Shown: positions 1 to 64,000 of the stretch, one piece after another
Numbering within the stretch: position 1 is the first letter of the stretch
Layout: each line of letters begins with the position of its first letter
Translations under genes and position numbers: made by a program
Notes under the pieces: model-generated
The model's input: the letters and a program-made list of their open reading frames with translations, nothing else
What the model was told of the DNA's origin: nothing
Database searches by the model: none
Source: Gordonibacter urolithinfaciens
GTDB lineage: Bacteria; Actinomycetota; Coriobacteriia; Coriobacteriales; Eggerthellaceae
Assembly: GCF_900199375.1 (NCBI RefSeq)
Contig: NZ_LT900217.1
Span: forward strand, 3,100,001 to 3,164,000
DNA: 64,000 nt
Direction: 5' to 3'

Positions 1-177
1 GCCTGCCACGGGCACACCTTGGGTCAGCTGCGCCGACACGTTCGTCCAGGTGGCAACCGCAGCGAGAACAAAACAGGCTGCGAGGATGCCGCTGGCTGCG
101 TACGAGGCGATGGTGAAGGCCGGGATGGTGGGCACGGCGCGAGCGCCGATGCGACCTGCGCGCTCGCGGCCCCTCAT
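1..177 (-). CDS. Membrane protein, N-terminal part only (cut by window edge)
   Basis: An ATG at 177 opens a frame that stays open to the window edge (59 codons). The start overlaps the stop of the upstream ATPase gene as ATGA, a sign of translational coupling, so this is the last visible gene of the operon. The peptide begins with a basic stretch (MRGRERAGRIGARAVP), followed by a hydrophobic segment at about residues 17-45 that reads as a signal anchor or first membrane helix. I do not recognise the family. By position it is probably an accessory membrane component of the FtsX-type transporter encoded just upstream. Confidence 0.6.
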   Translation of the reverse strand, partial: MRGRERAGRIGARAVPTIPAFTIASYAASGILAACFVLAAVATWTNVSAQLTQGVPVAG

Positions 178-869
178 GATCGGCTCCTTCCCCGCGGAGC
201 ATTTCGGCGGGAGGTCGATCCGACAACGGATGAACCGACGTCCTCTTGGCTCACCACACCTTTCTTCAACCTCAGCACGCAGTCGGCCTTGCGGGCCAGC
301 TCACGCGAGTGGGTGACCACCACCACGCACTTCTCCATCTTGTGGGCGCAGCTGCGCAGGATGCCGGTTATCTCGGCGGCGGTGTCTTCGTCGAGGTTGC
401 CCGTGGGCTCGTCGGCTAGGATGACGGGCGCGTCCGTCGCCAGTGCGCGGGCGATGGCCACACGCTGCTGCTGGCCGCCCGATAGCTTCAGCACGTTTCG
501 GCGCGCCTCCTCGCTAGTCAGTCCCAGTTCTTCCAGCAGCGGGTAGGGCGACGAGCGCGTGATGGGCGCCACGTTTTCGGCCGGAGTGAGGTAGTCGATA
601 AGGTTGAAGCTTTGGAAGACGAACGCCACGTGATGCTTGCGGTGCTCGGCGAGTCCCGTGTCGGCAATGTCCTCGCCGCTGAAGCGGACGGTGCCGCCGT
701 CGGGTGAGTCGAGTCCGCCCATAAGGGACAGCAGCGTGGTTTTGCCGCAGCCGGACGGGCCGAGTATCGCGTAGAGCTTTCCCGGTTCGAGCGCCAGCGA
801 CACATCGCGCAGCACGGGTTGTGCGGAGCCGTAGGAGTAACGTACGTTTTCTAGTTCCATTAGGTGCAT
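174..869 (-). CDS. ABC transporter ATP-binding protein, MacB/LolD type
   Basis: This 231-residue ATPase would energise the FtsX-type permease encoded 13 bp upstream. It has the complete nucleotide-binding set: Walker A GPSGCGKTT, Q-loop VFQSFN, signature LSGGQQQR, Walker B VILADEP with the catalytic Glu, D-loop GNLD and H-loop THS. The start is the ATG at 869, with AAAGGA seven bases before it. Length and motifs fit the cytoplasmic ATPases that partner lipoprotein-release or peptide-export permeases. The C-terminal tail is short and Arg/Ser-rich. The substrate cannot be read from the sequence; the two-component genes upstream suggest an envelope-stress or antimicrobial role. Confidence 0.93.
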   Translation of the reverse strand: MHLMELENVRYSYGSAQPVLRDVSLALEPGKLYAILGPSGCGKTTLLSLMGGLDSPDGGTVRFSGEDIADTGLAEHRKHHVAFVFQSFNLIDYLTPAENVAPITRSSPYPLLEELGLTSEEARRNVLKLSGGQQQRVAIARALATDAPVILADEPTGNLDEDTAAEITGILRSCAHKMEKCVVVVTHSRELARKADCVLRLKKGVVSQEDVGSSVVGSTSRRNAPRGRSRS

Positions 870-882
870 GACAGAGTCCTTT

Positions 883-2361
883 CTAGCTCATCTTCGTGAG
901 TATTTCTTTGGGCTTGAGGCGCAGTACCGGCAGCGCAGCCGCGGCCACCGAGCCGATGATGAGCACGCCGCCCGCCAGGTAGACGCCTACGAGCGCTGCG
1001 GGATCGATGACGACCTCAATTTTCGTCATGTCGCGGTTCTGCTCGAATTTCGGCGCCATCGAGCTTGAGTTGGCTGCCATCATGCCGTCTCCGCTGCTCG
1101 TCGGCCCCTGTGCGCCTGATCCGCCCACGTCGCCCGCCTGCTCGGTGGCGTAGTCGAGCAGCTGCGCAGCCGCCGTCTGGGCCACGAGCCCGCTCGTGAA
1201 GTACGAGGCGCCAAACGCGAGCACGGCCACGAGGGCGATCTCCACGAGGTACTGCGCGACGATGGCCCGCTTGGTCACGCCGAGCGAAAGCAGCACGCCG
1301 CTCTCATGGATGCGCTCACGCACCCGTCCGGCCAGCACGAGATAGAGGATGATCGCGCCGATGACCACCATGACCGCGATGAGCCCGGTCATGAGGCTGT
1401 CCATGTTCTCGAGCGGCTCGATGACTGAATCGACGTTGCCCGTGTCCACGTCAACCGTGAAGTCGGTGGGGTCGAGGCCGTCGAGGTTCTTCACTTCCTC
1501 GACGATGCGGTTCACCTCGGCGGGATCGTCCACGTGGAAGTCCACGCGCTCGTAGCTCTCGCCGCCCGTCTCGGGGCGCACGTGCTGGATGACCTCAAGC
1601 GAGGTGAACACTGCGTTGTCGATGGACCAGTTGCTCATGACGGCGCTCGCCTTGGCGGTGGGCTCGTACAGCCCCACGATCTCGACGTCTATCTTCGTGT
1701 CTTCGGGATCGATGCCGTTCATCTGCGCTTTCGTCTCGCTCTGCTGGAGAGTGAGCCTATCGCCCACCGCGAGGCCGTTCTTCTCGGCCAGCTCCTTGCT
1801 GATGAGCGCCTTGCCGGTTTCGCCGTGCTCGAGGTGCCGCCCGTCCACGAGTTTGAGAAAGCCCTGGGCGAAGTAGGAGTCGAAAGCGGTGTCGGTTGCG
1901 CCGAAGGCGGTTGAGGTCTTGTTCATGTCGCCCGACGAGGCCAGCATCGCGCCCAGCCCTCCGCCGTCCTCCGCGTCCGATTCGACGAGATCGAGATAGG
2001 CCCCCTGCTTCTTCATGAGCACGGTGGACTGATAGGATGCGTTGTAGCCCTTAATACCGTCCACGCTTCCCATGATGCGGTCGGCCAATTCCTTCGTGAT
2101 GGGCTCGCCGCGATAGAACCCCTTCGAGCCGTTCGATCCCTGCTGGACCGACTCCCATTTGCTCGCGTCGCTCGTGTTCTGCTTGAGGGCGAACGACCCG
2201 CCCAGCGCCTCACGCACGTTGAGCTGCGCGGTTTGCGCGGCCTGCTTGATGGCCAGCCCTGACAACGCCATCGTGGCGATGACGAGCAGCAGCAGGAACA
2301 GGATGAGCGTCTTGCCCCGCTTGCGCGTAAGGTACAGCAGGGCGCGTTTGCCAAGTCCCAT
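883..2361 (-). CDS. FtsX/MacB-type ABC transporter permease
   Basis: A 492-residue membrane protein with the MacB/LolC layout. One helix lies at residues 19-38, followed by a large extracytoplasmic domain of nearly 290 residues, then three helices in the C-terminal third (about 328-350, 372-395 and 458-480) that form the FtsX domain. An insertion rich in Gly, Ser and Gln precedes the last helix. GAAAGGAG five bases before the ATG is a strong ribosome site. It pairs with the ATPase downstream. An 11-bp direct repeat and a -10-like element upstream suggest control by the adjacent response regulator. This topology normally couples ATP hydrolysis to mechanical movement of a periplasmic domain rather than classic import. 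Confidence 0.9.
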   Translation of the reverse strand: MGLGKRALLYLTRKRGKTLILFLLLLVIATMALSGLAIKQAAQTAQLNVREALGGSFALKQNTSDASKWESVQQGSNGSKGFYRGEPITKELADRIMGSVDGIKGYNASYQSTVLMKKQGAYLDLVESDAEDGGGLGAMLASSGDMNKTSTAFGATDTAFDSYFAQGFLKLVDGRHLEHGETGKALISKELAEKNGLAVGDRLTLQQSETKAQMNGIDPEDTKIDVEIVGLYEPTAKASAVMSNWSIDNAVFTSLEVIQHVRPETGGESYERVDFHVDDPAEVNRIVEEVKNLDGLDPTDFTVDVDTGNVDSVIEPLENMDSLMTGLIAVMVVIGAIILYLVLAGRVRERIHESGVLLSLGVTKRAIVAQYLVEIALVAVLAFGASYFTSGLVAQTAAAQLLDYATEQAGDVGGSGAQGPTSSGDGMMAANSSSMAPKFEQNRDMTKIEVVIDPAALVGVYLAGGVLIIGSVAAAALPVLRLKPKEILTKMS

Positions 2362-2380
2362 GAAGACTCCTTTCCGTTCG

Positions 2381-2395
2381 GTGGAATTCCACTAT
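2381..2395 (-). promoter_or_regulatory. Putative -10 element inside a perfect palindrome, FtsX operon
   Basis: Read on the minus strand, GATAGT (2395-2390) is a plausible -10 for the permease operon, 19 bp downstream of the direct repeats at 2415-2447. The overlapping 12-bp sequence GTGGAATTCCAC (2381-2392) is a perfect palindrome over the expected start site and could be an extra operator. Weak on its own; supported by position. Confidence 0.4.
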
Positions 2396-2414
2396 CGGCC
2401 AGAAAGGCGAGGAT

Positions 2415-2447
2415 CCGGTTGAGCGTCGGTTTAGATTCGGTTTAGAT
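2415..2447 (-). promoter_or_regulatory. Tandem 11-bp direct repeats, putative response-regulator box
   Basis: On the minus strand the 11-mer ATCTAAACCGA occurs twice with no spacer (2447-2437 and 2436-2426), followed by a degenerate third copy (2425-2415). An 11-bp spacing places sites on one DNA face, as known for OmpR/PhoB-family dimers. The first copy includes the final codon and stop of the kinase gene, and the array faces the FtsX-type permease operon, so the regulator at 3652-4323 is the obvious candidate ligand. Confidence 0.6.
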
Positions 2448-3677
2448 GCTGCGGCCCTTGGGGAAGCGCGCCCAGAACGTGACGCGGTCGTTCGCACTGT
2501 CGAGCGCGAAGCGGATGCCGTAGCGGTCGAACGCCGTCTTCGCGATATAGAGACCGAGGCCGCTGCCGCCCGTTGCGCGGCTGCGCGAGGCTTCGGCACG
2601 GAAAAACGGCTCGAACGCGCGGGCCAGCTCGTCGTCGGAGAGTTCGATGCCCGTGTTCTCCACGACGAGCGTCCCGTCGGCGAGGCGGACGGACACCTGC
2701 GCGCCGGGCGGCGAGTACGTCACGGCGTTCCCGACGACGTTCGCCAGCGCCTTGGCCACGAGTGCGCGGTTCGCCCGGATGATGGCGTCGCGCTGCACGT
2801 CGGCGTCGAATGCGAGCCCCCGCTCGGCCGCCCGCGGCGCCCACGCGTCGACGGCCTCCTGCACGAGCGCGGTCGCCGAGACGTCCTCGCAGGCGCGGTC
2901 GATGTCGTCGGCCTCCATGCCGGCGACGAGCACGATCTCGCCGACGAGCCCTTCGAGGCGCTCGGCGGTCTCGAGCGCCACCGGCAGGTGCTTGTCGCGG
3001 TCGGCGAAGTCGCCGATACCGTACAGCATGCACTCGATCTGGGCCTTGAGGGCGCACAGGGGCGTCTTCAGCTCGTGGGACACGGCGGCGAAGAAGTCGC
3101 GGCGCTGCCGCTCGGCGCGCTTGGCATCGGCCACGTCGGCGACGAGCCGGTTGATGATGCGGCTCACGCCCCAGGCCACGAGCACGGCCGCGGCGAGGAT
3201 GGCCGTGACGACGGCGGGCAGCATGCTCCAGAACGCCGAAGGCAGCTCGCCGGCGGCGGGCAGGTTGGCCACGATGGTGAGGTAGCCGCTGTCCTGGTCG
3301 GCGAACCGCACGTTGGTCGACAGGGCGACGGCCGATTCGCTTCCCGTGTCCGGCTCGGTGCCGAAACGGGACGAGTCGTTGCCCACGACGAGCACGGCGG
3401 TTGCGTTGTTCTCGATGCAGAAGTCGTAGATGGGCTGGGCCGCATCGGCGTAGGGCGTTTCGGCGAGCTGCGCGCCGAGCGCGTCGAGGCGTTCGTGCAC
3501 GCGCGATGTGGCCACGTTCTCGTAGCTGGCGGGCAGCGCCACGGCCACGAGCGCGTAGATGAGCGCGCTCGTCAGCGCGAGCGCGGCGGCCACGGCCAGG
3601 AACACCTTGAGTCCGAGGCGGCGCCGTCGCCTGCTCTCGTCGCTATGCCGCCTACGCCTCTCCAAGCTTGTACCCAA
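2442..3677 (-). CDS. Sensor histidine kinase
   Basis: This membrane kinase of about 411 residues is the partner of the response regulator whose 3' end it overlaps. A helix at about 22-48 and another near 152-175 bracket an extracytoplasmic sensor of roughly 100 residues. The HisKA H-box reads SHELKTPL, the N-box NVVGNAVTYS, and the G-boxes end in GGSGLGLYIAK, so kinase activity looks intact. No clear HAMP domain is visible. The start is uncertain: the longest frame begins with a TTG at 3677, 26 bp inside the regulator gene, and another TTG (3665) is possible. The stop codon lies inside the direct-repeat box that probably controls the downstream transporter. Confidence 0.88.
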   Translation of the reverse strand: MGTSLERRRRHSDESRRRRRLGLKVFLAVAAALALTSALIYALVAVALPASYENVATSRVHERLDALGAQLAETPYADAAQPIYDFCIENNATAVLVVGNDSSRFGTEPDTGSESAVALSTNVRFADQDSGYLTIVANLPAAGELPSAFWSMLPAVVTAILAAAVLVAWGVSRIINRLVADVADAKRAERQRRDFFAAVSHELKTPLCALKAQIECMLYGIGDFADRDKHLPVALETAERLEGLVGEIVLVAGMEADDIDRACEDVSATALVQEAVDAWAPRAAERGLAFDADVQRDAIIRANRALVAKALANVVGNAVTYSPPGAQVSVRLADGTLVVENTGIELSDDELARAFEPFFRAEASRSRATGGSGLGLYIAKTAFDRYGIRFALDSANDRVTFWARFPKGRSI

Positions 3678-4323
3678 TCCCCCGAACGGTGGCCACGAGG
3701 CCGGCGCCGAGCTTCTTGCGGATGTTCATGACGTGGATGTTGACGATCTTCGGATCGCTGGCGAACTCGTAGTGCCACACGAGGGAGAGCAGCTCGTCGC
3801 GCGTGAACACCCGGCCGGGATGGGCGAGCAGCAGCTCGAGCACGTCGAATTCGGTGCGGGTAAGGTCCACGGGGCTTCCGCCGCGGCTCGCCGTGCGGCC
3901 GGCGGGGTCGAGCGCTACGTCGCCGCAGCGCAGCAGTCCGTCGGCGCCGTCGGCCGGAGCGTGCGCGGCCCGGCGCAGCAGGGCCTCGGCGCGCCGCAGG
4001 ACCACCTTCACGGAGAACGGCTTCGTCACGTAGTCGTCGGCAAGAAGCTCGAAGCCGCGCAGCTCGTCGGACTCGGCACCGAGCGCCGTGAGCATCATGA
4101 CGGGAACGTCGGATTCCTGCCGTATGAGCTCGCACACGGTGAAGCCGTCGATCTTCGGCAGCATGAGGTCGAGCACGACGAGGTCGCAAGGCCGCGCGTG
4201 GAACGCCGCGATGCCCTCCATCCCGTCGGCGGCGAGCGCCACGTCGTGGCCCGCGCTCTTGAACACCTCGGCGAGCACGGTGCGGATGGCTGGTTCGTCT
4301 TCGATGGTCAGCATGTGGGCCAT
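3652..4323 (-). CDS. OmpR/PhoB-family response regulator
   Basis: A 223-residue regulator. The receiver domain (about 1-115) has the acidic pair in TIEDE, the phospho-acceptor Asp in VVLDLMLP, the conserved Thr in MLTA and Lys in TKPFS. The C-terminal winged helix (about 130-220) ends in VRGIGYKL, the usual OmpR-type signature. GGAGGTG lies five bases before the ATG. It is transcribed first in a regulator-kinase-permease-ATPase order and diverges from a second regulator gene at 4506. Its likely targets are the direct repeats at 2415-2447 in front of the permease. Confidence 0.93.
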   Translation of the reverse strand: MAHMLTIEDEPAIRTVLAEVFKSAGHDVALAADGMEGIAAFHARPCDLVVLDLMLPKIDGFTVCELIRQESDVPVMMLTALGAESDELRGFELLADDYVTKPFSVKVVLRRAEALLRRAAHAPADGADGLLRCGDVALDPAGRTASRGGSPVDLTRTEFDVLELLLAHPGRVFTRDELLSLVWHYEFASDPKIVNIHVMNIRKKLGAGLVATVRGIGYKLGEA

Positions 4324-4343
4324 GGGGCACCTCCTGCGCGCAT

Positions 4344-4349
4344 GGTATC
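4344..4349 (-). promoter_or_regulatory. Possible extended -10 for the minus-strand regulator gene
   Basis: Minus-strand TGTGATACC gives a TG-N extended -10 whose hexamer is at 4349-4344, about 20 bp before the ATG at 4323. No clear -35 is visible, so this rests on the -10 alone. Confidence 0.3.
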
Positions 4350-4449
4350 ACAGCCCCTCGCTGCTGCGCCCGAACGACACAGGTTCTGCGAACGGCTCGC
4401 CGGATCCGCGCGAAACCCCCGTCCCGCGAGGGCGGTCGGCGTCGCTCCT

Positions 4450-4458
4450 TGCTACAAT
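4450..4458 (+). promoter_or_regulatory. Extended -10 promoter for the second two-component operon
   Basis: TGCTACAAT is an extended -10 (TG-N-TACAAT) about 48 bp before the regulator start at 4506. The usual -35 position is GC-rich and unconvincing, as expected for extended -10 promoters. Confidence 0.5.
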
Positions 4459-4505
4459 GGAGGCGTTCCGCCCGATGCGGGGAAGGGAGCGAGGGAAGGG
4501 GAGCG

Positions 4506-5201
4506 ATGCCGAGCGTACTCATAGTCGACGACGACGCGGATCTGTCCGCCATCGTGGCGCGCTACCTCGAAAGCGAGGGGTTCGCGGTCGTGCGCGCTGC
4601 GAGCGCCGAAGAGGCCTACGACGTGCTGGGCGCCCGTCCGTTCGACCTCGTGCTGCTCGACATCAACCTGCCGAGCGACGACGGCTTCGCGGCGTGCGAG
4701 GCCCTTCGGCGCGCGAGCGACGTGCCCATCGTGTTCGCGTCGGCGCGCACGAGCGAGACGGACCGCATCGTCGGGCTCGACACGGGCGGCGACGACTACC
4801 TGCCCAAGCCCTACTCTCTGCGCGAGCTGCTCGCGCACGTGAACGCGCTGCTCAGGCGCTCTCGGGGGCGCTCCGGCGGCGCGGGACGGCCGCTCGTCGC
4901 GGGACCGTTCGCCCTCGACGAAGCCGCCGGGACGCTCGCGAAGGACGGCGTCGTCGCGGCGCTGTCGCCCAAGGAGTTCGCGCTCGCCCGCTTCCTGATC
5001 GCGCATGAGGGCGAGACAGTGTCGAAGGAGCGCCTGCTGGCCGAGGTATGGGGCGCGTTCTCGGAGGTGGAGCCGCAGACGGTGTCGGTGCACATGAGCT
5101 GGCTGCGCGCGAAGGTGGAGGACGACCCTTCCCGCCCGGCCCACTTCAAGACCGTGCGGGGGAGGGGCTACCGCTTCGACGCCGAGGGCGGCGCGTCGTG
5201 A
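4506..5201 (+). CDS. OmpR/PhoB-family response regulator
   Basis: A 231-residue regulator. The receiver motifs are IVDDDAD, the phospho-acceptor LLDINLP, the Ser/Thr position in FASAR and the Lys in PKPYS. The winged-helix domain includes LSPKEFALARFL and ends VRGRGYRF. The ATG at 4506 is preferred over an in-frame ATG 57 bp upstream: it has a purine-rich ribosome site and gives the normal family N-terminus. Its stop overlaps the GTG start of the kinase. The conserved receiver Thr is replaced by Ser, as in some family members. Likely target: the CTTAA repeats at 6372-6387. Confidence 0.93.
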   Translation: MPSVLIVDDDADLSAIVARYLESEGFAVVRAASAEEAYDVLGARPFDLVLLDINLPSDDGFAACEALRRASDVPIVFASARTSETDRIVGLDTGGDDYLPKPYSLRELLAHVNALLRRSRGRSGGAGRPLVAGPFALDEAAGTLAKDGVVAALSPKEFALARFLIAHEGETVSKERLLAEVWGAFSEVEPQTVSVHMSWLRAKVEDDPSRPAHFKTVRGRGYRFDAEGGAS

Positions 5202-6376
5202 CGGCGGCTTCGCGCGAGGGCGCGCGCATCGCGCGACGGCTCGTCGGCATCGCCGCCTCCGCGACGCTAGCCCTCGCCCTGGCGGCGCTCGCGGCCACGG
5301 CCCTGCTCGCGGGCGACGGGCCGGCCGCCGAGATGCGGGCGCAGACCGTGGAGCTGAACGCGGCCCGCGCCGAGCTGCCCGAAGGCGCGGACGTGGAGGC
5401 CGCCGACGCCGCGCTCTCGCGCGCGCAGGATGCGCTGCGAGCGGCCGCCGACGCGCGCGGCGGCCTCCCCGTCGCGCTCGTCTGGGCGCTCGCCGCGCTC
5501 GGCGCGGCATTCGCATGGGGCGTCGTCGCCTACCTCTACGTCGGTGTCGTGCGTCCCTTCATGCGGTTGGAGGCGTTCGCGCAGGACGTGGCGACGGGCA
5601 ACCTCGACGCCCCGCTCGCCTATGAGCGCAGCAACCCGTTCGGCCGATTCACCTGGGCGTTCGACAACATGCGCGCAGAGATCAAACGCGCCCGCGCCGC
5701 CGAGGCCGAGGCCGTGGAGCGGGGCAAGACGGCCGTCGCCGCGCTGTCGCACGACATAAAGACGCCCATCGCGTCCATCCGCGCCTACTCCGAGGCGCTC
5801 GAGCTGGGCCTCGCGCGCACGCAAGCGGAGCGCGAGGGCTACGCGCGCACCATCGCGCGCAAGTGCGACGAGGTGACGTCGCTCACCGACGACCTGTTCC
5901 TCCACGCGCTCGCCGACCTCGACCGCATCCAGGTGCGCTGCGAGGAAGCGCCCATCGCCCGCGTCGTGGCTCGGGCGGTCGCGGACTTCGACGCGGGCGG
6001 CAGGGTGACGCTCGGGCGCCTCGACGAGGCGCAGGCGAGCTGCGACCCGAAGCGCCTCGAGCAGGCGATCGGGAACCTGTTGGCGAACGCCGCCAAGTAC
6101 GCGCCCGGCGCGGACGTGGAGGTGGAGGGTGTCCTCGACACCGCCGCGCGCGCCTATCGCGTGCGCGTGCGCGACCGCGGCCCCGGCATCCCGCCCGAGG
6201 ACCTGCCGTTCGTCGCCGACCGTTTCTACCGCGGCTCGAACGCCGGCGATGCGCCGGGCGCGGGCCTCGGGCTGTTCATCGTGCGCTACCTGGTTGAGCA
6301 GATGGGAGGCGGCTTAAGCCTCGAGAACGCCGAGCCCGGCCTCGCCGCCGTCCTCGAACTCCCCCTCGCATCTTAA
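5198..6376 (+). CDS. Sensor histidine kinase with HAMP domain
   Basis: A 392-residue kinase starting with a GTG that overlaps the regulator stop (GTGA). Two helices (about 14-36 and 88-112) bracket a short Ala-rich extracytoplasmic loop of about 50 residues. A HAMP-like linker (RPFMRLEAFAQDVATGNLD) follows, then HisKA with LSHDIKTPIA and an ATPase domain with NLLANAAKYA, DRGPGIP and GAGLGLFIV. All catalytic boxes are present. Composition is extremely GC-rich. The TAA stop lies in the first CTTAA half-site of the putative regulator box that precedes the ABC genes, so signalling genes and target promoter are physically joined. Confidence 0.92.
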   Translation: MTAASREGARIARRLVGIAASATLALALAALAATALLAGDGPAAEMRAQTVELNAARAELPEGADVEAADAALSRAQDALRAAADARGGLPVALVWALAALGAAFAWGVVAYLYVGVVRPFMRLEAFAQDVATGNLDAPLAYERSNPFGRFTWAFDNMRAEIKRARAAEAEAVERGKTAVAALSHDIKTPIASIRAYSEALELGLARTQAEREGYARTIARKCDEVTSLTDDLFLHALADLDRIQVRCEEAPIARVVARAVADFDAGGRVTLGRLDEAQASCDPKRLEQAIGNLLANAAKYAPGADVEVEGVLDTAARAYRVRVRDRGPGIPPEDLPFVADRFYRGSNAGDAPGAGLGLFIVRYLVEQMGGGLSLENAEPGLAAVLELPLAS

Positions 6377-6405
6377 GGACGCCTTAATGTTCGCGCGGCT
6401 ACGAT
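6372..6405 (+). promoter_or_regulatory. CTTAA direct repeats and -10, ABC operon promoter
   Basis: CTTAA occurs at 6372-6376 and 6383-6387, an 11-bp period typical of OmpR-family sites. The same bases also form the palindrome TTAAGG-ACG-CCTTAA (6373-6387). TACGAT at 6400-6405 is a plausible -10, 12 bp after the second box, so the bound regulator would replace a missing -35. The first repeat contains the stop codon of the kinase gene. Confidence 0.55.
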
Positions 6406-6439
6406 GCCTTCCAACGAATAGGCGAGACGAGAGGGCATC

Positions 6440-7213
6440 ATGAAGAATCCCATCATCCAAACCGAGCGGCTGTGCAAGAGCTACGCGGCCGACGGGGTGC
6501 AGACCCACGTGCTGAGCAACGTCGACCTGACGCTCTACGAAGGCGATTTCACCGCCATCATGGGGCCGTCGGGCTCCGGCAAGTCCACGCTTCTGTACTG
6601 CCTTTCCGGCATGGACGCCCCGACGGCCGGCGACGTGCGCTATCGAGGCTCGTCCATCACCGGCTTGCGCGAGCGCGACATGGCCGAGCTGCGCGCGCAG
6701 CGCTTCGGGTTCGTGTTCCAGCAGGCTCACCTCGTGTCGAACCTCACGCTGTTCGAGAACGTGGCCGTGCCCGGCTATCTGAAGGCCGGGCGCTCGGCTG
6801 CCGACACGCGCGCGGTCGCGCAGGCGTTCGTCGAGCGCATGGGGCTCGATGCCGACGCGCATCATCTTCCCAGCCAGGCCTCCGGCGGCCAGCAGCAGCG
6901 CTGCGCCGTGGCCCGCAGCGTGGTGAACGATCCCGACATCGTGTTCGCCGACGAGCCCACCGGCGCGCTCAACCGTGCCAACACGCTCGAGGTGCTCTCG
7001 CTGCTTTGCGAGCTGAACGGCAGCGGCCAGTCGATCTGCATGGTCACGCATGACGTGCTGTGCGCCCTGCGCGCGAACCGCGTGCTGTACCTGGAGGACG
7101 GCTCGATCAAAGGCGAGCTCGAGCTGCCGGCCTTCCGCGGCGACGGCGGCGGCGCCTACCTCAAGGCCCGCGACGCCCAGGTGAACGCCTGGCTGTCGTC
7201 GCTGGCTTGGTAG
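6440..7213 (+). CDS. ABC transporter ATP-binding protein (MacB/FtsE type)
   Basis: A 257-residue ATPase with Walker A GPSGSGKST, Q-loop VFQQAH, signature ASGGQQQR (an Ala in place of the usual Leu or Met), Walker B IVFADEP, D-loop GALN (Asn where Asp is usual) and H-loop VTHD. It is followed within 14 bp by its permease. The upstream box at 6372-6405 suggests induction by the adjacent two-component system. The closest functional class is the peptide or lantibiotic detoxification and lipoprotein-release ABC systems; the actual substrate is not visible. Confidence 0.93.
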   Translation: MKNPIIQTERLCKSYAADGVQTHVLSNVDLTLYEGDFTAIMGPSGSGKSTLLYCLSGMDAPTAGDVRYRGSSITGLRERDMAELRAQRFGFVFQQAHLVSNLTLFENVAVPGYLKAGRSAADTRAVAQAFVERMGLDADAHHLPSQASGGQQQRCAVARSVVNDPDIVFADEPTGALNRANTLEVLSLLCELNGSGQSICMVTHDVLCALRANRVLYLEDGSIKGELELPAFRGDGGGAYLKARDAQVNAWLSSLAW

Positions 7214-7226
7214 GGGGGTGGACGTT

Positions 7227-9668
7227 ATGGCGCTCATGCGCACGCTCGTCGCGGCCGGCCTCAAACGGGGGAAGGGCTCGTTCGCGGGCATCTTCCTGCT
7301 CATGGCCCTCACCGCCGCTGCGCTCACCTTCACCGTGAGCATGTACGCGGACTTGAACGCCCGCGAGGAGGCCGCGCTTGCCGAGATCGGGGCGGGCGAC
7401 GTGTATGCCGTCGATATGGCGACGAACCTCACTGACGAGGTGGCCGCCGAGGTGGAGGCGCTGTCCGAGGTAAGCGAGGCGCGGGTGAACGGCGCCCTCT
7501 CCGTTCCCGTGAGGTTCTACGATGCGGGCGGCGAGGCCGTGGACAAGAACCCCACCTCGGGCACCGCGCTTGTGGCTTGGGGCGACGCCCTCGGCTTCCG
7601 CCTGTTCTCCGACGACGGGACGCATCTCGTCGACGAGGCCCGCGAGCCGGGCCCCGACGAGGTCTACGTGCCGGCGTCGCTCAAGGTCGCTCCTGGCGTT
7701 CAGGTAGGCGACGAGCTGGAAGTGCTGGTGGGCGACGAGGCACGCCGCTTCACCATCGCGGGATTCTTCGAGGATCCTCAGCTTGGCACGCCGTTTCTGG
7801 AGATGAAACGCTACGTGGTGGCGCAGGGAGCCTACGACGAGGTGGGCTCGCTCGTCGACGCGACCGTCGCGCAGGGCGGCGAACCGGCCGACGTTCTTTC
7901 TTCCTCGTCGAAGATGTCGGCGTATCGCATGGCCGAGATCAACGTGCGCTTGTCGGACGAGGCCCGCGCGACGGGCACGACCTCGACCGACCTCGCCCGG
8001 CTCATCGCGGATGAGGTGGCCTGGGCGAACACGGCAACGGGCATGTTCGCCGCCGACACGCTTGCCGGCTATGCGATGATGGTCGTGGTCATCGGCGGTG
8101 CCGTCCTGGGCGTGTTCGCGCTGCTGTTGTTCGTGATAGCGCTCGTCATCTGCACGCACGCCATCGCGACGTCCATCGAGGAGGATTACGCGGACTACGG
8201 CACGCTCAAGGCCCTCGGCTTGTCGAACCGCTCGCTGCGCGGCATGCTGGGCGTGGAGTACGTGGGCGTGAGCCTTCTGGGACTCGCGGCCGGCCTCGGG
8301 TTGGGCTGGGCGCTCGTGCCTCCCGTCCTGCCGTTCTTCGCGCAATTCACCGGCGTGCTGGCGACGAACGCAGCGCCTCCTGCGGCGGCGCTGCTCCTTT
8401 TGGCGGCGCTGCTGGCGCTGGTCGCGGCCGTCGTCGTATGCAAGACGCACAAGCTCTCGCGCATCTCGCCGCTCGTCGCTTTCCGGGGCGGCGCGGCCGA
8501 CGTGACGTTCCGCAGCCGGGCTGCCCGCCCGTTGGGCGGCTCCCATCTCGGTTTGGGGTTGGCCGTGCGCGCTATCGTGTCGGCGAAGCGCCGCTACGTG
8601 GGGCTTGCGGGATGCGCGCTGGTCATGTGTGCATTCATCGTGCTCGTGTTCGGCATAGGCGGCGCGCTCGGCGGCCCGAATGCGGCGAAGGAGGCTTTCG
8701 GCATGTGGACGAGCGACGTGTCGGCCACCCTCGTCTCGCCCGACGCGAGCTTCGACGAGGTGGAGCGGGTCATCGAAGAGGTCAGCCCCATAGAGAAGTC
8801 GTGGAAGGAGTCGTTCGCCATGGTGAGCTTCGGGGGCGAGAGCCACTCGTTCGCGGGCTTGAGCGACCTTTCGCTGGTGACGGGTGTGGTGGCAGGGCGT
8901 CTGCCGATTCACGACAACGAGGCGCTCATCGGCGGAAACCTTGCGAAGTCGATGGGTCTTGGCATTGGAGACGAGCTGGCTGTCGACGGGGCGGACGGCG
9001 AGGAGCGCCGCTTCGTGGTGTGCGGGCTGCTCTCCGCCATGTTCAATGCCGGCTACGGCACCATCCTCACCTACGACGGGGTGTGCGACCTGGCCGGAAA
9101 AGGCGCGGACGTCGCCGAGACGGCGCGGCAGTACGTCCTGGCCGATCCGCAGAAGGCCGACGAGGCGCGTGCGGCCATCGAGGCGCGCTTCGGCGATGCG
9201 GTGGACGCGCGGCCTGCCGGCATGTTCAGCGATACCGAGGGCATGGTCGGCCTTATCCAGCAGCTGTTCACCATCATGGGCTTCGCCATGGCGACGGTCG
9301 CCGCGACGCTCGTGTTCCTCGCCGTGTCGCTCATCATCGGGCGCATGTTCACGGCCGAGCGTCACGACTTGGGCGTGTACCGCGCGCTCGGGTTCACGAC
9401 GCGCGCGCTTCGCGTGCAGTTCGCCCTGCGCTTCTTCCTCGTGGCGCTCGCGGGCTGCTCGGCGGGCGCAACGCTGGCGGCGCTCGGCGGCAGCTGGCTC
9501 ATGGGGCAGCTGTTCGGCCTCTTCGGCGTTTCGCGGTTCGCCATCGACACGAATCCGCTCATGGTAGGCGGCCTCACGCTGGGCCTTTCGACGCTGTTCC
9601 TGATCGCCGCCTACGCGAGCGCCCGCAAGGTGAAGCGCGTGGACGTGCGCAAGCTAGTGGCGGAATAG
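7227..9668 (+). CDS. FtsX-type ABC transporter permease, two FtsX domains
   Basis: A permease of about 813 residues with a helix at the N-terminus, an extracytoplasmic domain of about 230 residues, an FtsX domain with three helices near 275-410, a second signal-anchor-like helix near 455-475, another extracytoplasmic domain, and a second FtsX domain in the last 150 residues. This duplicated layout matches large permeases that work with one ATPase dimer. I chose ATG 7227 because AGGGGGG sits eight bases before it; an in-frame GTG at 7218 is the alternative. It shares the operon with the ATPase. No stop or frameshift is visible. Confidence 0.88.
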   Translation: MALMRTLVAAGLKRGKGSFAGIFLLMALTAAALTFTVSMYADLNAREEAALAEIGAGDVYAVDMATNLTDEVAAEVEALSEVSEARVNGALSVPVRFYDAGGEAVDKNPTSGTALVAWGDALGFRLFSDDGTHLVDEAREPGPDEVYVPASLKVAPGVQVGDELEVLVGDEARRFTIAGFFEDPQLGTPFLEMKRYVVAQGAYDEVGSLVDATVAQGGEPADVLSSSSKMSAYRMAEINVRLSDEARATGTTSTDLARLIADEVAWANTATGMFAADTLAGYAMMVVVIGGAVLGVFALLLFVIALVICTHAIATSIEEDYADYGTLKALGLSNRSLRGMLGVEYVGVSLLGLAAGLGLGWALVPPVLPFFAQFTGVLATNAAPPAAALLLLAALLALVAAVVVCKTHKLSRISPLVAFRGGAADVTFRSRAARPLGGSHLGLGLAVRAIVSAKRRYVGLAGCALVMCAFIVLVFGIGGALGGPNAAKEAFGMWTSDVSATLVSPDASFDEVERVIEEVSPIEKSWKESFAMVSFGGESHSFAGLSDLSLVTGVVAGRLPIHDNEALIGGNLAKSMGLGIGDELAVDGADGEERRFVVCGLLSAMFNAGYGTILTYDGVCDLAGKGADVAETARQYVLADPQKADEARAAIEARFGDAVDARPAGMFSDTEGMVGLIQQLFTIMGFAMATVAATLVFLAVSLIIGRMFTAERHDLGVYRALGFTTRALRVQFALRFFLVALAGCSAGATLAALGGSWLMGQLFGLFGVSRFAIDTNPLMVGGLTLGLSTLFLIAAYASARKVKRVDVRKLVAE

Positions 9669-9904
9669 TCCTGCTCCGTCGGCTTGCCGGCCGTCGGAAC
9701 CGCTCGATGCCGCGGCCGGCCGTGGCGCTCCGCCTTCGCGCGATCCCGGAGACCCGCATATCTGTTGTGCGTTTCGCCTTCGCAACCCCGCGAATCTGCC
9801 GCATCACGGCCGCCGTCGCTGATTCGCTGCGCCAACCTCGCCGGATCTTGCTTCCTCCTGCTCTCGACGGTTGCCGCCGCGTCGCGTGGACGGGGAGGCA
9901 GGGC

Positions 9905-9932
9905 GCGGCGCCCTCTGCTATACTGGCGCCGC
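9905..9932 (+). promoter_or_regulatory. Extended -10 promoter flanked by an 8-bp inverted repeat
   Basis: TATACT (9919-9924), preceded by TGC, is an extended -10 for the acetyltransferase gene. It is flanked by GCGGCGCC (9905-9912) and GGCGCCGC (9925-9932), a perfect inverted repeat with 12 bases between, which may be an operator. The rest of the 294-bp gap after the permease gene (9669-9962) shows no other structure I can support. Confidence 0.45.
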
Positions 9933-9962
9933 ATGGTGAAGCCCGCGAGAAAGGATGCGCCC

Positions 9963-10469
9963 ATGGGCCTGGAGATTCGGCCGTACCGCGAGGAGGACCT
10001 CGCGGGAATGCTCAAGGTGTGGAACGAGGTTGTGGAGGGTGGCGAGGCCTTCCCCCAGATCGAGCCGCTCACGTTGGAGACCGCCGCGGAGTTCTTCGCG
10101 GCCCAGACGCTTTCCGTGGTGGCCGACCTCGACGGAAAGGTCATGGGCCTGTACATCCTGCACCCGAACAACGTGGGGCGCTGCGCGCACGTGGGCAACG
10201 CGAGCTACGCCGTGGCCTCGAGCGTGCGCGGGCTGGGACTCGGTCGTGCCCTTGTTGAGGACTCGCTCGCGCAGGCTGCGCGCAAGGGCTTCCGGGGCCT
10301 GCAGTTCAACGCCGTGGTGGCCGACAACGCCGGTGCCATCCACCTGTACGAGGACCTGGGCTTCACCCGCGTGGGCACCGTGCCCGGCGGCTTCGTGAAC
10401 TTCATGGGCGGCTATGAGGACATCCATATCTACTACCGCGACTGCGTCGACACGCGCCGTCCCTGCTGA
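9963..10469 (+). CDS. GNAT-family N-acetyltransferase
   Basis: A 168-residue single-domain GNAT protein. The acetyl-CoA pyrophosphate-binding motif is visible as VRGLGLGRALVE, and the C-terminal region has the usual AIHLYEDLGFTRVG segment. The ATG at 9963 is preceded by GAAAGGA at good spacing; an in-frame ATG at 9933 would add ten residues but would start almost on top of the promoter. It stands alone between the transporter operon and the ribosomal cluster. The substrate is unknown; members of this family acetylate small amines, peptides or drugs. Confidence 0.88.
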   Translation: MGLEIRPYREEDLAGMLKVWNEVVEGGEAFPQIEPLTLETAAEFFAAQTLSVVADLDGKVMGLYILHPNNVGRCAHVGNASYAVASSVRGLGLGRALVEDSLAQAARKGFRGLQFNAVVADNAGAIHLYEDLGFTRVGTVPGGFVNFMGGYEDIHIYYRDCVDTRRPC

Positions 10470-10479
10470 GGCTAGGAAG

Positions 10480-10675
10480 GCCCCGGTCGGGGCTGCCAGG
10501 GGGAGGGAATGGCGTCGGCTCCCCGAACCGCCCTCCCGGGCTGCCTGCCGTCCCGAGCAGCGGGCAGCCTCCCGGTCGTGGCACGCCGCGGCCTTCTCGC
10601 CCGGTTCGCCAAGCCCCCCACGTGCCGAGCGCAGGGGGAGCGCCCGAAACGTGGGCTTTTCGAGGACGTGGGGGG
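10480..10675. other. Hairpin-rich intergenic stretch, function unclear
   Basis: The 391-bp gap before rpsP contains several inverted repeats but no gene. There is a GCCCC/GGGGC stem at 10480-10493, a GGGAGGG/CCCTCCC pair at 10501-10507 and 10531-10537, and a CCCCCCACGT/ACGTGGGGGG pair at 10614-10623 and 10666-10675. A nearer ACGTGGGC (10649-10656) followed by TTTT could make the last set an alternative terminator or attenuator. These may end the acetyltransferase transcript. Confidence 0.35.
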
Positions 10676-10737
10676 TCGGGGATGCTGGCTTTGCGGGGGT
10701 TCGCGTACAATAGCGGGCACTACGAGACGACAATCGC

Positions 10738-10766
10738 TTGTCAAACGGAAGATTACGCCGTATCAT
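10738..10766 (+). promoter_or_regulatory. Sigma-70 promoter of the rpsP operon
   Basis: TTGTCA (10738-10743), a 17-bp spacer and TATCAT (10761-10766) make a near-consensus housekeeping promoter about 95 bp before rpsP. A second weaker -10 (TACAAT, 10706-10711) lies upstream without a good -35. Confidence 0.75.
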
Positions 10767-10860
10767 AAGCAATTGCTGTTTTGCGGGAATCGTGCGCGCG
10801 CCCAGAAGGCGCCGCCCAACCCGCCCGACCTGACGTAAGAAGCAAAAGGAGTTCACCTTC

Positions 10861-11106
10861 ATGGCAGTCAAAATTCGCCTGGCCCGCCACGGCGCCAAGA
10901 AGCGCCCGTACTACCGCATCGTCGTCGCCGACGCGCGCTGCCCGCGCGACGGCAAGTTCATCGAGGAGGTCGGCCGCTACAACCCCTGCGCCAACCCCAC
11001 GATGGTGCAGTTCGACCTGGAGAAGGTCGACCAGTGGATCAAGAACGGCGCCCAGCCCACCGACACGGTGGCGCGCCTGCTCAAGAACGCCCGCGAGAAC
11101 GCGTAA
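10861..11106 (+). CDS. rpsP: 30S ribosomal protein S16
   Basis: An 81-residue protein with the S16 N-terminal signature ([20 protein letters not shown]), the following VVADAR and the GRYNP motif. The length matches the family. AAAGGAG lies before the ATG. It is the first gene of a translation cluster with khpA, rimM and trmD, the order seen in many Gram-positive bacteria. The protein binds 16S rRNA early in 30S assembly. Confidence 0.98.
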
Positions 11107-11111
11107 GCGCC

Positions 11112-11366
11112 ATGGCCGAGCAGACGGAAGACATCGTCGGCCTCGTCGAGTCCGTCGTGCGCCCGCTCATCGAGTTTCCCGATGAGCTGCAGATCGAGGC
11201 GAGCGATGCCGAGGACGGCTCCATCCTCGTGGAGCTCCGCGTGAACGAGGAGGATGCCGGCAAGGTCATCGGCCGCCAGGGGCGGGTCATCAAGGCCATC
11301 CGCACGCTCGCCCGTGCCGCCGCGTCGCGCACGAACACCCATGTCGAAGTGGAGCTCATCGACTAG
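11112..11366 (+). CDS. khpA: KH-domain RNA-binding protein KhpA
   Basis: An 84-residue protein consisting of one KH domain with the RNA-binding GxxG loop in GKVIGRQGRVIKAIRTL. It lies 5 bp after rpsP and directly abuts rimM, the conserved place for khpA (YlqC). Family members bind structured RNA, usually with KhpB, and affect ribosome assembly and cell division. The ATG at 11112 gives the normal length. Confidence 0.95.
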   Translation: MAEQTEDIVGLVESVVRPLIEFPDELQIEASDAEDGSILVELRVNEEDAGKVIGRQGRVIKAIRTLARAAASRTNTHVEVELID

Positions 11367-11888
11367 ATGCGCGCTTGGACGGACGTCGCCGTACTGGCGA
11401 GAACGAAGAACCTGCAGGGAGGGTTCGTCGCGCAGAGCGCGGCGGGCCTTCCCTTTTTGCTGTCGGAGGGCCTGGAGGTGGCCTTCGTGCCGCCCGTGTC
11501 GGACGCCCCGCGCTGCGCGCGGGTGACGACCGTGTCTGCCATCGATGACCGCACGGCCGTCGTGGCGTTCGACGCTGTGGAGGGCATCGACGCGGCCGAG
11601 GCCCTCGTAGGCTGCCACTGCCTCGTGCGCCGCGCAGACTTGCCAGAGGGGGCGCTGGACGCGCATGCCGGCACCTGGGACGGCTGGGAGGTGCACGACG
11701 CGCGCGCCGGCCTCGTGGGCACGGTGGCGGGCATCCAGGAGCTGCCGGGCCAGGACCTGCTGGAAGTCGTCCCAGCGGCCGGAGGCCGGACGGTGCTCGT
11801 GCCGCTCGTCGACGCGCTCGTGGCCGGCGTGGACGAGGAGGCGCGGCGCATCGACGTCGACCTGCCCGACGGCCTGCTCGAGCTGTAG
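11367..11888 (+). CDS. rimM: Ribosome maturation factor RimM
   Basis: A 173-residue protein, normal for the family. The start codon follows the khpA stop with no gap. The N-terminal half is the RimM beta-barrel, and the C-terminal half is a PRC-barrel recognisable in the segment GWEVHDARAGLVGTV and the later LVPLVDALV stretch. RimM helps process 16S rRNA and assemble the 30S head with S19. The N-terminus is more divergent than usual (LARTKNLQGGF in place of the common GKIVGTHGLRG pattern), but context makes the call secure. Confidence 0.92.
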   Translation: MRAWTDVAVLARTKNLQGGFVAQSAAGLPFLLSEGLEVAFVPPVSDAPRCARVTTVSAIDDRTAVVAFDAVEGIDAAEALVGCHCLVRRADLPEGALDAHAGTWDGWEVHDARAGLVGTVAGIQELPGQDLLEVVPAAGGRTVLVPLVDALVAGVDEEARRIDVDLPDGLLEL

Positions 11889-11926
11889 CAGCAGCGCCGC
11901 CGTACCGCCTACCGATTGGACTTCCC

Positions 11927-12682
11927 ATGATCATCGAGACGCTTTCGACGTTCCCTTCCATGTACGACTCCGTCATGGGCGCGTCCATGATGCGCATCGC
12001 CCAGGAGAAGGGCATCATCTCGTTCAAGGCGCACGACCTGCGCGACTGGACGCACGACCGGCACCGCACGACCGACGACGACCCTTACGGCGGCGGCGAC
12101 GGCCTTGTCATGAAGTGCGAGCCCCTGTTCGAGGCTTACGACGACTTGACCTGCGGAGCCGGCGCTGACGGCGAGGCCTTGCCGTGCCCCTGCACCATCT
12201 TCCTGGCCCCGCACGGCCGGCCTTTCGACGACGCGCTGGCCTGCGAGCTGGCGCGCGAGGAGCGCCTTCTGTTCGTGTGCGGCCACTACGAGGGCATCGA
12301 CGAGCGCGCCTATGCGCTGGCCGACCGCACCGTCTCGCTGGGCGACTACGTGCTCACGAGCGGCGAGCTGGCCTCCATGGTGGTCATCGACGCCGTGGTG
12401 CGCAAGCTGCCCGGCGTGCTGGGGGCGCCCACCGGCGCCCAAGGAGAGAGCTTCGCCGACGGCCTGTTGGAATACCCCCAGTACACGCGTCCGGCAACGT
12501 TCCGGGGCAGGGACGTGCCCGCCGTGCTGCTCTCGGGCGACCACGGCGCCGTGGCCCGCTGGAGGCGCGAGCAGAGCCTCGAGCGCACGGCGCGCCTGCG
12601 CCCCGACCTGCTGGACGCGGCCGACCTCTCGGACGCCGACCGCAGGTTTCTGCTACACTTGGCGGACGGAAGCGGGCGCTAG
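11927..12682 (+). CDS. trmD: tRNA (guanine-N1)-methyltransferase TrmD
   Basis: A 251-residue SPOUT methyltransferase that makes m1G37 in tRNAs. Signature regions include the N-terminal TLSTFPSMYD, DDDPYGGGDGLVMK, the knotted S-adenosylmethionine site CGHYEGIDERA and SLGDYVLTSGEL. It follows rimM by 38 bp in the conserved order. The C-terminal domain ends with a typical WRREQSLERTARLRPDLL stretch. Confidence 0.97.
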   Translation: MIIETLSTFPSMYDSVMGASMMRIAQEKGIISFKAHDLRDWTHDRHRTTDDDPYGGGDGLVMKCEPLFEAYDDLTCGAGADGEALPCPCTIFLAPHGRPFDDALACELAREERLLFVCGHYEGIDERAYALADRTVSLGDYVLTSGELASMVVIDAVVRKLPGVLGAPTGAQGESFADGLLEYPQYTRPATFRGRDVPAVLLSGDHGAVARWRREQSLERTARLRPDLLDAADLSDADRRFLLHLADGSGR

Positions 12683-12712
12683 GCCCGCACGGAACAGAGG
12701 GAAGGCGGGATC

Positions 12713-13285
12713 ATGGACCACGGCCGGCATGCGCGCACGGGCGCGCCGAGGGCGCCGCGCAGGATCGTCGCGGCGCTCTGGTGGGCAGCCTTCGTCGTTG
12801 CTTTGGCGTGGCTCCAGGTCACGTTCGTGCACCAGGCCTTCGCCGTGCCCTCTGGCTCCATGGAGAACATCATCATGACCGGCGACCGCGTCTACGCTGA
12901 GAAGGTGAGCTACCTGTTCCGCGACCCCCAGCCCGGCGACATCGTGACGTTCCAGGACCCGGAGATCCCCGGCCGCGTGCTCATCAAGCGCTGCATCGCG
13001 GTGGGCGGCCAGACGGTCGACCTCGTGGACGGGCGCGTGGTGGTGGACGGCGTGGCGCTCGACGAGCCCTACACCCGCGGCCTGCCCTCCGAGCCGCTCA
13101 AGACGGCGCTCGGCGTGGAGGTGTCCTACCCCTACACCGTGCCCGAGGGGCACCTGTGGGTCATGGGGGACAACCGCACGAACTCCAACGACTCGCGCTA
13201 CTTCGGCGCCGTCGGGCGCTCGTCCGTGACCGCGCGCGGCGTGGCCGTCATCTGGCCGCTGGAGGACGCCGCCCTTATCGGGTAG
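12713..13285 (+). CDS. lepB: Signal peptidase I (first copy)
   Basis: A 190-residue membrane serine protease that cleaves Sec and Tat signal peptides. One helix (about 18-40) precedes the nucleophile motif PSGSMEN (Ser49). The general-base Lys92 is in [10 protein letters not shown], and box [11 protein letters not shown] is intact. Codons for residues 70-167 (12920-13214) are identical at DNA level to the second copy at 13675-13969, whereas the N-termini and last 20 residues differ. It lies 30 bp after trmD and is probably cotranscribed. Tandem lepB copies are common in Gram-positives; such long identity points to gene conversion. Confidence 0.95.
   Translation: MDHGRHARTGAPRAPRRIVAALWWAAFVVALAWLQVTFVHQAFAVPSGSMENIIMTGDRVYAEKVSYLFRDPQPGDIVTFQDPEIPGRVLIKRCIAVGGQTVDLVDGRVVVDGVALDEPYTRGLPSEPLKTALGVEVSYPYTVPEGHLWVMGDNRTNSNDSRYFGAVGRSSVTARGVAVIWPLEDAALIG
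12920..13214 (+). repeat. 295-bp identical tract, copy 1 (in first lepB)
   Basis: Bases 12920-13214 match 13675-13969 without a difference that I can see, offset by 755 bp. The match ends abruptly at both sides, inside both lepB genes. Confidence 0.9.
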
Positions 13286-13467
13286 GGGCGCCTGCGGGCG
13301 GAGCAACGGGCGCGCGCGGGCCGTCCGCCCGGATTTCGCCCGCTGATCGGGAATTTCTGAAGAGTTTATCGAACGCGCCGGGCGTGCTGGCGCGAAGCGC
13401 TATCATATACGCTCGTGACTTCATCCGGGCGCCCTCCGCGCCCGTTCGGAAAGGATAGACAACCTTC

Positions 13468-14040
13468 ATGGACTCCGGGCAACACGCCGAGCCGCGCCGA
13501 TCGGGCGCGTTCAGGACCATCCTCAGCCTGCTGGTCATGGTGGCCTTCATCTTCGGGCTGTCATGGGCGCTGCGCACGTTCGTATTCCAGCCCTACGAGA
13601 TACCCTCCGGCTCCATGGAGAACACCATCATGACCGGCGACATGGTGTTCTCGGAGAAGATCAGCTACTACCTGCGCGACCCCCAGCCCGGCGACATCGT
13701 GACGTTCCAGGACCCGGAGATCCCCGGCCGCGTGCTCATCAAGCGCTGCATCGCGGTGGGCGGCCAGACGGTCGACCTCGTGGACGGGCGCGTGGTGGTG
13801 GACGGCGTGGCGCTCGACGAGCCCTACACCCGCGGCCTGCCCTCCGAGCCGCTCAAGACGGCGCTCGGCGTGGAGGTGTCCTACCCCTACACCGTGCCCG
13901 AGGGGCACCTGTGGGTCATGGGGGACAACCGCACGAACTCCAACGACTCGCGCTACTTCGGCGCCGTCGACGAGGACACGCTCACCGGACGCGCCGCGCT
14001 CGTGTACTGGCCGTTCAACAACTTCGGCCTGCTGGACTAG
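13468..14040 (+). CDS. lepB: Signal peptidase I (second copy)
   Basis: A 190-residue paralogue of the preceding gene. The signal anchor (about 18-38) is more typical ([19 protein letters not shown]), followed by the nucleophile motif [13 protein letters not shown] (Ser49) and Lys92 in RVLIKRC. Residues 70-167 are encoded by the identical tract. The C-terminus ([18 protein letters not shown]) is the usual family ending and is better conserved than in copy 1, so this copy is probably the ancestral housekeeping one. AAAGGA precedes the ATG. A 182-bp gap separates the copies and may carry a separate promoter (TATCAT near 13401). Confidence 0.96.
13675..13969 (+). repeat. 295-bp identical tract, copy 2 (in second lepB)
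   Basis: Second copy of the tract at 12920-13214. It carries the catalytic Lys and the [11 protein letters not shown] box but not the nucleophilic Ser region. Confidence 0.9.
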
Positions 14041-14107
14041 CAGGCCCGCACCCAGGGATCGAAGCCGCCTCGCGCGACTGCATAGGATAGGGAAGACAAG
14101 GAGAGCC

Positions 14108-15070
14108 ATGCCAACCGAAACCGAGCCCGCCGCCCGTGCGGCGGGGCAGGCGGCCGCCGAGGCGCTGCCGCCCACGTTCCAAGACGTCATCATGAGCCTG
14201 CAGCGCTACTGGGCGGGCGCGGGCTGCGTCATCCTGCAGCCCTACGACAACGAGGTGGGCGCCGGCACGAACGCCCCGGCCACCACGCTGCGCTCGCTGG
14301 GCCCCGACACGTGGCGCACCGCCTACGTGCAGGGCTGCCGCCGTCCCACGGACGGCCGCTACGGCGAGAACCCGAACCGCACGCAGCACTACTTCCAGTT
14401 CCAGGTGCTCATGAAGCCCTCGCCCGACGACATCCAGGAGATGTATCTGGGGTCGCTGCGCGCCATCGGCATCGACGTGGACGCGCACGACGTGCGCTTC
14501 GTGGAGGACGACTGGGAGAGCCCGACGCTCGGCGCGTGGGGGCTGGGCTGGGAAGTGTGGATCGACGGCATGGAGGTGACGCAGTTCACCTACTTCCAGC
14601 AGGTGGGCGGCTTCGAGTGCAACCCCGTGCCCGTGGAGATCGCCTACGGCCTGGAGCGCCTGACCATGTTCGTGCAGGGCGTGGACTCCATGTTCGACAT
14701 CGTGTGGAGCCGCGGCGCCGACGGCGTCACGTTCACGTACGGCGACGTGTACCTGGAGAACGAGCGCCAGTACTCCACGTTCAACTTCGAGGTGGCCGAC
14801 ACCGATTTCCTGTTCCAGGAGTTCAACGACCGCGAGGAGGAGTGCAAGCGCACGCTCGCGGCGAACCTGCCGCTGCCGGCCTACGACAGCGTGCTCAAGT
14901 GCTGCCACACGTTCAACCTGCTGGACGCCCGCGGCGTGATATCTGCCACGGAGCGCATGGCCTACATCCTGCGCGTGCGCACGCTGGCAAAGGCCGTGTG
15001 CGCGAGCTACATGGAGCACGTGGTGGGCATGAAGCCCGCCGAGGAAGGGGAGGAGGCCGACCGTGGCTAG
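14108..15070 (+). CDS. glyQ: Glycyl-tRNA synthetase alpha subunit
   Basis: A 320-residue class II synthetase alpha chain, which carries the ATP and glycine site of the bacterial alpha2-beta2 enzyme. Typical stretches include [42 protein letters not shown] and [16 protein letters not shown] 20-residue Ala-rich N-terminal extension precedes the core. The 3' end overlaps glyS by 8 bp. GACAAGGAG lies in front of the ATG. Confidence 0.98.
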
Positions 15071-17153
15071 CCTGCATACGCTCGCCTTCGAGATAGGCAC
15101 CGATGAGATTCCCGCGTTCGACCTGCACAAGGCCACGGGCCAGCTGGAGAAGCTCGTGCCCGAGGCGCTCGACGCCGTGCGCATCCCGCACGGGACCGTG
15201 TCCGTGCACACCACGCCCCGCCGCCTCATCGTGCTGGCAGAGGACGTGGCCGACGAGACCGAGGCGCTCCAGGAGGTGTTCCGCGGCCCGTCCGCCAAGA
15301 TCGCGTTCGACGCCGAGGGCAACCCGACGAAGGCCGCCATCGGCTTCGCGCGCGGCAAGGGCCTGGACGTGGAAGCGCTCGAGCGCCGCGAGGAGAACGG
15401 CGCCGAGTACGTGTTCGCTGAGCGCAGCGTGCCCGCCCGCGACGTGGCGGAGCTTTTGCCCGGCGTGCTGGAGGGCGTGATCACCGGCATCTCCTGGCCG
15501 AAGTCGTGCCGCTGGGGCACCCGCAGCGAGTTCTTCTCGCGCCCGGTGCGCTGGCTCGTGGCCCTGCTCGACGAGCGCGTGGTGCCCGTGGAGTTCGCGG
15601 GCCTCACGGCCGGCAGGCTCACGCGCGGCCACCGCTTCCTGGCCCCCGGCCCGCACGAGGTGGCCGCGGCCGCCGACCTGCTCCCTGTGGTGGAGGGCGC
15701 CTTCGTGGTGACGAGCGAGCAGGCGCGCGAGCAGCGCATCCGCGCAGGCGTGGCGGAGGCGGAGGCCCAGACGGGCTACCGTGCCGAGCTGCCCGAGAAG
15801 ACGCTTCTGGAGGTGGTGAACCTCTCCGAGTATCCCACGGTGCTCGTGGGCACGTTCGACGAGGAGTTCCTGCGCGTTCCCGAGGAGATCATCGTGGACG
15901 CCATGCTCATGCACCAGCGCTACTTCCCGCTGTACGACGGGGAGGGCAGGCTCACGAACAAGTTCATCGTCGTGACGAACGGCGACCCGGCGCATGCCGC
16001 CACCATCATCGACGGCAACGAGCGCGTGGTGCGCGCGCGCCTGTCCGATGCGAAGTTCTTCTACGAGGAGGACCTGAAGCACCCGCTGGAGACGTACGTC
16101 GACCGCCTGGACGAGGTGGTGTTCCAGGAGGTGCTCGGCACCATGAAGGACAAGACCGACCGCATCGCGGCGCTGGCGCGCCACCTGGCCGCCGACGCGC
16201 AGCTGGGCGCGGCGGACGCCGCCGATGCCGAGCGCGCCGCGTACCTGGCGAAGGCCGACCTCGTGACGAACGCCGTGGTGGAGTTCACGAGCGTGCAGGG
16301 CGTCATGGGCTCGTACTACGCCGAGGCGTCGGGCGAGAACGAGCAGGTGGCCCGCGCCATCGCCGACCACTACCGCCCGCGCTTCTCCGGCGACGAGCCG
16401 CCTGCGTCCGACGTGGGGCGCGTCGTGGCCATGGCCGACAAGCTGGACACCATCTGCGGCCTGTTCGCCGTGGGCCAGGGCCCCACGGGCTCGTCAGACC
16501 CGTTCGCGCTGCGCCGCAGCGCCATCGGCATCGTGGCCATGCTGGAGGCCGGCCTGCCCGTGTCGCTCATGGGGGCCGTGGACGCCTCGCTCGCCACGTA
16601 CGCGGATGCCGGCATCGGCTTCGATCGCGACGACGTGCGTGCCCAGGTGGCCGACTTCTTCGTCACGCGCACGAAGGTCATGCTGCGCGACTCCGGCGCG
16701 TCCCCCGACGCCATCGACGCCGTGCTGGCGGCAGGCGTGGAGGAGCCGGCCCAGGTCATCGCCCGCGTGCGCGCCCTCGAGGCCGCCCGCACCGGCGAGC
16801 GCGAGGCGTTCGACGATCTGGCCACGGCCTACGCGCGCGCCAACAACCTGCGCGACGCGGAGCTGGGCGAGGAGGTGGACGAGGCCCTGATGGGCGACGC
16901 CGAGCGCGCCCTCGCGTCCGCCGCGCGCGACGTGGAGTCGCAGGTGGCCGCCGCGCTCGCCGCCGACGACTACGCGGCGGCCCTCGCGGCGCTCGCCGAC
17001 TTGCGCGCGCCCATCGACGCCTTCTTCGCCGACGTCCTCGTCATGGACGAGGACGAGGCCGTGCGGGCGAACCGCCTGCGCCTGCTGAACCGCTTCGTGG
17101 GCGTGTTCACGGACGTGGCCGACTTCGGCAAGATGGCGAAGGGCGGCAAGTAG
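15063..17153 (+). CDS. glyS: Glycyl-tRNA synthetase beta subunit
   Basis: A 696-residue beta chain starting with a GTG inside the glyQ end. The N-terminal region [20 protein letters not shown], the central [15 protein letters not shown] and the HD-like catalytic-core remnant are recognisable. The C-terminal part is the anticodon-binding domain (DALRRP-type), ending with [15 protein letters not shown]. The beta subunit provides tRNA recognition. Length is normal. Confidence 0.97.
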
Positions 17154-17157
17154 CGCC

Positions 17158-18054
17158 ATGGACGACCTCGTCTCGTACGGCACGCCGAGCGCCGGCCCCG
17201 GGGGCCTCCCCACCATACACGTGGTCAGCGACTCGGTGGGCCTCACGGCCCAGGCGGTGGCCCGCGCGGCCGCCGCCCAGTTCGGGGTCACGAACCCCGC
17301 CATCGAAGTGCTGCCGAAGGTGCGCACGTTCGAGGAGATCAAGTCCTTCATCGACGAGCACGGCGCCGTCCACCGGCAGAACTCGGGCGACGGGCGCATG
17401 CTCGTGTTCTACACGCTGGTGAACGGTCATCTGGCGGGCCAGCTGGCTGCCTATGCGGCAGCTCGCGACGACATCGTGGCGGTGGACCTCATGACCGACG
17501 CCATCGGGGCCATCGCGCGCATGACGGGGCGCGATCCGTCCACTAAGCCCGGCGGCCTGCACGTGGCCGACCAGTACTACTTCAAGCGCATCGAGGCCAT
17601 CGAGTTCACCATCGCCCACGACGACGGGCGCAACCCGCAGGAGCTCTCCCAGGCCGACATCGTGCTCTTGGGCGTGTCGCGCTCGTCGAAGACGCCCACG
17701 TCCATCTACCTGGCGCAGCAGGGCTACAAGGTGTCGAACATTCCGCTCGACCCCGCCACCGAGCCGCCGCGCGAGCTGCTCGACGTGGAGCGCACGAGGC
17801 TGTTCGGGCTCATGACCACGGCCGAGGTGCTCATCGGCATCCGCCAGCGCCGCCTGGGCAATGCGAGCGTGGTGGCGTCGAGCTACGCGGATCCCGAGTA
17901 CGTGTACCAGGATCTCGAGAAGGCCCGTGCGCTCATGCGCAAACTCGGCTGTATTGTCATCCACACCGAAAATCGCGCCGTTGAGGAAACGGCTCAAGAA
18001 ATTTTGCGCTACTATGAGCGCGCCCACCCTCCATCCGCTGATATGATGGGCTAG
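17158..18054 (+). CDS. ppsR: PPDK regulatory protein (bifunctional kinase/phosphorylase, DUF299)
   Basis: A 298-residue member of the PDRP/PpsR family. The N-terminal IHVVSDSVGLTA and the P-loop-like GVSRSSKTPTSIYLA (about 179-193) are hallmarks, with the later NIPLDP motif. The family adds phosphate to a Thr next to the catalytic His of pyruvate phosphate dikinase using ADP, and removes it by phosphorolysis. The gene begins 4 bp after glyS and ends 65 bp before ppdK, its expected substrate, so the pair controls pyruvate/PEP interconversion. Confidence 0.95.
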   Translation: MDDLVSYGTPSAGPGGLPTIHVVSDSVGLTAQAVARAAAAQFGVTNPAIEVLPKVRTFEEIKSFIDEHGAVHRQNSGDGRMLVFYTLVNGHLAGQLAAYAAARDDIVAVDLMTDAIGAIARMTGRDPSTKPGGLHVADQYYFKRIEAIEFTIAHDDGRNPQELSQADIVLLGVSRSSKTPTSIYLAQQGYKVSNIPLDPATEPPRELLDVERTRLFGLMTTAEVLIGIRQRRLGNASVVASSYADPEYVYQDLEKARALMRKLGCIVIHTENRAVEETAQEILRYYERAHPPSADMMG

Positions 18055-18119
18055 GCCTGCGAACCAGCAAGGGGTTCGGTACTCTGTACGATTGAAACGT
18101 CGCGTTTAAGGAGAAAAAG

Positions 18120-20858
18120 GTGACCGAAGAAGTCAAACGAGTCTATGCATTCGGCAAAGACGCTCAGGGCAACAACGTAACCGAGGGCAACACGCACATG
18201 AAGGCGCAGCTGGGCGGCAAGGGCGCCAACCTCGCCGAGATGGCCAACATCGGGCTGCCCGTGCCTCCCGGCTTCACCATCACGTGCCAGACCTGCATGG
18301 AGTACGCCAACGCCGACAACACGTGGCCCGAGGGCGCGCTCGACACCATCCAGTCCTACCGCGAGGACCTCGAGGCCCGCATGGGCAAGAAGATCGGCGA
18401 TGCGGCCGACCCGCTGCTCGTGTCCGTGCGCTCCGGCGCGCCGATGTCCATGCCCGGCATGATGGACACGGTGCTGAACCTCGGCCTGAACGACGAGTCC
18501 ATCAACGGCCTCATCGCCCAGACCGAGAACCCGCGCTTCGCCTGGGACTCCTACCGCCGCTTCATCCAGATGTTCTCCAACGTGGTCATGGGGCTTGACG
18601 GCGACCTGTTCGAGAACGCCATCACGTCCATGAAGAACGTGCGCGGCGCCGCCTCCGACACCGACCTCTCGGCCGACGACCTCAAGGAGCTCGTGGCCGA
18701 GTTCAAGCAGATCTTCTCCGAGAACGTGTCCGCCGAGGAGTACCCGAGCCTCGTGGTGGACGGCTCCGTGCAGTTCCCGCAGGACCCGAGCGCGCAGCTG
18801 CAGCTGGCCATCGAGGCCGTGTTCGGCAGCTGGAACAACCCGCGCGCGGTCCTCTACCGCAAGCAGAACAAGATCGCCGACGACCTGGGCACCGCCGTGA
18901 ACGTGCAGTCCATGGTGTTCGGCAACAAGGGCAACACGTCGGCCACGGGCGTGGCGTTCACGCGCAACCCTGCCAACGGCGAGAAGGAGTTCTACGGCGA
19001 CTACCTGGTGAACGCCCAGGGCGAGGACGTGGTGGCCGGCATCCGCAACACGAGCCCCATCGCAGACCTCAAGCACGTGGAGGGCCTGGAAGAGGCCGGC
19101 CGCGAGCTGGAAGAGGTGTTCGTCACGCTGGAGAACCACTTCCGCGACATGTGCGACATCGAGTTCACCATCGAGCAGGGCAAGCTCTGGATGCTCCAGA
19201 CCCGCGTGGGCAAGCGCACCGCCGCCGCCGCGCTGCACATCGCCATCGAGATGGAGAAGGAGGGCCTCATCTCCAAGGAGGAGGCCGTCATGCGCGTCGA
19301 CCCCGAGCAGCTCGACCAGCTGCTGCACCCGCAGTTCGACAAGAACGCCTCCTACGACGTGGTGGCCAAGGGCCTGAACGCGTCCCCCGGCGCCGCCGTG
19401 GGCGAGGCCGTGTTCTCGGCCGCCGACGCCGTGGCCGTCACCGAGGCCGGCCGCAAGTGCGTGCTCGTGCGCTGGGAGACGAACCCCGACGACCTGGCCG
19501 GCATGATCGCCGCCGAGGGCATCCTCACGTCGCATGGCGGCAAGACGAGCCACGCGGCCGTCATCGCCCGCGGCATGGGCGCGCCGTGCGTCTGCGGCGT
19601 GGAGGCCCTGAAGATCGACGCCGAGAAGAAGGAAGCGGCCGTGGCCGGCACGGACATCGTCATCCGCGAGGGCGACATGGTCTCCATCGACGGCACGACG
19701 GGCTCCGTGGTGCTGGGCGCCGTGGATCTCGTACTGCCCGAGCTCACCGGCGACCTGGACACCATCCTGGAGTGGGCCGACGAGTTCCGCACCATGGGCG
19801 TGCGCGCCAATGCCGACAACCCCGAGGACGCGGAGCTCTCCCGCAGCTTCGGCGCCGAGGGCATCGGGCTCTGCCGTACCGAGCACATGTTCCTGGGCGA
19901 CCGCAAGCAGATCATCCAGTCCTTCATCCTGAACGACGAGCCGGCCATCCGCGAGAAGGCGCTCGCCGACCTGCTGGAGGCCCAGACGGGCGACTTCTAC
20001 GGCATGTTCAAGGCCATGGACGGGCTGCCGGTCATCGTGCGCCTGCTCGATCCGCCGCTGCACGAGTTCCTGGAGAGCCCGCGCGACCTGGAGGTGGAGA
20101 TCGCGCGCCTGGAGGCGTCGGGCACGCCGGCCGCCGAGCTCGCCGACAAGCGCCAGCTGCTGAGCCTGGTGGACGCCATGGCCGAGGCGAACCCGATGCT
20201 CGGCCTGCGCGGTTGCCGCCTGGCCATCCTCTACCCGGAGCTGCCGGCCATGCAGACGCGCGCCATCGCCACCGCCGCCGCCCGCCTGAAGAAGGAGGGC
20301 CTGGACCCCGAGCCCGAGATCATGATCCCGCTCGTGAGCGTGCTTCCCGAGCTGGAGACGCTGCGCGGCGAGGTTGAGGCCGTCATCGCCGAGGTGTGCG
20401 AGGCCGAGGGCGTGGAGCTGGACATCCCCATCGGCACGATGATCGAGCTGCCGCGCGCGGCCGTCACCGCCGACGAGATAGCCACCCAGGCCGACTTCTT
20501 CAGCTTCGGCACGAACGACCTGACCCAGACGACGTTCGGCTTCAGCCGCGACGACGTGGAAGCCAAGTTCATCCCGCGCTACCTGGAGCGCCGCATCCTG
20601 CCGTGCAACCCGTTCGAGACGGTCGATGCCGGCGTGGCCGCGCTCGTGGACATGGGCTGCACGAAGGGCCGCGCCACGAACCCGGACATCCAGCTGGGCG
20701 TGTGCGGCGAGCACGGCGGCGACCCCGACTCCGTGAAGACGTTCCACAAGATCGGCCTCACCTACGTGAGCTGCTCGCCCTACCGCGTGCCGCTCGCGCG
20801 CCTCGCCGCCGGCCAGGCGGCGCTGGCCGAGAAGATGGGCGACCACCGCGACAAGTAG
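18120..20858 (+). CDS. ppdK: Pyruvate, phosphate dikinase
   Basis: A 912-residue enzyme interconverting pyruvate, ATP and phosphate with PEP, AMP and pyrophosphate. The N-terminal ATP-grasp domain (GGKGANLAEMANIGLPVPPGF region), the swivelling domain with GGKTSHAAVIARGMG (catalytic His and neighbouring regulatory Thr) and the C-terminal PEP/pyruvate barrel (GLCRTEHMF, FGTNDLTQTTFG, GVCGEHGG) are all present. The start is GTG, with AAGGAG six bases upstream. A strong terminator follows. In anaerobes this pyrophosphate-linked enzyme often serves glycolysis or gluconeogenesis in place of pyruvate kinase. Confidence 0.98.
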   Translation: MTEEVKRVYAFGKDAQGNNVTEGNTHMKAQLGGKGANLAEMANIGLPVPPGFTITCQTCMEYANADNTWPEGALDTIQSYREDLEARMGKKIGDAADPLLVSVRSGAPMSMPGMMDTVLNLGLNDESINGLIAQTENPRFAWDSYRRFIQMFSNVVMGLDGDLFENAITSMKNVRGAASDTDLSADDLKELVAEFKQIFSENVSAEEYPSLVVDGSVQFPQDPSAQLQLAIEAVFGSWNNPRAVLYRKQNKIADDLGTAVNVQSMVFGNKGNTSATGVAFTRNPANGEKEFYGDYLVNAQGEDVVAGIRNTSPIADLKHVEGLEEAGRELEEVFVTLENHFRDMCDIEFTIEQGKLWMLQTRVGKRTAAAALHIAIEMEKEGLISKEEAVMRVDPEQLDQLLHPQFDKNASYDVVAKGLNASPGAAVGEAVFSAADAVAVTEAGRKCVLVRWETNPDDLAGMIAAEGILTSHGGKTSHAAVIARGMGAPCVCGVEALKIDAEKKEAAVAGTDIVIREGDMVSIDGTTGSVVLGAVDLVLPELTGDLDTILEWADEFRTMGVRANADNPEDAELSRSFGAEGIGLCRTEHMFLGDRKQIIQSFILNDEPAIREKALADLLEAQTGDFYGMFKAMDGLPVIVRLLDPPLHEFLESPRDLEVEIARLEASGTPAAELADKRQLLSLVDAMAEANPMLGLRGCRLAILYPELPAMQTRAIATAAARLKKEGLDPEPEIMIPLVSVLPELETLRGEVEAVIAEVCEAEGVELDIPIGTMIELPRAAVTADEIATQADFFSFGTNDLTQTTFGFSRDDVEAKFIPRYLERRILPCNPFETVDAGVAALVDMGCTKGRATNPDIQLGVCGEHGGDPDSVKTFHKIGLTYVSCSPYRVPLARLAAGQAALAEKMGDHRDK

Positions 20859-20884
20859 GCCGTTCGCCAGCACCCGGCACCTCA

Positions 20885-20919
20885 CGGAGGGCCCGCAGCT
20901 GCGGGCCCTCCGCCGTTTT
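20885..20919 (+). terminator. Rho-independent terminator of ppdK
   Basis: A near-perfect hairpin spans 20885-20912 (half-site CGGAGGGCCCGCAG and its complement) and is followed by CCGTTTT. It lies 26 bp after the ppdK stop. Confidence 0.88.
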
Positions 20920-21040
20920 CGGGAAGCGCGCCCACGCAGCTGCGCGCGGACGGCGGGGAGGGCGGCCGGTTCCGAAGGCCGCGAGGTCGCTTTCGTCCGG
21001 GTGCGGCGGCGCGTGGGCGCCCAGGCTATACTCCCGATGA

Positions 21041-21064
21041 CCCCGCCTCTCCAAGGAGGCGGGG
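21041..21064 (-). terminator. Stem-loop after the antiporter gene
   Basis: CCCCGCCTC and GAGGCGGGG form a 9-bp stem with a 6-base loop, about 36 bp beyond the antiporter stop. There is no T-run on either side, so termination is only possible, not certain. Confidence 0.4.
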
Positions 21065-21099
21065 AGTGCTCGCCCGGCCGGGGAGCGGTGGCTCACCAC

Positions 21100-23511
21100 T
21101 CACCTGCCGGCGAAGGGGACGTCGTCTTCCTCCTCCTGCCTTGCGGACGGAGGCTGCGGGAGGATGGCGGCCTGCCCGATGAGCTCCGCTGCGCGGGCGG
21201 GATCGCCGACGAGCCAAACGCGGTCGCCGGCGAACAGCCGCGTGTTGCGGGAGGGCTTCATCCTCAGGAGCGCCTCGTGCTCGTGGGCCACGACCAGGCT
21301 GCCGAAAGTGCCCTTGAAGTCATTCGCGGCTATGGTCTTGCCTGCGAAGGGAGAGCCGGCCTCAACGTCGAGCGCGAAGCAGGCGGCGTCGAAGCGCGCC
21401 GGGCCGTGCGCGAGGTAGGTGTCGAGCATGGCGCTCTCGGCCTCGTCCTCTTCGAGCGAGCCGTCCTTGAGCATGCTCTGCAGGTAGGCGTCCACCTCGG
21501 CCTCGGTGCCGAGGAACGCCAGCACGTCGCCCTCGCGCACGCCGAGGGGGTCTTCCGGGTCGTTGATGCGTCGCGTCAGCTCCTCCTTCGAAAGGCGTGC
21601 TACCTCGTTCTCTCCCACCCGCCGGCCGTCGCGCACGATGGCCATGAGGTCCAGGTTGTGCGCGATGCCGAACATCACGTCGGTGGAGCGCTCGGAGCCG
21701 AGCAGCCTGAGCGTGCGGGACGCCTCCACCTCCACGGCGTACAGGTGCTTTTCCACCCAGTTGGCATGATCCTCGTGGGAGAGGCTCGCCCGGCGCTCGG
21801 CCAGCACGCTTTCCTTGAGGTTGCCGGTGAAGCTCGTTTCCAGCTTGAGGAACAGCGAGTGCAGCGTGCGCGAGCGGCCGAGCACGAGGGTGCAGGCAAT
21901 GCCGAGGAGCGCCATCCACGCGAGGTTGTCCGCTCCGGCCGCGTAGGCGATGAACAGGACCGACCCGAACGAGACGGCGATGCCCGCCGTCGAGAGCGCC
22001 ACGAGGGCGGGGCGGTTGCGCCGGCGGCGCATCCACAGCGCGCCGAACTCGTTCTTGCGCCACGTGTAGAACAGGTTCGCCATGAAGATGCCCGTGACGA
22101 GGATGCCGAGGACCGCCATGCCCACGGTCAGCAAGGGCGCGGGCGCTATGCCGTGCAAGAGGCGCGGCACCATCCTCACGAGCACCTCCACCGAGGCCAC
22201 GGCGCTGAGCACCACGAGCCCCGCCTTGAAGAACCAGCGCTTCAGGTAGTCGCGCCACAGGTTCTCGCCCTCGTCGTCGGCATCTTCCTCGGCCGCCTCT
22301 GCGCGCCGCTCGAGGAAGGCGAGCGCTCGTGCGGGCAGCGCGCGCACGAGCAGGCGGTAGACGCGCTCGGAATTGCGCACGAGCAGGGGCGAGGCGAGCG
22401 AAGTGACCACCGATACCGTGACGATGACGGGGTAGAGGAAATCCGCGGTCGCGCCGAGCGAGAGCCCGAGCGCTGCAATGATGAACGAGAACTCGCCGAT
22501 CTGGGCGAGGCTCAAGCCCGCCTTCACCGCCGTCCTGAGCGACTGGCCGGACAAGAGCGCGCCCAGGCAGCAGAAAAGCGAGCGGCCCGCCACCGTCACG
22601 ACGGCCAGCAGCACGACCGCTCCCAGGTTGTCGAGCACGGCCAAGGGCGCTACCAGCATGCCCACCGAAACGAAGAACACGGCGCCGAACAGGTCCTTGA
22701 GCGGTTTGAACAGGGCTGCGATGCGCGGGGCCTGCACGGTTCCCGCGAGGATCGACCCGGCCATGAACGCGCCGAGGGCCGAGGAGAACCCGATGCCCAC
22801 GGCGAGCGCCGCCATGCCGAAGCACAGCGCGATAGAGGCGACGAGCAGTATCTCGTCGTTAACCGTGTCGCGGATGCGCTTGAGGGCGCTCGGCACCACG
22901 ATGACGCTCAGCGTGAACCATACGATGAGGTAGAGGGCCATGCGGCCGATCTTGAGTGCGACGTCCGCCGGGTCGGCGCCGGCGCCGGCGCCGACCGTGG
23001 AGAGCACTGCGAGCAGGAACACGGCCGCGATATCCTCGATGACGAGGACGCCGAACACGAGCTCGGCGAAGCCCTGGCCCTTGATCCCCAGGTCGGTGAA
23101 CGTCTTCACGATGATGGACGACGACGAGATGGCGAGCATCCCGCCGAGGAACAGGCTCATGACGAACGGCCAGCCCAGAAGCGTGCCCACGATCAGCCCG
23201 AGCGCGATCATGAGCGACATCTCGGTGGCGGCGGTCACGATGGCAGGACGGCCCACGGTGGTGAGCTTGAGCACGCTGAACTCCAACCCCAGGCCGAACA
23301 TGAGGAATATGACGCCGATGTCCGACCACGTGGTAATGCTGGCCGTGTCCACCACGGTGGGCACCCATACGATGGCCGGGCCCACGAGGAAGCCCGCCAG
23401 CACGTAGCCCACCACGAGCGGCAGCCTGAAGCGCCGGCACGCGATGGTTACGACCGCCGCCACCGCGAGGATGAGGGCGAGGTCGGTGATGAGCTGCGGC
23501 AGGTTCTGCAT
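21100..23511 (-). CDS. CPA2-family monovalent cation:proton antiporter (Kef-like) with TrkA-C domains
   Basis: A protein of about 803 residues. The first 400 form the Na/H-exchanger-like core of about 12 helices, with GLEFSVLKL, the SSSIIVKTF loop and the LAQIGEFSFI motif typical of CPA2 antiporters. Three to four more helices follow, then about 200 cytoplasmic residues with two TrkA-C-like regions (around 640-700 and 720-785), but no recognisable NAD-binding TrkA-N domain. The start at 23511 has AAGGA close by; an upstream in-frame ATG at 23559 would add 16 non-hydrophobic residues. It probably exchanges K+ or Na+ for protons. Monocistronic. Confidence 0.9.
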   Translation of the reverse strand: MQNLPQLITDLALILAVAAVVTIACRRFRLPLVVGYVLAGFLVGPAIVWVPTVVDTASITTWSDIGVIFLMFGLGLEFSVLKLTTVGRPAIVTAATEMSLMIALGLIVGTLLGWPFVMSLFLGGMLAISSSSIIVKTFTDLGIKGQGFAELVFGVLVIEDIAAVFLLAVLSTVGAGAGADPADVALKIGRMALYLIVWFTLSVIVVPSALKRIRDTVNDEILLVASIALCFGMAALAVGIGFSSALGAFMAGSILAGTVQAPRIAALFKPLKDLFGAVFFVSVGMLVAPLAVLDNLGAVVLLAVVTVAGRSLFCCLGALLSGQSLRTAVKAGLSLAQIGEFSFIIAALGLSLGATADFLYPVIVTVSVVTSLASPLLVRNSERVYRLLVRALPARALAFLERRAEAAEEDADDEGENLWRDYLKRWFFKAGLVVLSAVASVEVLVRMVPRLLHGIAPAPLLTVGMAVLGILVTGIFMANLFYTWRKNEFGALWMRRRRNRPALVALSTAGIAVSFGSVLFIAYAAGADNLAWMALLGIACTLVLGRSRTLHSLFLKLETSFTGNLKESVLAERRASLSHEDHANWVEKHLYAVEVEASRTLRLLGSERSTDVMFGIAHNLDLMAIVRDGRRVGENEVARLSKEELTRRINDPEDPLGVREGDVLAFLGTEAEVDAYLQSMLKDGSLEEDEAESAMLDTYLAHGPARFDAACFALDVEAGSPFAGKTIAANDFKGTFGSLVVAHEHEALLRMKPSRNTRLFAGDRVWLVGDPARAAELIGQAAILPQPPSARQEEEDDVPFAGR

Positions 23512-23747
23512 GGGTTCCTTCCTGGGCGGGGGGTGCCCGGCGTCGCAGGAGCGCGGCATCCAACCACCCTATTCTAGCAGGTCGATGCTCCTTGCGCCCC
23601 GCCGCATCTCGTGCCGCGGCGTCGCTGACCGATCGGAGCGCATGCCGATCGGTGTCCCGCACGTGCGCCTTGCCGACAGCGGGCCGCGGCCAGGCAGTAA
23701 GGGGGGCGGCAAGGGCGAGGAGGTCCTCTCACCGGTCCCGTGCCACC

Positions 23748-23779
23748 GAAAGAAGGAGCCCGCCGGGAACGGCGGGCTC
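23748..23779 (-). terminator. Terminator after the DUF5692 gene
   Basis: GAGCCCGCC and GGCGGGCTC (23756-23779) form a 9-bp stem with a 6-base loop. On the minus strand it is followed by CCTTCTTTC, a pyrimidine tail, about 40 bp after the stop at 23819. Confidence 0.7.
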
Positions 23780-23818
23780 TAGGGAGCGGGTCGGTTCGCT
23801 GGTCGGATCCGGAGGAGC

Positions 23819-24856
23819 TTACGCTCCCTGCGGGGCGGCGTCGTCCAGGTCGGGCTTGGGATCGCTCGGCAGCTGCGGCGCGTCCTCGCGACGGGCCATG
23901 GCCTGGTCGTAGTCGCGCGTTCCCACGAACACCTCGTTCAGGTACGGGTTCACCTTGAGCTTCCTGGCGCGGTACATGATGTAGGCGAAGGCGGCCACGT
24001 TGGCGACGAGGGCGATCACCGACACCACGAGGTTCACGTTCGGGTTGTTCACCGACTGCACGCTGAACACGCTGTAGTCCTGGAACGCGGGGAACACCTG
24101 CGCGAACATGCACCAGATGGCCAGCGTGAACGCGCGGTTCTGGATCCAGCCGCCCTTGTTCCAGAACATGGCCGCCACGGTGGGGGCCAGAAGCAGCGCG
24201 AGGCCGCAGTAGAACGAGTGCGTGGGCAGGCAGTTGTAGGTATAGCAGAAGTTCCACAGGTCGTAGGCCAGGATGAACACCCACGTCATGTCGGGCCACA
24301 GCATGTCCTGCTTCTTCTTGGACACGTAGATGCCGAACCAGCCGGTCATGCAGGCGATGTTGATGAGGCCCGCCACGCCGTTGAACACGTTGTGCCAGCC
24401 GCCGTAGAGCGTGACGCCCTCGGAGGACACCCAGGTGGTGCCGAACGCGCGGAAGGCGCTCTCGAAGTCGCTCACCACGGCGATGAGGATGTTGATGGCC
24501 ACGATGACGAACGGGAAGCACTTGAACCAGTGCGACTTGCCGATCTTGCCCCACCGGTACTTGAGCGCCATGAAGCCGATGCACCCGATGGTGGCGGCGT
24601 AGAGCTTCGCGTAGTGGAACCAGCTGTTCATGTGCAGGTACGTGGGGTTGTTGAGCGCCCAGTCGGCGCCCATGCCGGCGCCGACGTAGATGGCGACGAA
24701 GTACGCCGTGAGCGCCAGCGGCACGCCGATGAAGCAGACGGTGCCGCCGATCTTCGAGCGTCGCGCGACCTCGTTGATCAGGATGAGGCCGATGAACACC
24801 ATGGCCCAGCCGAGCCACTGGTACAGGGCGTTCTCCCCGTAAACTTGGAACAACAT
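23819..24856 (-). CDS. DUF5692-family integral membrane protein
   Basis: A 345-residue protein with about nine or ten hydrophobic segments, many aromatic residues and conserved-looking stretches LGWAMVFIGLILINEVARRS and AYDLWNFCYTYNCLPTH. It matches my memory of the DUF5692 family, which is frequent in Eggerthella-type genomes next to reductase genes and has no assigned function. AAAGGAGGG five bases before the ATG at 24856 fixes the start. The acidic C-terminal tail is probably cytoplasmic. It lies downstream of a TetR gene on the same strand, with a stem-loop in the 109-bp gap. It could be a transporter or channel for the substrate of the divergent reductase. Confidence 0.8.
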   Translation of the reverse strand: MLFQVYGENALYQWLGWAMVFIGLILINEVARRSKIGGTVCFIGVPLALTAYFVAIYVGAGMGADWALNNPTYLHMNSWFHYAKLYAATIGCIGFMALKYRWGKIGKSHWFKCFPFVIVAINILIAVVSDFESAFRAFGTTWVSSEGVTLYGGWHNVFNGVAGLINIACMTGWFGIYVSKKKQDMLWPDMTWVFILAYDLWNFCYTYNCLPTHSFYCGLALLLAPTVAAMFWNKGGWIQNRAFTLAIWCMFAQVFPAFQDYSVFSVQSVNNPNVNLVVSVIALVANVAAFAYIMYRARKLKVNPYLNEVFVGTRDYDQAMARREDAPQLPSDPKPDLDDAAPQGA

Positions 24857-24888
24857 GGAAACCCTCCTTTGTTCGGGTATGCTTCGCA

Positions 24889-24907
24889 CAGGCCGCCTTC
24901 CGGCCTG
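24889..24907 (-). promoter_or_regulatory. Stem-loop in the leader of the DUF5692 gene
   Basis: CAGGCCG and CGGCCTG form a 7-bp stem with a 5-base loop, 33 bp before the start codon on the minus strand. It could weaken read-through from the TetR gene. No T-run follows. Confidence 0.35.
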
Positions 24908-24965
24908 CTGATTCCTAAGATGAGATGGTCGCGTGCCCTTGATGTGCCCGAGGCGCCGCGTGCGG

Positions 24966-25583
24966 CTAGCTTCCGCCGGGCGGGCTCGCGTCGCCGCGGT
25001 CCATGTGCAGGGTCTGGGCGATGAGGTCCTTCAGCACCTCGTCGCTGGCGTCGGGGTGCGTGCGCAGGTAGCCCACGATCCCCAGGATGAGCACGTAGAA
25101 CGTCTCGTAGACGTGCTCGATGCGTATCTCGTGGAGCGCACCGTAGTCGCGCACCGTCGTCTCCACGATGTAGGAGGCCACGCGATCGGCCACGCGGTTC
25201 ACGAAGTCGATGTAGAGCGCTGCGTTCTCGCGCGAGGCGAGCGAGCGGCGGAAGGCGTCGTGCTCGAACACGCCCAGCCGCATGAGCCTCACGACGCTGG
25301 CGAGCGCGCTCTCGATGTCGCCGGGATGGCGCTGTGCGTTCCAGTAGTGCGTCGCCTCGATGAAGTCCGCCACGTAATCGTCGAGCACGGCCGAGGTCAC
25401 GGCCTCCTTGTCGGGGAAGTAGTGGTAGAACAGCGAGCGCGTCACGCCCACGCGGTTCGTGATGTCCTGGACGGAGGTCTTCGAGAGGCCCTGCTCCTCG
25501 TACAGCTCGCGGGCGGCGGCCACGATGTCGGCGCGCCGTTCTGCCGATGCCGCGTTGCGTGCTTTGTCGCCTGCGGTTTCCAT
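24966..25583 (-). CDS. TetR-family transcriptional regulator
   Basis: A 205-residue repressor. The N-terminal helix-turn-helix (about 20-65) contains TSVQDITNRVGVTRSLFYHYFPDKEAV, quoted here only as its range, with the typical FYHYF recognition segment. The C-terminal ligand-binding part is helical and divergent. The start at 25583 has AAGGAGG in front; longer frames upstream run through the promoter. Its own -35 overlaps one of two matching operators (25681-25719), so autoregulation is likely. Those operators lie between this gene and the divergent cytochrome/flavoprotein operon, which it probably also controls in response to a small-molecule substrate. Confidence 0.92.
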   Translation of the reverse strand: METAGDKARNAASAERRADIVAAARELYEEQGLSKTSVQDITNRVGVTRSLFYHYFPDKEAVTSAVLDDYVADFIEATHYWNAQRHPGDIESALASVVRLMRLGVFEHDAFRRSLASRENAALYIDFVNRVADRVASYIVETTVRDYGALHEIRIEHVYETFYVLILGIVGYLRTHPDASDEVLKDLIAQTLHMDRGDASPPGGS

Positions 25584-25665
25584 GCTGCCCTCCTTGCGCT
25601 GCGCGGACCGGCTGCCCGGCGCGCCGGGCGTTCCGCGCCTGATCTGTCCGACCCCTGATGAGCGC

Positions 25666-25695
25666 AGCATACGCCCCTCGTTGACGGAGCGTCAA
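25666..25695 (-). promoter_or_regulatory. tetR promoter
   Basis: On the minus strand TTGACG (25695-25690), an 18-bp spacer and TATGCT (25671-25666) form a good sigma-70 promoter. The -35 is half of an operator palindrome. Confidence 0.65.
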
Positions 25696-25719
25696 TAGAC
25701 AGTTTCGACGATTCGTCAA
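25681..25719. promoter_or_regulatory. Two TetR-type operators
   Basis: TTGACG-GAG-CGTCAA (25681-25695) is a perfect 15-bp palindrome. TCGACG-ATT-CGTCAA (25705-25719) is the same motif with one arm mismatch. Their centres are 24 bp apart, a little over two helical turns. They lie in the 323-bp divergent region between tetR and the cytochrome gene. The rest of that region holds only the promoters listed. Confidence 0.7.
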
Positions 25720-25803
25720 CCCGTTGGGAGGGCGACGGGAGCGGCTCGGCGCGGCTGGCGCGGAGCGGTTGCTGACGGATGGCGCGCTGCCGTCAACGGC
25801 GGC

Positions 25804-25832
25804 TTCCGCATGCCCTCGAAAGGTGCTAGCAT
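25804..25832 (+). promoter_or_regulatory. Candidate promoter of the cytochrome/flavoprotein operon
   Basis: TTCCGC (25804-25809), a 17-bp spacer and TAGCAT (25827-25832) make a moderate promoter, followed by an unusually A-rich leader before the ATG at 25907. Confidence 0.4.
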
Positions 25833-25906
25833 GCGCCCAAGAAGTTCAGAAATGAAATAAAAAAGAAACACAATTGAAGCAAAACAAGGAGCGGAGGAGG
25901 GAGACC

Positions 25907-26539
25907 ATGGAAGAGAAGCAGGGGGCGGAGGCCCGCAGGGACGCAGTGGGAACGCCCGAGGTCCGAGCCGGCGCATCGCACGAGGCCGGAGAGCCGGCAG
26001 GCAGGCGGCGCGGGAGGCGCTGGCCGATCGTCGTCGGCGTGGTGGCGGTGGTGCTGGTTGCCGCCGGGGCCGGGTTCTGGGCCTGGCACGAGCAGCCGGG
26101 CTTCTGCAACGCCGTCTGCCACGACCCGATGGACGCCTACGTGGAGGGCTACTACGAAGACGCCGCGCTCATGGCGAACGAGCACGCCCGCGCCGACGTC
26201 GCGTGCCTTCAGTGCCACGAGGCGAACATCGAGGAGCAGGTGACGGAAGGGCTTGCCTGGGTGCGCGGAGACTTCGCCACCGACGAGTCGGGGCATCTGA
26301 CCGTGCAGGGCGTGACGGCCGACAAGAAGATGTGCGCGACGGGCGGGTGCCATGACTGGGAGGACGTGAAGGCGACCACCGAGGACTGGGGCGGCGAGGC
26401 GGGCGTGAACCCGCACGCGTCCCACCAGGGCGAGGCCATCGACTGCAGCAACTGCCACGGTGCCCACGGCCCGTCGTATATGTACTGCAACGCCTGCCAC
26501 GACTACGACGTGCCCGCCGGCTGGGAAAGCCCCCGATAG
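25907..26539 (+). CDS. Membrane-anchored multihaem cytochrome c (NapC/NrfH or c3-like)
   Basis: A 210-residue protein with a basic N-terminus, one membrane anchor (about 39-58) and an extracytoplasmic domain with five haem-attachment motifs: C67-x3-CH72, C100-x2-CH104, C143-x4-CH149, C180-x2-CH184 and C194-x2-CH198. The first and third have non-standard spacing. Several further His and Met residues could be distal ligands. GGAGGG precedes the ATG at 25907. Such proteins take electrons from the menaquinol pool and pass them outward. The next genes encode an FMN lipoprotein and a Tat flavoprotein, so it is probably the quinol-side donor of that reductase. Confidence 0.88.
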   Translation: MEEKQGAEARRDAVGTPEVRAGASHEAGEPAGRRRGRRWPIVVGVVAVVLVAAGAGFWAWHEQPGFCNAVCHDPMDAYVEGYYEDAALMANEHARADVACLQCHEANIEEQVTEGLAWVRGDFATDESGHLTVQGVTADKKMCATGGCHDWEDVKATTEDWGGEAGVNPHASHQGEAIDCSNCHGAHGPSYMYCNACHDYDVPAGWESPR

Positions 26540-26561
26540 GGTACGCGAGAAGGAGGAAGCG

Positions 26562-27068
26562 ATGATGAGGAAGACGGCAACGGCCGTATGCGGGGCAGCC
26601 GTGCTCGCGATGGGCATGACGGGCTGCGCCTCGACCTTCGAGGGGTCGGGGTCGAAGGATGCGGCGAGCGCCGAGCAGCTGGCGATGCGCCTCGACGACC
26701 CGTGGGCGCAGGAGGCATCGTCCGACGCGCGGGCGAAGGCCGAAGGGACGCTCGCCGACGGCGTGTACACGGGCGAGGGCAAGGGGATGGAAGGCCCCAT
26801 CACCGTCACCTTGCTCGTGCAGGACAACCGCATCTCGTGCTTGGAGACGGCCCAGGAGGGCGAGAGCCAGAGCCGCGGCGGCTACGAGGCTATCCGCGAC
26901 GGCAAGTTCGCGACCATGATCGAGGCTGCTCAGGGGGCCGACATCGACGCGGTGAGCGGCGCCACCATCACCACGGCGGGCGTCAAGCAGGCGGTGGAGG
27001 ACGCGCTCTCGCAGGCGGAGGCCGCAGCTGCGGGCGCGACCGCGAGCCAGGGGGGAGAGGCGAGATGA
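26562..27068 (+). CDS. FMN-binding-domain lipoprotein
   Basis: A 168-residue lipoprotein. The signal peptide ends in the lipobox MTGC (Cys22). After a linker, the FMN-binding domain (about 62-150) has DGVYTGEGKG and the flavinylation motif SGATIT (132-137), where Thr137 would carry covalent FMN added by ApbE in this family. AGGAGG lies five bases before ATG 26562; an immediately following ATG (26565) is equally possible. The stop overlaps the start of the flavoprotein gene (ATGA). It most likely relays electrons from the cytochrome to the flavoprotein; in some reductases this domain is fused to the catalytic chain. Confidence 0.92.
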   Translation: MMRKTATAVCGAAVLAMGMTGCASTFEGSGSKDAASAEQLAMRLDDPWAQEASSDARAKAEGTLADGVYTGEGKGMEGPITVTLLVQDNRISCLETAQEGESQSRGGYEAIRDGKFATMIEAAQGADIDAVSGATITTAGVKQAVEDALSQAEAAAAGATASQGGEAR

Positions 27069-28915
27069 GCGAGAGCATGAAGAAGAGCGCGCGGGGCCTC
27101 ACCCGGCGCGGCTTCCTTGCGGGGGCGGCGGCCGCCCTGGGCGGCACGGCGGCCGCTGCGGCCGTGCCGGGGGCTGCCTTTGCCGTGCAGGAGGGCTTCA
27201 TCGGCGACTGGGCGGCCGACGGCTCGAAAGACGTGTCCGTGCCGCCAAGCGCCGCCACGAACGCCTCGTGGTCGGACGGCACGTACCGCGAGCACAACGG
27301 CGCGGCCTTCCCGGCCGACGACGCGAGCCCCATCCCGCCGCGCGCGGTTCCCGCCACGTGGGACTACGAGTGCGACATCTGCGTGGTGGGCGCGGGCGGC
27401 GGCGGGCTGAACGCGGCGGCGCGCGCGGCCGAGCAGGGCGCGCGGACCATCTGCGTCGAGGCCATGGGCCTGCACGGCGGCAACGCCCAGGAGGCCGGCA
27501 TGTGCGCCATCCTCGGCGGCTCGAAGCTGCAGGAGTCCAAGCGCTTCGCGTTCCCCAGCTACCCCTTCGACGCGCGCAAGCTGGCCGACTGGGCCATCGA
27601 CGAGTACCACTACGCCTGCGACCCGCTGCTCATCCACCGCATCGCCGAGGCGGGCGGGAAGTGCATCGACTGGATGGCCGACTGCGGCGTGCGCTGGCGC
27701 TTGGGCGAGGTGCCGGTGTACGTGGCGCCGAAGAACTCGACGCTCGACCACCACGTGCTGAAGATGAAGGACGCCACCGACGCCATGTTCGCGTTCGGGC
27801 AGCGCCACGGCGTGCAGTACCTCTTCCAGAGCCCGGCCGAGGCGCTCGTGCAGGACGGCGACGGCCGCATCGTCGGCGTGGTGGTGCGCGAGGGCTACGG
27901 CGAGGAGAAGTACATCCACGCAGAGCGCGCCGTCATCCTCACGGCGGGCGGGTTCTGCAACAACAAGGCGCTCTTGCAGCGCTACATCCCCACGGCGGCC
28001 ATGGGCTGCGCCTCGAGCTACCTCACGGCGGGCGAGACCGGCGAGTGCTTCCGCATGGGCCTGGGCGTGAACGCCGACGTGTCGGGCTTCAACAGCTCGG
28101 CGAGCTTCGACGGCGGCGTGGACTGGGAGGCCGAGGGCGGCCAGTGGGCGCGCTTCCTCTACGACGGCATGACGCAGCTCTCGCGCCAGCCGTGGTTCAC
28201 CGTCGACCGCTGCGGCAACCGCCTGCGCTACATGGACAGCCGCGTGGGCGAGGACGGCGCGAACGCCATCTACGCGCTGGGCGACCTGGCCACCATCCAG
28301 ATGACCCCGCCGGGGCATCGCTCCTACATCGTCTTCGACGCCCACTACGAGGACCACCTGGCGGGCTTCGCGCAGGAGCACTGCCGCAAGCTCATCACGC
28401 CCGACCTGGAGCAGATCGACAAGGTGCCCGAGCACTACCGCGACTGGCACCACGGCGTCGAGGACGCCATCGAGGCCGACGTGCTGAAGAGGCGCGACAC
28501 GCTCGAGGAGCTGGAGCGCGACTTGGGCTTCGAGCCCGGCGTGCTCGTGGAGGCCGTGGAGAAATGGAACGAGTGCTGCGAGCGCGGCGAGGACGACTTC
28601 ATGTACCCCATGCCGCCCGAGTGGCTGCACGCCATCAAGGACCCGCCGTTCTACGGCTGCCGCATCGGCGGCAACCTGTACGGCACGAAGGCGGGCCTCA
28701 TGATCAACGACGAGATGCAGGTGATCTCGACGAAGGGGCGGCCCATCCCGGGCCTGTACGCCGGCTGGCACACGGCCGGCGGCGCGTGCGGCGAGAACAG
28801 CTACATCGGCGACCCCATCCTGGGCTCGCTCTTGGGCGACGTGAGCCTGGCGTTCTGCGGCGGGTATTTGTGCGGCACGTTCGCGGTGGAAAACGAGATG
28901 AAGGGAGGGGAGTAG
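27065..28915 (+). CDS. Tat-exported FAD-dependent reductase, fumarate-reductase flavoprotein family
   Basis: A 616-residue flavoprotein. The Tat signal contains LTRRGFLAG (Arg14-Arg15), an Ala-rich hydrophobic core and a likely cleavage after AFA (about residue 40). The FAD-binding motif VVGAGGGGLNAAARAAEQG starts at residue 107 and is followed by ARTICVE. The C-terminal flavin-contacting region reads GGACGENSYIGDPILGSLLG. It is a relative of fumarate, urocanate and cardiac-glycoside reductases, which use bound FAD to reduce activated double bonds of organic acceptors outside the membrane. The substrate cannot be told from sequence. The genes are translationally coupled to the FMN lipoprotein. 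Confidence 0.93.
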   Translation: MSESMKKSARGLTRRGFLAGAAAALGGTAAAAAVPGAAFAVQEGFIGDWAADGSKDVSVPPSAATNASWSDGTYREHNGAAFPADDASPIPPRAVPATWDYECDICVVGAGGGGLNAAARAAEQGARTICVEAMGLHGGNAQEAGMCAILGGSKLQESKRFAFPSYPFDARKLADWAIDEYHYACDPLLIHRIAEAGGKCIDWMADCGVRWRLGEVPVYVAPKNSTLDHHVLKMKDATDAMFAFGQRHGVQYLFQSPAEALVQDGDGRIVGVVVREGYGEEKYIHAERAVILTAGGFCNNKALLQRYIPTAAMGCASSYLTAGETGECFRMGLGVNADVSGFNSSASFDGGVDWEAEGGQWARFLYDGMTQLSRQPWFTVDRCGNRLRYMDSRVGEDGANAIYALGDLATIQMTPPGHRSYIVFDAHYEDHLAGFAQEHCRKLITPDLEQIDKVPEHYRDWHHGVEDAIEADVLKRRDTLEELERDLGFEPGVLVEAVEKWNECCERGEDDFMYPMPPEWLHAIKDPPFYGCRIGGNLYGTKAGLMINDEMQVISTKGRPIPGLYAGWHTAGGACGENSYIGDPILGSLLGDVSLAFCGGYLCGTFAVENEMKGGE

Positions 28916-28916
28916 C

Positions 28917-29636
28917 ATGAAAGAGCAGATGAAGGCCATGGCCCGGCCCTACGCGACGCTGTTCCTGATCGCGCTCGCGGTGGCGCTCGCAGGGCGCGTG
29001 GGGCTGGCCGTGATGGACGTGACCGGCACGCTCTCCTACGACTACATCTCGGCGGCGAACGTGCCCATCCTGGACGTGGTGTGCTCCATCCTGACGGGCT
29101 CGGCATTGGTGGCGTTCATGTACGCGGCGTCGCTTGCGATGGTGGTGTCCACGGCGGGGGTGGCGCTCTACGGCTTCCTGGCTTGGCGCGGCGAGGGCGC
29201 CCCTGCGCGGCCCGCAGCGGCGTTTCTGTGGGGTTGGGCGACGGCGCTCGTGGCCATCGCGTGCCTGCTGGTCACGGTGAGCGGGATCCTGTCCGCCGTG
29301 CAGGTGGCGTCGATGAGCTCGAAGCTGCCGGGCATGCCGGTGCTGGTCCTCGCGCTCGTGGGCTTCGCGGCGTTCCTCGGCACGCTCCTGGGCGCGGCGT
29401 CGATGGTGGTGCGCGCGTGCCTCGCCCGCAAGCGCCCCGGCCGCGCACTCGTGCTCGCGGCGCTCGGGTGCGGCCTCGTCGTCATGGTGCTCACCGTGGG
29501 CACGTTCTCGGCCATCAACACCGCCAACATCAACCTGGCCGCCGTCGGCGGCTGGTTCGCAGCGGACACAGCGGTGAACCTGGTCATTCTCTTCGGGGCG
29601 AACGCCCTGGTCAAGAAGGCTCCTCGTTCGATCTGA
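28917..29636 (+). CDS. Hypothetical membrane protein, last gene of the reductase operon
   Basis: A 239-residue protein with about six hydrophobic segments and no motif I recognise. The start codon comes one base after the flavoprotein stop, so it belongs to the operon. AAGGGAGGGG precedes the ATG. Polar, conserved-looking stretches are DYISAANVP and FSAINTANINLA. It could be a quinone-side anchor, an assembly factor or a transporter for the substrate. There are no haem motifs. Confidence 0.8.
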   Translation: MKEQMKAMARPYATLFLIALAVALAGRVGLAVMDVTGTLSYDYISAANVPILDVVCSILTGSALVAFMYAASLAMVVSTAGVALYGFLAWRGEGAPARPAAAFLWGWATALVAIACLLVTVSGILSAVQVASMSSKLPGMPVLVLALVGFAAFLGTLLGAASMVVRACLARKRPGRALVLAALGCGLVVMVLTVGTFSAINTANINLAAVGGWFAADTAVNLVILFGANALVKKAPRSI

Positions 29637-29657
29637 ACAGGCGCCCGATGCTGTTCT

Positions 29658-29693
29658 GCGCGTGTCGGGAGGGCGGTCCCCCCCGACACGCGC
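29658..29693. terminator. Strong stem-loop after the reductase operon
   Basis: GCGCGTGTCGGG (29658-29669) pairs perfectly with CCCGACACGCGC (29682-29693), and the inner bases extend the stem with one mismatch. It lies 22 bp after the membrane-protein stop. There is no T-run, but the stem is very stable. Confidence 0.55.
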
Positions 29694-29709
29694 GAACGGG
29701 CAGGGCATC

Positions 29710-29906
29710 CTTCCCGAAATCGGTACCTCCGAGTCACCGTTTTGAACGCTGTGAAGCGTTTCGATGGGTCAGGAGGCCTTTTTGATCGATCTGTTTCGAC
29801 GGCGAAGAACGTTTTCGCAGGTCGGCAAAATCGGATCCTCGCCTCTGGGAATGCGAAAGCTTCAGAGCGGCAAAAACGGTGACTTCAACCTGCCGATTTC
29901 GGGAAG
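29710..29906. repeat. Large imperfect inverted-repeat element between convergent genes
   Basis: Two 48-base arms (29710-29757 and 29859-29906) face each other over a 101-base centre. CTTCCCGAAATCGG pairs with 29893-29906 (14/14), GTCACCGTTTT with 29873-29883 (11/11) and GAAGC with 29859-29863, each separated by 9 unmatched bases on both sides. The base composition is lower in GC than the flanking genes. It resembles a non-autonomous mobile palindrome or a structured RNA; no reading frame of note lies inside. Confidence 0.65.
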
Positions 29907-29945
29907 AGGGCGCTTGGAGAGAAGGAGCAGTCCCTTTTATGCCAA

Positions 29946-29979
29946 ACGTCCCAATGGGGACCGTCCCCCTTCGGGACGT
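29946..29979 (-). terminator. Nested palindrome at the end of the MarR gene
   Basis: ACGTCCC (29946-29952) pairs with GGGACGT (29973-29979), with an inner GGGGAC/GTCCCC palindrome (29956-29968). On the minus strand the hairpin starts at the MarR stop codon and is followed by TTTGG. It is a plausible terminator. Confidence 0.45.
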
Positions 29980-30911
29980 CACTCGATGGGCTGCAGGAGC
30001 TCGAGCGCGGCCTTGCGGTCGAGCTCCTTGCGCGCCTGGACGTCGGCGATGACGACGCGCCAGGTGCGGGCGAGGGCGCGCCGCCGGTCTTCGTCGAGGC
30101 GCGCCCATAGCTGCGTGCGCGCGAGGACGTCGACGGTGCGGGCGATGACCTTCTGCTTGCACGCGCCCTCGTCGGTGGCTGCCACGAACACGGCCTTGCG
30201 GTCGTTCGGGCTGGCGAGGCGCCGCGTCCATCCGCGCCCGGCCAGGCCGTCCACGGCGCGGGCCACGGCCACGGGGCTCATCTGCAGCTGCGTGGCGAGG
30301 TCTCCCACGCGCAGGGGCTCGTCCACCTCGCCGAGGCGCTGGAGCACGCGGCACTCGGCGAGCGGCGCCCCCGCCGCGCGGCGCAGGGCGCCCTCCATCG
30401 CGCGCTTCACCAGCTCGAGCGACACGAGGGCGCGCGAGGCGGCGAAGCGGGAGGCGACGTCGCCGGAGAGCGGCGGGTCGATGCTCGCGCCGGCGGCGAT
30501 GGACGCTTCCAAGATGGCGCGGTGGTCGGCGTCCTCGGTGGGGAAGAGTGCGTAGAGGCGCTCGACGATGGAGGCGTTTGCGCGGGCGACGTGCTCCTCG
30601 CCGGCCCCGGTGGCGCGCGCGGTGCGCGTGCGGCCGTCGGCCCCCTCGCTGCGCAGGCGTTCGGCGAAACCGGCCTCCTCGAGCGCGTTCAGCGCCTGCG
30701 TGACCACGTTGGGCTTGAGGTCGAGGAGGCGCCCCAGGTCGGACTGCGCGAAGCCGTCAGGACCCGCGGCCAGCAGCTTCACGAGCATGCGGTACTGCGT
30801 GACGTTGAGCGGGCTCGCCGCCGCGAGGCCGCTCTTGAGCGCGCGGTGGGTGAGGTCGAACGCGACGAAGAAGGTGGAGTCGAGCGCCAGGTCCTCGCCG
30901 CCGTCTTCCAT
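29979..30911 (-). CDS. Double-domain MarR-family regulator
   Basis: A 310-residue protein about twice the usual MarR length. Residues 10-135 form one MarR-like winged helix (NVTQYRMLVKLL, then a DLGRLLDLKPNVVTQALNALEEAG helix-turn-helix). Residues 155-300 form a second (ECRVLQRLGEV, QLQMSPVAVARAVDGLAGRG, then RKAVFVAATDEG wing). Each half looks complete, so the protein may act as a single-chain dimer. GAGGAGGTG precedes the ATG. A palindrome at 30941-30954, just upstream and next to a -10, suggests autoregulation. Targets are unknown; the redox operon ends nearby on the opposite strand. Confidence 0.85.
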   Translation of the reverse strand: MEDGGEDLALDSTFFVAFDLTHRALKSGLAAASPLNVTQYRMLVKLLAAGPDGFAQSDLGRLLDLKPNVVTQALNALEEAGFAERLRSEGADGRTRTARATGAGEEHVARANASIVERLYALFPTEDADHRAILEASIAAGASIDPPLSGDVASRFAASRALVSLELVKRAMEGALRRAAGAPLAECRVLQRLGEVDEPLRVGDLATQLQMSPVAVARAVDGLAGRGWTRRLASPNDRKAVFVAATDEGACKQKVIARTVDVLARTQLWARLDEDRRRALARTWRVVIADVQARKELDRKAALELLQPIE

Positions 30912-30940
30912 TCCGCACCTCCTCCGTCTCGGATTCTTTC

Positions 30941-30960
30941 ATCGTTGAAACGATATTCTA
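30941..30960 (-). promoter_or_regulatory. Operator palindrome and -10 of the MarR gene
   Basis: ATCGTT-GA-AACGAT (30941-30954) is a perfect palindrome. On the minus strand TAGAAT (30960-30955) is a -10 immediately before it, so a bound regulator would block the start site. Confidence 0.5.
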
Positions 30961-31054
30961 CCGCGAGGGAAGGCGGTTCGCCGAAAACCCACGCAAGGGC
31001 CATCGGGCGGTACCGGAGCCTCCGCCTTGCTGCATCTGTAAGGTCGAAACAGGG

Positions 31055-31723
31055 TCAGACCTGCGCGATGCCGCCCTCGCGACAGGCGTCGACGGTCTCG
31101 TTCAGGCGCCGGCGGTACACGGACTTGGATGCGTAGAGGCCGGCGCAGGCGTTGTGACCGGTGACGTGGTCTTTCGTCACGAGCGTGGTCGTGGGGGCGT
31201 GCGAGTGGCGGTAGAACAGCGTGTCGTGTCCCACGCACAGGCCCATGACGATGTTCAGGTCGGTGCCCTCCTCCTCCAGGAGGCGGGCCTGCATGACGGG
31301 GTTGCACAGCACCGGTCCCTCCCCGCCGCCGGCGGCGGGCGCCAGGCCGAGGTCGGCGCGGCGGTTGCCCTCCACCTTGCAGGCCACGCCGAACACCTCG
31401 AAGCCTGCGCGCTCCAGCAGCTTGCGCAGCGTGCGGCTCTCGTCGAGCAGCATCGTGCAGGTGGCGATGCCGATCTTGCGGGCGCCCATGCGCGCGGCGA
31501 ACTCCATGGTCTCCTGCACGCGGGTGAGGTTCGCGCAGCGCTCGCTCGTGAGCGCCGCCGCCTGCATGATGCGGTGGTTCTCCGGCTCGCGGTAGCGTTC
31601 GCGCACCTCCTCGCGGACGACCTCGCCCACGAGCCCCTCCACGCACTGCGGCGGGTTGCCGCCCGTCTGGAACTCGCACGCCTCGCCGGCGCAGCTCAAG
31701 CACGAGAACCCGGTACCGTCCAT
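31055..31723 (-). CDS. DUF1847-family cysteine-rich protein
   Basis: A 222-residue protein with a Cys-rich N-terminus (CLSCAGEACEF and PPQC) and further Cys at CTMLL, ACKVEG, LCNP, LCVGHD and HNACAGLY. The pattern matches DUF1847, a family of putative metal-binding proteins of anaerobes with no established function. It has no signal peptide, so it is probably cytoplasmic. It is a single gene on the minus strand between the MarR gene and the P-type ATPase. AGGGGAAG lies before the ATG. Confidence 0.8.
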   Translation of the reverse strand: MDGTGFSCLSCAGEACEFQTGGNPPQCVEGLVGEVVREEVRERYREPENHRIMQAAALTSERCANLTRVQETMEFAARMGARKIGIATCTMLLDESRTLRKLLERAGFEVFGVACKVEGNRRADLGLAPAAGGGEGPVLCNPVMQARLLEEEGTDLNIVMGLCVGHDTLFYRHSHAPTTTLVTKDHVTGHNACAGLYASKSVYRRRLNETVDACREGGIAQV

Positions 31724-31881
31724 CAGCTTCCCCTTTCAACGCCTCTTCCCAGGAAGCGCGGCCGCCATGCGGCGTCCGCGCCCGTCAGACCCCAGTATAG
31801 ACGATCGTGCGCCCCGCGTCCGGATGCGGGGCGCCTGCTGGAGAGAGGCGGCGGGCCGCCCGTGTCGCGCCCGCCCGCAGG

Positions 31882-34731
<2,850 letters not shown>

Positions 34732-34913
34732 AGGGTTCCTTTCGGTGGCGCTTCCGCGTGCGCACGGCTCGGCGCGCACAGGGCCCACGATACCCGAAGC
34801 CCTCGCCCGTCCGCCGAACCGTCACGCCGCGGTCACGGAGCCTTTACGTGCGCGCCGGCGCCCCTTTGCAGGCTCTATGCGCTAGAATGGCAGCGATGAA
34901 GAAAGGATGCCCC

Positions 34914-35990
<1,077 letters not shown>

Positions 35991-36020
35991 GGGCGCCTAC
36001 GACGAGCAAGGAGGTCCGCC

Positions 36021-37064
36021 ATGCGCATCATCCATCGCGAAGACCAGGAGGAGCAGGCGCACGAGGCGCTTTCGCCGGACGCCTCGTTCGCCGACGAGAG
36101 CGAGGGCCGCGCCCGCTCGGCCGAGCCCGACATCCTGCGCAACGATTACCAGCGCGACCGCGACAAGATCCTCCATACGAAGTCGTTCCGACGCCTGTCG
36201 CATAAGACGCAGGTGTTCCTGGCCGCCGAGGGAGACCATTTCCGCACCCGGCTCACCCACACGCTCGAGGTGGCGCAGATCGCGCGTACCATCGCGCGGG
36301 CGCTCGGGCTGAACGAGGACCTTACCGAGGCCATCTCGCTCGGGCACGACCTGGGGCACACGCCGTTCGGCCACACCGGCGAGGAGGCGCTCGCGCGCAG
36401 CATCGCCCGCCACCGGGGCATCGACCCCGCCTCGCCCGAGGCGGAGGCGCTCTACCGGCACAACGAGCAGAGCCTGCGCGTGGTGGAACGCATCGAGAAC
36501 GGCGGCAAGGGGCTCAACCTCACGCCCGAGGTGCGCGACGGCATCCTCAACCACACCGGCGACCTGCGGGCCGAGACGCTCGAGGGGCGCATCGTGGGCA
36601 CGGCCGACCGCATCGCCTACGTGAACCACGACATCGACGACGCCATCCGCGCGGGCATCCTGTCCGAGGGCGACCTGCCCGACACGACGCACGCGGTGCT
36701 CGGCCCCGACCACTCCTCGCGCATCCAGACGCTCGTCATGGACATGGTTGAGACGTCGGCCGCCTGCGACGACATCCGCATGAGCGATTCGGTGTGGGAT
36801 GCCATGATGGAGCTGAGGGCGTTCCTGTTCGCGCGCGTGTACACGGCGCCCGTCGTGATGGCGGAGGTGGACAAGGCCACGCGCCTCGTGGGCGCCCTGT
36901 TCGACTACTACGTGGCGCACACGGAGGAAGTGCCCGAGGAGTACCGCGCCATCGCCGAGGGCGACGATCTGCGTGCCGTGACCGACTACGTGGCCGGCAT
37001 GACCGACCGCTTCGCCAAGAACCTGTTCCAGCAGCTGTTCATCCCGCACTCCGTGCATTATTAG
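36021..37064 (+). CDS. dgt: Deoxyguanosinetriphosphate triphosphohydrolase
   Basis: A 347-residue HD-domain dNTPase that hydrolyses dGTP to deoxyguanosine and triphosphate. The N-terminal FRRLSHKTQVF, the metal-binding HTLEVAQIARTIAR and LGHDLGHTPFGHTGE, and the later GTADRIAYVNHDIDDA are all characteristic. AAGGAGG lies before the ATG. In many actinobacteria dgt sits next to dnaG; here the next gene is azlC, after a palindromic repeat. Confidence 0.95.
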   Translation: MRIIHREDQEEQAHEALSPDASFADESEGRARSAEPDILRNDYQRDRDKILHTKSFRRLSHKTQVFLAAEGDHFRTRLTHTLEVAQIARTIARALGLNEDLTEAISLGHDLGHTPFGHTGEEALARSIARHRGIDPASPEAEALYRHNEQSLRVVERIENGGKGLNLTPEVRDGILNHTGDLRAETLEGRIVGTADRIAYVNHDIDDAIRAGILSEGDLPDTTHAVLGPDHSSRIQTLVMDMVETSAACDDIRMSDSVWDAMMELRAFLFARVYTAPVVMAEVDKATRLVGALFDYYVAHTEEVPEEYRAIAEGDDLRAVTDYVAGMTDRFAKNLFQQLFIPHSVHY

Positions 37065-37125
37065 GCGCCGCGGCCCCGATCGGGCCTGCCTGCCGGCGTT
37101 TGCCCGGGGCTCGTCCCGGTTTGGC

Positions 37126-37207
37126 GAGGGGCGGGGATAACGCCACGTTCCCCGACGCGCTCGGAGGCGGTGAGGCTCCCGCGAACGTGACATTATCCCC
37201 GTCCCTC
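37126..37207. repeat. REP-like palindromic element, copy A
   Basis: Arms 37126-37150 and 37183-37207 match at 21 of 25 positions; the core is GGGGATAA-N3-CACGTTC against GAACGTG-N3-TTATCCCC. The right arm, read in reverse, continues into GGCGTGGCAGAGGGACG, which also occurs in copy B at 50672-50795. It lies between dgt and azlC. Confidence 0.7.
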
Positions 37208-37234
37208 TGCCACGCCCTCTGCCACACCCTGCCG

Positions 37235-37277
37235 CGATCAAGATACCCGTTGATCGTGGGCGCGGAACTTGTATAAT
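37235..37277 (+). promoter_or_regulatory. azlC promoter with overlapping operator
   Basis: TTGATC (37250-37255), a 16-bp spacer and TATAAT (37272-37277) form a strong promoter. The -35 is the right half of a perfect inverted repeat CGATCAA-N8-TTGATCG (37235-37256), an obvious operator candidate. Confidence 0.7.
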
Positions 37278-37286
37278 CGGGAGGCT

Positions 37287-37973
37287 GTGCTTTCCGGGGA
37301 CCACATACGACAATCGCTCTCAGCCGCGCTGCCCATCATGCTGGGTTACGTGGCCATCGGCATTCCCTGCGGCATCCTGTGCGCCTCCATCGGCCTGAAC
37401 GCCCTGCAGGTGTTCCTGCTCTCGGCACTGTTCTACTCGGGTGCCGGGCAGTTCATGATCCCGAACATGTGGCTGGCGGGCTCGCCCCTGGCCTCCATCG
37501 TCGCCAGCGTGTCGCTGGTGAACACGCGCCAGATGCTGTACTCCGCCGCCTTCGCGCCGGCGTGCAAGGGCGTGAGGAAGCGCCTGGCGTTCCTGTTCGC
37601 CGCCACCGTGACCGACGAGAGCTACGGTGTGAACACGGCCAGGTTCGAGGCGGGCGACTGGTCGGTGGGGCGCGCCACACTCGTGAACCTGTTCTCGCAG
37701 AGCTCCTGGGCGCTCTCGAACGTGGCGGGCGTGCTCGTGGGCAACGCCATCGGCGTGCCGTTGGCCATCGCGGCGTTCGCCATGACCTCCATCTTCGTCT
37801 GCCTGCTGGTCACCCAGAGGCCCACGCCGGCGAACCTCGTGGCCGCTGCCGTGGCCGTCGCGGGCGTGTTCGCCTGCAAGGCCGTGGGGCTCGGGGGGCC
37901 GGCCATCCTCGTGGGCGCGCTCGCGGGCGTTGCGGCTGCGCTGGCGTTCACCTGGGTGAAGGAGCGTGGCTGA
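37287..37973 (+). CDS. azlC: AzlC-family branched-chain amino acid exporter, large subunit
   Basis: A 228-residue membrane protein with the AzlC pattern of SLSAALPIMLGYVAIG at the first helix and FYSGAGQFM in the second. It forms an exporter of branched-chain or related amino acids with the small subunit encoded next. The GTG at 37287 gives the correct family N-terminus; a longer TTG frame would overlap the -10 box. The predicted transcription start is only a few bases before this GTG and GGGAGG is too close to act normally, so the message is probably almost leaderless. The stop overlaps the azlD start (TGATG). Confidence 0.88.
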   Translation: MLSGDHIRQSLSAALPIMLGYVAIGIPCGILCASIGLNALQVFLLSALFYSGAGQFMIPNMWLAGSPLASIVASVSLVNTRQMLYSAAFAPACKGVRKRLAFLFAATVTDESYGVNTARFEAGDWSVGRATLVNLFSQSSWALSNVAGVLVGNAIGVPLAIAAFAMTSIFVCLLVTQRPTPANLVAAAVAVAGVFACKAVGLGGPAILVGALAGVAAALAFTWVKERG

Positions 37974-38305
37974 TGGAGCCGATGGGCTGGGGCGACTTCC
38001 TCGTTGTGTTCGCATGCTGCGCCGTCACCATGCTCGTGTGCCGCACGGTGCCGCTGTTCGCGCTCAAGGGCAGGCAGCTGCCGGAGGGGGTGGAGAGGGC
38101 GCTCGGGTTCATCCCGCCGGCCGCCTTCGCCGCGCTCGTGGCGAACGACCTGCTGACGCCCGGCATGTTCGACGCGGGCCTCTGGCCGGCCGCCGCCCCG
38201 CTTCTGGCTGCCGGCGTCGTGGCGCTCGTGGCATGGAGGACGAAGTCGCTTCTGTGGTGCGCCGTGTCGGGCGTGGCCTCCTATGCGCTGCTCTCGCTTG
38301 TGTGA
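37973..38305 (+). CDS. azlD: AzlD-family branched-chain amino acid transporter, small subunit
   Basis: A 110-residue protein with four hydrophobic segments and the family motif CRTVPLFALKGRQLP near the first loop, then LGFIPPAAFAAL. The start overlaps the azlC stop by one base, which fits the obligatory two-subunit exporter. Size and topology match AzlD. Confidence 0.9.
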   Translation: MEPMGWGDFLVVFACCAVTMLVCRTVPLFALKGRQLPEGVERALGFIPPAAFAALVANDLLTPGMFDAGLWPAAAPLLAAGVVALVAWRTKSLLWCAVSGVASYALLSLV

Positions 38306-38479
38306 GGCGGCGCGGGCCCGCCCGGCGGCCTCCGCCGGGGACGTCCCGCGCCCCGCGTCCGGGTTGCGGCTCGGCGGTGCCCGCGGTGAAACGATGAGCC
38401 CAGGGCGCGCCGAATCTGGGATTTGCGTGGAGTACGGGGCGGTTTCGGGAAAAAATGCAGGAAGACAGCGCTTTTTTCC

Positions 38480-38508
38480 TTGCGCGAGCGGGCGTGGGGC
38501 AGTATACT
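38480..38508 (+). promoter_or_regulatory. rplS promoter
   Basis: TTGCGC (38480-38485), 17 bp, then TATACT (38503-38508). It lies about 68 bp before rplS and gives a leader of about 60 bases. Confidence 0.7.
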
Positions 38509-38575
38509 GTCCAATTGTGTCTTTCCACAGAACACGATACGAGATTCAATCTGAACGCATAGAAGGATAACGAAC

Positions 38576-38923
38576 ATGGACATCATTCGCGCTATCGAAC
38601 AGCAGCAGATCAAGCAGGACCTCCCCGATTTCAACGTGGGCGACAACGTGAAGGTCCATTACCGCATCGTCGAGGGCAGCCGCGAGCGCATCCAGGTGTT
38701 CCAGGGCGACGTCATCCGCCGCCACGGCGCCTCGAGCCGCGAGACGTTCACGGTGCGCAAGGTCAGCTTCTCCATCGGCGTGGAGCGCACGTTCCCCGTG
38801 CATTCCCCGAAGATCGAGAAGATCGAGGTCATGCGCAAGGGCGACGTCCGCCGCGCCAAGCTGTACTACCTGCGCGACAAGGTGGGCAAGGCTGCCAAGA
38901 TCAAGGAGAAGTCCTTCAGGTAA
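38576..38923 (+). CDS. rplS: 50S ribosomal protein L19
   Basis: A 115-residue protein with the L19 core [22 protein letters not shown], quoted by its ends only as FNVGD...RERIQ, then GDVIRRHG and the C-terminal [19 protein letters not shown]. Length is normal. AAGGATAACG precedes the ATG. It has its own promoter and hairpin terminator. In many relatives rplS follows trmD directly; here about 26 kb separate them. Confidence 0.98.
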
Positions 38924-38924
38924 G

Positions 38925-38951
38925 GTTACGGCGGCCTCCGGCCGCCGTAAC
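38925..38951 (+). terminator. Perfect stem-loop after rplS
   Basis: GTTACGGCGGCC and GGCCGCCGTAAC form a 12-bp stem with a 3-base loop directly after the rplS stop. There is no T-run. Confidence 0.7.
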
Positions 38952-38962
38952 TGCTCGACGCT

Positions 38963-39069
38963 GCGAAGCCCCCTCGCACCGATCCTCGGCCCTTTTTCGC
39001 TTGCCTTCGCGTACCGAAGTACGCTCAGCCGCGAAACGGGCCGATTATCGGCACGAGGGGGCTTCTCGC
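38963..39069. repeat. Nested palindromic repeat element
   Basis: Arms of about 38 bases pair across 38963-39069. GAAGCCCCCTCG (38965-38976) pairs with CGAGGGGGCTTC (39054-39065), and CCGAT-NN-TCGGCCC with its complement; the few mismatches sit opposite each other. The centre holds its own perfect hairpin GCGTAC-CGAA-GTACGC (39009-39024). A further TTCGCGC/GCGCGAA stem (39101-39117) and a run of nine G (39118-39126) follow. No gene fits in this 322-bp gap between rplS and rnhB. Confidence 0.65.
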
Positions 39070-39171
39070 TGTCTTGCCACGCCAACCTGGGTGTTTTGCT
39101 TTCGCGCTGCGCGCGAAGGGGGGGGGTGCTTGTGCTCGCCGTGTTCTTCTGCCGTCCGGTTGGGCGGCTTT

Positions 39172-39180
39172 TGCTATCAT
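39172..39180 (+). promoter_or_regulatory. Extended -10 promoter for rnhB
   Basis: TGCTATCAT is a TG-N extended -10, 65 bp before the rnhB start. There is no good -35. Confidence 0.45.
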
Positions 39181-39245
39181 GGGGGAGACGGGATCGGGCG
39201 CGGCCGCGGGGGCGGGCGCGCGGAAGAGAAGGGACGTGCGGGCGC

Positions 39246-40034
39246 ATGGGGCCGACGGTCGCCGAGATAAGGCAGCGGTTGCAGGAGGCGGATGCACGGG
39301 AGTTCGCCGTGCTCGAGCGCGCGCTCGTGGCCGACACGCGCAAGGGCGTGCGCGACGCCGTTGAGGTGGCGCGGCGTCGGATCGAGGCCGAGCAGGCCGA
39401 GCGCGAGAGGCTGGCCTCGCTGTACGCGTTCGAGCGTGCGCTCGCCGAGGGGCGCGGCGCCGGCGTGGTCGTGGGGCTCGACGAGGTGGGCCGCGGCCCG
39501 CTCGCCGGCCCGCTCGCGGTGGGCGCCGTCGTGCTCCCCCTCGAGCCCGCGGTGGAGGGCCTCAACGACTCCAAGCAGCTCAAAGCCGAGGTGCGCGAGC
39601 GCATCGCCCTCGAGGTCAAGCGGGTGGCCGTGGCGTGGACGGTGGAGTACGTGGAGGCGGCCGACATAGATGCCGCGGGCATGACGGCCTCGCTCGTCAC
39701 CGCGTTCAGGCGGGCCGTGGCGCACATCGAGGCCGCGGGCGTGCGCCCGGACGTCGTCCTGCTCGACGGAAACCCGCTGCGCCTCGACGACCGCGAGGTG
39801 AACGTGGTGAAAGGCGACTGCCGCTGCGCGTCGATCGCCGCGGCCTCCATTGTGGCCAAGGTGGAGCGCGACGCTCTCATGTGCCGCTACGCCGAGGACT
39901 ACCCCGAGTACGGCTTCGATTCCTGCAAGGGCTATGCGAGCCCCGCCCATATCGAGGCTATCAAGCGCTTCGGCCTCACCCCCCTCCACCGCGCCACATT
40001 CTGCACGGCTTTCACGCAGCCGACCCTGTTCTAG
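39246..40034 (+). CDS. rnhB: Ribonuclease HII
   Basis: A 262-residue enzyme that removes ribonucleotides and RNA from RNA-DNA hybrids. The catalytic GLDEVGRGPLAGP gives the first Asp-Glu pair. LLDGNPL supplies another acidic residue and AAASIVAKVERDALM the conserved helix; the C-terminus includes YGFDSCKGYASPAHIEAIKRFG in part. An N-terminal helical extension of about 65 residues is longer than in many RNase HII. The start at 39246 has AAGGGA at long spacing, so it is moderately sure. Confidence 0.94.
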   Translation: MGPTVAEIRQRLQEADAREFAVLERALVADTRKGVRDAVEVARRRIEAEQAERERLASLYAFERALAEGRGAGVVVGLDEVGRGPLAGPLAVGAVVLPLEPAVEGLNDSKQLKAEVRERIALEVKRVAVAWTVEYVEAADIDAAGMTASLVTAFRRAVAHIEAAGVRPDVVLLDGNPLRLDDREVNVVKGDCRCASIAAASIVAKVERDALMCRYAEDYPEYGFDSCKGYASPAHIEAIKRFGLTPLHRATFCTAFTQPTLF

Positions 40035-40101
40035 GGCGCCCGCATCCTGCCCGGATACTCGCCGAGCCGACGCTCCCGCGCATATCGCTCCGGCGGCCCT
40101 T

Positions 40102-40119
40102 ACCGCGCTCCGCGGTTTT
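40102..40119 (+). terminator. Weak terminator after rnhB
   Basis: ACCGCG-CTC-CGCGGT followed by TTT, 67 bp beyond the rnhB stop. The stem is only 6 bp. The remainder of the 351-bp gap to the next gene shows only a possible -10 (TATGAT, 40354-40359). Confidence 0.4.
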
Positions 40120-40385
40120 CCACCATCGTGCGCGCCCCTCTTGCCGCCGGCGCACAAGGTGCCGGCCAGCGCTCCTGCGTGTTCCACCTGCGGAGTTGTC
40201 CCCGCATCGGCCGGCTGCCGAATTTCCGCCGGTTTTCTGCCATATCCGCGCAAGAAGCGCGCCAGGTTCGTGCGGCTGCCGTGCAAGGGCCGTGCATGAT
40301 CGGGGCGGTTCCGAGCGGGCCTTCGCGACGGTTCCCCGGCAAGGTTGCGGCCCTATGATGCCCCTAGAGAAGAAAGGGGCGACGA

Positions 40386-40922
40386 ATGGACGAGAACGGA
40401 ACGGCGGCTGTGCAGGAGCGGCTGCAGGAGGAACCGAGCGCCGTGAAGGGGGAGGGGGAGCGCCCGGCGGGGGCTTCCGCCAAGCGCCGCAAGCCGCGCG
40501 CGAAGGCGAAGCCGAAGCGGGAGCGGTCCGAGGACGACGGGGGCGCCGAGGCGATCGGCTGCCGTAACCGGGAGCTTGGCCGACGCGGCGAGGATGCGGC
40601 GGCGCGATTCCTGGACCGGCGCGGCTACGACATCGTCGAGCGCAACTGGACATGCGCGGCGGGCGAGGCCGACATCATCGCGCGCGACGGGGAGGCGCTC
40701 GTGTTCGTGGAGGTGAAGACGCGCTCGAACACCGAGAAGGGCCTGCCGTCCGAGGCGGTGGATGCAGGCAAGCGCCGTCGCTACGAGCGCATCGCGGCGT
40801 TGTTCTTAGTGGACTACGACGTGGTGGACGTGCCGGTGCGCTTCGACGTGGTGTCGATCGTGGTGGTGCCGCCCGACCGGGCGTTCATACGGCACCATAT
40901 CGGCGCGTTCTCGGCAGGGTGA
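40386..40922 (+). CDS. YraN/UPF0102-family nuclease-like protein
   Basis: A 178-residue protein. The C-terminal 120 residues are the YraN domain of the Holliday-junction-resolvase-like fold, with LGRRGEDAAARFL, AGEADIIARDG and FVEVKTRS; the acidic, Glu and Lys residues form the nuclease-like site. The N-terminal 55 residues are a charged Lys/Arg/Glu/Ala extension not normally present, possibly disordered. AAAGGGG lies before the ATG. The stop overlaps the comM start (GTGA), so the genes are coupled, as is usual for this neighbourhood. Its role in bacteria is not established. Confidence 0.92.
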   Translation: MDENGTAAVQERLQEEPSAVKGEGERPAGASAKRRKPRAKAKPKRERSEDDGGAEAIGCRNRELGRRGEDAAARFLDRRGYDIVERNWTCAAGEADIIARDGEALVFVEVKTRSNTEKGLPSEAVDAGKRRRYERIAALFLVDYDVVDVPVRFDVVSIVVVPPDRAFIRHHIGAFSAG

Positions 40923-42421
40923 GCGGCGTGTTCGGGCGCTTTGCCGTGCAGGGCGCGACGCTGCGCGGGGTGGAGGCCGTGCCGGTGGACGTGGAGGTGG
41001 TCGTGGGCAGCGGCATGCCCGCGTTCTGCATCGTCGGGATGCCCGACGCCGCCGTGCAGGAGGCGCGCGAGCGCGTGCGCGCCGCCCTGCGGGCCGGCGG
41101 CTTCTCCATGCCGAACGAGCGGGTGGTGGTGAACCTGGCGCCCGGTGCCTTGCGCAAGACGGGGTCGGGGTTCGACCTGCCCATCGCGGTGGGCCTGCTC
41201 GCGGCCACGGGGCAGGTGGACCCGCGTCTGGCCGAGGGCGCGCTCATCGTGGGGGAGCTCTCGCTGGAGGGGGCCGTGCGGCCCGTGGACGGCCTGCTGG
41301 CCTATGCGTTGTGCGCGCGCGACCTGGGATGCGCGCTCGTCTGCGCGGACGCGCCGGAGCGCCTTGTGGCCATCGACGGCCTCGAGCAGCGTGCCGTGCG
41401 CACGATCGCCGACTTCCGCACCGGCGAGTTCCCCGCCCTCGCTCCCCGGCGACCCTCCCGAACGTTGCCTGCGCCCGACTTCCGCGACGTGGCCGGCCAG
41501 GACATGGCGAAGCGTGCGCTGCAGGTGGCCGCCGCCGGCCGCCACGGCGTGCTCATGATGGGGCCGCCCGGCTCGGGCAAGACGATGCTTGCCTCGCGGC
41601 TGCCCTCCATCCTGCCGCCGCTCGAGGAGGACGAGGCGCTCGAGGCCGCGCTCATCCATTCGGTGGCGGGCGAGGAGATGGGCGCCCTGCTCGGCGGCGT
41701 GAGACCCTTCCGCAGCCCCCACCACTCGGCCACGACCGCCGGGCTCGTGGGCGGCGGCACGCCGCCGCGGCCGGGCGAGGTATCGCTCGCGCACCAAGGG
41801 GTCCTGTTCTTGGACGAGCTGCCCGAGTTCCGGCCCTCGGTGCTGCAGGGCATACGCCAGCCCATGGAGTCCGGGCGCGTCACCGTCACGCGGGCCGACG
41901 GCAACGTGTCGTTCCCGGCGCGCTTCATGCTGGTGGCGGCTGCGAACCCGTGCCCCTGCGGCTACTTCGGTGACGACGAGCATGCCTGCACGTGCACGCC
42001 GGCCCAGGTGAGCGCCTATCAGAACCGCATCGGAGGGCCGCTCATGGACCGCATCGACCTGCACGTCGACGTGCGCCGCTCGGCGCCGCGCGACGTGCTG
42101 GGGACGGGCGGCGGAACATCGTCGGAGGACATGCGCGCCGCCGTGCGGGGCGCGCGCGAGTACGCCTCGTGGCGGCGGGCGCGCGCCGGCGGCGGCGAGG
42201 GGCCGGAGACGCTCGTGCGCTCGTGCGCCCTCGCGCCGGCCGACGAGGCCTTCTTCGAGGACGCGGCGCGGGCTGCCCGCATGAGCGGGCGCGCCATCAT
42301 GCGCACGCTCGCGGTGGCGCGCACCATCGCGGATATGGAGGAGGCGGCGTCGGTGGGGCGGGGGCACCTGTGCGAGGCGCTGGCGTTCCGCCTGCGGGAG
42401 GGGGTGGGGGCATGCGGCTGA
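40919..42421 (+). CDS. comM: YifB/ComM-family AAA+ Mg-chelatase-like ATPase
   Basis: A 500-residue AAA+ protein. Residues 1-170 form the N-terminal lobe with GMPDAAVQEARERVRAAL in part. The ATPase has Walker A GPPGSGKT, Walker B LFLDELPEF and the family motif FRSPHHSATTAGLVGGG, and the C-terminal domain is Mg-chelatase-like. In naturally competent bacteria ComM is a hexameric helicase acting on recombination branches during transformation. Here it lies between yraN and dprA, the typical order. The start may be GTG 40919 (overlapping the yraN stop) or GTG 40928. Confidence 0.94.
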   Translation: MSGVFGRFAVQGATLRGVEAVPVDVEVVVGSGMPAFCIVGMPDAAVQEARERVRAALRAGGFSMPNERVVVNLAPGALRKTGSGFDLPIAVGLLAATGQVDPRLAEGALIVGELSLEGAVRPVDGLLAYALCARDLGCALVCADAPERLVAIDGLEQRAVRTIADFRTGEFPALAPRRPSRTLPAPDFRDVAGQDMAKRALQVAAAGRHGVLMMGPPGSGKTMLASRLPSILPPLEEDEALEAALIHSVAGEEMGALLGGVRPFRSPHHSATTAGLVGGGTPPRPGEVSLAHQGVLFLDELPEFRPSVLQGIRQPMESGRVTVTRADGNVSFPARFMLVAAANPCPCGYFGDDEHACTCTPAQVSAYQNRIGGPLMDRIDLHVDVRRSAPRDVLGTGGGTSSEDMRAAVRGAREYASWRRARAGGGEGPETLVRSCALAPADEAFFEDAARAARMSGRAIMRTLAVARTIADMEEAASVGRGHLCEALAFRLREGVGACG

Positions 42422-43410
42422 GGGGTCCCCGCTTCGAGCTTTTGCCCGGCGACGGCGCCTTCCCTGCGGCGCTCGCGCGCGTTCCCGACCCGCCGCGGCG
42501 CCTCTACGTCGTGGGCGACCCGGCGGCGCTCCAAGAAGGTTTGGCCGTGGTGGGCGCGCGCAAGGCGACGCCCTACGGCACGGGCTGCGCCCGGCGCTTC
42601 GCCGGCGCGGCGGCGCGGCGGGGCGTCGTGGTGATATCGGGCGGTGCGCGCGGATGCGACGCGGCGGCCCACGAGGCCGCGCTCGCGGAGGGCTCGCCGA
42701 CGGTGGCGTTCCTCGGGGGCGGCTGCGACGAGCCGTACCCGGCGGCGCACGCGGGCCTGTTCCAGCGCATCGTGGACGGCGGCGGGGCGGTGGCGTCCGA
42801 GCAGCCGTGGGACCGGAAGCCGCGGCCCTATATGTTCCGGCAGCGCAACCGCCTCATCGCGGGACTCGCCCGGGCCGTGCTCATCGTGGAGGCCGGGCTG
42901 CCGTCGGGCACGTTCTCCACCGCTGACGAGGCGCTCGCGGCGAACCGCGACGTGCTCGTGGTGCCCGGCGCCATCACGGCGGCCTCGTCGCGCGGCGCGA
43001 ACCGCCTGCTGTACCAGGGGGCGCTGCCCGTCGTGGACGACGAGACGTTCGAGGACGCCCTGTTCTCCCTGTTCGGATGTTTGAGGCAGGAGCAGTGGCC
43101 GCCTGCGGGGGAGCATGCGGCAGCCGCCGGCGCGGGCGTCGGGGGCCCGGGCGATGCCGGCGGCGGGGCGGCCGCAACGGCGGACGGCGCCGCGGGCCGT
43201 GCGGGGATGCGCCCGCCCGCCCTCGCCGCCAACCCCGTGGCCGCGGCCCTCGCCGCCCAGCCGCTGGGCATGGAGGACCTCTACGCCGTGGCCCGCGCGT
43301 CCTGCGGCTCCGCCGAGCCGCGCGCCTGGCTCATGGAACGCCTCGTGGAGGCCGAGCGCATGGGCCTCGTCGCCCGCTATCCCGACGGCCGCTGGGGGCC
43401 GGCGGGGTGA
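42412..43410 (+). CDS. dprA: DNA-processing protein DprA
   Basis: A 332-residue protein. The Rossmann-like DprA domain has VVGARKATPYG, ISGGARGCDAAAHEAAL, FLGGGCDEPYPAAH, RQRNRLIAGLARAVLIVEAG and GSGT-like SGTFSTADEAL. An Ala/Gly-rich insertion follows, then a C-terminal winged-helix domain (about 275-332). DprA loads RecA on incoming single-stranded DNA in transformation. It overlaps comM by 10 bp. The usual neighbour topA is not found downstream; the next genes are a small DUF4160/DUF2442 pair. Confidence 0.93.
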   Translation: MRLRGPRFELLPGDGAFPAALARVPDPPRRLYVVGDPAALQEGLAVVGARKATPYGTGCARRFAGAAARRGVVVISGGARGCDAAAHEAALAEGSPTVAFLGGGCDEPYPAAHAGLFQRIVDGGGAVASEQPWDRKPRPYMFRQRNRLIAGLARAVLIVEAGLPSGTFSTADEALAANRDVLVVPGAITAASSRGANRLLYQGALPVVDDETFEDALFSLFGCLRQEQWPPAGEHAAAAGAGVGGPGDAGGGAAATADGAAGRAGMRPPALAANPVAAALAAQPLGMEDLYAVARASCGSAEPRAWLMERLVEAERMGLVARYPDGRWGPAG

Positions 43411-43457
43411 GGGGCATCGCATCGGCGGATGAGCGGGAAGGCGGAAGGAGGGGCGAG

Positions 43458-43724
43458 ATGGCGACGATCTCCATGTTCTTCGGCATAGTGGTCATCATGT
43501 ATAATGAGTCGGCTGGAAAGCATCACGCACCGCATGTCCACGCCCGTTATGCGGAGTTCAGCTGCTCGCTCGATTTCGAGGGCGAGGTTCTCTACGGGTA
43601 CCTCCCGCCGAGGAAGCTGACGCTGCTTAGAGCATGGGTCGTCCTTCATCGGGAAGAGCTCGAGGCCGACTGGAGGCTCCTCTCGGAGGGACTCGATGCT
43701 TTCAAGATCGATCCGTTGCGATAG
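43458..43724 (+). CDS. DUF4160-family protein
   Basis: An 88-residue protein with the DUF4160 pattern: ISMFFGIVVIMY at the N-terminus, HHAPHVHARY in the middle and the C-terminal LRAWVVLHREELEADW. AAGGAGGGG lies in front of the ATG. It is followed 18 bp later by a DUF2442 gene, and this pair recurs in many bacteria, often annotated as a possible toxin-antitoxin unit without experimental proof that I know of. The local codon use is less GC-rich than in the neighbours (ATGTATAATGAG), which hints at transfer into the dprA-trmFO interval. Confidence 0.85.
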   Translation: MATISMFFGIVVIMYNESAGKHHAPHVHARYAEFSCSLDFEGEVLYGYLPPRKLTLLRAWVVLHREELEADWRLLSEGLDAFKIDPLR

Positions 43725-43742
43725 GGAGGAGGTGGTGCGCTC

Positions 43743-44039
43743 ATGGGGGAGCCGGTCTTGGCCGACGAGGTTGCCTGCGGGATGGGCAAAAGCCAGCCCG
43801 ACTTGACGAAGGTCGAGCCGAAGGGCGGAAGCGAGCTTCTGCTCGAGTTCGAAACGGGGGAGAGGCGCCTTTTCGACGCCGCCCCGTTTATCGACTGCGG
43901 CGGATCGTACGGACGCTTGGCGGAAGAGCGATACTTCGCGCAGGTGCGCATCATCGACGGGGGCTTGGCCCTTGGATGGCCTGAAGGCCAGGAAGTATAC
44001 CCCGAGGCCCTGTACGAGTTCAGCACGCCTGTCGGGTAG
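43743..44039 (+). CDS. DUF2442-family protein
   Basis: A 98-residue protein with the DUF2442 layout: a central LLLEFETGERRLFDAAPF strand region and the C-terminal WPEGQEVYPEALYE stretch that marks the family. AGGGAGGAGG lies before the ATG. It is cotranscribed with the DUF4160 gene. If the pair is a toxin-antitoxin unit, this small DNA-binding-like protein would be the natural antitoxin candidate, but that is inference. Confidence 0.85.
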   Translation: MGEPVLADEVACGMGKSQPDLTKVEPKGGSELLLEFETGERRLFDAAPFIDCGGSYGRLAEERYFAQVRIIDGGLALGWPEGQEVYPEALYEFSTPVG

Positions 44040-44179
44040 CGGCGCAGGCGGCATCCGCTTCTGGCCGGCTGCACCGGGCGCCTGCCTGGCGCGCCCGGTG
44101 CGCTGCGCCCCTCCGGCGATCCGCCGGTTTTTCTCGCCTGCCGTTTCCCGCGGCTCCGAGGTTTGGTATCCTTGCAGGC

Positions 44180-45607
44180 ATGTCTGACAACGTGACCATA
44201 CTCGGCGCCGGCCTTGCGGGGAGCGAGGCGGCGCTCCAGCTTGCCGGCCGCGGCTTCCGTGTGCGCCTCGTGGAGATGCGCCCCGGCACGCCCACGCCCG
44301 TGCACGCCACCGGCGCGTGCGCCGAGCTCGTGTGCTCGAACTCGTTGAAGTCGACCAAGCCCGAGAGCGCGGCCGGCATGCTCAAGGCCGAGCTCGAGGC
44401 GCTGGGATCGCACCTGCTGGCCGCCGCGCACCGGCACGCCGTGCCCGCCGGGGGCGCGTTGGCCGTGGACCGCGAGGCGTTCGCCCGCGACGTCACGGCG
44501 CTCATCGAAGGGCACCCGCTGGTCGACCTCGTGCGCGGGGAGGCTGCAAGCCTGGCCGAGGAGGCCCGCGGCGCCGATGCGCTCGTGGTGGCCACGGGGC
44601 CGCTCACGTCCGGTGCCCTCGCCGCCGACCTCGCCCGCGTCGCCGGCGCCGGCCACCTGGCGTTCTACGACGCCGCCGCGCCCATCGTCATGGCCGACTC
44701 GCTGGACGGGGAGCGCCTGTTCCGGCAGAGCCGCTACGAGGACGGGTCCGACGGGGCGGGCGACTACCTGAACGCGCCCTTCACGCGCGAGGAGTACGAG
44801 GCCTTCGCCGCCGAGCTCGTGGCCGCCGAGCGCGTCGTGCTGCGCGACTTCGAGACGCGCGAGCTGTTCCAGGCATGCCAGCCCATAGAGGAGATCGCGC
44901 GCAAGGGCCTCGACGCCCCGCGCTTCGGCCCGCTCAAGCCCGTGGGCCTCGCCGACCCGCGCACGGGGAGGCGCCCCTGGGCCGCGCTCCAGCTGCGCGC
45001 CGAGGATGCGCACGGCACGTGCTACAACCTGGTGGGCTTCCAGACGAACCTGACGTTTTCCGAGCAGCGTCGGGTGTTTCGCCTGATCCCCGGCTTAGAG
45101 CATGCGGAGTTCGCCCGCTTCGGCGTCATGCACCGCAACACGTTCCTGGACGCACCGCGCCTGCTCGACGCCAGCCTGCGCCTCACGGCTTCCGGGGCCG
45201 CCGCGTTGGACGTGCCCGTGTTCGTGGCGGGCCAGCTCGCGGGCACCGAGGGGTACTGCGAGGCGCTGCGTTCGGGCCTGCATGCCGCGCTCGCCGTGGC
45301 GGCCGAGCTCTCGGGGACCGGCCTGCCGCCGCTGCCGCGCGAGACGGCCTTCGGCGCGCTTCTGGCCTACGCCACGAGCCCCGAGACGAGGGCTTACCAA
45401 CCGATGCACGTGAACTTCGGCATCATGGAGCCGCTGGCGGAGCATGTGCGCAACAAACGCGAGCGTTACGCCGCCTACGCCGCCCGCGGCGCCGACGCGC
45501 TCGCGGCCTACCGTGCCCAGCTTGCGGACCGCGGCCTCATGCCGAAAACGGCTCCCGCCGCTGATGCGCCGGTCGAAGGCCTGCCAGAAGGCAGCTCCCG
45601 TGCCTGA
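44180..45607 (+). CDS. trmFO: Methylenetetrahydrofolate-tRNA-(uracil-5-)-methyltransferase TrmFO
   Basis: A 475-residue FAD enzyme that makes 5-methyluridine at position 54 of tRNA with methylene-THF as carbon donor. The N-terminal dinucleotide motif ILGAGLAGSEAALQLA is followed by the CSNSLKS catalytic region, and later LQLRAEDAHGTCYNLVGFQT and GVMHRNTF are typical. The C-terminus is Ala-rich. The stop overlaps the likely start of xerC. The sequence before the ATG has no clear ribosome site, and the start codon is very close to a possible -10 (GGTATCCT). Confidence 0.95.
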   Translation: MSDNVTILGAGLAGSEAALQLAGRGFRVRLVEMRPGTPTPVHATGACAELVCSNSLKSTKPESAAGMLKAELEALGSHLLAAAHRHAVPAGGALAVDREAFARDVTALIEGHPLVDLVRGEAASLAEEARGADALVVATGPLTSGALAADLARVAGAGHLAFYDAAAPIVMADSLDGERLFRQSRYEDGSDGAGDYLNAPFTREEYEAFAAELVAAERVVLRDFETRELFQACQPIEEIARKGLDAPRFGPLKPVGLADPRTGRRPWAALQLRAEDAHGTCYNLVGFQTNLTFSEQRRVFRLIPGLEHAEFARFGVMHRNTFLDAPRLLDASLRLTASGAAALDVPVFVAGQLAGTEGYCEALRSGLHAALAVAAELSGTGLPPLPRETAFGALLAYATSPETRAYQPMHVNFGIMEPLAEHVRNKRERYAAYAARGADALAAYRAQLADRGLMPKTAPAADAPVEGLPEGSSRA

Positions 45608-46565
45608 TGCCGTGCCCGTGCCCGACGACGGCATGCCCGCATGCGATCCGCGCGCCGCATCCCTCGTCGAGGGTTTCTGCGACGCCCTGCGCGTAGAGCG
45701 CAACGCCTCGGTGCATACGGTGCGTGCCTACCGCATCGACCTCATGGACTACGTGCGCTGGGCTGCCCGGGAAGGCATCGACCCCCTTGCGGCCACCCAT
45801 CGACAGCTGCGCCGCTACCTGGGCGAGCTCGACAGCGCGCAGTACTCGCGCACCACCGTCAACCGGCGGCTCTCGGCGCTGCGCAGCTTCTTCCGCTGGC
45901 TCAACGTGACGGACGTGTGCGACTGCGACCCGGCGAGCATGCTCTCGGGCCCTCGCAAGCAGAAGGACCTGCCGCACGTCATCCGCCCAGCCGACATGGC
46001 GAGGTTGCTCTCGGTGCACGGCAAGCGGGACGGAGTCGGCAACCCGCGCGAGCAGTCGCCCGCCGACCTGCGCAACCTGGCGCTGCTGGAGTTCCTGTAC
46101 GCGTGCGGCGCGCGCGTGTCCGAGGCGTCGGGCCTGCTCGCAGACAACGTCGATTTCGAGCGTGGCCAGGTGAAGGTGTTCGGCAAGGGGGCGAGGGAGC
46201 GCATCGTGCCGCTGCACGACCTGGCGCTCGCCTCCATGCGCACCTACCAGCTGCTCGGGCGCCCCCGGCTGCTCAAGGAGAAGGAGTGCCCGTTCTTCTT
46301 CGTGTCCACCCGCGGCAACGGCATGACCACCGACGCCATCCGCAAGATGTTCAAGGAGTCCCTGCGCGCGGCCGGGCTCGACGAGACGCTCTCGCCGCAC
46401 GACATGCGCCACACCTTCGCCACCGACCTCTTGGAGGGCGGGGCCGACCTGCGCAGCGTGCAGGAGATGCTGGGGCATGCGAGCCTGTCCACCACCCAGG
46501 TCTACACCCACCTCTCGCCGGGGCGCCTCAAGCAGGTGCACCGTCGCGCCCACCCGCGCGGCTGA
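45600..46565 (+). CDS. xerC: Tyrosine recombinase XerC/XerD
   Basis: A recombinase of about 321 residues. Residues 15-105 are the SAM-like core-binding domain (HTVRAYRIDLMDYVRW region). The catalytic domain has the Arg in ACGARVSE, the Lys in VFGKGARER, HDMRHTFAT, LGHASLSTTQ and the nucleophilic Tyr in VYTHLSP. It would resolve chromosome dimers at dif. The start is probably GTG 45600, which overlaps the trmFO stop and has AGAAGG upstream; GTG 45612 and ATG 45633 are alternatives. Position after dprA and trmFO supports xerC over xerD. Confidence 0.93.
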   Translation: MPDAVPVPDDGMPACDPRAASLVEGFCDALRVERNASVHTVRAYRIDLMDYVRWAAREGIDPLAATHRQLRRYLGELDSAQYSRTTVNRRLSALRSFFRWLNVTDVCDCDPASMLSGPRKQKDLPHVIRPADMARLLSVHGKRDGVGNPREQSPADLRNLALLEFLYACGARVSEASGLLADNVDFERGQVKVFGKGARERIVPLHDLALASMRTYQLLGRPRLLKEKECPFFFVSTRGNGMTTDAIRKMFKESLRAAGLDETLSPHDMRHTFATDLLEGGADLRSVQEMLGHASLSTTQVYTHLSPGRLKQVHRRAHPRG

Positions 46566-46752
46566 TCGCACGGCCCCTCGTGCAGCGGTTCTCCGCTCCG
46601 CGAGACGCTCCTTGCGCGAAGGTTGCAGCGCCGTGACCGACGGCTGACGGTTGCCCGGAACCCCTCGCGCACGGCGCCGATGTCCCTCACAATCGGAACC
46701 CGATACCACGCGCGCCTCGTCGCGCGGACACCTGCGTCGAAGGGACACGATT

Positions 46753-47256
46753 ATGAACAAGCGCAAGATGAGAATGATGGGCATGGTTCTGGCCGGCGTG
46801 CTGGCGATGACGCCGTTTCTGCACGGGTGCGCCACCGACGACGGCGGCTCCTCGAACGACAACGGCTCGCAGAACTCGACCGAGCAGCAGGAGCAGAACG
46901 GATCCGAGCAGCAGAACACGGGCAGCCAGGGCGACGTCGTCTACTATGGCCAGGTCATGGGCGTGAACGGCGACGAGATCACCGTTGTCCTGGGCGACCT
47001 GAGCGCCGCGGACGGCGAGGGCCTGCAGAAGTTCGAGGCCCAGGAGGACGAGGTCACCTTCAACAAGGGCGACGTCGTCATCGTGGACGAGTCCGGCGCC
47101 GTCGTCGACGACCCCACCGTCTCGGCCGACCAGATCGTGGTCATGAGCGGCTCGGGCGACGGTCCCGACTTCCGGCCCTCGAAGCTGGAGATACTCCAAT
47201 CCAACGCCGACGGCGCCGTGAGCTCCGCGGCCGCGGAGCAGGGCCTGGACCAGTAG
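46753..47256 (+). CDS. Putative lipoprotein of unknown function
   Basis: A 167-residue protein. A lysine-rich start and a hydrophobic segment end in the lipobox LHGC (Cys25). An acidic, Asn/Gln/Ser-rich linker of about 35 residues follows, and then a small domain (about 60-140) with GDVVYYGQVMGVNGDEITVVLG and FNKGDVVIVDESG, reminiscent of a beta-rich OB-like or barrel fold. I know no named family for it. AAGGGA precedes the ATG. It stands alone after xerC. Confidence 0.75.
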   Translation: MNKRKMRMMGMVLAGVLAMTPFLHGCATDDGGSSNDNGSQNSTEQQEQNGSEQQNTGSQGDVVYYGQVMGVNGDEITVVLGDLSAADGEGLQKFEAQEDEVTFNKGDVVIVDESGAVVDDPTVSADQIVVMSGSGDGPDFRPSKLEILQSNADGAVSSAAAEQGLDQ

Positions 47257-47491
47257 CGGCTCTCCTGCCTGCCGCGAAGGACGACCCCGTCGGGAGCGGC
47301 AGCCTGCATCCTCGGTTCGTGCCGGCCTGCGCAGCTCCCAGCCGGCAGCACGATGGCCCGGCTCCGAGCGGGCCCGTGCTGGTTCTGCGAGGCCGCTCGG
47401 CCTCGTACCGGTGCCGACCTGCCGCGCAACGGGCCGCCTTTTCGCACCGTGCGGCCCTCTTGCTCTCGCGCAGCGGGGCGCCCCACCTTTC

Positions 47492-47528
47492 GCAAGCGGT
47501 TTATGAACATTGTTCATAAACCGCTTGC
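47492..47528. promoter_or_regulatory. Perfect 37-bp palindromic operator
   Basis: Two 18-base arms, GCAAGCGGTTTATGAACA (47492-47509) and its exact complement (47511-47528), flank one T. The right arm overlaps the -35 of the TetR gene. A smaller related palindrome TGAAC-GAG-GTTCA lies at 47566-47578 near the start codon. The rest of the 344-bp gap after the lipoprotein gene has a CGAGGCCG/CGGCCTCG stem (47388-47405) and nothing else I can support. Confidence 0.75.
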
Positions 47529-47552
47529 CTTGTTCTAGCGCCCCGCTATAAT
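47525..47552 (+). promoter_or_regulatory. Promoter of the TetR/membrane-protein operon
   Basis: TTGCCT (47525-47530), a 16-bp spacer and TATAAT (47547-47552). The -35 lies at the edge of the palindromic operator, so repressor binding would exclude polymerase. Confidence 0.65.
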
Positions 47553-47600
47553 GGGATAAGCAAAATGAACGAGGTTCAAAGAATGATGGGAGGTGCGGCC

Positions 47601-48260
47601 ATGGCGCGGCAGGGCATCGATCGGGCGGCGATAGCCGAGGCGGCCTACGCGCTGGCGGAGGAGCGCGGGCTGGCGGGCCTGGGTATCCGCAGCGTGGCCG
47701 AGGCCTGCGGCGTGTCCGTGGGCACGATCTACAACTACTTTCCGACGAAGGACGACCTCCTGGTGGAGGTTATCGGCACGTTCTGGCAGCGCGCCTTCCA
47801 CGAGGACCTGTGCCTCATCGTGGAGGGGGAGCGCTTCGACGCCTTCGTCAGTCGGGTTTACGCGGCTATGTCCTCGGCGCTCGCAGCGTTCCGCTCGGAC
47901 TGGCTGCCCCAGATCAGCGCGCTGTCCATCCAAGGACGCGACGAGGGCAAAATGCGCGAGTCCGCGACGTTCGACCATATACGCGCCGGCATGCGGGGCG
48001 TGCTGGAGGCCGACGCGCAGGCCGACCCCGGGCGCGCGGGCATCGAGCCGGCCGAGCTCGTGGCATTCGTGCTCGAGAGCATGATCGCCGGATTGTGCGC
48101 GGGCGAGCCCGACTGCCGCGTGCTCTCGGCGCTGCTGCGCGCGGGGCTCTATGGACCGGACGCGCCGGGTGCGGAAGATGCGGCAGACGGCGCGGGAAGG
48201 CTGGAGCCCCCCGCGCGCAGCACGGAAGGGGCGGCCGCGGCGGCCGCCGGGGAAAGGTGA
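47601..48260 (+). CDS. TetR-family transcriptional regulator
   Basis: A 219-residue repressor. The helix-turn-helix (about 8-55) contains LGIRSVAEACGVSVGTIYNYF with the typical YNYF recognition helix, given here in part. The C-terminal domain is helical and ends in an Ala/Gly-rich tail. GGGAGGT lies six bases before ATG 47601. An upstream in-frame ATG (47565) lacks a ribosome site and overlaps the second palindrome. The stop overlaps the next start (TGATG), so regulator and membrane protein are made together. The 37-bp palindrome upstream is the likely operator for autoregulation. Confidence 0.9.
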   Translation: MARQGIDRAAIAEAAYALAEERGLAGLGIRSVAEACGVSVGTIYNYFPTKDDLLVEVIGTFWQRAFHEDLCLIVEGERFDAFVSRVYAAMSSALAAFRSDWLPQISALSIQGRDEGKMRESATFDHIRAGMRGVLEADAQADPGRAGIEPAELVAFVLESMIAGLCAGEPDCRVLSALLRAGLYGPDAPGAEDAADGAGRLEPPARSTEGAAAAAAGER

Positions 48261-48730
48261 TGGCAATGCTCAAGATCTCAACGAACAAGCTCATGCTCGT
48301 AGCGGGCATCGTGTGGGCCATAGCCGGCGCGAACATCGCCAACATCGGGCTCACGGCCTACCGGCACGACTGGGGCTGGGTCATCTGGGCGCTCCTCGTG
48401 GGCTCGGCGGTGATCTTCGTGCTGTTCCATTCGCGCATCTTCCAGAAGATGGTGGGCAAGCACGCCAAGCGCATCGGCGGCTACGAGGAGGCCAAGACGA
48501 ACATCCTGAAGTTCTTCGACAAGAAGGGCTACATCATGATGGCCATCATGATGGGCGGCGGCATCGGCCTGCGCATGTCGGGGCTCGTGCCCGACTGGTT
48601 CATCGCGTTCTTCTACACGGGCCTGGGCATCGCGCTCACGGTGGCGGGCCTCACCTTCCTGCTGCGTTACTTCATGAACGTGGAGCCGGGGTGCCCCCTG
48701 TTGCCGCGCACCTACGCGAAGCGCGGCTGA
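48260..48730 (+). CDS. Small membrane protein regulated with TetR
   Basis: A protein of about 156 residues with four hydrophobic segments (about 10-28, 36-56, 90-108 and 115-137) separated by a Lys-rich cytoplasmic loop. The start may be ATG 48260 (overlapping the regulator stop) or ATG 48266, which has GGGGAAAGG at good spacing. I do not recognise a named family. Context suggests a small efflux or resistance-related membrane protein, but nothing in the sequence proves transport. Confidence 0.78.
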   Translation: MAMLKISTNKLMLVAGIVWAIAGANIANIGLTAYRHDWGWVIWALLVGSAVIFVLFHSRIFQKMVGKHAKRIGGYEEAKTNILKFFDKKGYIMMAIMMGGGIGLRMSGLVPDWFIAFFYTGLGIALTVAGLTFLLRYFMNVEPGCPLLPRTYAKRG

Positions 48731-48829
48731 CCGGCCGGTCTGCCAGAGCTGCTGCGGCGCGCATCGTTGCGCCATGCGGAGGAAGCGGTGCCGGCACCGC
48801 CCGAAACCAACGGGTTCGCTGACGGCACG

Positions 48830-48868
48830 TTGACGAAACGGTTACGGCTCGGGGGCGTTCGCGCCCCC
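48830..48868. promoter_or_regulatory. Possible regulator repeat and UUCG-type hairpin before the BceR-like gene
   Basis: TTGACG (48830-48835) and GTTACG (48841-48846) are 11 bp apart and, on the minus strand, resemble the GTAAG repeats at 50827-50842. A GGGGGCG-TTCG-CGCCCCC hairpin (48851-48868) follows and a TAGTAT -10 lies at 48875-48880. Tentative. Confidence 0.3.
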
Positions 48869-48944
48869 TTGCCATAGTATGAGGGGCGAACCATGGCATC
48901 GGCCCCGAGGCGCGGTGCGAGAAACCGAGTGTGAAGGAGGCCCC

Positions 48945-49613
48945 GTGGCCCGGATATTCGTCGTGGAGGACGACGCGGCGCTGCGCGGCGAGCTCATGCG
49001 CCTGCTGGAGCTGCAGGGGCACGTTGCGCTGGCCAGCACGGCGTTCGACCGCATTGCCGACGAGGCGCTGGCCGCCGATCCCGACTGCGTCCTGCTGGAC
49101 CTCAAGCTGCCCGGCGACGGCGGCCATGCCGTGTGCCGCGACCTGCGCCGCGCAAGCGACGTGCCCATCGTCATGCTCACCTCGTCGGACAACGAGTTCG
49201 ACGAGGTCATGAGCATGAACCTGGGCGCGGACGACTACGTGACGAAGCCCTACAACCCCGCCGTGCTGCTGGCGCGCATCCAGTCGGTGCTCCGCCGCGC
49301 GGCGCGCACCGAGCCGCCTGCGCGCATCGAGCACAAGGGCGTCGTGCTGGACGTGGCGAAAAGCCGCGTGGAGTACGAGGGCCGCGGGGTGGAGCTCACC
49401 CGCAACGAGTTCCGCGTGCTGCACCTGCTCATGGAGAACAAAGGGGCCATCATCTCGCGCCAGGAGCTCATGATGGAGCTGTGGCAGTCCGACGCCTTCA
49501 TCGACGACAACACGCTCACGGTGAACGTGAACCGGCTGCGCAAGAGCCTGGCCTCCATCGGCGTGCCCGAAGGCTTCCTGGCCACGCGCCGGGGGCAGGG
49601 CTACCTCGTCTGA
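48945..49613 (+). CDS. BceR-like response regulator
   Basis: A 222-residue OmpR-family regulator. The receiver has VVEDDAALR, phospho-acceptor LLDLKLPGDGG, MLTSSDNEFDEVMSMNLGADDYVTKPY in part. The winged helix has LTRNEFRVLHLLMENKG and ends TRRGQGYLV. The NEFDEVMSMNLGADD region and order regulator-kinase-ATPase-permease match BceRSAB systems. GAAGGAGG is placed before the GTG at 48945, which gives the normal N-terminus. It probably activates the transporter promoter at 50827-50880. Confidence 0.92.
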   Translation: MARIFVVEDDAALRGELMRLLELQGHVALASTAFDRIADEALAADPDCVLLDLKLPGDGGHAVCRDLRRASDVPIVMLTSSDNEFDEVMSMNLGADDYVTKPYNPAVLLARIQSVLRRAARTEPPARIEHKGVVLDVAKSRVEYEGRGVELTRNEFRVLHLLMENKGAIISRQELMMELWQSDAFIDDNTLTVNVNRLRKSLASIGVPEGFLATRRGQGYLV

Positions 49614-49629
49614 TGGGCGGTGCGCTGCC

Positions 49630-50655
49630 ATGAGCCTGTCCGCCTATCTGCGCGACAACCTCGCGGCCATCGGCGTGGGCGTGCTGTGCTGCCTGGGCGT
49701 GGCCGGCATGCTGGCGGTGCTGGGCGTGGGCACGGACGCCACGGTGCTCGTGCCGTGTTTCGTGGCGCTGTGCGGCGCGGTGGTGCTCGGCATCGGCTAC
49801 GTGCGCAGACGCCGCTTCTATACCGAGCTCGCGCGCATCGTCGAGGACCTCGACAGCACCTACTTCGCCTCGGAGCTCGTGGAGGATCCCGGCTTCCTCG
49901 AGGGGCATCTGGCCCACGAGGCGCTCGAGGCGGTGGGAAAGGCCGCGGCCGACGATGTGGCGTTCCATCGGCGGCAGGCCGAGTCGTACCGCGACTACAT
50001 CGAGCTGTGGATACACGAGATCAAGACGCCCATCGCCGCCGCCCATCTCATGGCGGCCGACCTGCACGGGGGCGTGGCTGCGAAGCTGAAGGCCGAGCTG
50101 GACCGTATCGAGTCCTACGTGGAGCAGGCGCTCTACTATGCGCGCTCCACCTCGCTCGCGCGCGACTACGCCATTCGCGAGCTGCCGTTGGCCGAGGCCG
50201 TGCGAGCGGCCTGCAAGAAGAACGCGCGCTACCTGATTGAGCACGGCGCCATCCCGTCCATCGAGGTGGGGGACGATGTCTCCGTGTTTGCCGATGCCTC
50301 CTGGCTCTCCTTCGTATTGGGGCAGGTCGTGGTGAACGCGGCGAAATACGGCGCGACTGCCGTGCGCTTCACCGCGCGCGAGGAGGGCACGGGCACGAGC
50401 GCGGCGCGCACCGTGCTGGAGATCGCCGACAACGGGCGGGGAATCCCCGCTGCGGACGTCCCGCGCGTGTTCGACCGCGGCTTCACCGGCGAGAACGGCC
50501 GCGCCCAGGGCTCGGCCACCGGCATGGGCCTGTACCTGGTGGCCACGCTCTGCGAGAAGATGGGCCTCGGCGTGGGCCTGGCCTCCGAGGAGGGCACCGG
50601 TACCCGCGTCATGCTCGCGTTTCCGCACGACCGCAGGCGCAGGGACGTCGGGTGA
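49630..50655 (+). CDS. BceS-like intramembrane-sensing histidine kinase
   Basis: A 341-residue kinase with two N-terminal helices (about 10-32 and 38-57) separated by a few residues, so it has no extracellular sensor. The H-box is IHEIKTPIAAAHL, the N-box GQVVVNAAKYG, and the G-boxes include DNGRGIP and GSATGMGLYLV. Kinases of this class do not sense the drug directly but the activity of the partner BceAB transporter in the membrane. The gene starts 16 bp after the regulator. Confidence 0.93.
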   Translation: MSLSAYLRDNLAAIGVGVLCCLGVAGMLAVLGVGTDATVLVPCFVALCGAVVLGIGYVRRRRFYTELARIVEDLDSTYFASELVEDPGFLEGHLAHEALEAVGKAAADDVAFHRRQAESYRDYIELWIHEIKTPIAAAHLMAADLHGGVAAKLKAELDRIESYVEQALYYARSTSLARDYAIRELPLAEAVRAACKKNARYLIEHGAIPSIEVGDDVSVFADASWLSFVLGQVVVNAAKYGATAVRFTAREEGTGTSAARTVLEIADNGRGIPAADVPRVFDRGFTGENGRAQGSATGMGLYLVATLCEKMGLGVGLASEEGTGTRVMLAFPHDRRRRDVG

Positions 50656-50671
50656 GACGCGGGTGAGACGC

Positions 50672-50795
50672 GGGGACGGGGATGATGTCTCGTTTGGCGT
50701 GGCAGAGGGACGCGGACAATGTCGCATTCCCCCTGATCCTGGCGTGTTTGGAAGACATCAGGGAACGTGATATTACCCCCATCCCCCTGTCGCAT
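50672..50795. repeat. REP-like palindromic element, copy B
   Basis: The segment GGCGTGGCAGAGGGACG lies at 50697-50713 and is shared with copy A (37126-37224, opposite strand). The following 11 bases (GGACAATGTCG) and the rest of the 25-base core GAGGGACG...TTC differ from copy A at only four positions. TGATGTCT (50683-50690) pairs with AGACATCA (50753-50760), and the outer G-rich and C-rich ends are also complementary. It lies between the kinase gene and the transporter promoter. Confidence 0.68.
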
Positions 50796-50826
50796 CCTGT
50801 CACGGGCGCCCCACCCTTGCAAATTC

Positions 50827-50880
50827 GTAAGGTTGCGGTAAGCCTCTTCGATGGCGGGTGCGGCGCCGCGGACGTACTAT
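50827..50880 (+). promoter_or_regulatory. Candidate regulator box and -10 of the bceAB-like operon
   Basis: GTAAG occurs at 50827-50831 and 50838-50842, an 11-bp period. TACTAT (50875-50880) is a likely -10, 31 bp before the ATPase start codon. No -35 consensus is seen, as expected for an activator-dependent promoter. Confidence 0.45.
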
Positions 50881-50911
50881 CTTGGCAGACCCCGAGAGAA
50901 GGAGATTTGCC

Positions 50912-51737
<826 letters not shown>

Positions 51738-51748
<11 letters not shown>

Positions 51749-53930
51749 ACTCGCCTTCCGCAACATCCGCCGCTCGGTCAAGGACTACGGCGTGTACTTC
51801 GTCACGCTCGTTTTCGGCGTGGCGGTGTTCTACGCGTTCAACTCGGTGTCGAGCCAGTCCATTCTCTTCGACCTCGAGGACACGGCCTCGGCCAGCGTCT
51901 TCTCGCTGACGGGGCAGTTCCTCGGCATGTTCAGCGTGCTCATCGCCTGCGTGCTCGGCTTCCTCGTGCTCTACGCGAACGGCTTCCTCATTAGGCGGCG
52001 CAAGCAGGAGTTCGGAACGTACCTCATGCTGGGCATGAATCCCCGCAGCGTGTCGGCTATCGTGCTCATGGAGACGGCGGTGGTGGGCCTCGTGTCGCTC
52101 GTGGTGGGCCTGGCGCTCGGGTTCGCGCTTTCGCAGGGCATGTCGTTCGTCACGGCGGGCCTGTTCAACATCGAGATGACGCAGTACCGCTTCATATTCT
52201 CGTTCGACGCCTTTTTGCTCACGCTGGTGTGCTTCGCGCTCATCTTCGCGGTGACGGCCCTGTTCAACACCGTGTCCATCCGCCGCTACAAGCTCATCGA
52301 CCTGCTCTCCGCCCGCTCGAAGAACGCGCGCTTCCGCGTGCGCAACCCGTGGATCAGCCTCGCCGGGTTCGTTGCGGCCGTGGGCCTGATCGCATGGGCG
52401 TACGCCACGCTCGTCGAAAACGGCCTTCTGGAGTTCGACGACGGGTTCTGGAAGGCCACGGCGCTCATGGTGGTCGGCACGTTTTTGCTCTTCTGGTCGC
52501 TTGCCGGCTTCGCCATCGCGGTGATCGAGCGCACGCGCGGCGTGTACTTCAAGGGCCTCATGATGTTCACGATGCGCCAGATAGCCAGCAAGGTGAACAC
52601 GGCGTTCGTGTCGCTTTCGGTGGTGTGCGTCATGCTGTTCTTCTCGCTCACCGTGTTCTCCACCGGCATGGGGCTGGCGCGCGCCTTCAGCGGAAACATC
52701 GAGGACGGCACGGTCTACGACGCCACGCTCACGGCCAACGTGTACCTGAACCAGGGCGGCACGCGCGACCCCGAGGCGCTCGCGCAGATGACCGAGGAGG
52801 ACCGCGAGTACCAGAAGGTGGCCGACGAGAAGGCGGCCGCCATCGAGGCCGACGCGGAGGCCTACGGCTGGGATATCGCCGCGAAGCTGGCCGACGCCTC
52901 GTCGGCGTGGGACGAGCTCGTGGCGAAGTCCGCTCAGATCGACGCCTTCGTGAGCGACGAGACGTCCTACGGCGAGCTCATGGGGCGCTACGGCCAGGAC
53001 ACGGGCAATGCGAAGCAGAACGAGGCCCTGCACAACCAGGGCGTCACGCTCATCGGCGTCTCGCAGTTCAACGCGCTCGCAGAGCTTGCGGGCCGGCCGA
53101 CCGTGGACGTGGGCGAGGACGGCTACGCGGTGAACAACACGCTCGACGCCATGAAGGCGCTTTCCGAGGCGCTTGCGCGCAAGGGCGAGACGGTGGTCGC
53201 AGGCGGGCGCGTGCTCGAGTCCTCGGGCGAGCTGCGCAGCCAACCGATGGAGGACACCACGTTCTCTGCGAGCGGGGCAGAGCTCATCGTGCCCGACGCG
53301 GTGATCGCCGGCCTGCGCGCCCAAGGCGCCGTTCCCGAGCAGAGCATCCTCAACCTCATGTATCGGACGGACCGGGCCGAGGGCGACAAGCTGCTCGAGC
53401 AGGTGCTCGCCGAGGCGTCGCCCGCCAACCCGGAGGTGGCGGCATCCGGCTGGAAGTTCAGCCCGAAGCCCTGGCCCGTGACGCTGTCGTTCACGGCCGA
53501 GGAGGTGCTCGTGCAGTCGGGCGGCATGAACCTCATGATCTCGTATTTGGCGCTCTACATCGGCTTCGTGTTCCTCATCGCCACGGCGGCCGTCCTGGCC
53601 ATCCAGCAGCTGTCCGAGGCGAGCGACTCGCTGCCGCGCTACCGGGTGCTCGCCGAGATCGGCTGCGACCGCCGCATGATCGTCCAGTCGCTGCGCGCGC
53701 AGGTGCTCGTGTACTTCCTCGTGCCGTTGGCGGTGGCCGTGTGCCATACCGTGTGCGCCGTGGGCGTCATCAGCGACTCCGTCATCTCTCAGCTGGGCGT
53801 GTCGGTGCTCGAGCCTGCGCTCATGACCGCCGTGCTGGTGGCGGTGGTGTACGGGGCGTACCTCGCGGTCACGTACTTCGCCAGCAAGGGCATCATCCGT
53901 GCCTCGCTGGGCAAGAAGCTCGTGGGGTAG
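51738..53930 (+). CDS. BceB-like FtsX-family ABC transporter permease
   Basis: A 730-residue permease. The N-terminus LAFRNIRRSVKDYGVYFVTL is the usual BceB start. Ten hydrophobic segments are visible, with an extracytoplasmic domain of about 250 residues (about 335-585) between the seventh and eighth helices, the layout that binds bacitracin-like or lantibiotic-bound lipid intermediates. The last three helices form an FtsX domain. With the ATPase it frees lipid II-cycle targets from antibiotic and signals flux to the BceS-like kinase. Confidence 0.93.
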
Positions 53931-54020
53931 GGCGGGGCCGCCGCGCGCTGCTCCGCCCGAGCCGCCGCCCGTCGCGTCGCGGGGAAATCCCGCTCGCGGC
54001 GCGGCGGCGGTTCTGCTACC

Positions 54021-54374
54021 ATGTTCGCCATGGGTGACTCGCCGAAAACCGCCAAGCGCCGCGTGCGCGAGAAGCGCACCATCTCGCAGATGGTGGCGCT
54101 TTACTGCGCGGGCAACCACGACGCCGCAGCTCGCACCGAGCGCGCCCATTGCGGCGAGGCCGTGTGCGCGGACTGCGCGGCCATCGATGCCTACGCGGTG
54201 CTGCGTACCGAGCGCTGCCGCAAGATGGAGGTCAAGACCTCCTGCGAGGAATGCGGCAACCACTGCTATGCCCCCGAGAAGCGCGACGAGATCCGTGCCG
54301 TCATGCGCTACGCCGGCCCGCGCATGCTGGGGAGGCACCCGGTGGCGGCCGTGCGGCACCTGCTGGGCCGCTGA
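54021..54374 (+). CDS. YgbA-like nitrous-oxide-stimulated-promoter family protein
   Basis: A 117-residue Cys-rich protein: HCGEAVCADC in the middle, then ERCRKM and SCEECGNHCY, followed by the family-like RDEIRAVMRYAGPRML and HPVAAVRHLL. This pattern matches the family named after E. coli YgbA, which belongs to the nitrosative-stress (NsrR) regulon; its biochemical role is unclear, probably metal or iron-sulfur related. The start may be ATG 54021 or ATG 54030; neither has a clear ribosome site, which hints at a leaderless message. Confidence 0.85.
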   Translation: MFAMGDSPKTAKRRVREKRTISQMVALYCAGNHDAAARTERAHCGEAVCADCAAIDAYAVLRTERCRKMEVKTSCEECGNHCYAPEKRDEIRAVMRYAGPRMLGRHPVAAVRHLLGR

Positions 54375-54490
54375 ACGTCCGCGTGCGCCGCGGATCTGTT
54401 TCTCGAACGTATCCGTTCACGCCGCCCGTTGTCTCCGTTCGGGGTACAATGGCTTCGACGAAACGGTGAGGACGGGACGGAAGGGCGGGC

Positions 54491-56623
54491 ATGCTCGACA
54501 AGGTTGACGCGCTGTTCGCGCGCTTGGAGGACGTCATGGCGTTTCAGGCCATCCGCCAAGGGCTCATCCTCACCATCCCCGTTCTGCTGGTGGGGTCGTT
54601 CTGCCTCATCTTCCTCAACCTGCCGCTCGCGCCCTACCAGGACGCCCTCGCCGGCGCGCCGCGCGTCGAGGGCCTGCTCGACCTCGTGTACGACGGTACC
54701 ATGGGCATCTTCTCGCTCTACGTGTCCGTTGCCGTGGCGCTGCGCTACGCCAACGCCTGCGCCGAGCGCTTCGGGGGCTTCTTCGTCCAGGGCGCGCCCT
54801 TCGCCGCGCTCGCGGCCTACCTCATGTCCGTGGGATTCGGCACCGAGGGCTTCGATCCCATCGTGCTCAGCACGCGCTCGCTGTTCATCGCCATCGTGTG
54901 CGGGCTGGCCTCGTCGGTGCTGTACTGCCGGCTCGTGCGCCTGCGCCGCACCCGGCGGCTGTACGGCGACAGCCTGGACAACGTGTTCAACCAGGCCGTG
55001 TCGGGCCTCCTGCCCATCGCGGCCGTCATCGCGCTCTTCGGCGCGGCGAACGCCGCCGTGGCGGCGCTCTCGGGCTCGAGCTGCATCGAGCAGCTGTTCT
55101 TCGACAGCGTGAGCGCGCTCTTCCCCCTGGCCACGGCCACGTTGGGCAGCGGGCTTCTGTACCTTTTCCTGAACAACGTCATGTGGTTCTTCGGCATCCA
55201 CGGCGGCAACATGCTCGACGGAGTGGCGCAGAGCGTGTTCGTGCCCGGCACGGCCGCCAACGCGGCGGCGCTCGCGGCGGGCGGCGAGCCCGTGCAGATC
55301 GTGACGAAGACGTTCCTGGACGTGTTCGCCTCTATCGGCGGGGCCGGCGCGCTGCTGTCGCTGCTCGCGGCCATCCTGCTGTTCGGCCGCCGCAGGAGCG
55401 CGCGGCGGCTCTCGGCGTTCGCGGCCGTGCCCATGTGCTTCAACATATCCGAGATCATGCTGTTCGGGCTGCCGGTGGTGTGGAACCCGGCGCTGTTCGT
55501 GCCGTTCATCGCGGTGCCCCTGGTGAACATGGTGGTGTCGTACGCAGCCATGGCGGCCGGGCTCGTGCCGCCCGTGGTGGTGGACGTGTCGTGGACCACG
55601 CCGCCTCTCGTGGGCGGCTGGGTGGCCACGGGCTCGCCCGCCGGCGCGGTGCTGCAGCTCGCGTGCATCGTGTTGGGCACGGTGCTCTACCTGCCGTTCC
55701 TACGCCGCTACGAGCGGTTGGCCGACGCCCACGCGCGGGTGCAGTACGATGCCCTGCTCTCGTCGTTCCAGGACGACGAGCGCGCCGGGCGCTCGGTCGA
55801 GCTCGTGACGGCCGCGGGCTCGCTGGGCGCGGTGGCCCGCTCGCTCGCCGAGGACGTGCGGGCCGCCGTGGACGCGGGGGCCTTCGAGCTGCGCTACCAG
55901 CCGCAGTTCGACGCTGACGGCCGCGCGGTTGGCGCGGAGGCCCTGCTTCGCATGGAGCACCCCGTGTACGGCTGGCTCTACCCGCCGCTCGTCATCGAGC
56001 TGGCACGCGAGGCCGGTGCGGGCGGCGAGCTCGAGCGCGCCGTGTTCGAGCGGGCGCTGGCCGACGCGCAGGCTGCGGAGGCGCTCGCGCATGCGGGCGA
56101 GCTCGATGCGGGTTTCAGCGTGAGCGTAAACGCCACGGCCACGATGCTGCAGGACGAGGCGGCCGTCGGCTTCGTCATCGACGCCTTCCGCGCCCGCGGG
56201 CTCGATGCCGGCCGCGTGGTGGTGGAGGCCACCGAGCGCGAGGCGCTGCTGTGGGACGCGGGCGCGCACGACCTGCTGCGCCGCGTTGCGGACGCGGGCA
56301 TGCCGCTGGCCATCGATGACTTCTCCATGGGCCGCACCTCGTTTCAGTACCTCGAGACGAGCGTGTTCTCCGTGGTTAAGCTCGACGGGACCATTGCCAA
56401 GGGCGTCATGGAGAACGAGCGCTACGCCGAGATCGTCTCGTCCATCGCCGACCTCTCCGAGCACCTGGGCTTCACGGTTCTGGCCGAGTACGTGGAGACG
56501 GCCGAGCAGCGCGACGTGCTGAAGACGCTCGGCTGCTCCTACTTCCAAGGCTACCTCTACGCGCCCGCGCTGCCCTTCGACGAGATGGTGGAGCGCGCAC
56601 GGCTGACGGGAACGCTCCGTTAG
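54491..56623 (+). CDS. PTS EIIC-like membrane domain fused to EAL cyclic-di-GMP phosphodiesterase
   Basis: A 710-residue fusion. Residues 1-405 form a PTS EIIC domain of the lactose/cellobiose type with about ten helices, the sugar-site loop GIHGGN (235-240) and the NISEIMLFGLP motif (Glu321). Residues 445-710 form an EAL domain with all catalytic positions: EALLR (483-487), Asn547, Glu579, Asp609-Asp610, Lys630, Glu669 and Gln686. No EIIA or EIIB domain is fused or nearby, so it is more likely a sugar sensor that controls cyclic-di-GMP hydrolysis than a transporter. TACAAT at 54445-54450 is a possible -10. Confidence 0.9.
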   Translation: MLDKVDALFARLEDVMAFQAIRQGLILTIPVLLVGSFCLIFLNLPLAPYQDALAGAPRVEGLLDLVYDGTMGIFSLYVSVAVALRYANACAERFGGFFVQGAPFAALAAYLMSVGFGTEGFDPIVLSTRSLFIAIVCGLASSVLYCRLVRLRRTRRLYGDSLDNVFNQAVSGLLPIAAVIALFGAANAAVAALSGSSCIEQLFFDSVSALFPLATATLGSGLLYLFLNNVMWFFGIHGGNMLDGVAQSVFVPGTAANAAALAAGGEPVQIVTKTFLDVFASIGGAGALLSLLAAILLFGRRRSARRLSAFAAVPMCFNISEIMLFGLPVVWNPALFVPFIAVPLVNMVVSYAAMAAGLVPPVVVDVSWTTPPLVGGWVATGSPAGAVLQLACIVLGTVLYLPFLRRYERLADAHARVQYDALLSSFQDDERAGRSVELVTAAGSLGAVARSLAEDVRAAVDAGAFELRYQPQFDADGRAVGAEALLRMEHPVYGWLYPPLVIELAREAGAGGELERAVFERALADAQAAEALAHAGELDAGFSVSVNATATMLQDEAAVGFVIDAFRARGLDAGRVVVEATEREALLWDAGAHDLLRRVADAGMPLAIDDFSMGRTSFQYLETSVFSVVKLDGTIAKGVMENERYAEIVSSIADLSEHLGFTVLAEYVETAEQRDVLKTLGCSYFQGYLYAPALPFDEMVERARLTGTLR

Positions 56624-56654
56624 GGGGAACTTCTCTTTCGGGGTAGATGATTCA

Positions 56655-56670
56655 GGATGATGCGTCATCC
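56655..56670 (+). terminator. Small stem-loop after the EIIC-EAL gene
   Basis: GGATGA-TGCG-TCATCC forms a perfect 6-bp stem, 32 bp after the stop. No T-run. It is the only structure near the gene end. Confidence 0.35.
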
Positions 56671-56787
56671 CGCGCCCTGCGTCACCCTCGCGGCTGAACT
56701 AGAGGGCAGTGCCGCTGCCCCCCCCTCCCGGCACGCTGCAGCATTGGAAAGCGAACGAATTGTGCGCATCGTTTGAACGCTGGAACA

Positions 56788-56832
56788 CGAACGTATGTTT
56801 TCGCTGGCTCTTTCCGCGCGCTGCGCTAGAAT
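56788..56832 (+). promoter_or_regulatory. SOS (LexA) box and -10 of uvrA
   Basis: CGAACGTATGTTT (56788-56800) fits the Gram-positive/actinobacterial LexA pattern GAAC-N4-GTTC with one deviation. TAGAAT (56827-56832) is a likely -10, giving a leader of about 108 bases before the uvrA ATG. Confidence 0.6.
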
Positions 56833-56946
56833 GAACGATTGCACGGAAATGATAGTTTCCCGGTAGCCTAATTTGCGACCCACGGCACGCGACGCCGGGG
56901 CACGGCTGCCGGCTGCGGATGCGCAAGAGAAAGAGCGATAAGCCAC

Positions 56947-59829
56947 ATGGGACAGAACGCCATCGTCATCAAGGGTGCCCGCGAGCACAACCTCAAGGAC
57001 ATCGACCTCATCATCCCGCGCGACGAGCTCGTGGTCATCACGGGTCTGTCAGGCAGCGGCAAGTCGAGCCTCGCGTTCGACACGATGTACGCCGAGGGCC
57101 AGCGCCGCTACGTGGAGAGCCTCTCCAGCTACGCGCGCATGTTCTTGGGGCAGATGAGCAAGCCGGAACTGGACAGCATCGACGGCCTGTCACCGGCCGT
57201 TTCAATCGACCAGAAGACCACGAGCAAGAACCCGCGTTCCACCGTGGGCACCACCACCGAAATATACGACTACCTGCGCCTGCTGTTCGCTCGCGTGGGC
57301 GTGCCTCACTGTCCCGAGTGCGGGCGCGTCATTCGCAAGCAGACCACCGACCAGGTGACCGACGAGATACTGGCGCTCGCTCCCGATGCGAAGGCCATCA
57401 TCATGGCCCCGGTCGTCACCGGACGCAAGGGCGAGTTCGCGAAGCTGTTCGCCGACCTGCAGAAGGAGGGCTTCAGCCGCGTGCGCATCGACGGCGAGAT
57501 CGTGAAGCTCGAGGCCGAGCCGCTCACGCTCAACAAGAAGATCAAGCACTTCATCGACGTGGTGGTGGACCGCGTGCAGCTGAAGGAGAGCGCCACGAGC
57601 CGCATTGCCGAGGCGGTGGAGCTGGCCACGAAGCTGGCCGACGGGCGCGTGCTCGTGCAGGTGCTGGGCGAGGACGGGCAACCGCTCGGCGAGGGCGGCG
57701 GCAAGTCGAGCGGCGCTACGGGTGGCCTCGGCGCCGGCGAGCATATCTTCTCGCTCGCGCTTGCCTGCCCCGAGCACGGCCATTCCATGGACGAGCTGCA
57801 GCCGCGCGACTTCTCGTTCAACGCCCCCTACGGTGCCTGCCCGGACTGCCTCGGCATCGGCAGCCGCGAGGAGGTGGATCCCTCTCTCGTGGTGCCCGAC
57901 CCCTCGCTCACGCTGGCCGAGGGCGCCATCGCGCCGTTCAAGACGGGCAACTACTACCCGCAGGTGCTGCGCGCCGTGGCCAAGCACATGGGCACCGACG
58001 AAAACACGCCCTGGGAGGACATGCCGAAGAAGGCCACCGACGCGTTGCTCTACGGCCTGGGCGACGACAAGGTGCGCGTGGACTACGTGACCGTGGACGG
58101 GCGCGAGACGTACTGGTACATCGAGTGGGAAGGGGCGCTCGCCGCCGTGCAGCGCCGCTACCAGGAGGCCCAGTCCGACAACCAGCGCGAGAAGCTGTCG
58201 GAGTACTTCGCCATCGTGCCGTGCCAGACGTGCGGCGGCAAGCGCCTGAAGCCGGAGATCCTGGCCGTGACGGTGGGCGGCAAGTCCATCCACGATGTCA
58301 CCGAGATGAGCGCGGCCGATTCGCTCGACTACTTCGAGGGCCTGGCCTTTCACGGCTCCGAAGAGCATATCGCCGGTCCCATCGTGAAGGAGATCAAGGC
58401 GCGCCTGCGCTTCCTGGTGGACGTGGGCTTGGACTACCTCACGCTCGAGCGGGCCACGGCCACGCTCTCGGGCGGCGAGGCGCAGCGCATCCGCCTGGCC
58501 ACGCAGATCGGCGCGGGCCTCATGGGCGTGCTCTACATTTTGGACGAGCCGTCCATCGGCCTGCACCAGCGCGACAACGAGCGGCTCATCGCCACGCTGG
58601 AGCGCCTGCGCGATTTGGGCAACACCGTCATCGTGGTCGAGCACGACGAGGACACCATCCGCAGCGCCGACTACGTCATCGACATGGGCCCGGGCGCGGG
58701 CGAGCACGGCGGCGAGGTGGTGGCGGCCGGCAAGCCCGACGAGATCGTGAGATTCGAGGGCTCGCTCACGGCCGACTACCTTTCGGGCCGCCGCACCATC
58801 CCCGTCCCGGAGAAGCGCCGCAAGCCGCGGCGCGGGTCGCTCAAGCTCACGGGCGCCTCGGAGAACAACCTGAAGAACCTGACGCTGGAGGTTCCCTTCG
58901 GCACGCTCACCGTGGTCACGGGCGTGTCGGGCTCGGGCAAGAGCTCGCTGGTCACCGACACGCTGGCACCGGCGCTCGCGAACCGCGTGAACCATGCGCA
59001 CCGCCGCTCCGGCAAGTACAAGAAGATCACCGGCCTGGACAAGATCGACAAGGTCATCAACATCGACCAGAGCCCCATCGGGCGCACGCCGCGCTCGAAC
59101 CCGGCCACCTACATAGGCCTCTGGGACGACATCCGGGCGCTGTTCGCCAGCACGCAGGAGTCGAAGGCGCGCGGCTACGGGCCGGGGCGCTTCTCCTTCA
59201 ACGTGAACGGCGGCCGCTGCGAGGCCTGCAAGGGCGACGGCCAGATCAAGATCGAGATGCACTTCCTGCCCGACATCTACGTGCCCTGCGAGGTGTGCGG
59301 CGGCGCGCGCTACAACCGCGAGACGCTGCAGGTCACGTACCGCGGCAAGAACATCGCCGAGGTGCTGGACATGACCGTGGACGACGCGCTGGCCTTCTTC
59401 GAGAACATCCCCGGCATCAAGCGCAAGCTGCAGACGCTGCACGACGTGGGTCTGGGCTACATCCGCCTGGGGCAGCCCGCCACCACGCTTTCGGGCGGCG
59501 AGGCGCAGCGCGTGAAGCTGTCGAGCGAGCTGCAGCGCCGCCAGACCGGCAAGACGTTCTACATCCTGGACGAGCCCACCACCGGCCTGCACTTCGAGGA
59601 CGTGCGCCAGCTCTTGGAGGTGCTGGAGCGCCTGGTGGACGCCGGCAACACGGTGCTCGTCATCGAGCACAACCTGGACGTCATCAAGTGCGCCGACCGT
59701 ATCATCGACCTGGGACCCGAGGGCGGCGACCGCGGCGGCACCATCGTGGCCCAGGGCACCCCCGAGGAAGTGGCCGAGGTCGAGGGCAGCTACACGGGAG
59801 CCTTCGTGAAGAGGATGCTGGAGGCGTAG
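56947..59829 (+). CDS. uvrA: Excinuclease ABC subunit A
   Basis: A 960-residue protein, the damage-recognition ATPase of nucleotide excision repair. Two ABC modules are visible: Walker [15 protein letters not shown] and [14 protein letters not shown], and signatures [12 protein letters not shown] and [12 protein letters not shown]. Zinc-binding CxxC pairs occur at [26 protein letters not shown] and CEVCGGAR. The N-terminus [17 protein letters not shown] is standard. An SOS-type box lies upstream and a strong bidirectional terminator follows. Confidence 0.98.
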
Positions 59830-59877
59830 GCTCCCCGGCGCACGCCGTCCCCGTTCGGACGGCACGCTGGCAACAGA

Positions 59878-59922
59878 AGAAAACGAAGCGGCGAGCGCCT
59901 GGCGCTCGCCGCTTCGTTTTCT
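59878..59922. terminator. Bidirectional terminator after uvrA
   Basis: A perfect palindrome of 22-base arms around one T (59900). The arms begin AGAAAACGAAGCGG, and the right arm ends in CGTTTTCT, so both strands have a GC stem followed by a T-run. Confidence 0.9.
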
Positions 59923-59971
59923 GCGGCGCAGCAACGCTTCCGCAGGGCCCCGTCGTCTTCAAGGAAAGATC

Positions 59972-60027
59972 ACCACCCCTTGTCACGTGTTTCCGGTGGT
60001 TTCAGATGCCCGGGCGCTTCCTATACT
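59972..60027 (+). promoter_or_regulatory. Possible operator and -10 of the molybdoenzyme operon
   Basis: ACCACC (59972-59977) and GGTGGT (59995-60000) are inverted around a centre that contains CACGTG. TATACT (60022-60027) is a likely -10, 39 bp before the zinc-ribbon gene. There is no convincing -35, so an activator may be needed. Confidence 0.4.
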
Positions 60028-60066
60028 TTCTCGACAGGAGGACAGCAATCGAGAAAGGAGGAGACC

Positions 60067-60297
60067 ATGTGCTTCAGACCTGCAGACGTGAAGGCCCAGG
60101 CCAATACCTGCCGCAAGTGCGGCGCGGACAATTTGGAGTATGCGGCTATCTGTGAGAAGTGCGGGGCCGAGCTCGAAGGGCCCGACGCCGCCGCCCCGGG
60201 GTTCGCCGCCCCGGCAGGTGCACCCAAGGCACCAGGCGCGCCGAAAGCGCCGAGCGCCCCGAAGGCACCGGGCGCGCCGTCGGCTCCGATGGGGTGA
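60067..60297 (+). CDS. Small zinc-ribbon protein with Ala-Pro repeats
   Basis: A 76-residue protein. Residues 15-32 have two knuckles, CRKC and CEKC, spaced by ten residues, which form a zinc ribbon. The tail from about 45 is a low-complexity run of APKAP/APSAP units, probably extended and flexible. GAAAGGAGG lies in front of the ATG. It is the first gene before the molybdopterin oxidoreductase (100 bp gap), so it is probably part of that operon. Function unknown; similar mini-ribbons occur as accessory proteins. Confidence 0.75.
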   Translation: MCFRPADVKAQANTCRKCGADNLEYAAICEKCGAELEGPDAAAPGFAAPAGAPKAPGAPKAPSAPKAPGAPSAPMG

Positions 60298-60397
60298 TTG
60301 CATCCCGCCTCGGAAGGCCTGTCGGCATAGCACCGGCGAGGGCCCGCTGCGGGGCGCCGCATCGCAAGGCAAGCGATCGAAACACGAGGAACGGAGG

Positions 60398-63142
60398 ATG
60401 AGAAACGTGGAGAATGCTCAGACAGGCACCGAAGGCGAGACGAGGAAAGTCTATGCCGGCTGCCGATCCTGCCACCTGAACTGCCCTGTGTGGGTGACGG
60501 TGAAGGACGGGCGCGCCGTCAAGGTCGAGGGCGACCCGAAGCTCGGTCCGCCCAACATGGGCAAGGCATGCGTGAGGGCCTCGGAGGCCATCCAGTTCGA
60601 GTACAGCCCGACGCGCCTGCGCTACCCCCTGAAACGAGCGGGGAAGCGCGGCGAGGGGAAGTGGGAGCGCGTCTCATGGGATCAAGCCGTGGACGAGATC
60701 GCAGCCAAGATCCATGAGATGGTGGAGAAGCACGGCGCGGAGACGTTCGTGCTCCCGGGACGCACCGGGCGCCATGACATGGGTTGGGTCGCCCACCGCA
60801 TCGCCCGGACCATCGGCACCCCCAACAACTACTACGGGGCCATCCAGGTTTGCTACCTGCCGCAGTTCCACGAGCAGGTCAACTACGGGTTCTACACGGC
60901 GACCGGCGGCGGCTCGGCTGCGACGAAATGCCACGTGAGCTTCTCCGCCGAGCAGGCCTACGCGTGGCCGATCCAGGCGCAGACCATCATGGCGAACAAA
61001 GAGAACGGCATGAAGCTCATCGTCGTGGATCCCGTCCAGGGAGTCTATGCCAGCAAGGCGGACGAGTGGGTCCCCGTGCGTCCCGGCACCGACGTCGGCT
61101 TGATCATGGGCATGGCGAAGGTGATCATCGACAAGGGCCTCTACGACAAGGACTACGTCGTGCGCTGGAGCAACGCCCCCTTCCTGGTGCGGGGCGACAC
61201 GGGCGGTTTGCTGCTTGAGAGCGACATCGTGGAGGGCGGCAGCGACAAGCGCTTCATGGTGTGGGACGAGAAGGAGGACCGCCTGAAGTACTGGGACGCC
61301 GAGGAGATCCAGTGGGAGGGCGGCCCCTCCGGCAAGGCCCATTACGACCATCTGGTGGAGCTGTTCGAAAAGAACAAGACCTCGACCGAGAAGTCGCCGG
61401 CGGCCGACCTGCCCGACTCCATCATGCCCGCGCTGTTCGGCGAGCACGAGGTGGAGCTCTGCACGCGCGGAGGAAAGATCACCTGCATCCCGGCCTTCCA
61501 GATGCTCGCGAACAACGTCGCGGAATGGACGCCCGAGCACACCGAGTCGATCACGGGCGTTCCCGCCGACCAGGTGGAGCGCGTGGCCACGATGATCGGC
61601 ACGCTCAAACCCGTCGACATCAACCAGGGCATGCAGTACATGTCCACGAACGTCTCGCAGTACGTGAACGCCATCAACGTGCTGAAGATCATCACCGGCA
61701 GCGTGGACGTGGCGGGCGGCAACGTGCTCGGCGCCTTCTACCCGGTGACGCCGCACGCCTTCCCCAGCGAACTCGACCTTTCCTGGGCCGACGGGCTGCC
61801 CTTGGAGCAGAAGCGCAAGCGCCTCGGCTACTACACGCACCGGGTGGGCTGCGGCTACGCCTGGGAGGAGATGGTGAAGTGGCAGCCTATCCGCCCGCAG
61901 AACGCCGACGGCGCCATGCTGTTCCCCGACCTCACGAGCGTCATGGAGGCGGCGGAGACGGGCCGTCCCTATCCCGTGCACGGCATCATAGCCATCTCGT
62001 CCAACTGGCTCATGCACGATCCCACCCTCGCGCGCTGGCTCAAGCTGCTCGAGGACGAGACGAAGATCGAGCTGCACGTGGTCACGGACGTGGTCATGAC
62101 CCCGACGGCCGAGATGGCGGACTATGTGCTGCCCGCCGTCACCTGGATGGAGCGCAACTTCCTCAACTTCGGCACCGGCGGCGGCTCGAGCCCGCTGCAC
62201 CAGGCCTACAACAAGGCCGTCGAGCCCCTCTGCGAGGCGCGCCACGACTACGATTTCGGCGCGATGCTCTCCAAGGCGCTTGGCAAGTACGACAAGCGCT
62301 ACGTTGAGGGCCGCCTCAACCACGAGTGGACCAACCACTGGGCGGGGGAGTACGGGAAGTTCTGGCCCGCCGACACCATCGACGGACAGCGCGACCTCCT
62401 GTCCCGCGAGTTTTTGGGCATGCCGTTCGAGGACGTGCTCAAGCGCCGCGTGGTGGCGGTCCCCGGTGCCGACACGCCGCCGTCCACGGAGCGCTTCCTG
62501 ATAGCCGGGAAGTTCCCCACCGACACGGGCAAGGCGAACCTGTTCTCGACGATCCACCAGAAGTGCGGCTACCCGCCCCTGCCGGTGTACGTCGAGCCGG
62601 CCGAGTCCCTGCTGTCGCGCCCCGACCTCGCAAAGGACTATCCGCTGGTTGGATCGTACGGCAAGCGGCAGGCGGGCTTCTTCCACTCGGAGTTCCGCCA
62701 GCTGCCTTGGACGCGAGAGATGACGAGGACGCCCGACGTGTTCATCAACCCGGAGACGGCCGCGCAGTTCGGCGTCGCCGAGAACGACTGGATATGGGTG
62801 GAGTCCCCGCCCACGGGAGGGCGCGCCCCCTACAACAAGATCATGGGCAAGGTGTCGTTCAGGTTCATGGTCGCTCCCGGCATTGTCTCGTACTCCCAGC
62901 ACGCGTGGTGGCGTCCCGAGAAGACCGTGGAGGAGGAGCTGCACGGTGCCTTCGAGTGGAACACCGAGGCCCTGATCGAGGTGGAGAACAACTGCCCCGA
63001 GACCGGATCGGGCGGGTACCGCTCGCAGATATGCCGTATCTACAAGGCAACCGAGGAGGATATCGCGCGCTACCGGCCCGAGATCACGCGCGAACAGCTC
63101 GAGGCGCTCATGCCCATGACCCCGGAGGAGTGTGCAAAATGA
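60398..63142 (+). CDS. Molybdopterin-dependent oxidoreductase, catalytic subunit (DMSO-reductase superfamily)
   Basis: A 914-residue enzyme. The N-terminal [4Fe-4S] site is C22-x2-C25-x3-C29-x28-C58. Molybdopterin-binding segments follow (LIVVDPVQGVYASKADEWVPVRPGTD in part, and a C-terminal NPETAAQFGV domain). Cys152 in IQVCYLPQ lies where Cys or Sec binds molybdenum in relatives. There is no Tat signal, so the enzyme should stay in the cytoplasm unless carried by a partner. GGAACGGAGG precedes the ATG. The stop overlaps the iron-sulfur subunit. It resembles acetylene hydratase/transhydroxylase and gut catechol dehydroxylase relatives; the substrate is unknown. Confidence 0.9.
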   Translation: MRNVENAQTGTEGETRKVYAGCRSCHLNCPVWVTVKDGRAVKVEGDPKLGPPNMGKACVRASEAIQFEYSPTRLRYPLKRAGKRGEGKWERVSWDQAVDEIAAKIHEMVEKHGAETFVLPGRTGRHDMGWVAHRIARTIGTPNNYYGAIQVCYLPQFHEQVNYGFYTATGGGSAATKCHVSFSAEQAYAWPIQAQTIMANKENGMKLIVVDPVQGVYASKADEWVPVRPGTDVGLIMGMAKVIIDKGLYDKDYVVRWSNAPFLVRGDTGGLLLESDIVEGGSDKRFMVWDEKEDRLKYWDAEEIQWEGGPSGKAHYDHLVELFEKNKTSTEKSPAADLPDSIMPALFGEHEVELCTRGGKITCIPAFQMLANNVAEWTPEHTESITGVPADQVERVATMIGTLKPVDINQGMQYMSTNVSQYVNAINVLKIITGSVDVAGGNVLGAFYPVTPHAFPSELDLSWADGLPLEQKRKRLGYYTHRVGCGYAWEEMVKWQPIRPQNADGAMLFPDLTSVMEAAETGRPYPVHGIIAISSNWLMHDPTLARWLKLLEDETKIELHVVTDVVMTPTAEMADYVLPAVTWMERNFLNFGTGGGSSPLHQAYNKAVEPLCEARHDYDFGAMLSKALGKYDKRYVEGRLNHEWTNHWAGEYGKFWPADTIDGQRDLLSREFLGMPFEDVLKRRVVAVPGADTPPSTERFLIAGKFPTDTGKANLFSTIHQKCGYPPLPVYVEPAESLLSRPDLAKDYPLVGSYGKRQAGFFHSEFRQLPWTREMTRTPDVFINPETAAQFGVAENDWIWVESPPTGGRAPYNKIMGKVSFRFMVAPGIVSYSQHAWWRPEKTVEEELHGAFEWNTEALIEVENNCPETGSGGYRSQICRIYKATEEDIARYRPEITREQLEALMPMTPEECAK

Positions 63143-63732
63143 CGCAGCTAGGTTTGGTCGTATCCCTTGACCGTTGCATGGACACGCGCGGCTGCATGGG
63201 GGCGTGCAAGCAGGAGAACAACGTCGACCTCGGCGCGTTCTGGGTACGCACGTACACCTCCACCACCGGCGGGTTCCCCGATGCGGAGACGTACTTCATC
63301 CCGGTGATGTGCCAGCATTGCAGAAAGCCCTCCTGCGTTCCGGCCTGTCCCGAGCAGGCGATACGCAAGCGCGAGGACGGAATCGTCGTCATCGACACGG
63401 CACCTTGCGCCGCCTGCGGGGGGAAGGAGTGCATGGACGCCTGCCCCTACGGCGCCATCAGCTACAACGAGCGCGACAACACGGTGGGGAAGTGCGATAT
63501 GTGCGCTGCCCGCGTGGACCAGGGGCTCGCTCCCGCCTGCGCGTTCGCCTGCAACTCGAACGCGTGGATGTTCGGGGACGTGGACGATCCCGAGAGCGGT
63601 ATATCGCAGGTTCTCGCAGCGATGGGCGACAACGTCCACCAGCTCAAGCCGGAGACGGGCAACGAGCCCTCCTGTTACTACCTATTGAGCTCGAAGCGGT
63701 GGCAGGACATGGACGGGCTGCGCGCCCGCTAG
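63139..63732 (+). CDS. 4Fe-4S ferredoxin-type electron-transfer subunit (DmsB/NrfC-like)
   Basis: A 197-residue protein with four Cys clusters: CMDTRGCMGAC near the start, CQHCRKPSCVPACP, CAACGGKECMDACPYGA and CDMCAARVDQGLAPACAFAC. The pattern fits DmsB-type subunits with up to four [4Fe-4S] clusters. The start overlaps the catalytic-subunit stop (ATGA), so the two form a complex. The family normally links a membrane anchor or soluble donor to the molybdenum subunit. No signal peptide is visible. Confidence 0.92.
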   Translation: MTQLGLVVSLDRCMDTRGCMGACKQENNVDLGAFWVRTYTSTTGGFPDAETYFIPVMCQHCRKPSCVPACPEQAIRKREDGIVVIDTAPCAACGGKECMDACPYGAISYNERDNTVGKCDMCAARVDQGLAPACAFACNSNAWMFGDVDDPESGISQVLAAMGDNVHQLKPETGNEPSCYYLLSSKRWQDMDGLRAR

Positions 63733-63797
63733 CAGGCACGCCGGCAGGCCGGGGCCTCTGCCCCGGCCTGCCGGGAAACAGGGAAGGAGGGGCTTCG

Positions 63798-64000
63798 ATG
63801 GAGAACCATGATGCCCTCGGGGAAGGTTTTTGCAAAGCTCAGGCCGAGCGTCTGAGCCTGCTCGCCCGGATATTCTGGAACGTCGCCGACCGCGAGGCGC
63901 TGGAATCGCTCGATCTCGCCCCGTTCGACGGCATGGGAGAGGCCGTCGAACGGGCGAGGGAGGGCGTCGAGCGGGACCGGAGGCGCGCGCTCGCCGACGA
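63798..64000 (+). CDS. TorD-like molybdoenzyme chaperone, N-terminal part (cut by window edge)
   Basis: An ATG at 63798 with AAGGAGG seven bases before it opens a frame that continues to the window edge (67 full codons). The peptide starts MENHDALGEGFCKAQAERLS and continues LLARIFWN, an all-helical, charged sequence, like the first helices of TorD/DmsD-family chaperones that insert cofactor into molybdoenzymes. Position directly after the catalytic and iron-sulfur genes supports this, but the fragment is too short to be certain. Confidence 0.6.
   Translation, partial: MENHDALGEGFCKAQAERLSLLARIFWNVADREALESLDLAPFDGMGEAVERAREGVERDRRRALAD

Follow-up and report, generated by a model that had tools for sequence, protein, structure and literature searches.

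An EIIC-EAL fusion of Gordonibacter urolithinfaciens as a predicted membrane ligand receptor with a lactose/cellobiose-class PTS permease fold

Introduction

PTS parts have been connected with c-di-GMP turnover in two ways, both covered in a 2022 review (PMC8846402). According to the Pfam architecture count given there, the PTS_EIIC domain is joined to GGDEF, EAL and/or HD_5 domains; these architectures share the sensor family with the protein described here and very probably include the EIIC-EAL pair, the pairs not being itemised in that part of the review. In the same part, PTS_EIIC in c-di-GMP enzymes is treated as a phosphoreceiver, whereas the fusion reported here belongs to a host without a detectable PTS phosphodonor. 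The review also reports, citing Heo 2019, that EIIA-Glc controls PdeS in Vibrio cholerae. As that system is summarised there, the likeness is that a component of the PTS governs a c-di-GMP phosphodiesterase; however, EIIA-Glc is a separate protein and its control is driven by phosphorylation, whereas in the fusion a permease half lies in cis and the phosphorylation chain is missing.

In the literature searched, no functional study of an EIIC-EAL fusion was found, and an earlier description is possible. Bordeleau is said to have made a census for C. difficile in 2011. The gene analyzed here lies in a window of 64,000 nucleotides of the Gordonibacter urolithinfaciens chromosome (contig NZ_LT900217.1, positions 3,100,001 to 3,164,000), and all coordinates below refer to this window.

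Results

The open reading frame of the fusion starts with ATG, ends with TAG and is directly preceded by a purine-rich stretch (Table 1). A first-pass annotation had described a complete EIIC-like membrane half with GIHGGN and a complete EAL half with all catalytic residues, and both descriptions hold. The PTS_EIIC profile (PF02378) is matched from 1 to 319 of 319 with 114.3 bits, against a gathering cut-off of 30.7, GIHGGN being residues 235-240, and the EAL profile is matched from 2 to 235 of 236 with 170.4 bits, against a cut-off of 31.3, with the metal and catalytic residues in place. The domain-architecture search that had been proposed found EIIC together with EAL in the best 80 of 148 relatives. 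Relatives at 29-87% identity carry both domains at a similar length, so the fusion is not a product of chance.

Table 1. Features of the fusion gene and protein, in window coordinates
Feature	Coordinates	Strand	Residues	Basis or remark
EIIC-EAL fusion CDS	54491..56623	+	710 aa, coordinates including the stop	ORF check, full-length relatives
PTS_EIIC match	54554..55519	+	22-343	Pfam, E 7.9e-33
Place of transporter motif IxMPxxVPxxVxxSFxxL, here LYGDSLDNVFNQAVSGL	54959..55009	+	157-173	
GIHGG	55193..55207	+	235-239	H237 aligns with bcChbC H250
E321	55451..55453	+	321	aligns with bcChbC E334 (phmmer alignment)
W368	55592..55594	+	368	aligns with bcChbC W382 (phmmer alignment)
Connector helices	55637..55876	+	helix 383-432, then helix 443-462 into EAL	AlphaFold2 model
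EAL phosphodiesterase domain	55850..56566	+	454-692	Pfam, E 5.4e-50

The EIIC half extends to about residue 410 (nucleotide 55720) and falls by NCBIfam in the lactose/cellobiose class, though its score against the TIGR00410 subfamily, 233.7 bits, is slightly under the curated cut-off of 236. Its nearest solved relative is bcChbC (3qnq; phmmer, residues 17-412, E 8.9e-43), whose residues H250, E334 and W382, with numbers counted along the phmmer alignment, we take to be sugar-contacting positions. A comparison with bcChbC and the lactose/cellobiose class shows that the fusion retains the His of GIHG, the Glu that comes after it and the WTTP Trp, whereas it differs at the IxMPxxVPxxV motif and at the Pro behind that Glu, carries an EAL domain where EIIB would follow, and has no EIIB, HPr or EI match in its genome. 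H237 is present in 93 of 93 fusion rows, and His occupies the position in 47 of 59 transporters; E321 is likewise kept in 93/93 fusion rows, and position 368 is Trp in 89 and Phe in 4 of the 93. By contrast, the Pro following the pocket Glu is found in 57/59 transporters and in only 3/93 fusions. Two further residues of the ligand-binding half, K273 (92/93) and D277 (90/93), are near-invariant in the fusions and variable in the transporters, which hints that the fusions have a single ligand class in common. When the model is superposed with VIA-align on 3qnq as one body, the rmsd is 10.3 over 332 residues (Z 28.9), and this poor fit reflects either a different state of the elevator or an artefact of the model.

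The fusions have lost one stretch, at residues 157-175, where transporters read IxMPxxVPxxVxxSFxxLIP and fusions do not. The strict form IxMPxxVP, defined as a transporter criterion in this analysis and not by a curator, is found in 63 of 68 kept transporters and 67 of 76 fetched ones, versus 0/95 fusions, the Gordonibacter protein among those lacking it; the five kept transporter rows without the strict motif have VPP or IPP at that place. P163 occurs in 59/59 transporters versus 0/93 fusions. Moreover, among seven EIIC segments, residues 151-176 form the only one in which transporters are more alike (0.50) than fusions (0.36). From its Arg/Lys-rich flank, we infer that this stretch is cytoplasmic. 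The difference first emerged among transporters of Coriobacteriia, and its clustering p value of 8e-4 is post hoc. In a later check, 9 of 9 plasmid-borne transporters (Bacilli, Enterobacterales) retain the motif, and fusions from C. difficile and Tritonibacter are without it, these nine transporters and two plasmid fusions being hand-picked among 60 listed of 456 records. Because EIICB fusions also retain the motif, its loss is not caused by C-terminal fusion as such. A divergent EIIC-EAL protein from a genome of another family (L035:1501-3567, G256) retains LLP and NEP of the transporter motifs and is a possible intermediate or a separate fusion.

For these comparisons, 59 of the 67 transporter regions from class matches passed the coverage rule; of the eight dropped (L051, L060, L061, L147, L165, L168, L176 and L181), four have the strict motif. 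Row counts of 93, 95, 59 and 68 are before redundancy removal and those of 82 and 79 after it, and six of the 93 fusion rows repeat a row from another collection. L069, a row with masked letters, is included in the 93-row counts and stands outside the 82-row set, the tree and the conservation/dN/dS analysis.

On the EAL side, E483, N547, E579, E582, D609, D610, K630, E666 and Q686, which we take to be the catalytic positions from RocR-type EAL enzymes, are all present, each in 82/82 members of the 90%-non-redundant fusion set, where E669 is found in 75/82. The phmmer matches of this half are EAL domains, 8arv and PA3825 among them. With VIA-align, the EAL half superposes on the PdeA EAL domain (3u2e) with a Z of 31.3 and an rmsd of 1.8 over 259 residues, the Z values for BifA (8arv) and RocR (3sy8) being 30.9 and 28.6. 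The fold and catalytic positions of these three enzymes are thus kept, whereas the EAL domain of the fusion is joined to a permease-derived membrane half, and not to PAS, REC, CACHE or GGDEF.

The two halves are linked, in an AlphaFold2 model run on an alignment of 51 fusions (mean pLDDT 88.5, pTM 0.77), by a predicted helix 383-432 that continues from the last EIIC membrane helix, with residues 411-449 being the least conserved part of the fusion protein. Mean identity over the fusion family is 0.485 for EIIC, 0.495 for EAL and 0.283 for the connector. Within EIIC, conservation is highest in the ligand-binding half, where segments in 230-405 have mean identities of 0.58-0.70 versus 0.41 for residues 1-150, which suggests that EIIC is probably more than an anchor. 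Across four nearer pairs, dN/dS runs from 0.12 to 0.31 in EIIC and from 0.07 to 0.25 in EAL; with the nearest relative (L069), the constraint on EIIC is clearly the weaker one, at 0.21 versus 0.07 for EAL.

The host genome, a single contig of 3,294,868 bases that is 99.97% complete, has the fusion gene as its sole EIIC match in the profile search. The profiles for the EI N-domain, PTS_IIB and HPr gave 0, 0 and 0 matches in it, and match in 7, 6 and 7 of 14 control genomes, the scope of this search being the EI N-domain, PTS_IIB as defined by PF02302, and HPr. The genome therefore shows neither the EI and HPr nor the PTS_IIB partner of a functional PTS transporter, nor the EI/HPr phosphoryl donor that a phosphoreceiver would need. 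The first-pass annotation had named two findings that would tell against it, a remote EIIB serving transport and a genome with no diguanylate cyclase: PTS_IIB is at 0 in the genome, as are EI and HPr, and the GGDEF check that it had called for gave 28 matches. Some of these stand two to a protein, and together with 13 EAL matches in 3.3 Mb they make up a rich c-di-GMP network. As the phosphorylation chain is missing, PTS transport and the phosphoreceiver role put forward in PMC8846402 cannot apply in this cell, and within the reach of the profiles both ordinary PTS transport and phospho-control are excluded.

Immediately upstream of the fusion gene, at 54021-54374, a small YgbA_NO (nitrous oxide-stimulated promoter) protein is encoded, beyond which lies an FtsX-type permease; on the other side, uvrA is the direct neighbour, with a molybdopterin oxidoreductase (60140-63142) downstream of uvrA. 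The permease closes a row formed by a response regulator, a histidine kinase, an ABC ATPase and the permease itself (48879-53930), which presumably resembles a Bce-type peptide-sensing module. The earlier observation that no EIIA or EIIB lies around the gene was confirmed, with neither a PTS part nor a sugar gene among the eight ORFs scanned within 48278-63139. Also, Rfam gave no match in 44000-64000 of the window.

A scan of GTDB matched 271 stretches, 148 of them encoding a relative, and the loci analyzed are the best 80 of these 148, so that full length is favoured. In all 80, an open frame spans EIIC and EAL, and lengths range from 684 to 737 residues among these and the remaining rows (L116 starts at a contig edge); both Pfam domains were found in 51/51 members scanned. 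Ten of the best 80 come from Eggerthellaceae, one from a Treponema bin and one from a gammaproteobacterial bin, the rest being Bacillota bar one, and the rumen or gut is the source of many. The plasmid members, a C. difficile record and Tritonibacter, are annotated merely as "EAL domain-containing protein". In the C. difficile record (L183, NZ_CP149720.1; 163 kb, listed as a plasmid), the EIIC-EAL gene adjoins rlmH, which may point to a piece of chromosome carried by a plasmid or to a fault of assembly.

The 80 loci have no consistent neighbourhood, the top neighbour cluster being found in 9/80 at mixed positions and the others in 3 or fewer, with longest-ORF picking and many short contigs. 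A sugar-kinase-like gene, recognized by eye, adjoins the fusion in 3/80. A tblastn search of the flanks of the 80 loci with five queries (three EIIC, two EIIB) turned up no further EIIC or EIIB besides the fusion; GGDEF relatives occur in 9/80 loci and EAL relatives in 2/80. A quick tree of 36 fusions and 24 transporters of one class, with rows thinned to 62% identity and three long branches, among them L035, has one branch (SH-aLRT 95) with all fusions on one side, and this topology allows a single fusion origin but does not prove one.

In Eggerthellaceae, the fusion is present in 17 of 138 genomes and EI in 19 of 138 over the cut-off (20 at E 0.001), with no overlap between them. Over all 138 genomes, this non-overlap falls short of significance (p 0.13), EI being uncommon in the family, and related genomes are not independent. 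Among the 40 genomes that bear an EIIC, however, EI is found in 0/17 with the fusion versus 19/23 of the rest (Fisher p 7e-8, without correction for kinship). Each of the 17 fusion-bearing genomes has a single EIIC match. The fusion occurs in eight genera and EI in seven, and genus g23 has species of both kinds. In a sample of 296 Coriobacteriia genomes, the fusion is present in 13, namely 12 Eggerthellaceae and the genome of another family mentioned above, with EI in 0/13 of them and in 142/296 overall at E 0.001 (139 over the cut-off). Outside Eggerthellaceae, EI is found in 18 of 49 carrier genomes, those behind the first 50 of 70 loci by rank, largely bins of unstated completeness, and the fusion thus neither needs nor shuns a PTS.

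Several candidates from these surveys were set aside. An 18th Eggerthellaceae match (G322) is not a fusion, its EIIC match having TGA codons and no EAL. This bin of 1.1 Mb, 75% complete, has nine EIIC matches, seven with internal TGA codons, and these are possibly contigs of a TGA-reading organism. Ten regions with Coriobacteriia EIIC matches in frames of 550-1270 aa were considered as further fusions: L053-L059 were judged by eye to be EIICB transporters, mostly adjoining glycosidase genes, and L060-L062 to be ordinary EIIC within long open frames. Also by eye, the EIIC of G221, G327 and G351, three of the four genomes without EI or fusion (G322 being the one outside), are ordinary PTS enzymes.

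Discussion

The first-pass annotation had proposed that a transporter fold was converted into a sensor. This proposal is supported in part: comparative evidence favours it, since the fusion sequences keep the pocket and have lost the transporter motif. We consider it probable that the protein is a lactose/cellobiose-class PTS permease fold that has left phosphotransfer and now serves as a membrane ligand receptor setting a phosphodiesterase. In such a receptor, a carbohydrate would bind the EIIC pocket, the ligand probably being disaccharide-like by descent from ChbC/CelB, and the ligand-binding half would move against the dimeric scaffold. The long helix (383-462) would carry this movement on to the EAL domain in the cytoplasm, which occupies the C-terminal place of EIIB in EIICB transporters. 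Then, a change in how the two EAL domains pair, or in the ordering of their loops, would change the rate of c-di-GMP hydrolysis, and the cell could match its c-di-GMP level to the outside ligand without phosphorylating that ligand.

The main rival to the receptor reading is facilitated diffusion with signalling, in which the EIIC half would pass sugar and the passage, not the binding, would tune the EAL enzyme. Some mutant EII proteins are known to let sugar diffuse through EIIC unphosphorylated, the entire EIIC fold and pocket are retained, and the sugar-kinase-like gene beside the fusion in 3/80 loci would fit. Nevertheless, the transporter motif is missing from 95/95 fusions, and no sugar gene is a recurrent neighbour of the fusion in over 3/80 loci, as judged with simple ORF picking and many short contigs, so that we regard sugar passage as unlikely. 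The EIIC half could also merely hold and pair the EAL domains and bind nothing, given that ChbC-type EIIC is a dimer and that many EAL enzymes need pairing, and the weaker constraint on EIIC against the nearest relative (L069, dN/dS 0.21 vs 0.07) points in the same direction; but it is in the ligand-binding half that EIIC is most conserved (0.58-0.70 vs 0.41), and the pocket His and Glu are kept in 93/93, which makes a plain anchor improbable.

The other two alternatives carry still less weight. Loop 6 of the EAL half reads DDFSMG, and DDFGTG is the more usual form in EAL domains, as might be expected if this half bound c-di-GMP or a partner without cutting c-di-GMP; with nine catalytic positions kept in 82/82, an inactive, regulatory EAL seems very improbable. 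As for an EIIC half that reports the PTS phosphorylation state, as a phosphoreceiver or PTS-coupled regulator, we know of no phosphorylation site in EIIC itself. EI, HPr and PTS_IIB are unmatched in the host genome and EI is found in 0/17 fusion genomes of Eggerthellaceae, which refutes this role for the host unless an unrecognised phosphodonor exists, and EI in 18/49 other carriers is what speaks for it, along with the role suggested for PTS_EIIC domains, and the EIIA-Glc control of PdeS in Vibrio cholerae, in the relevant part of PMC8846402; on balance, we find it scarcely credible here.

Taking the protein as a receptor, a broader history can be proposed, for which we see about an even chance: an ancient single fusion would have turned a permease into a dedicated, non-transporting carbohydrate receptor that spread via gut and rumen Bacillota and Eggerthellaceae, with a face for phosphotransfer or transport lost and its binding half near-uniform, probably for one ligand class, and that now serves PTS-free bacteria. 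New in this family appear to be its occurrence in a host in which no PTS is detectable, its size and the signature of a kept pocket with a lost motif.

Few signals that set c-di-GMP are known in gut bacteria, and transporter-derived receptors are rare. The fusion argues against the published phosphoreceiver reading of EIIC in c-di-GMP proteins, as put forward in that part of PMC8846402, at least in PTS-free hosts. Moreover, the IxMPxxVP motif separates receptor from transporter forms of EIIC, and the fusion family is easily recognised, is present in cultured gut actinobacteria and has a predicted ligand site that would be open to mutation.
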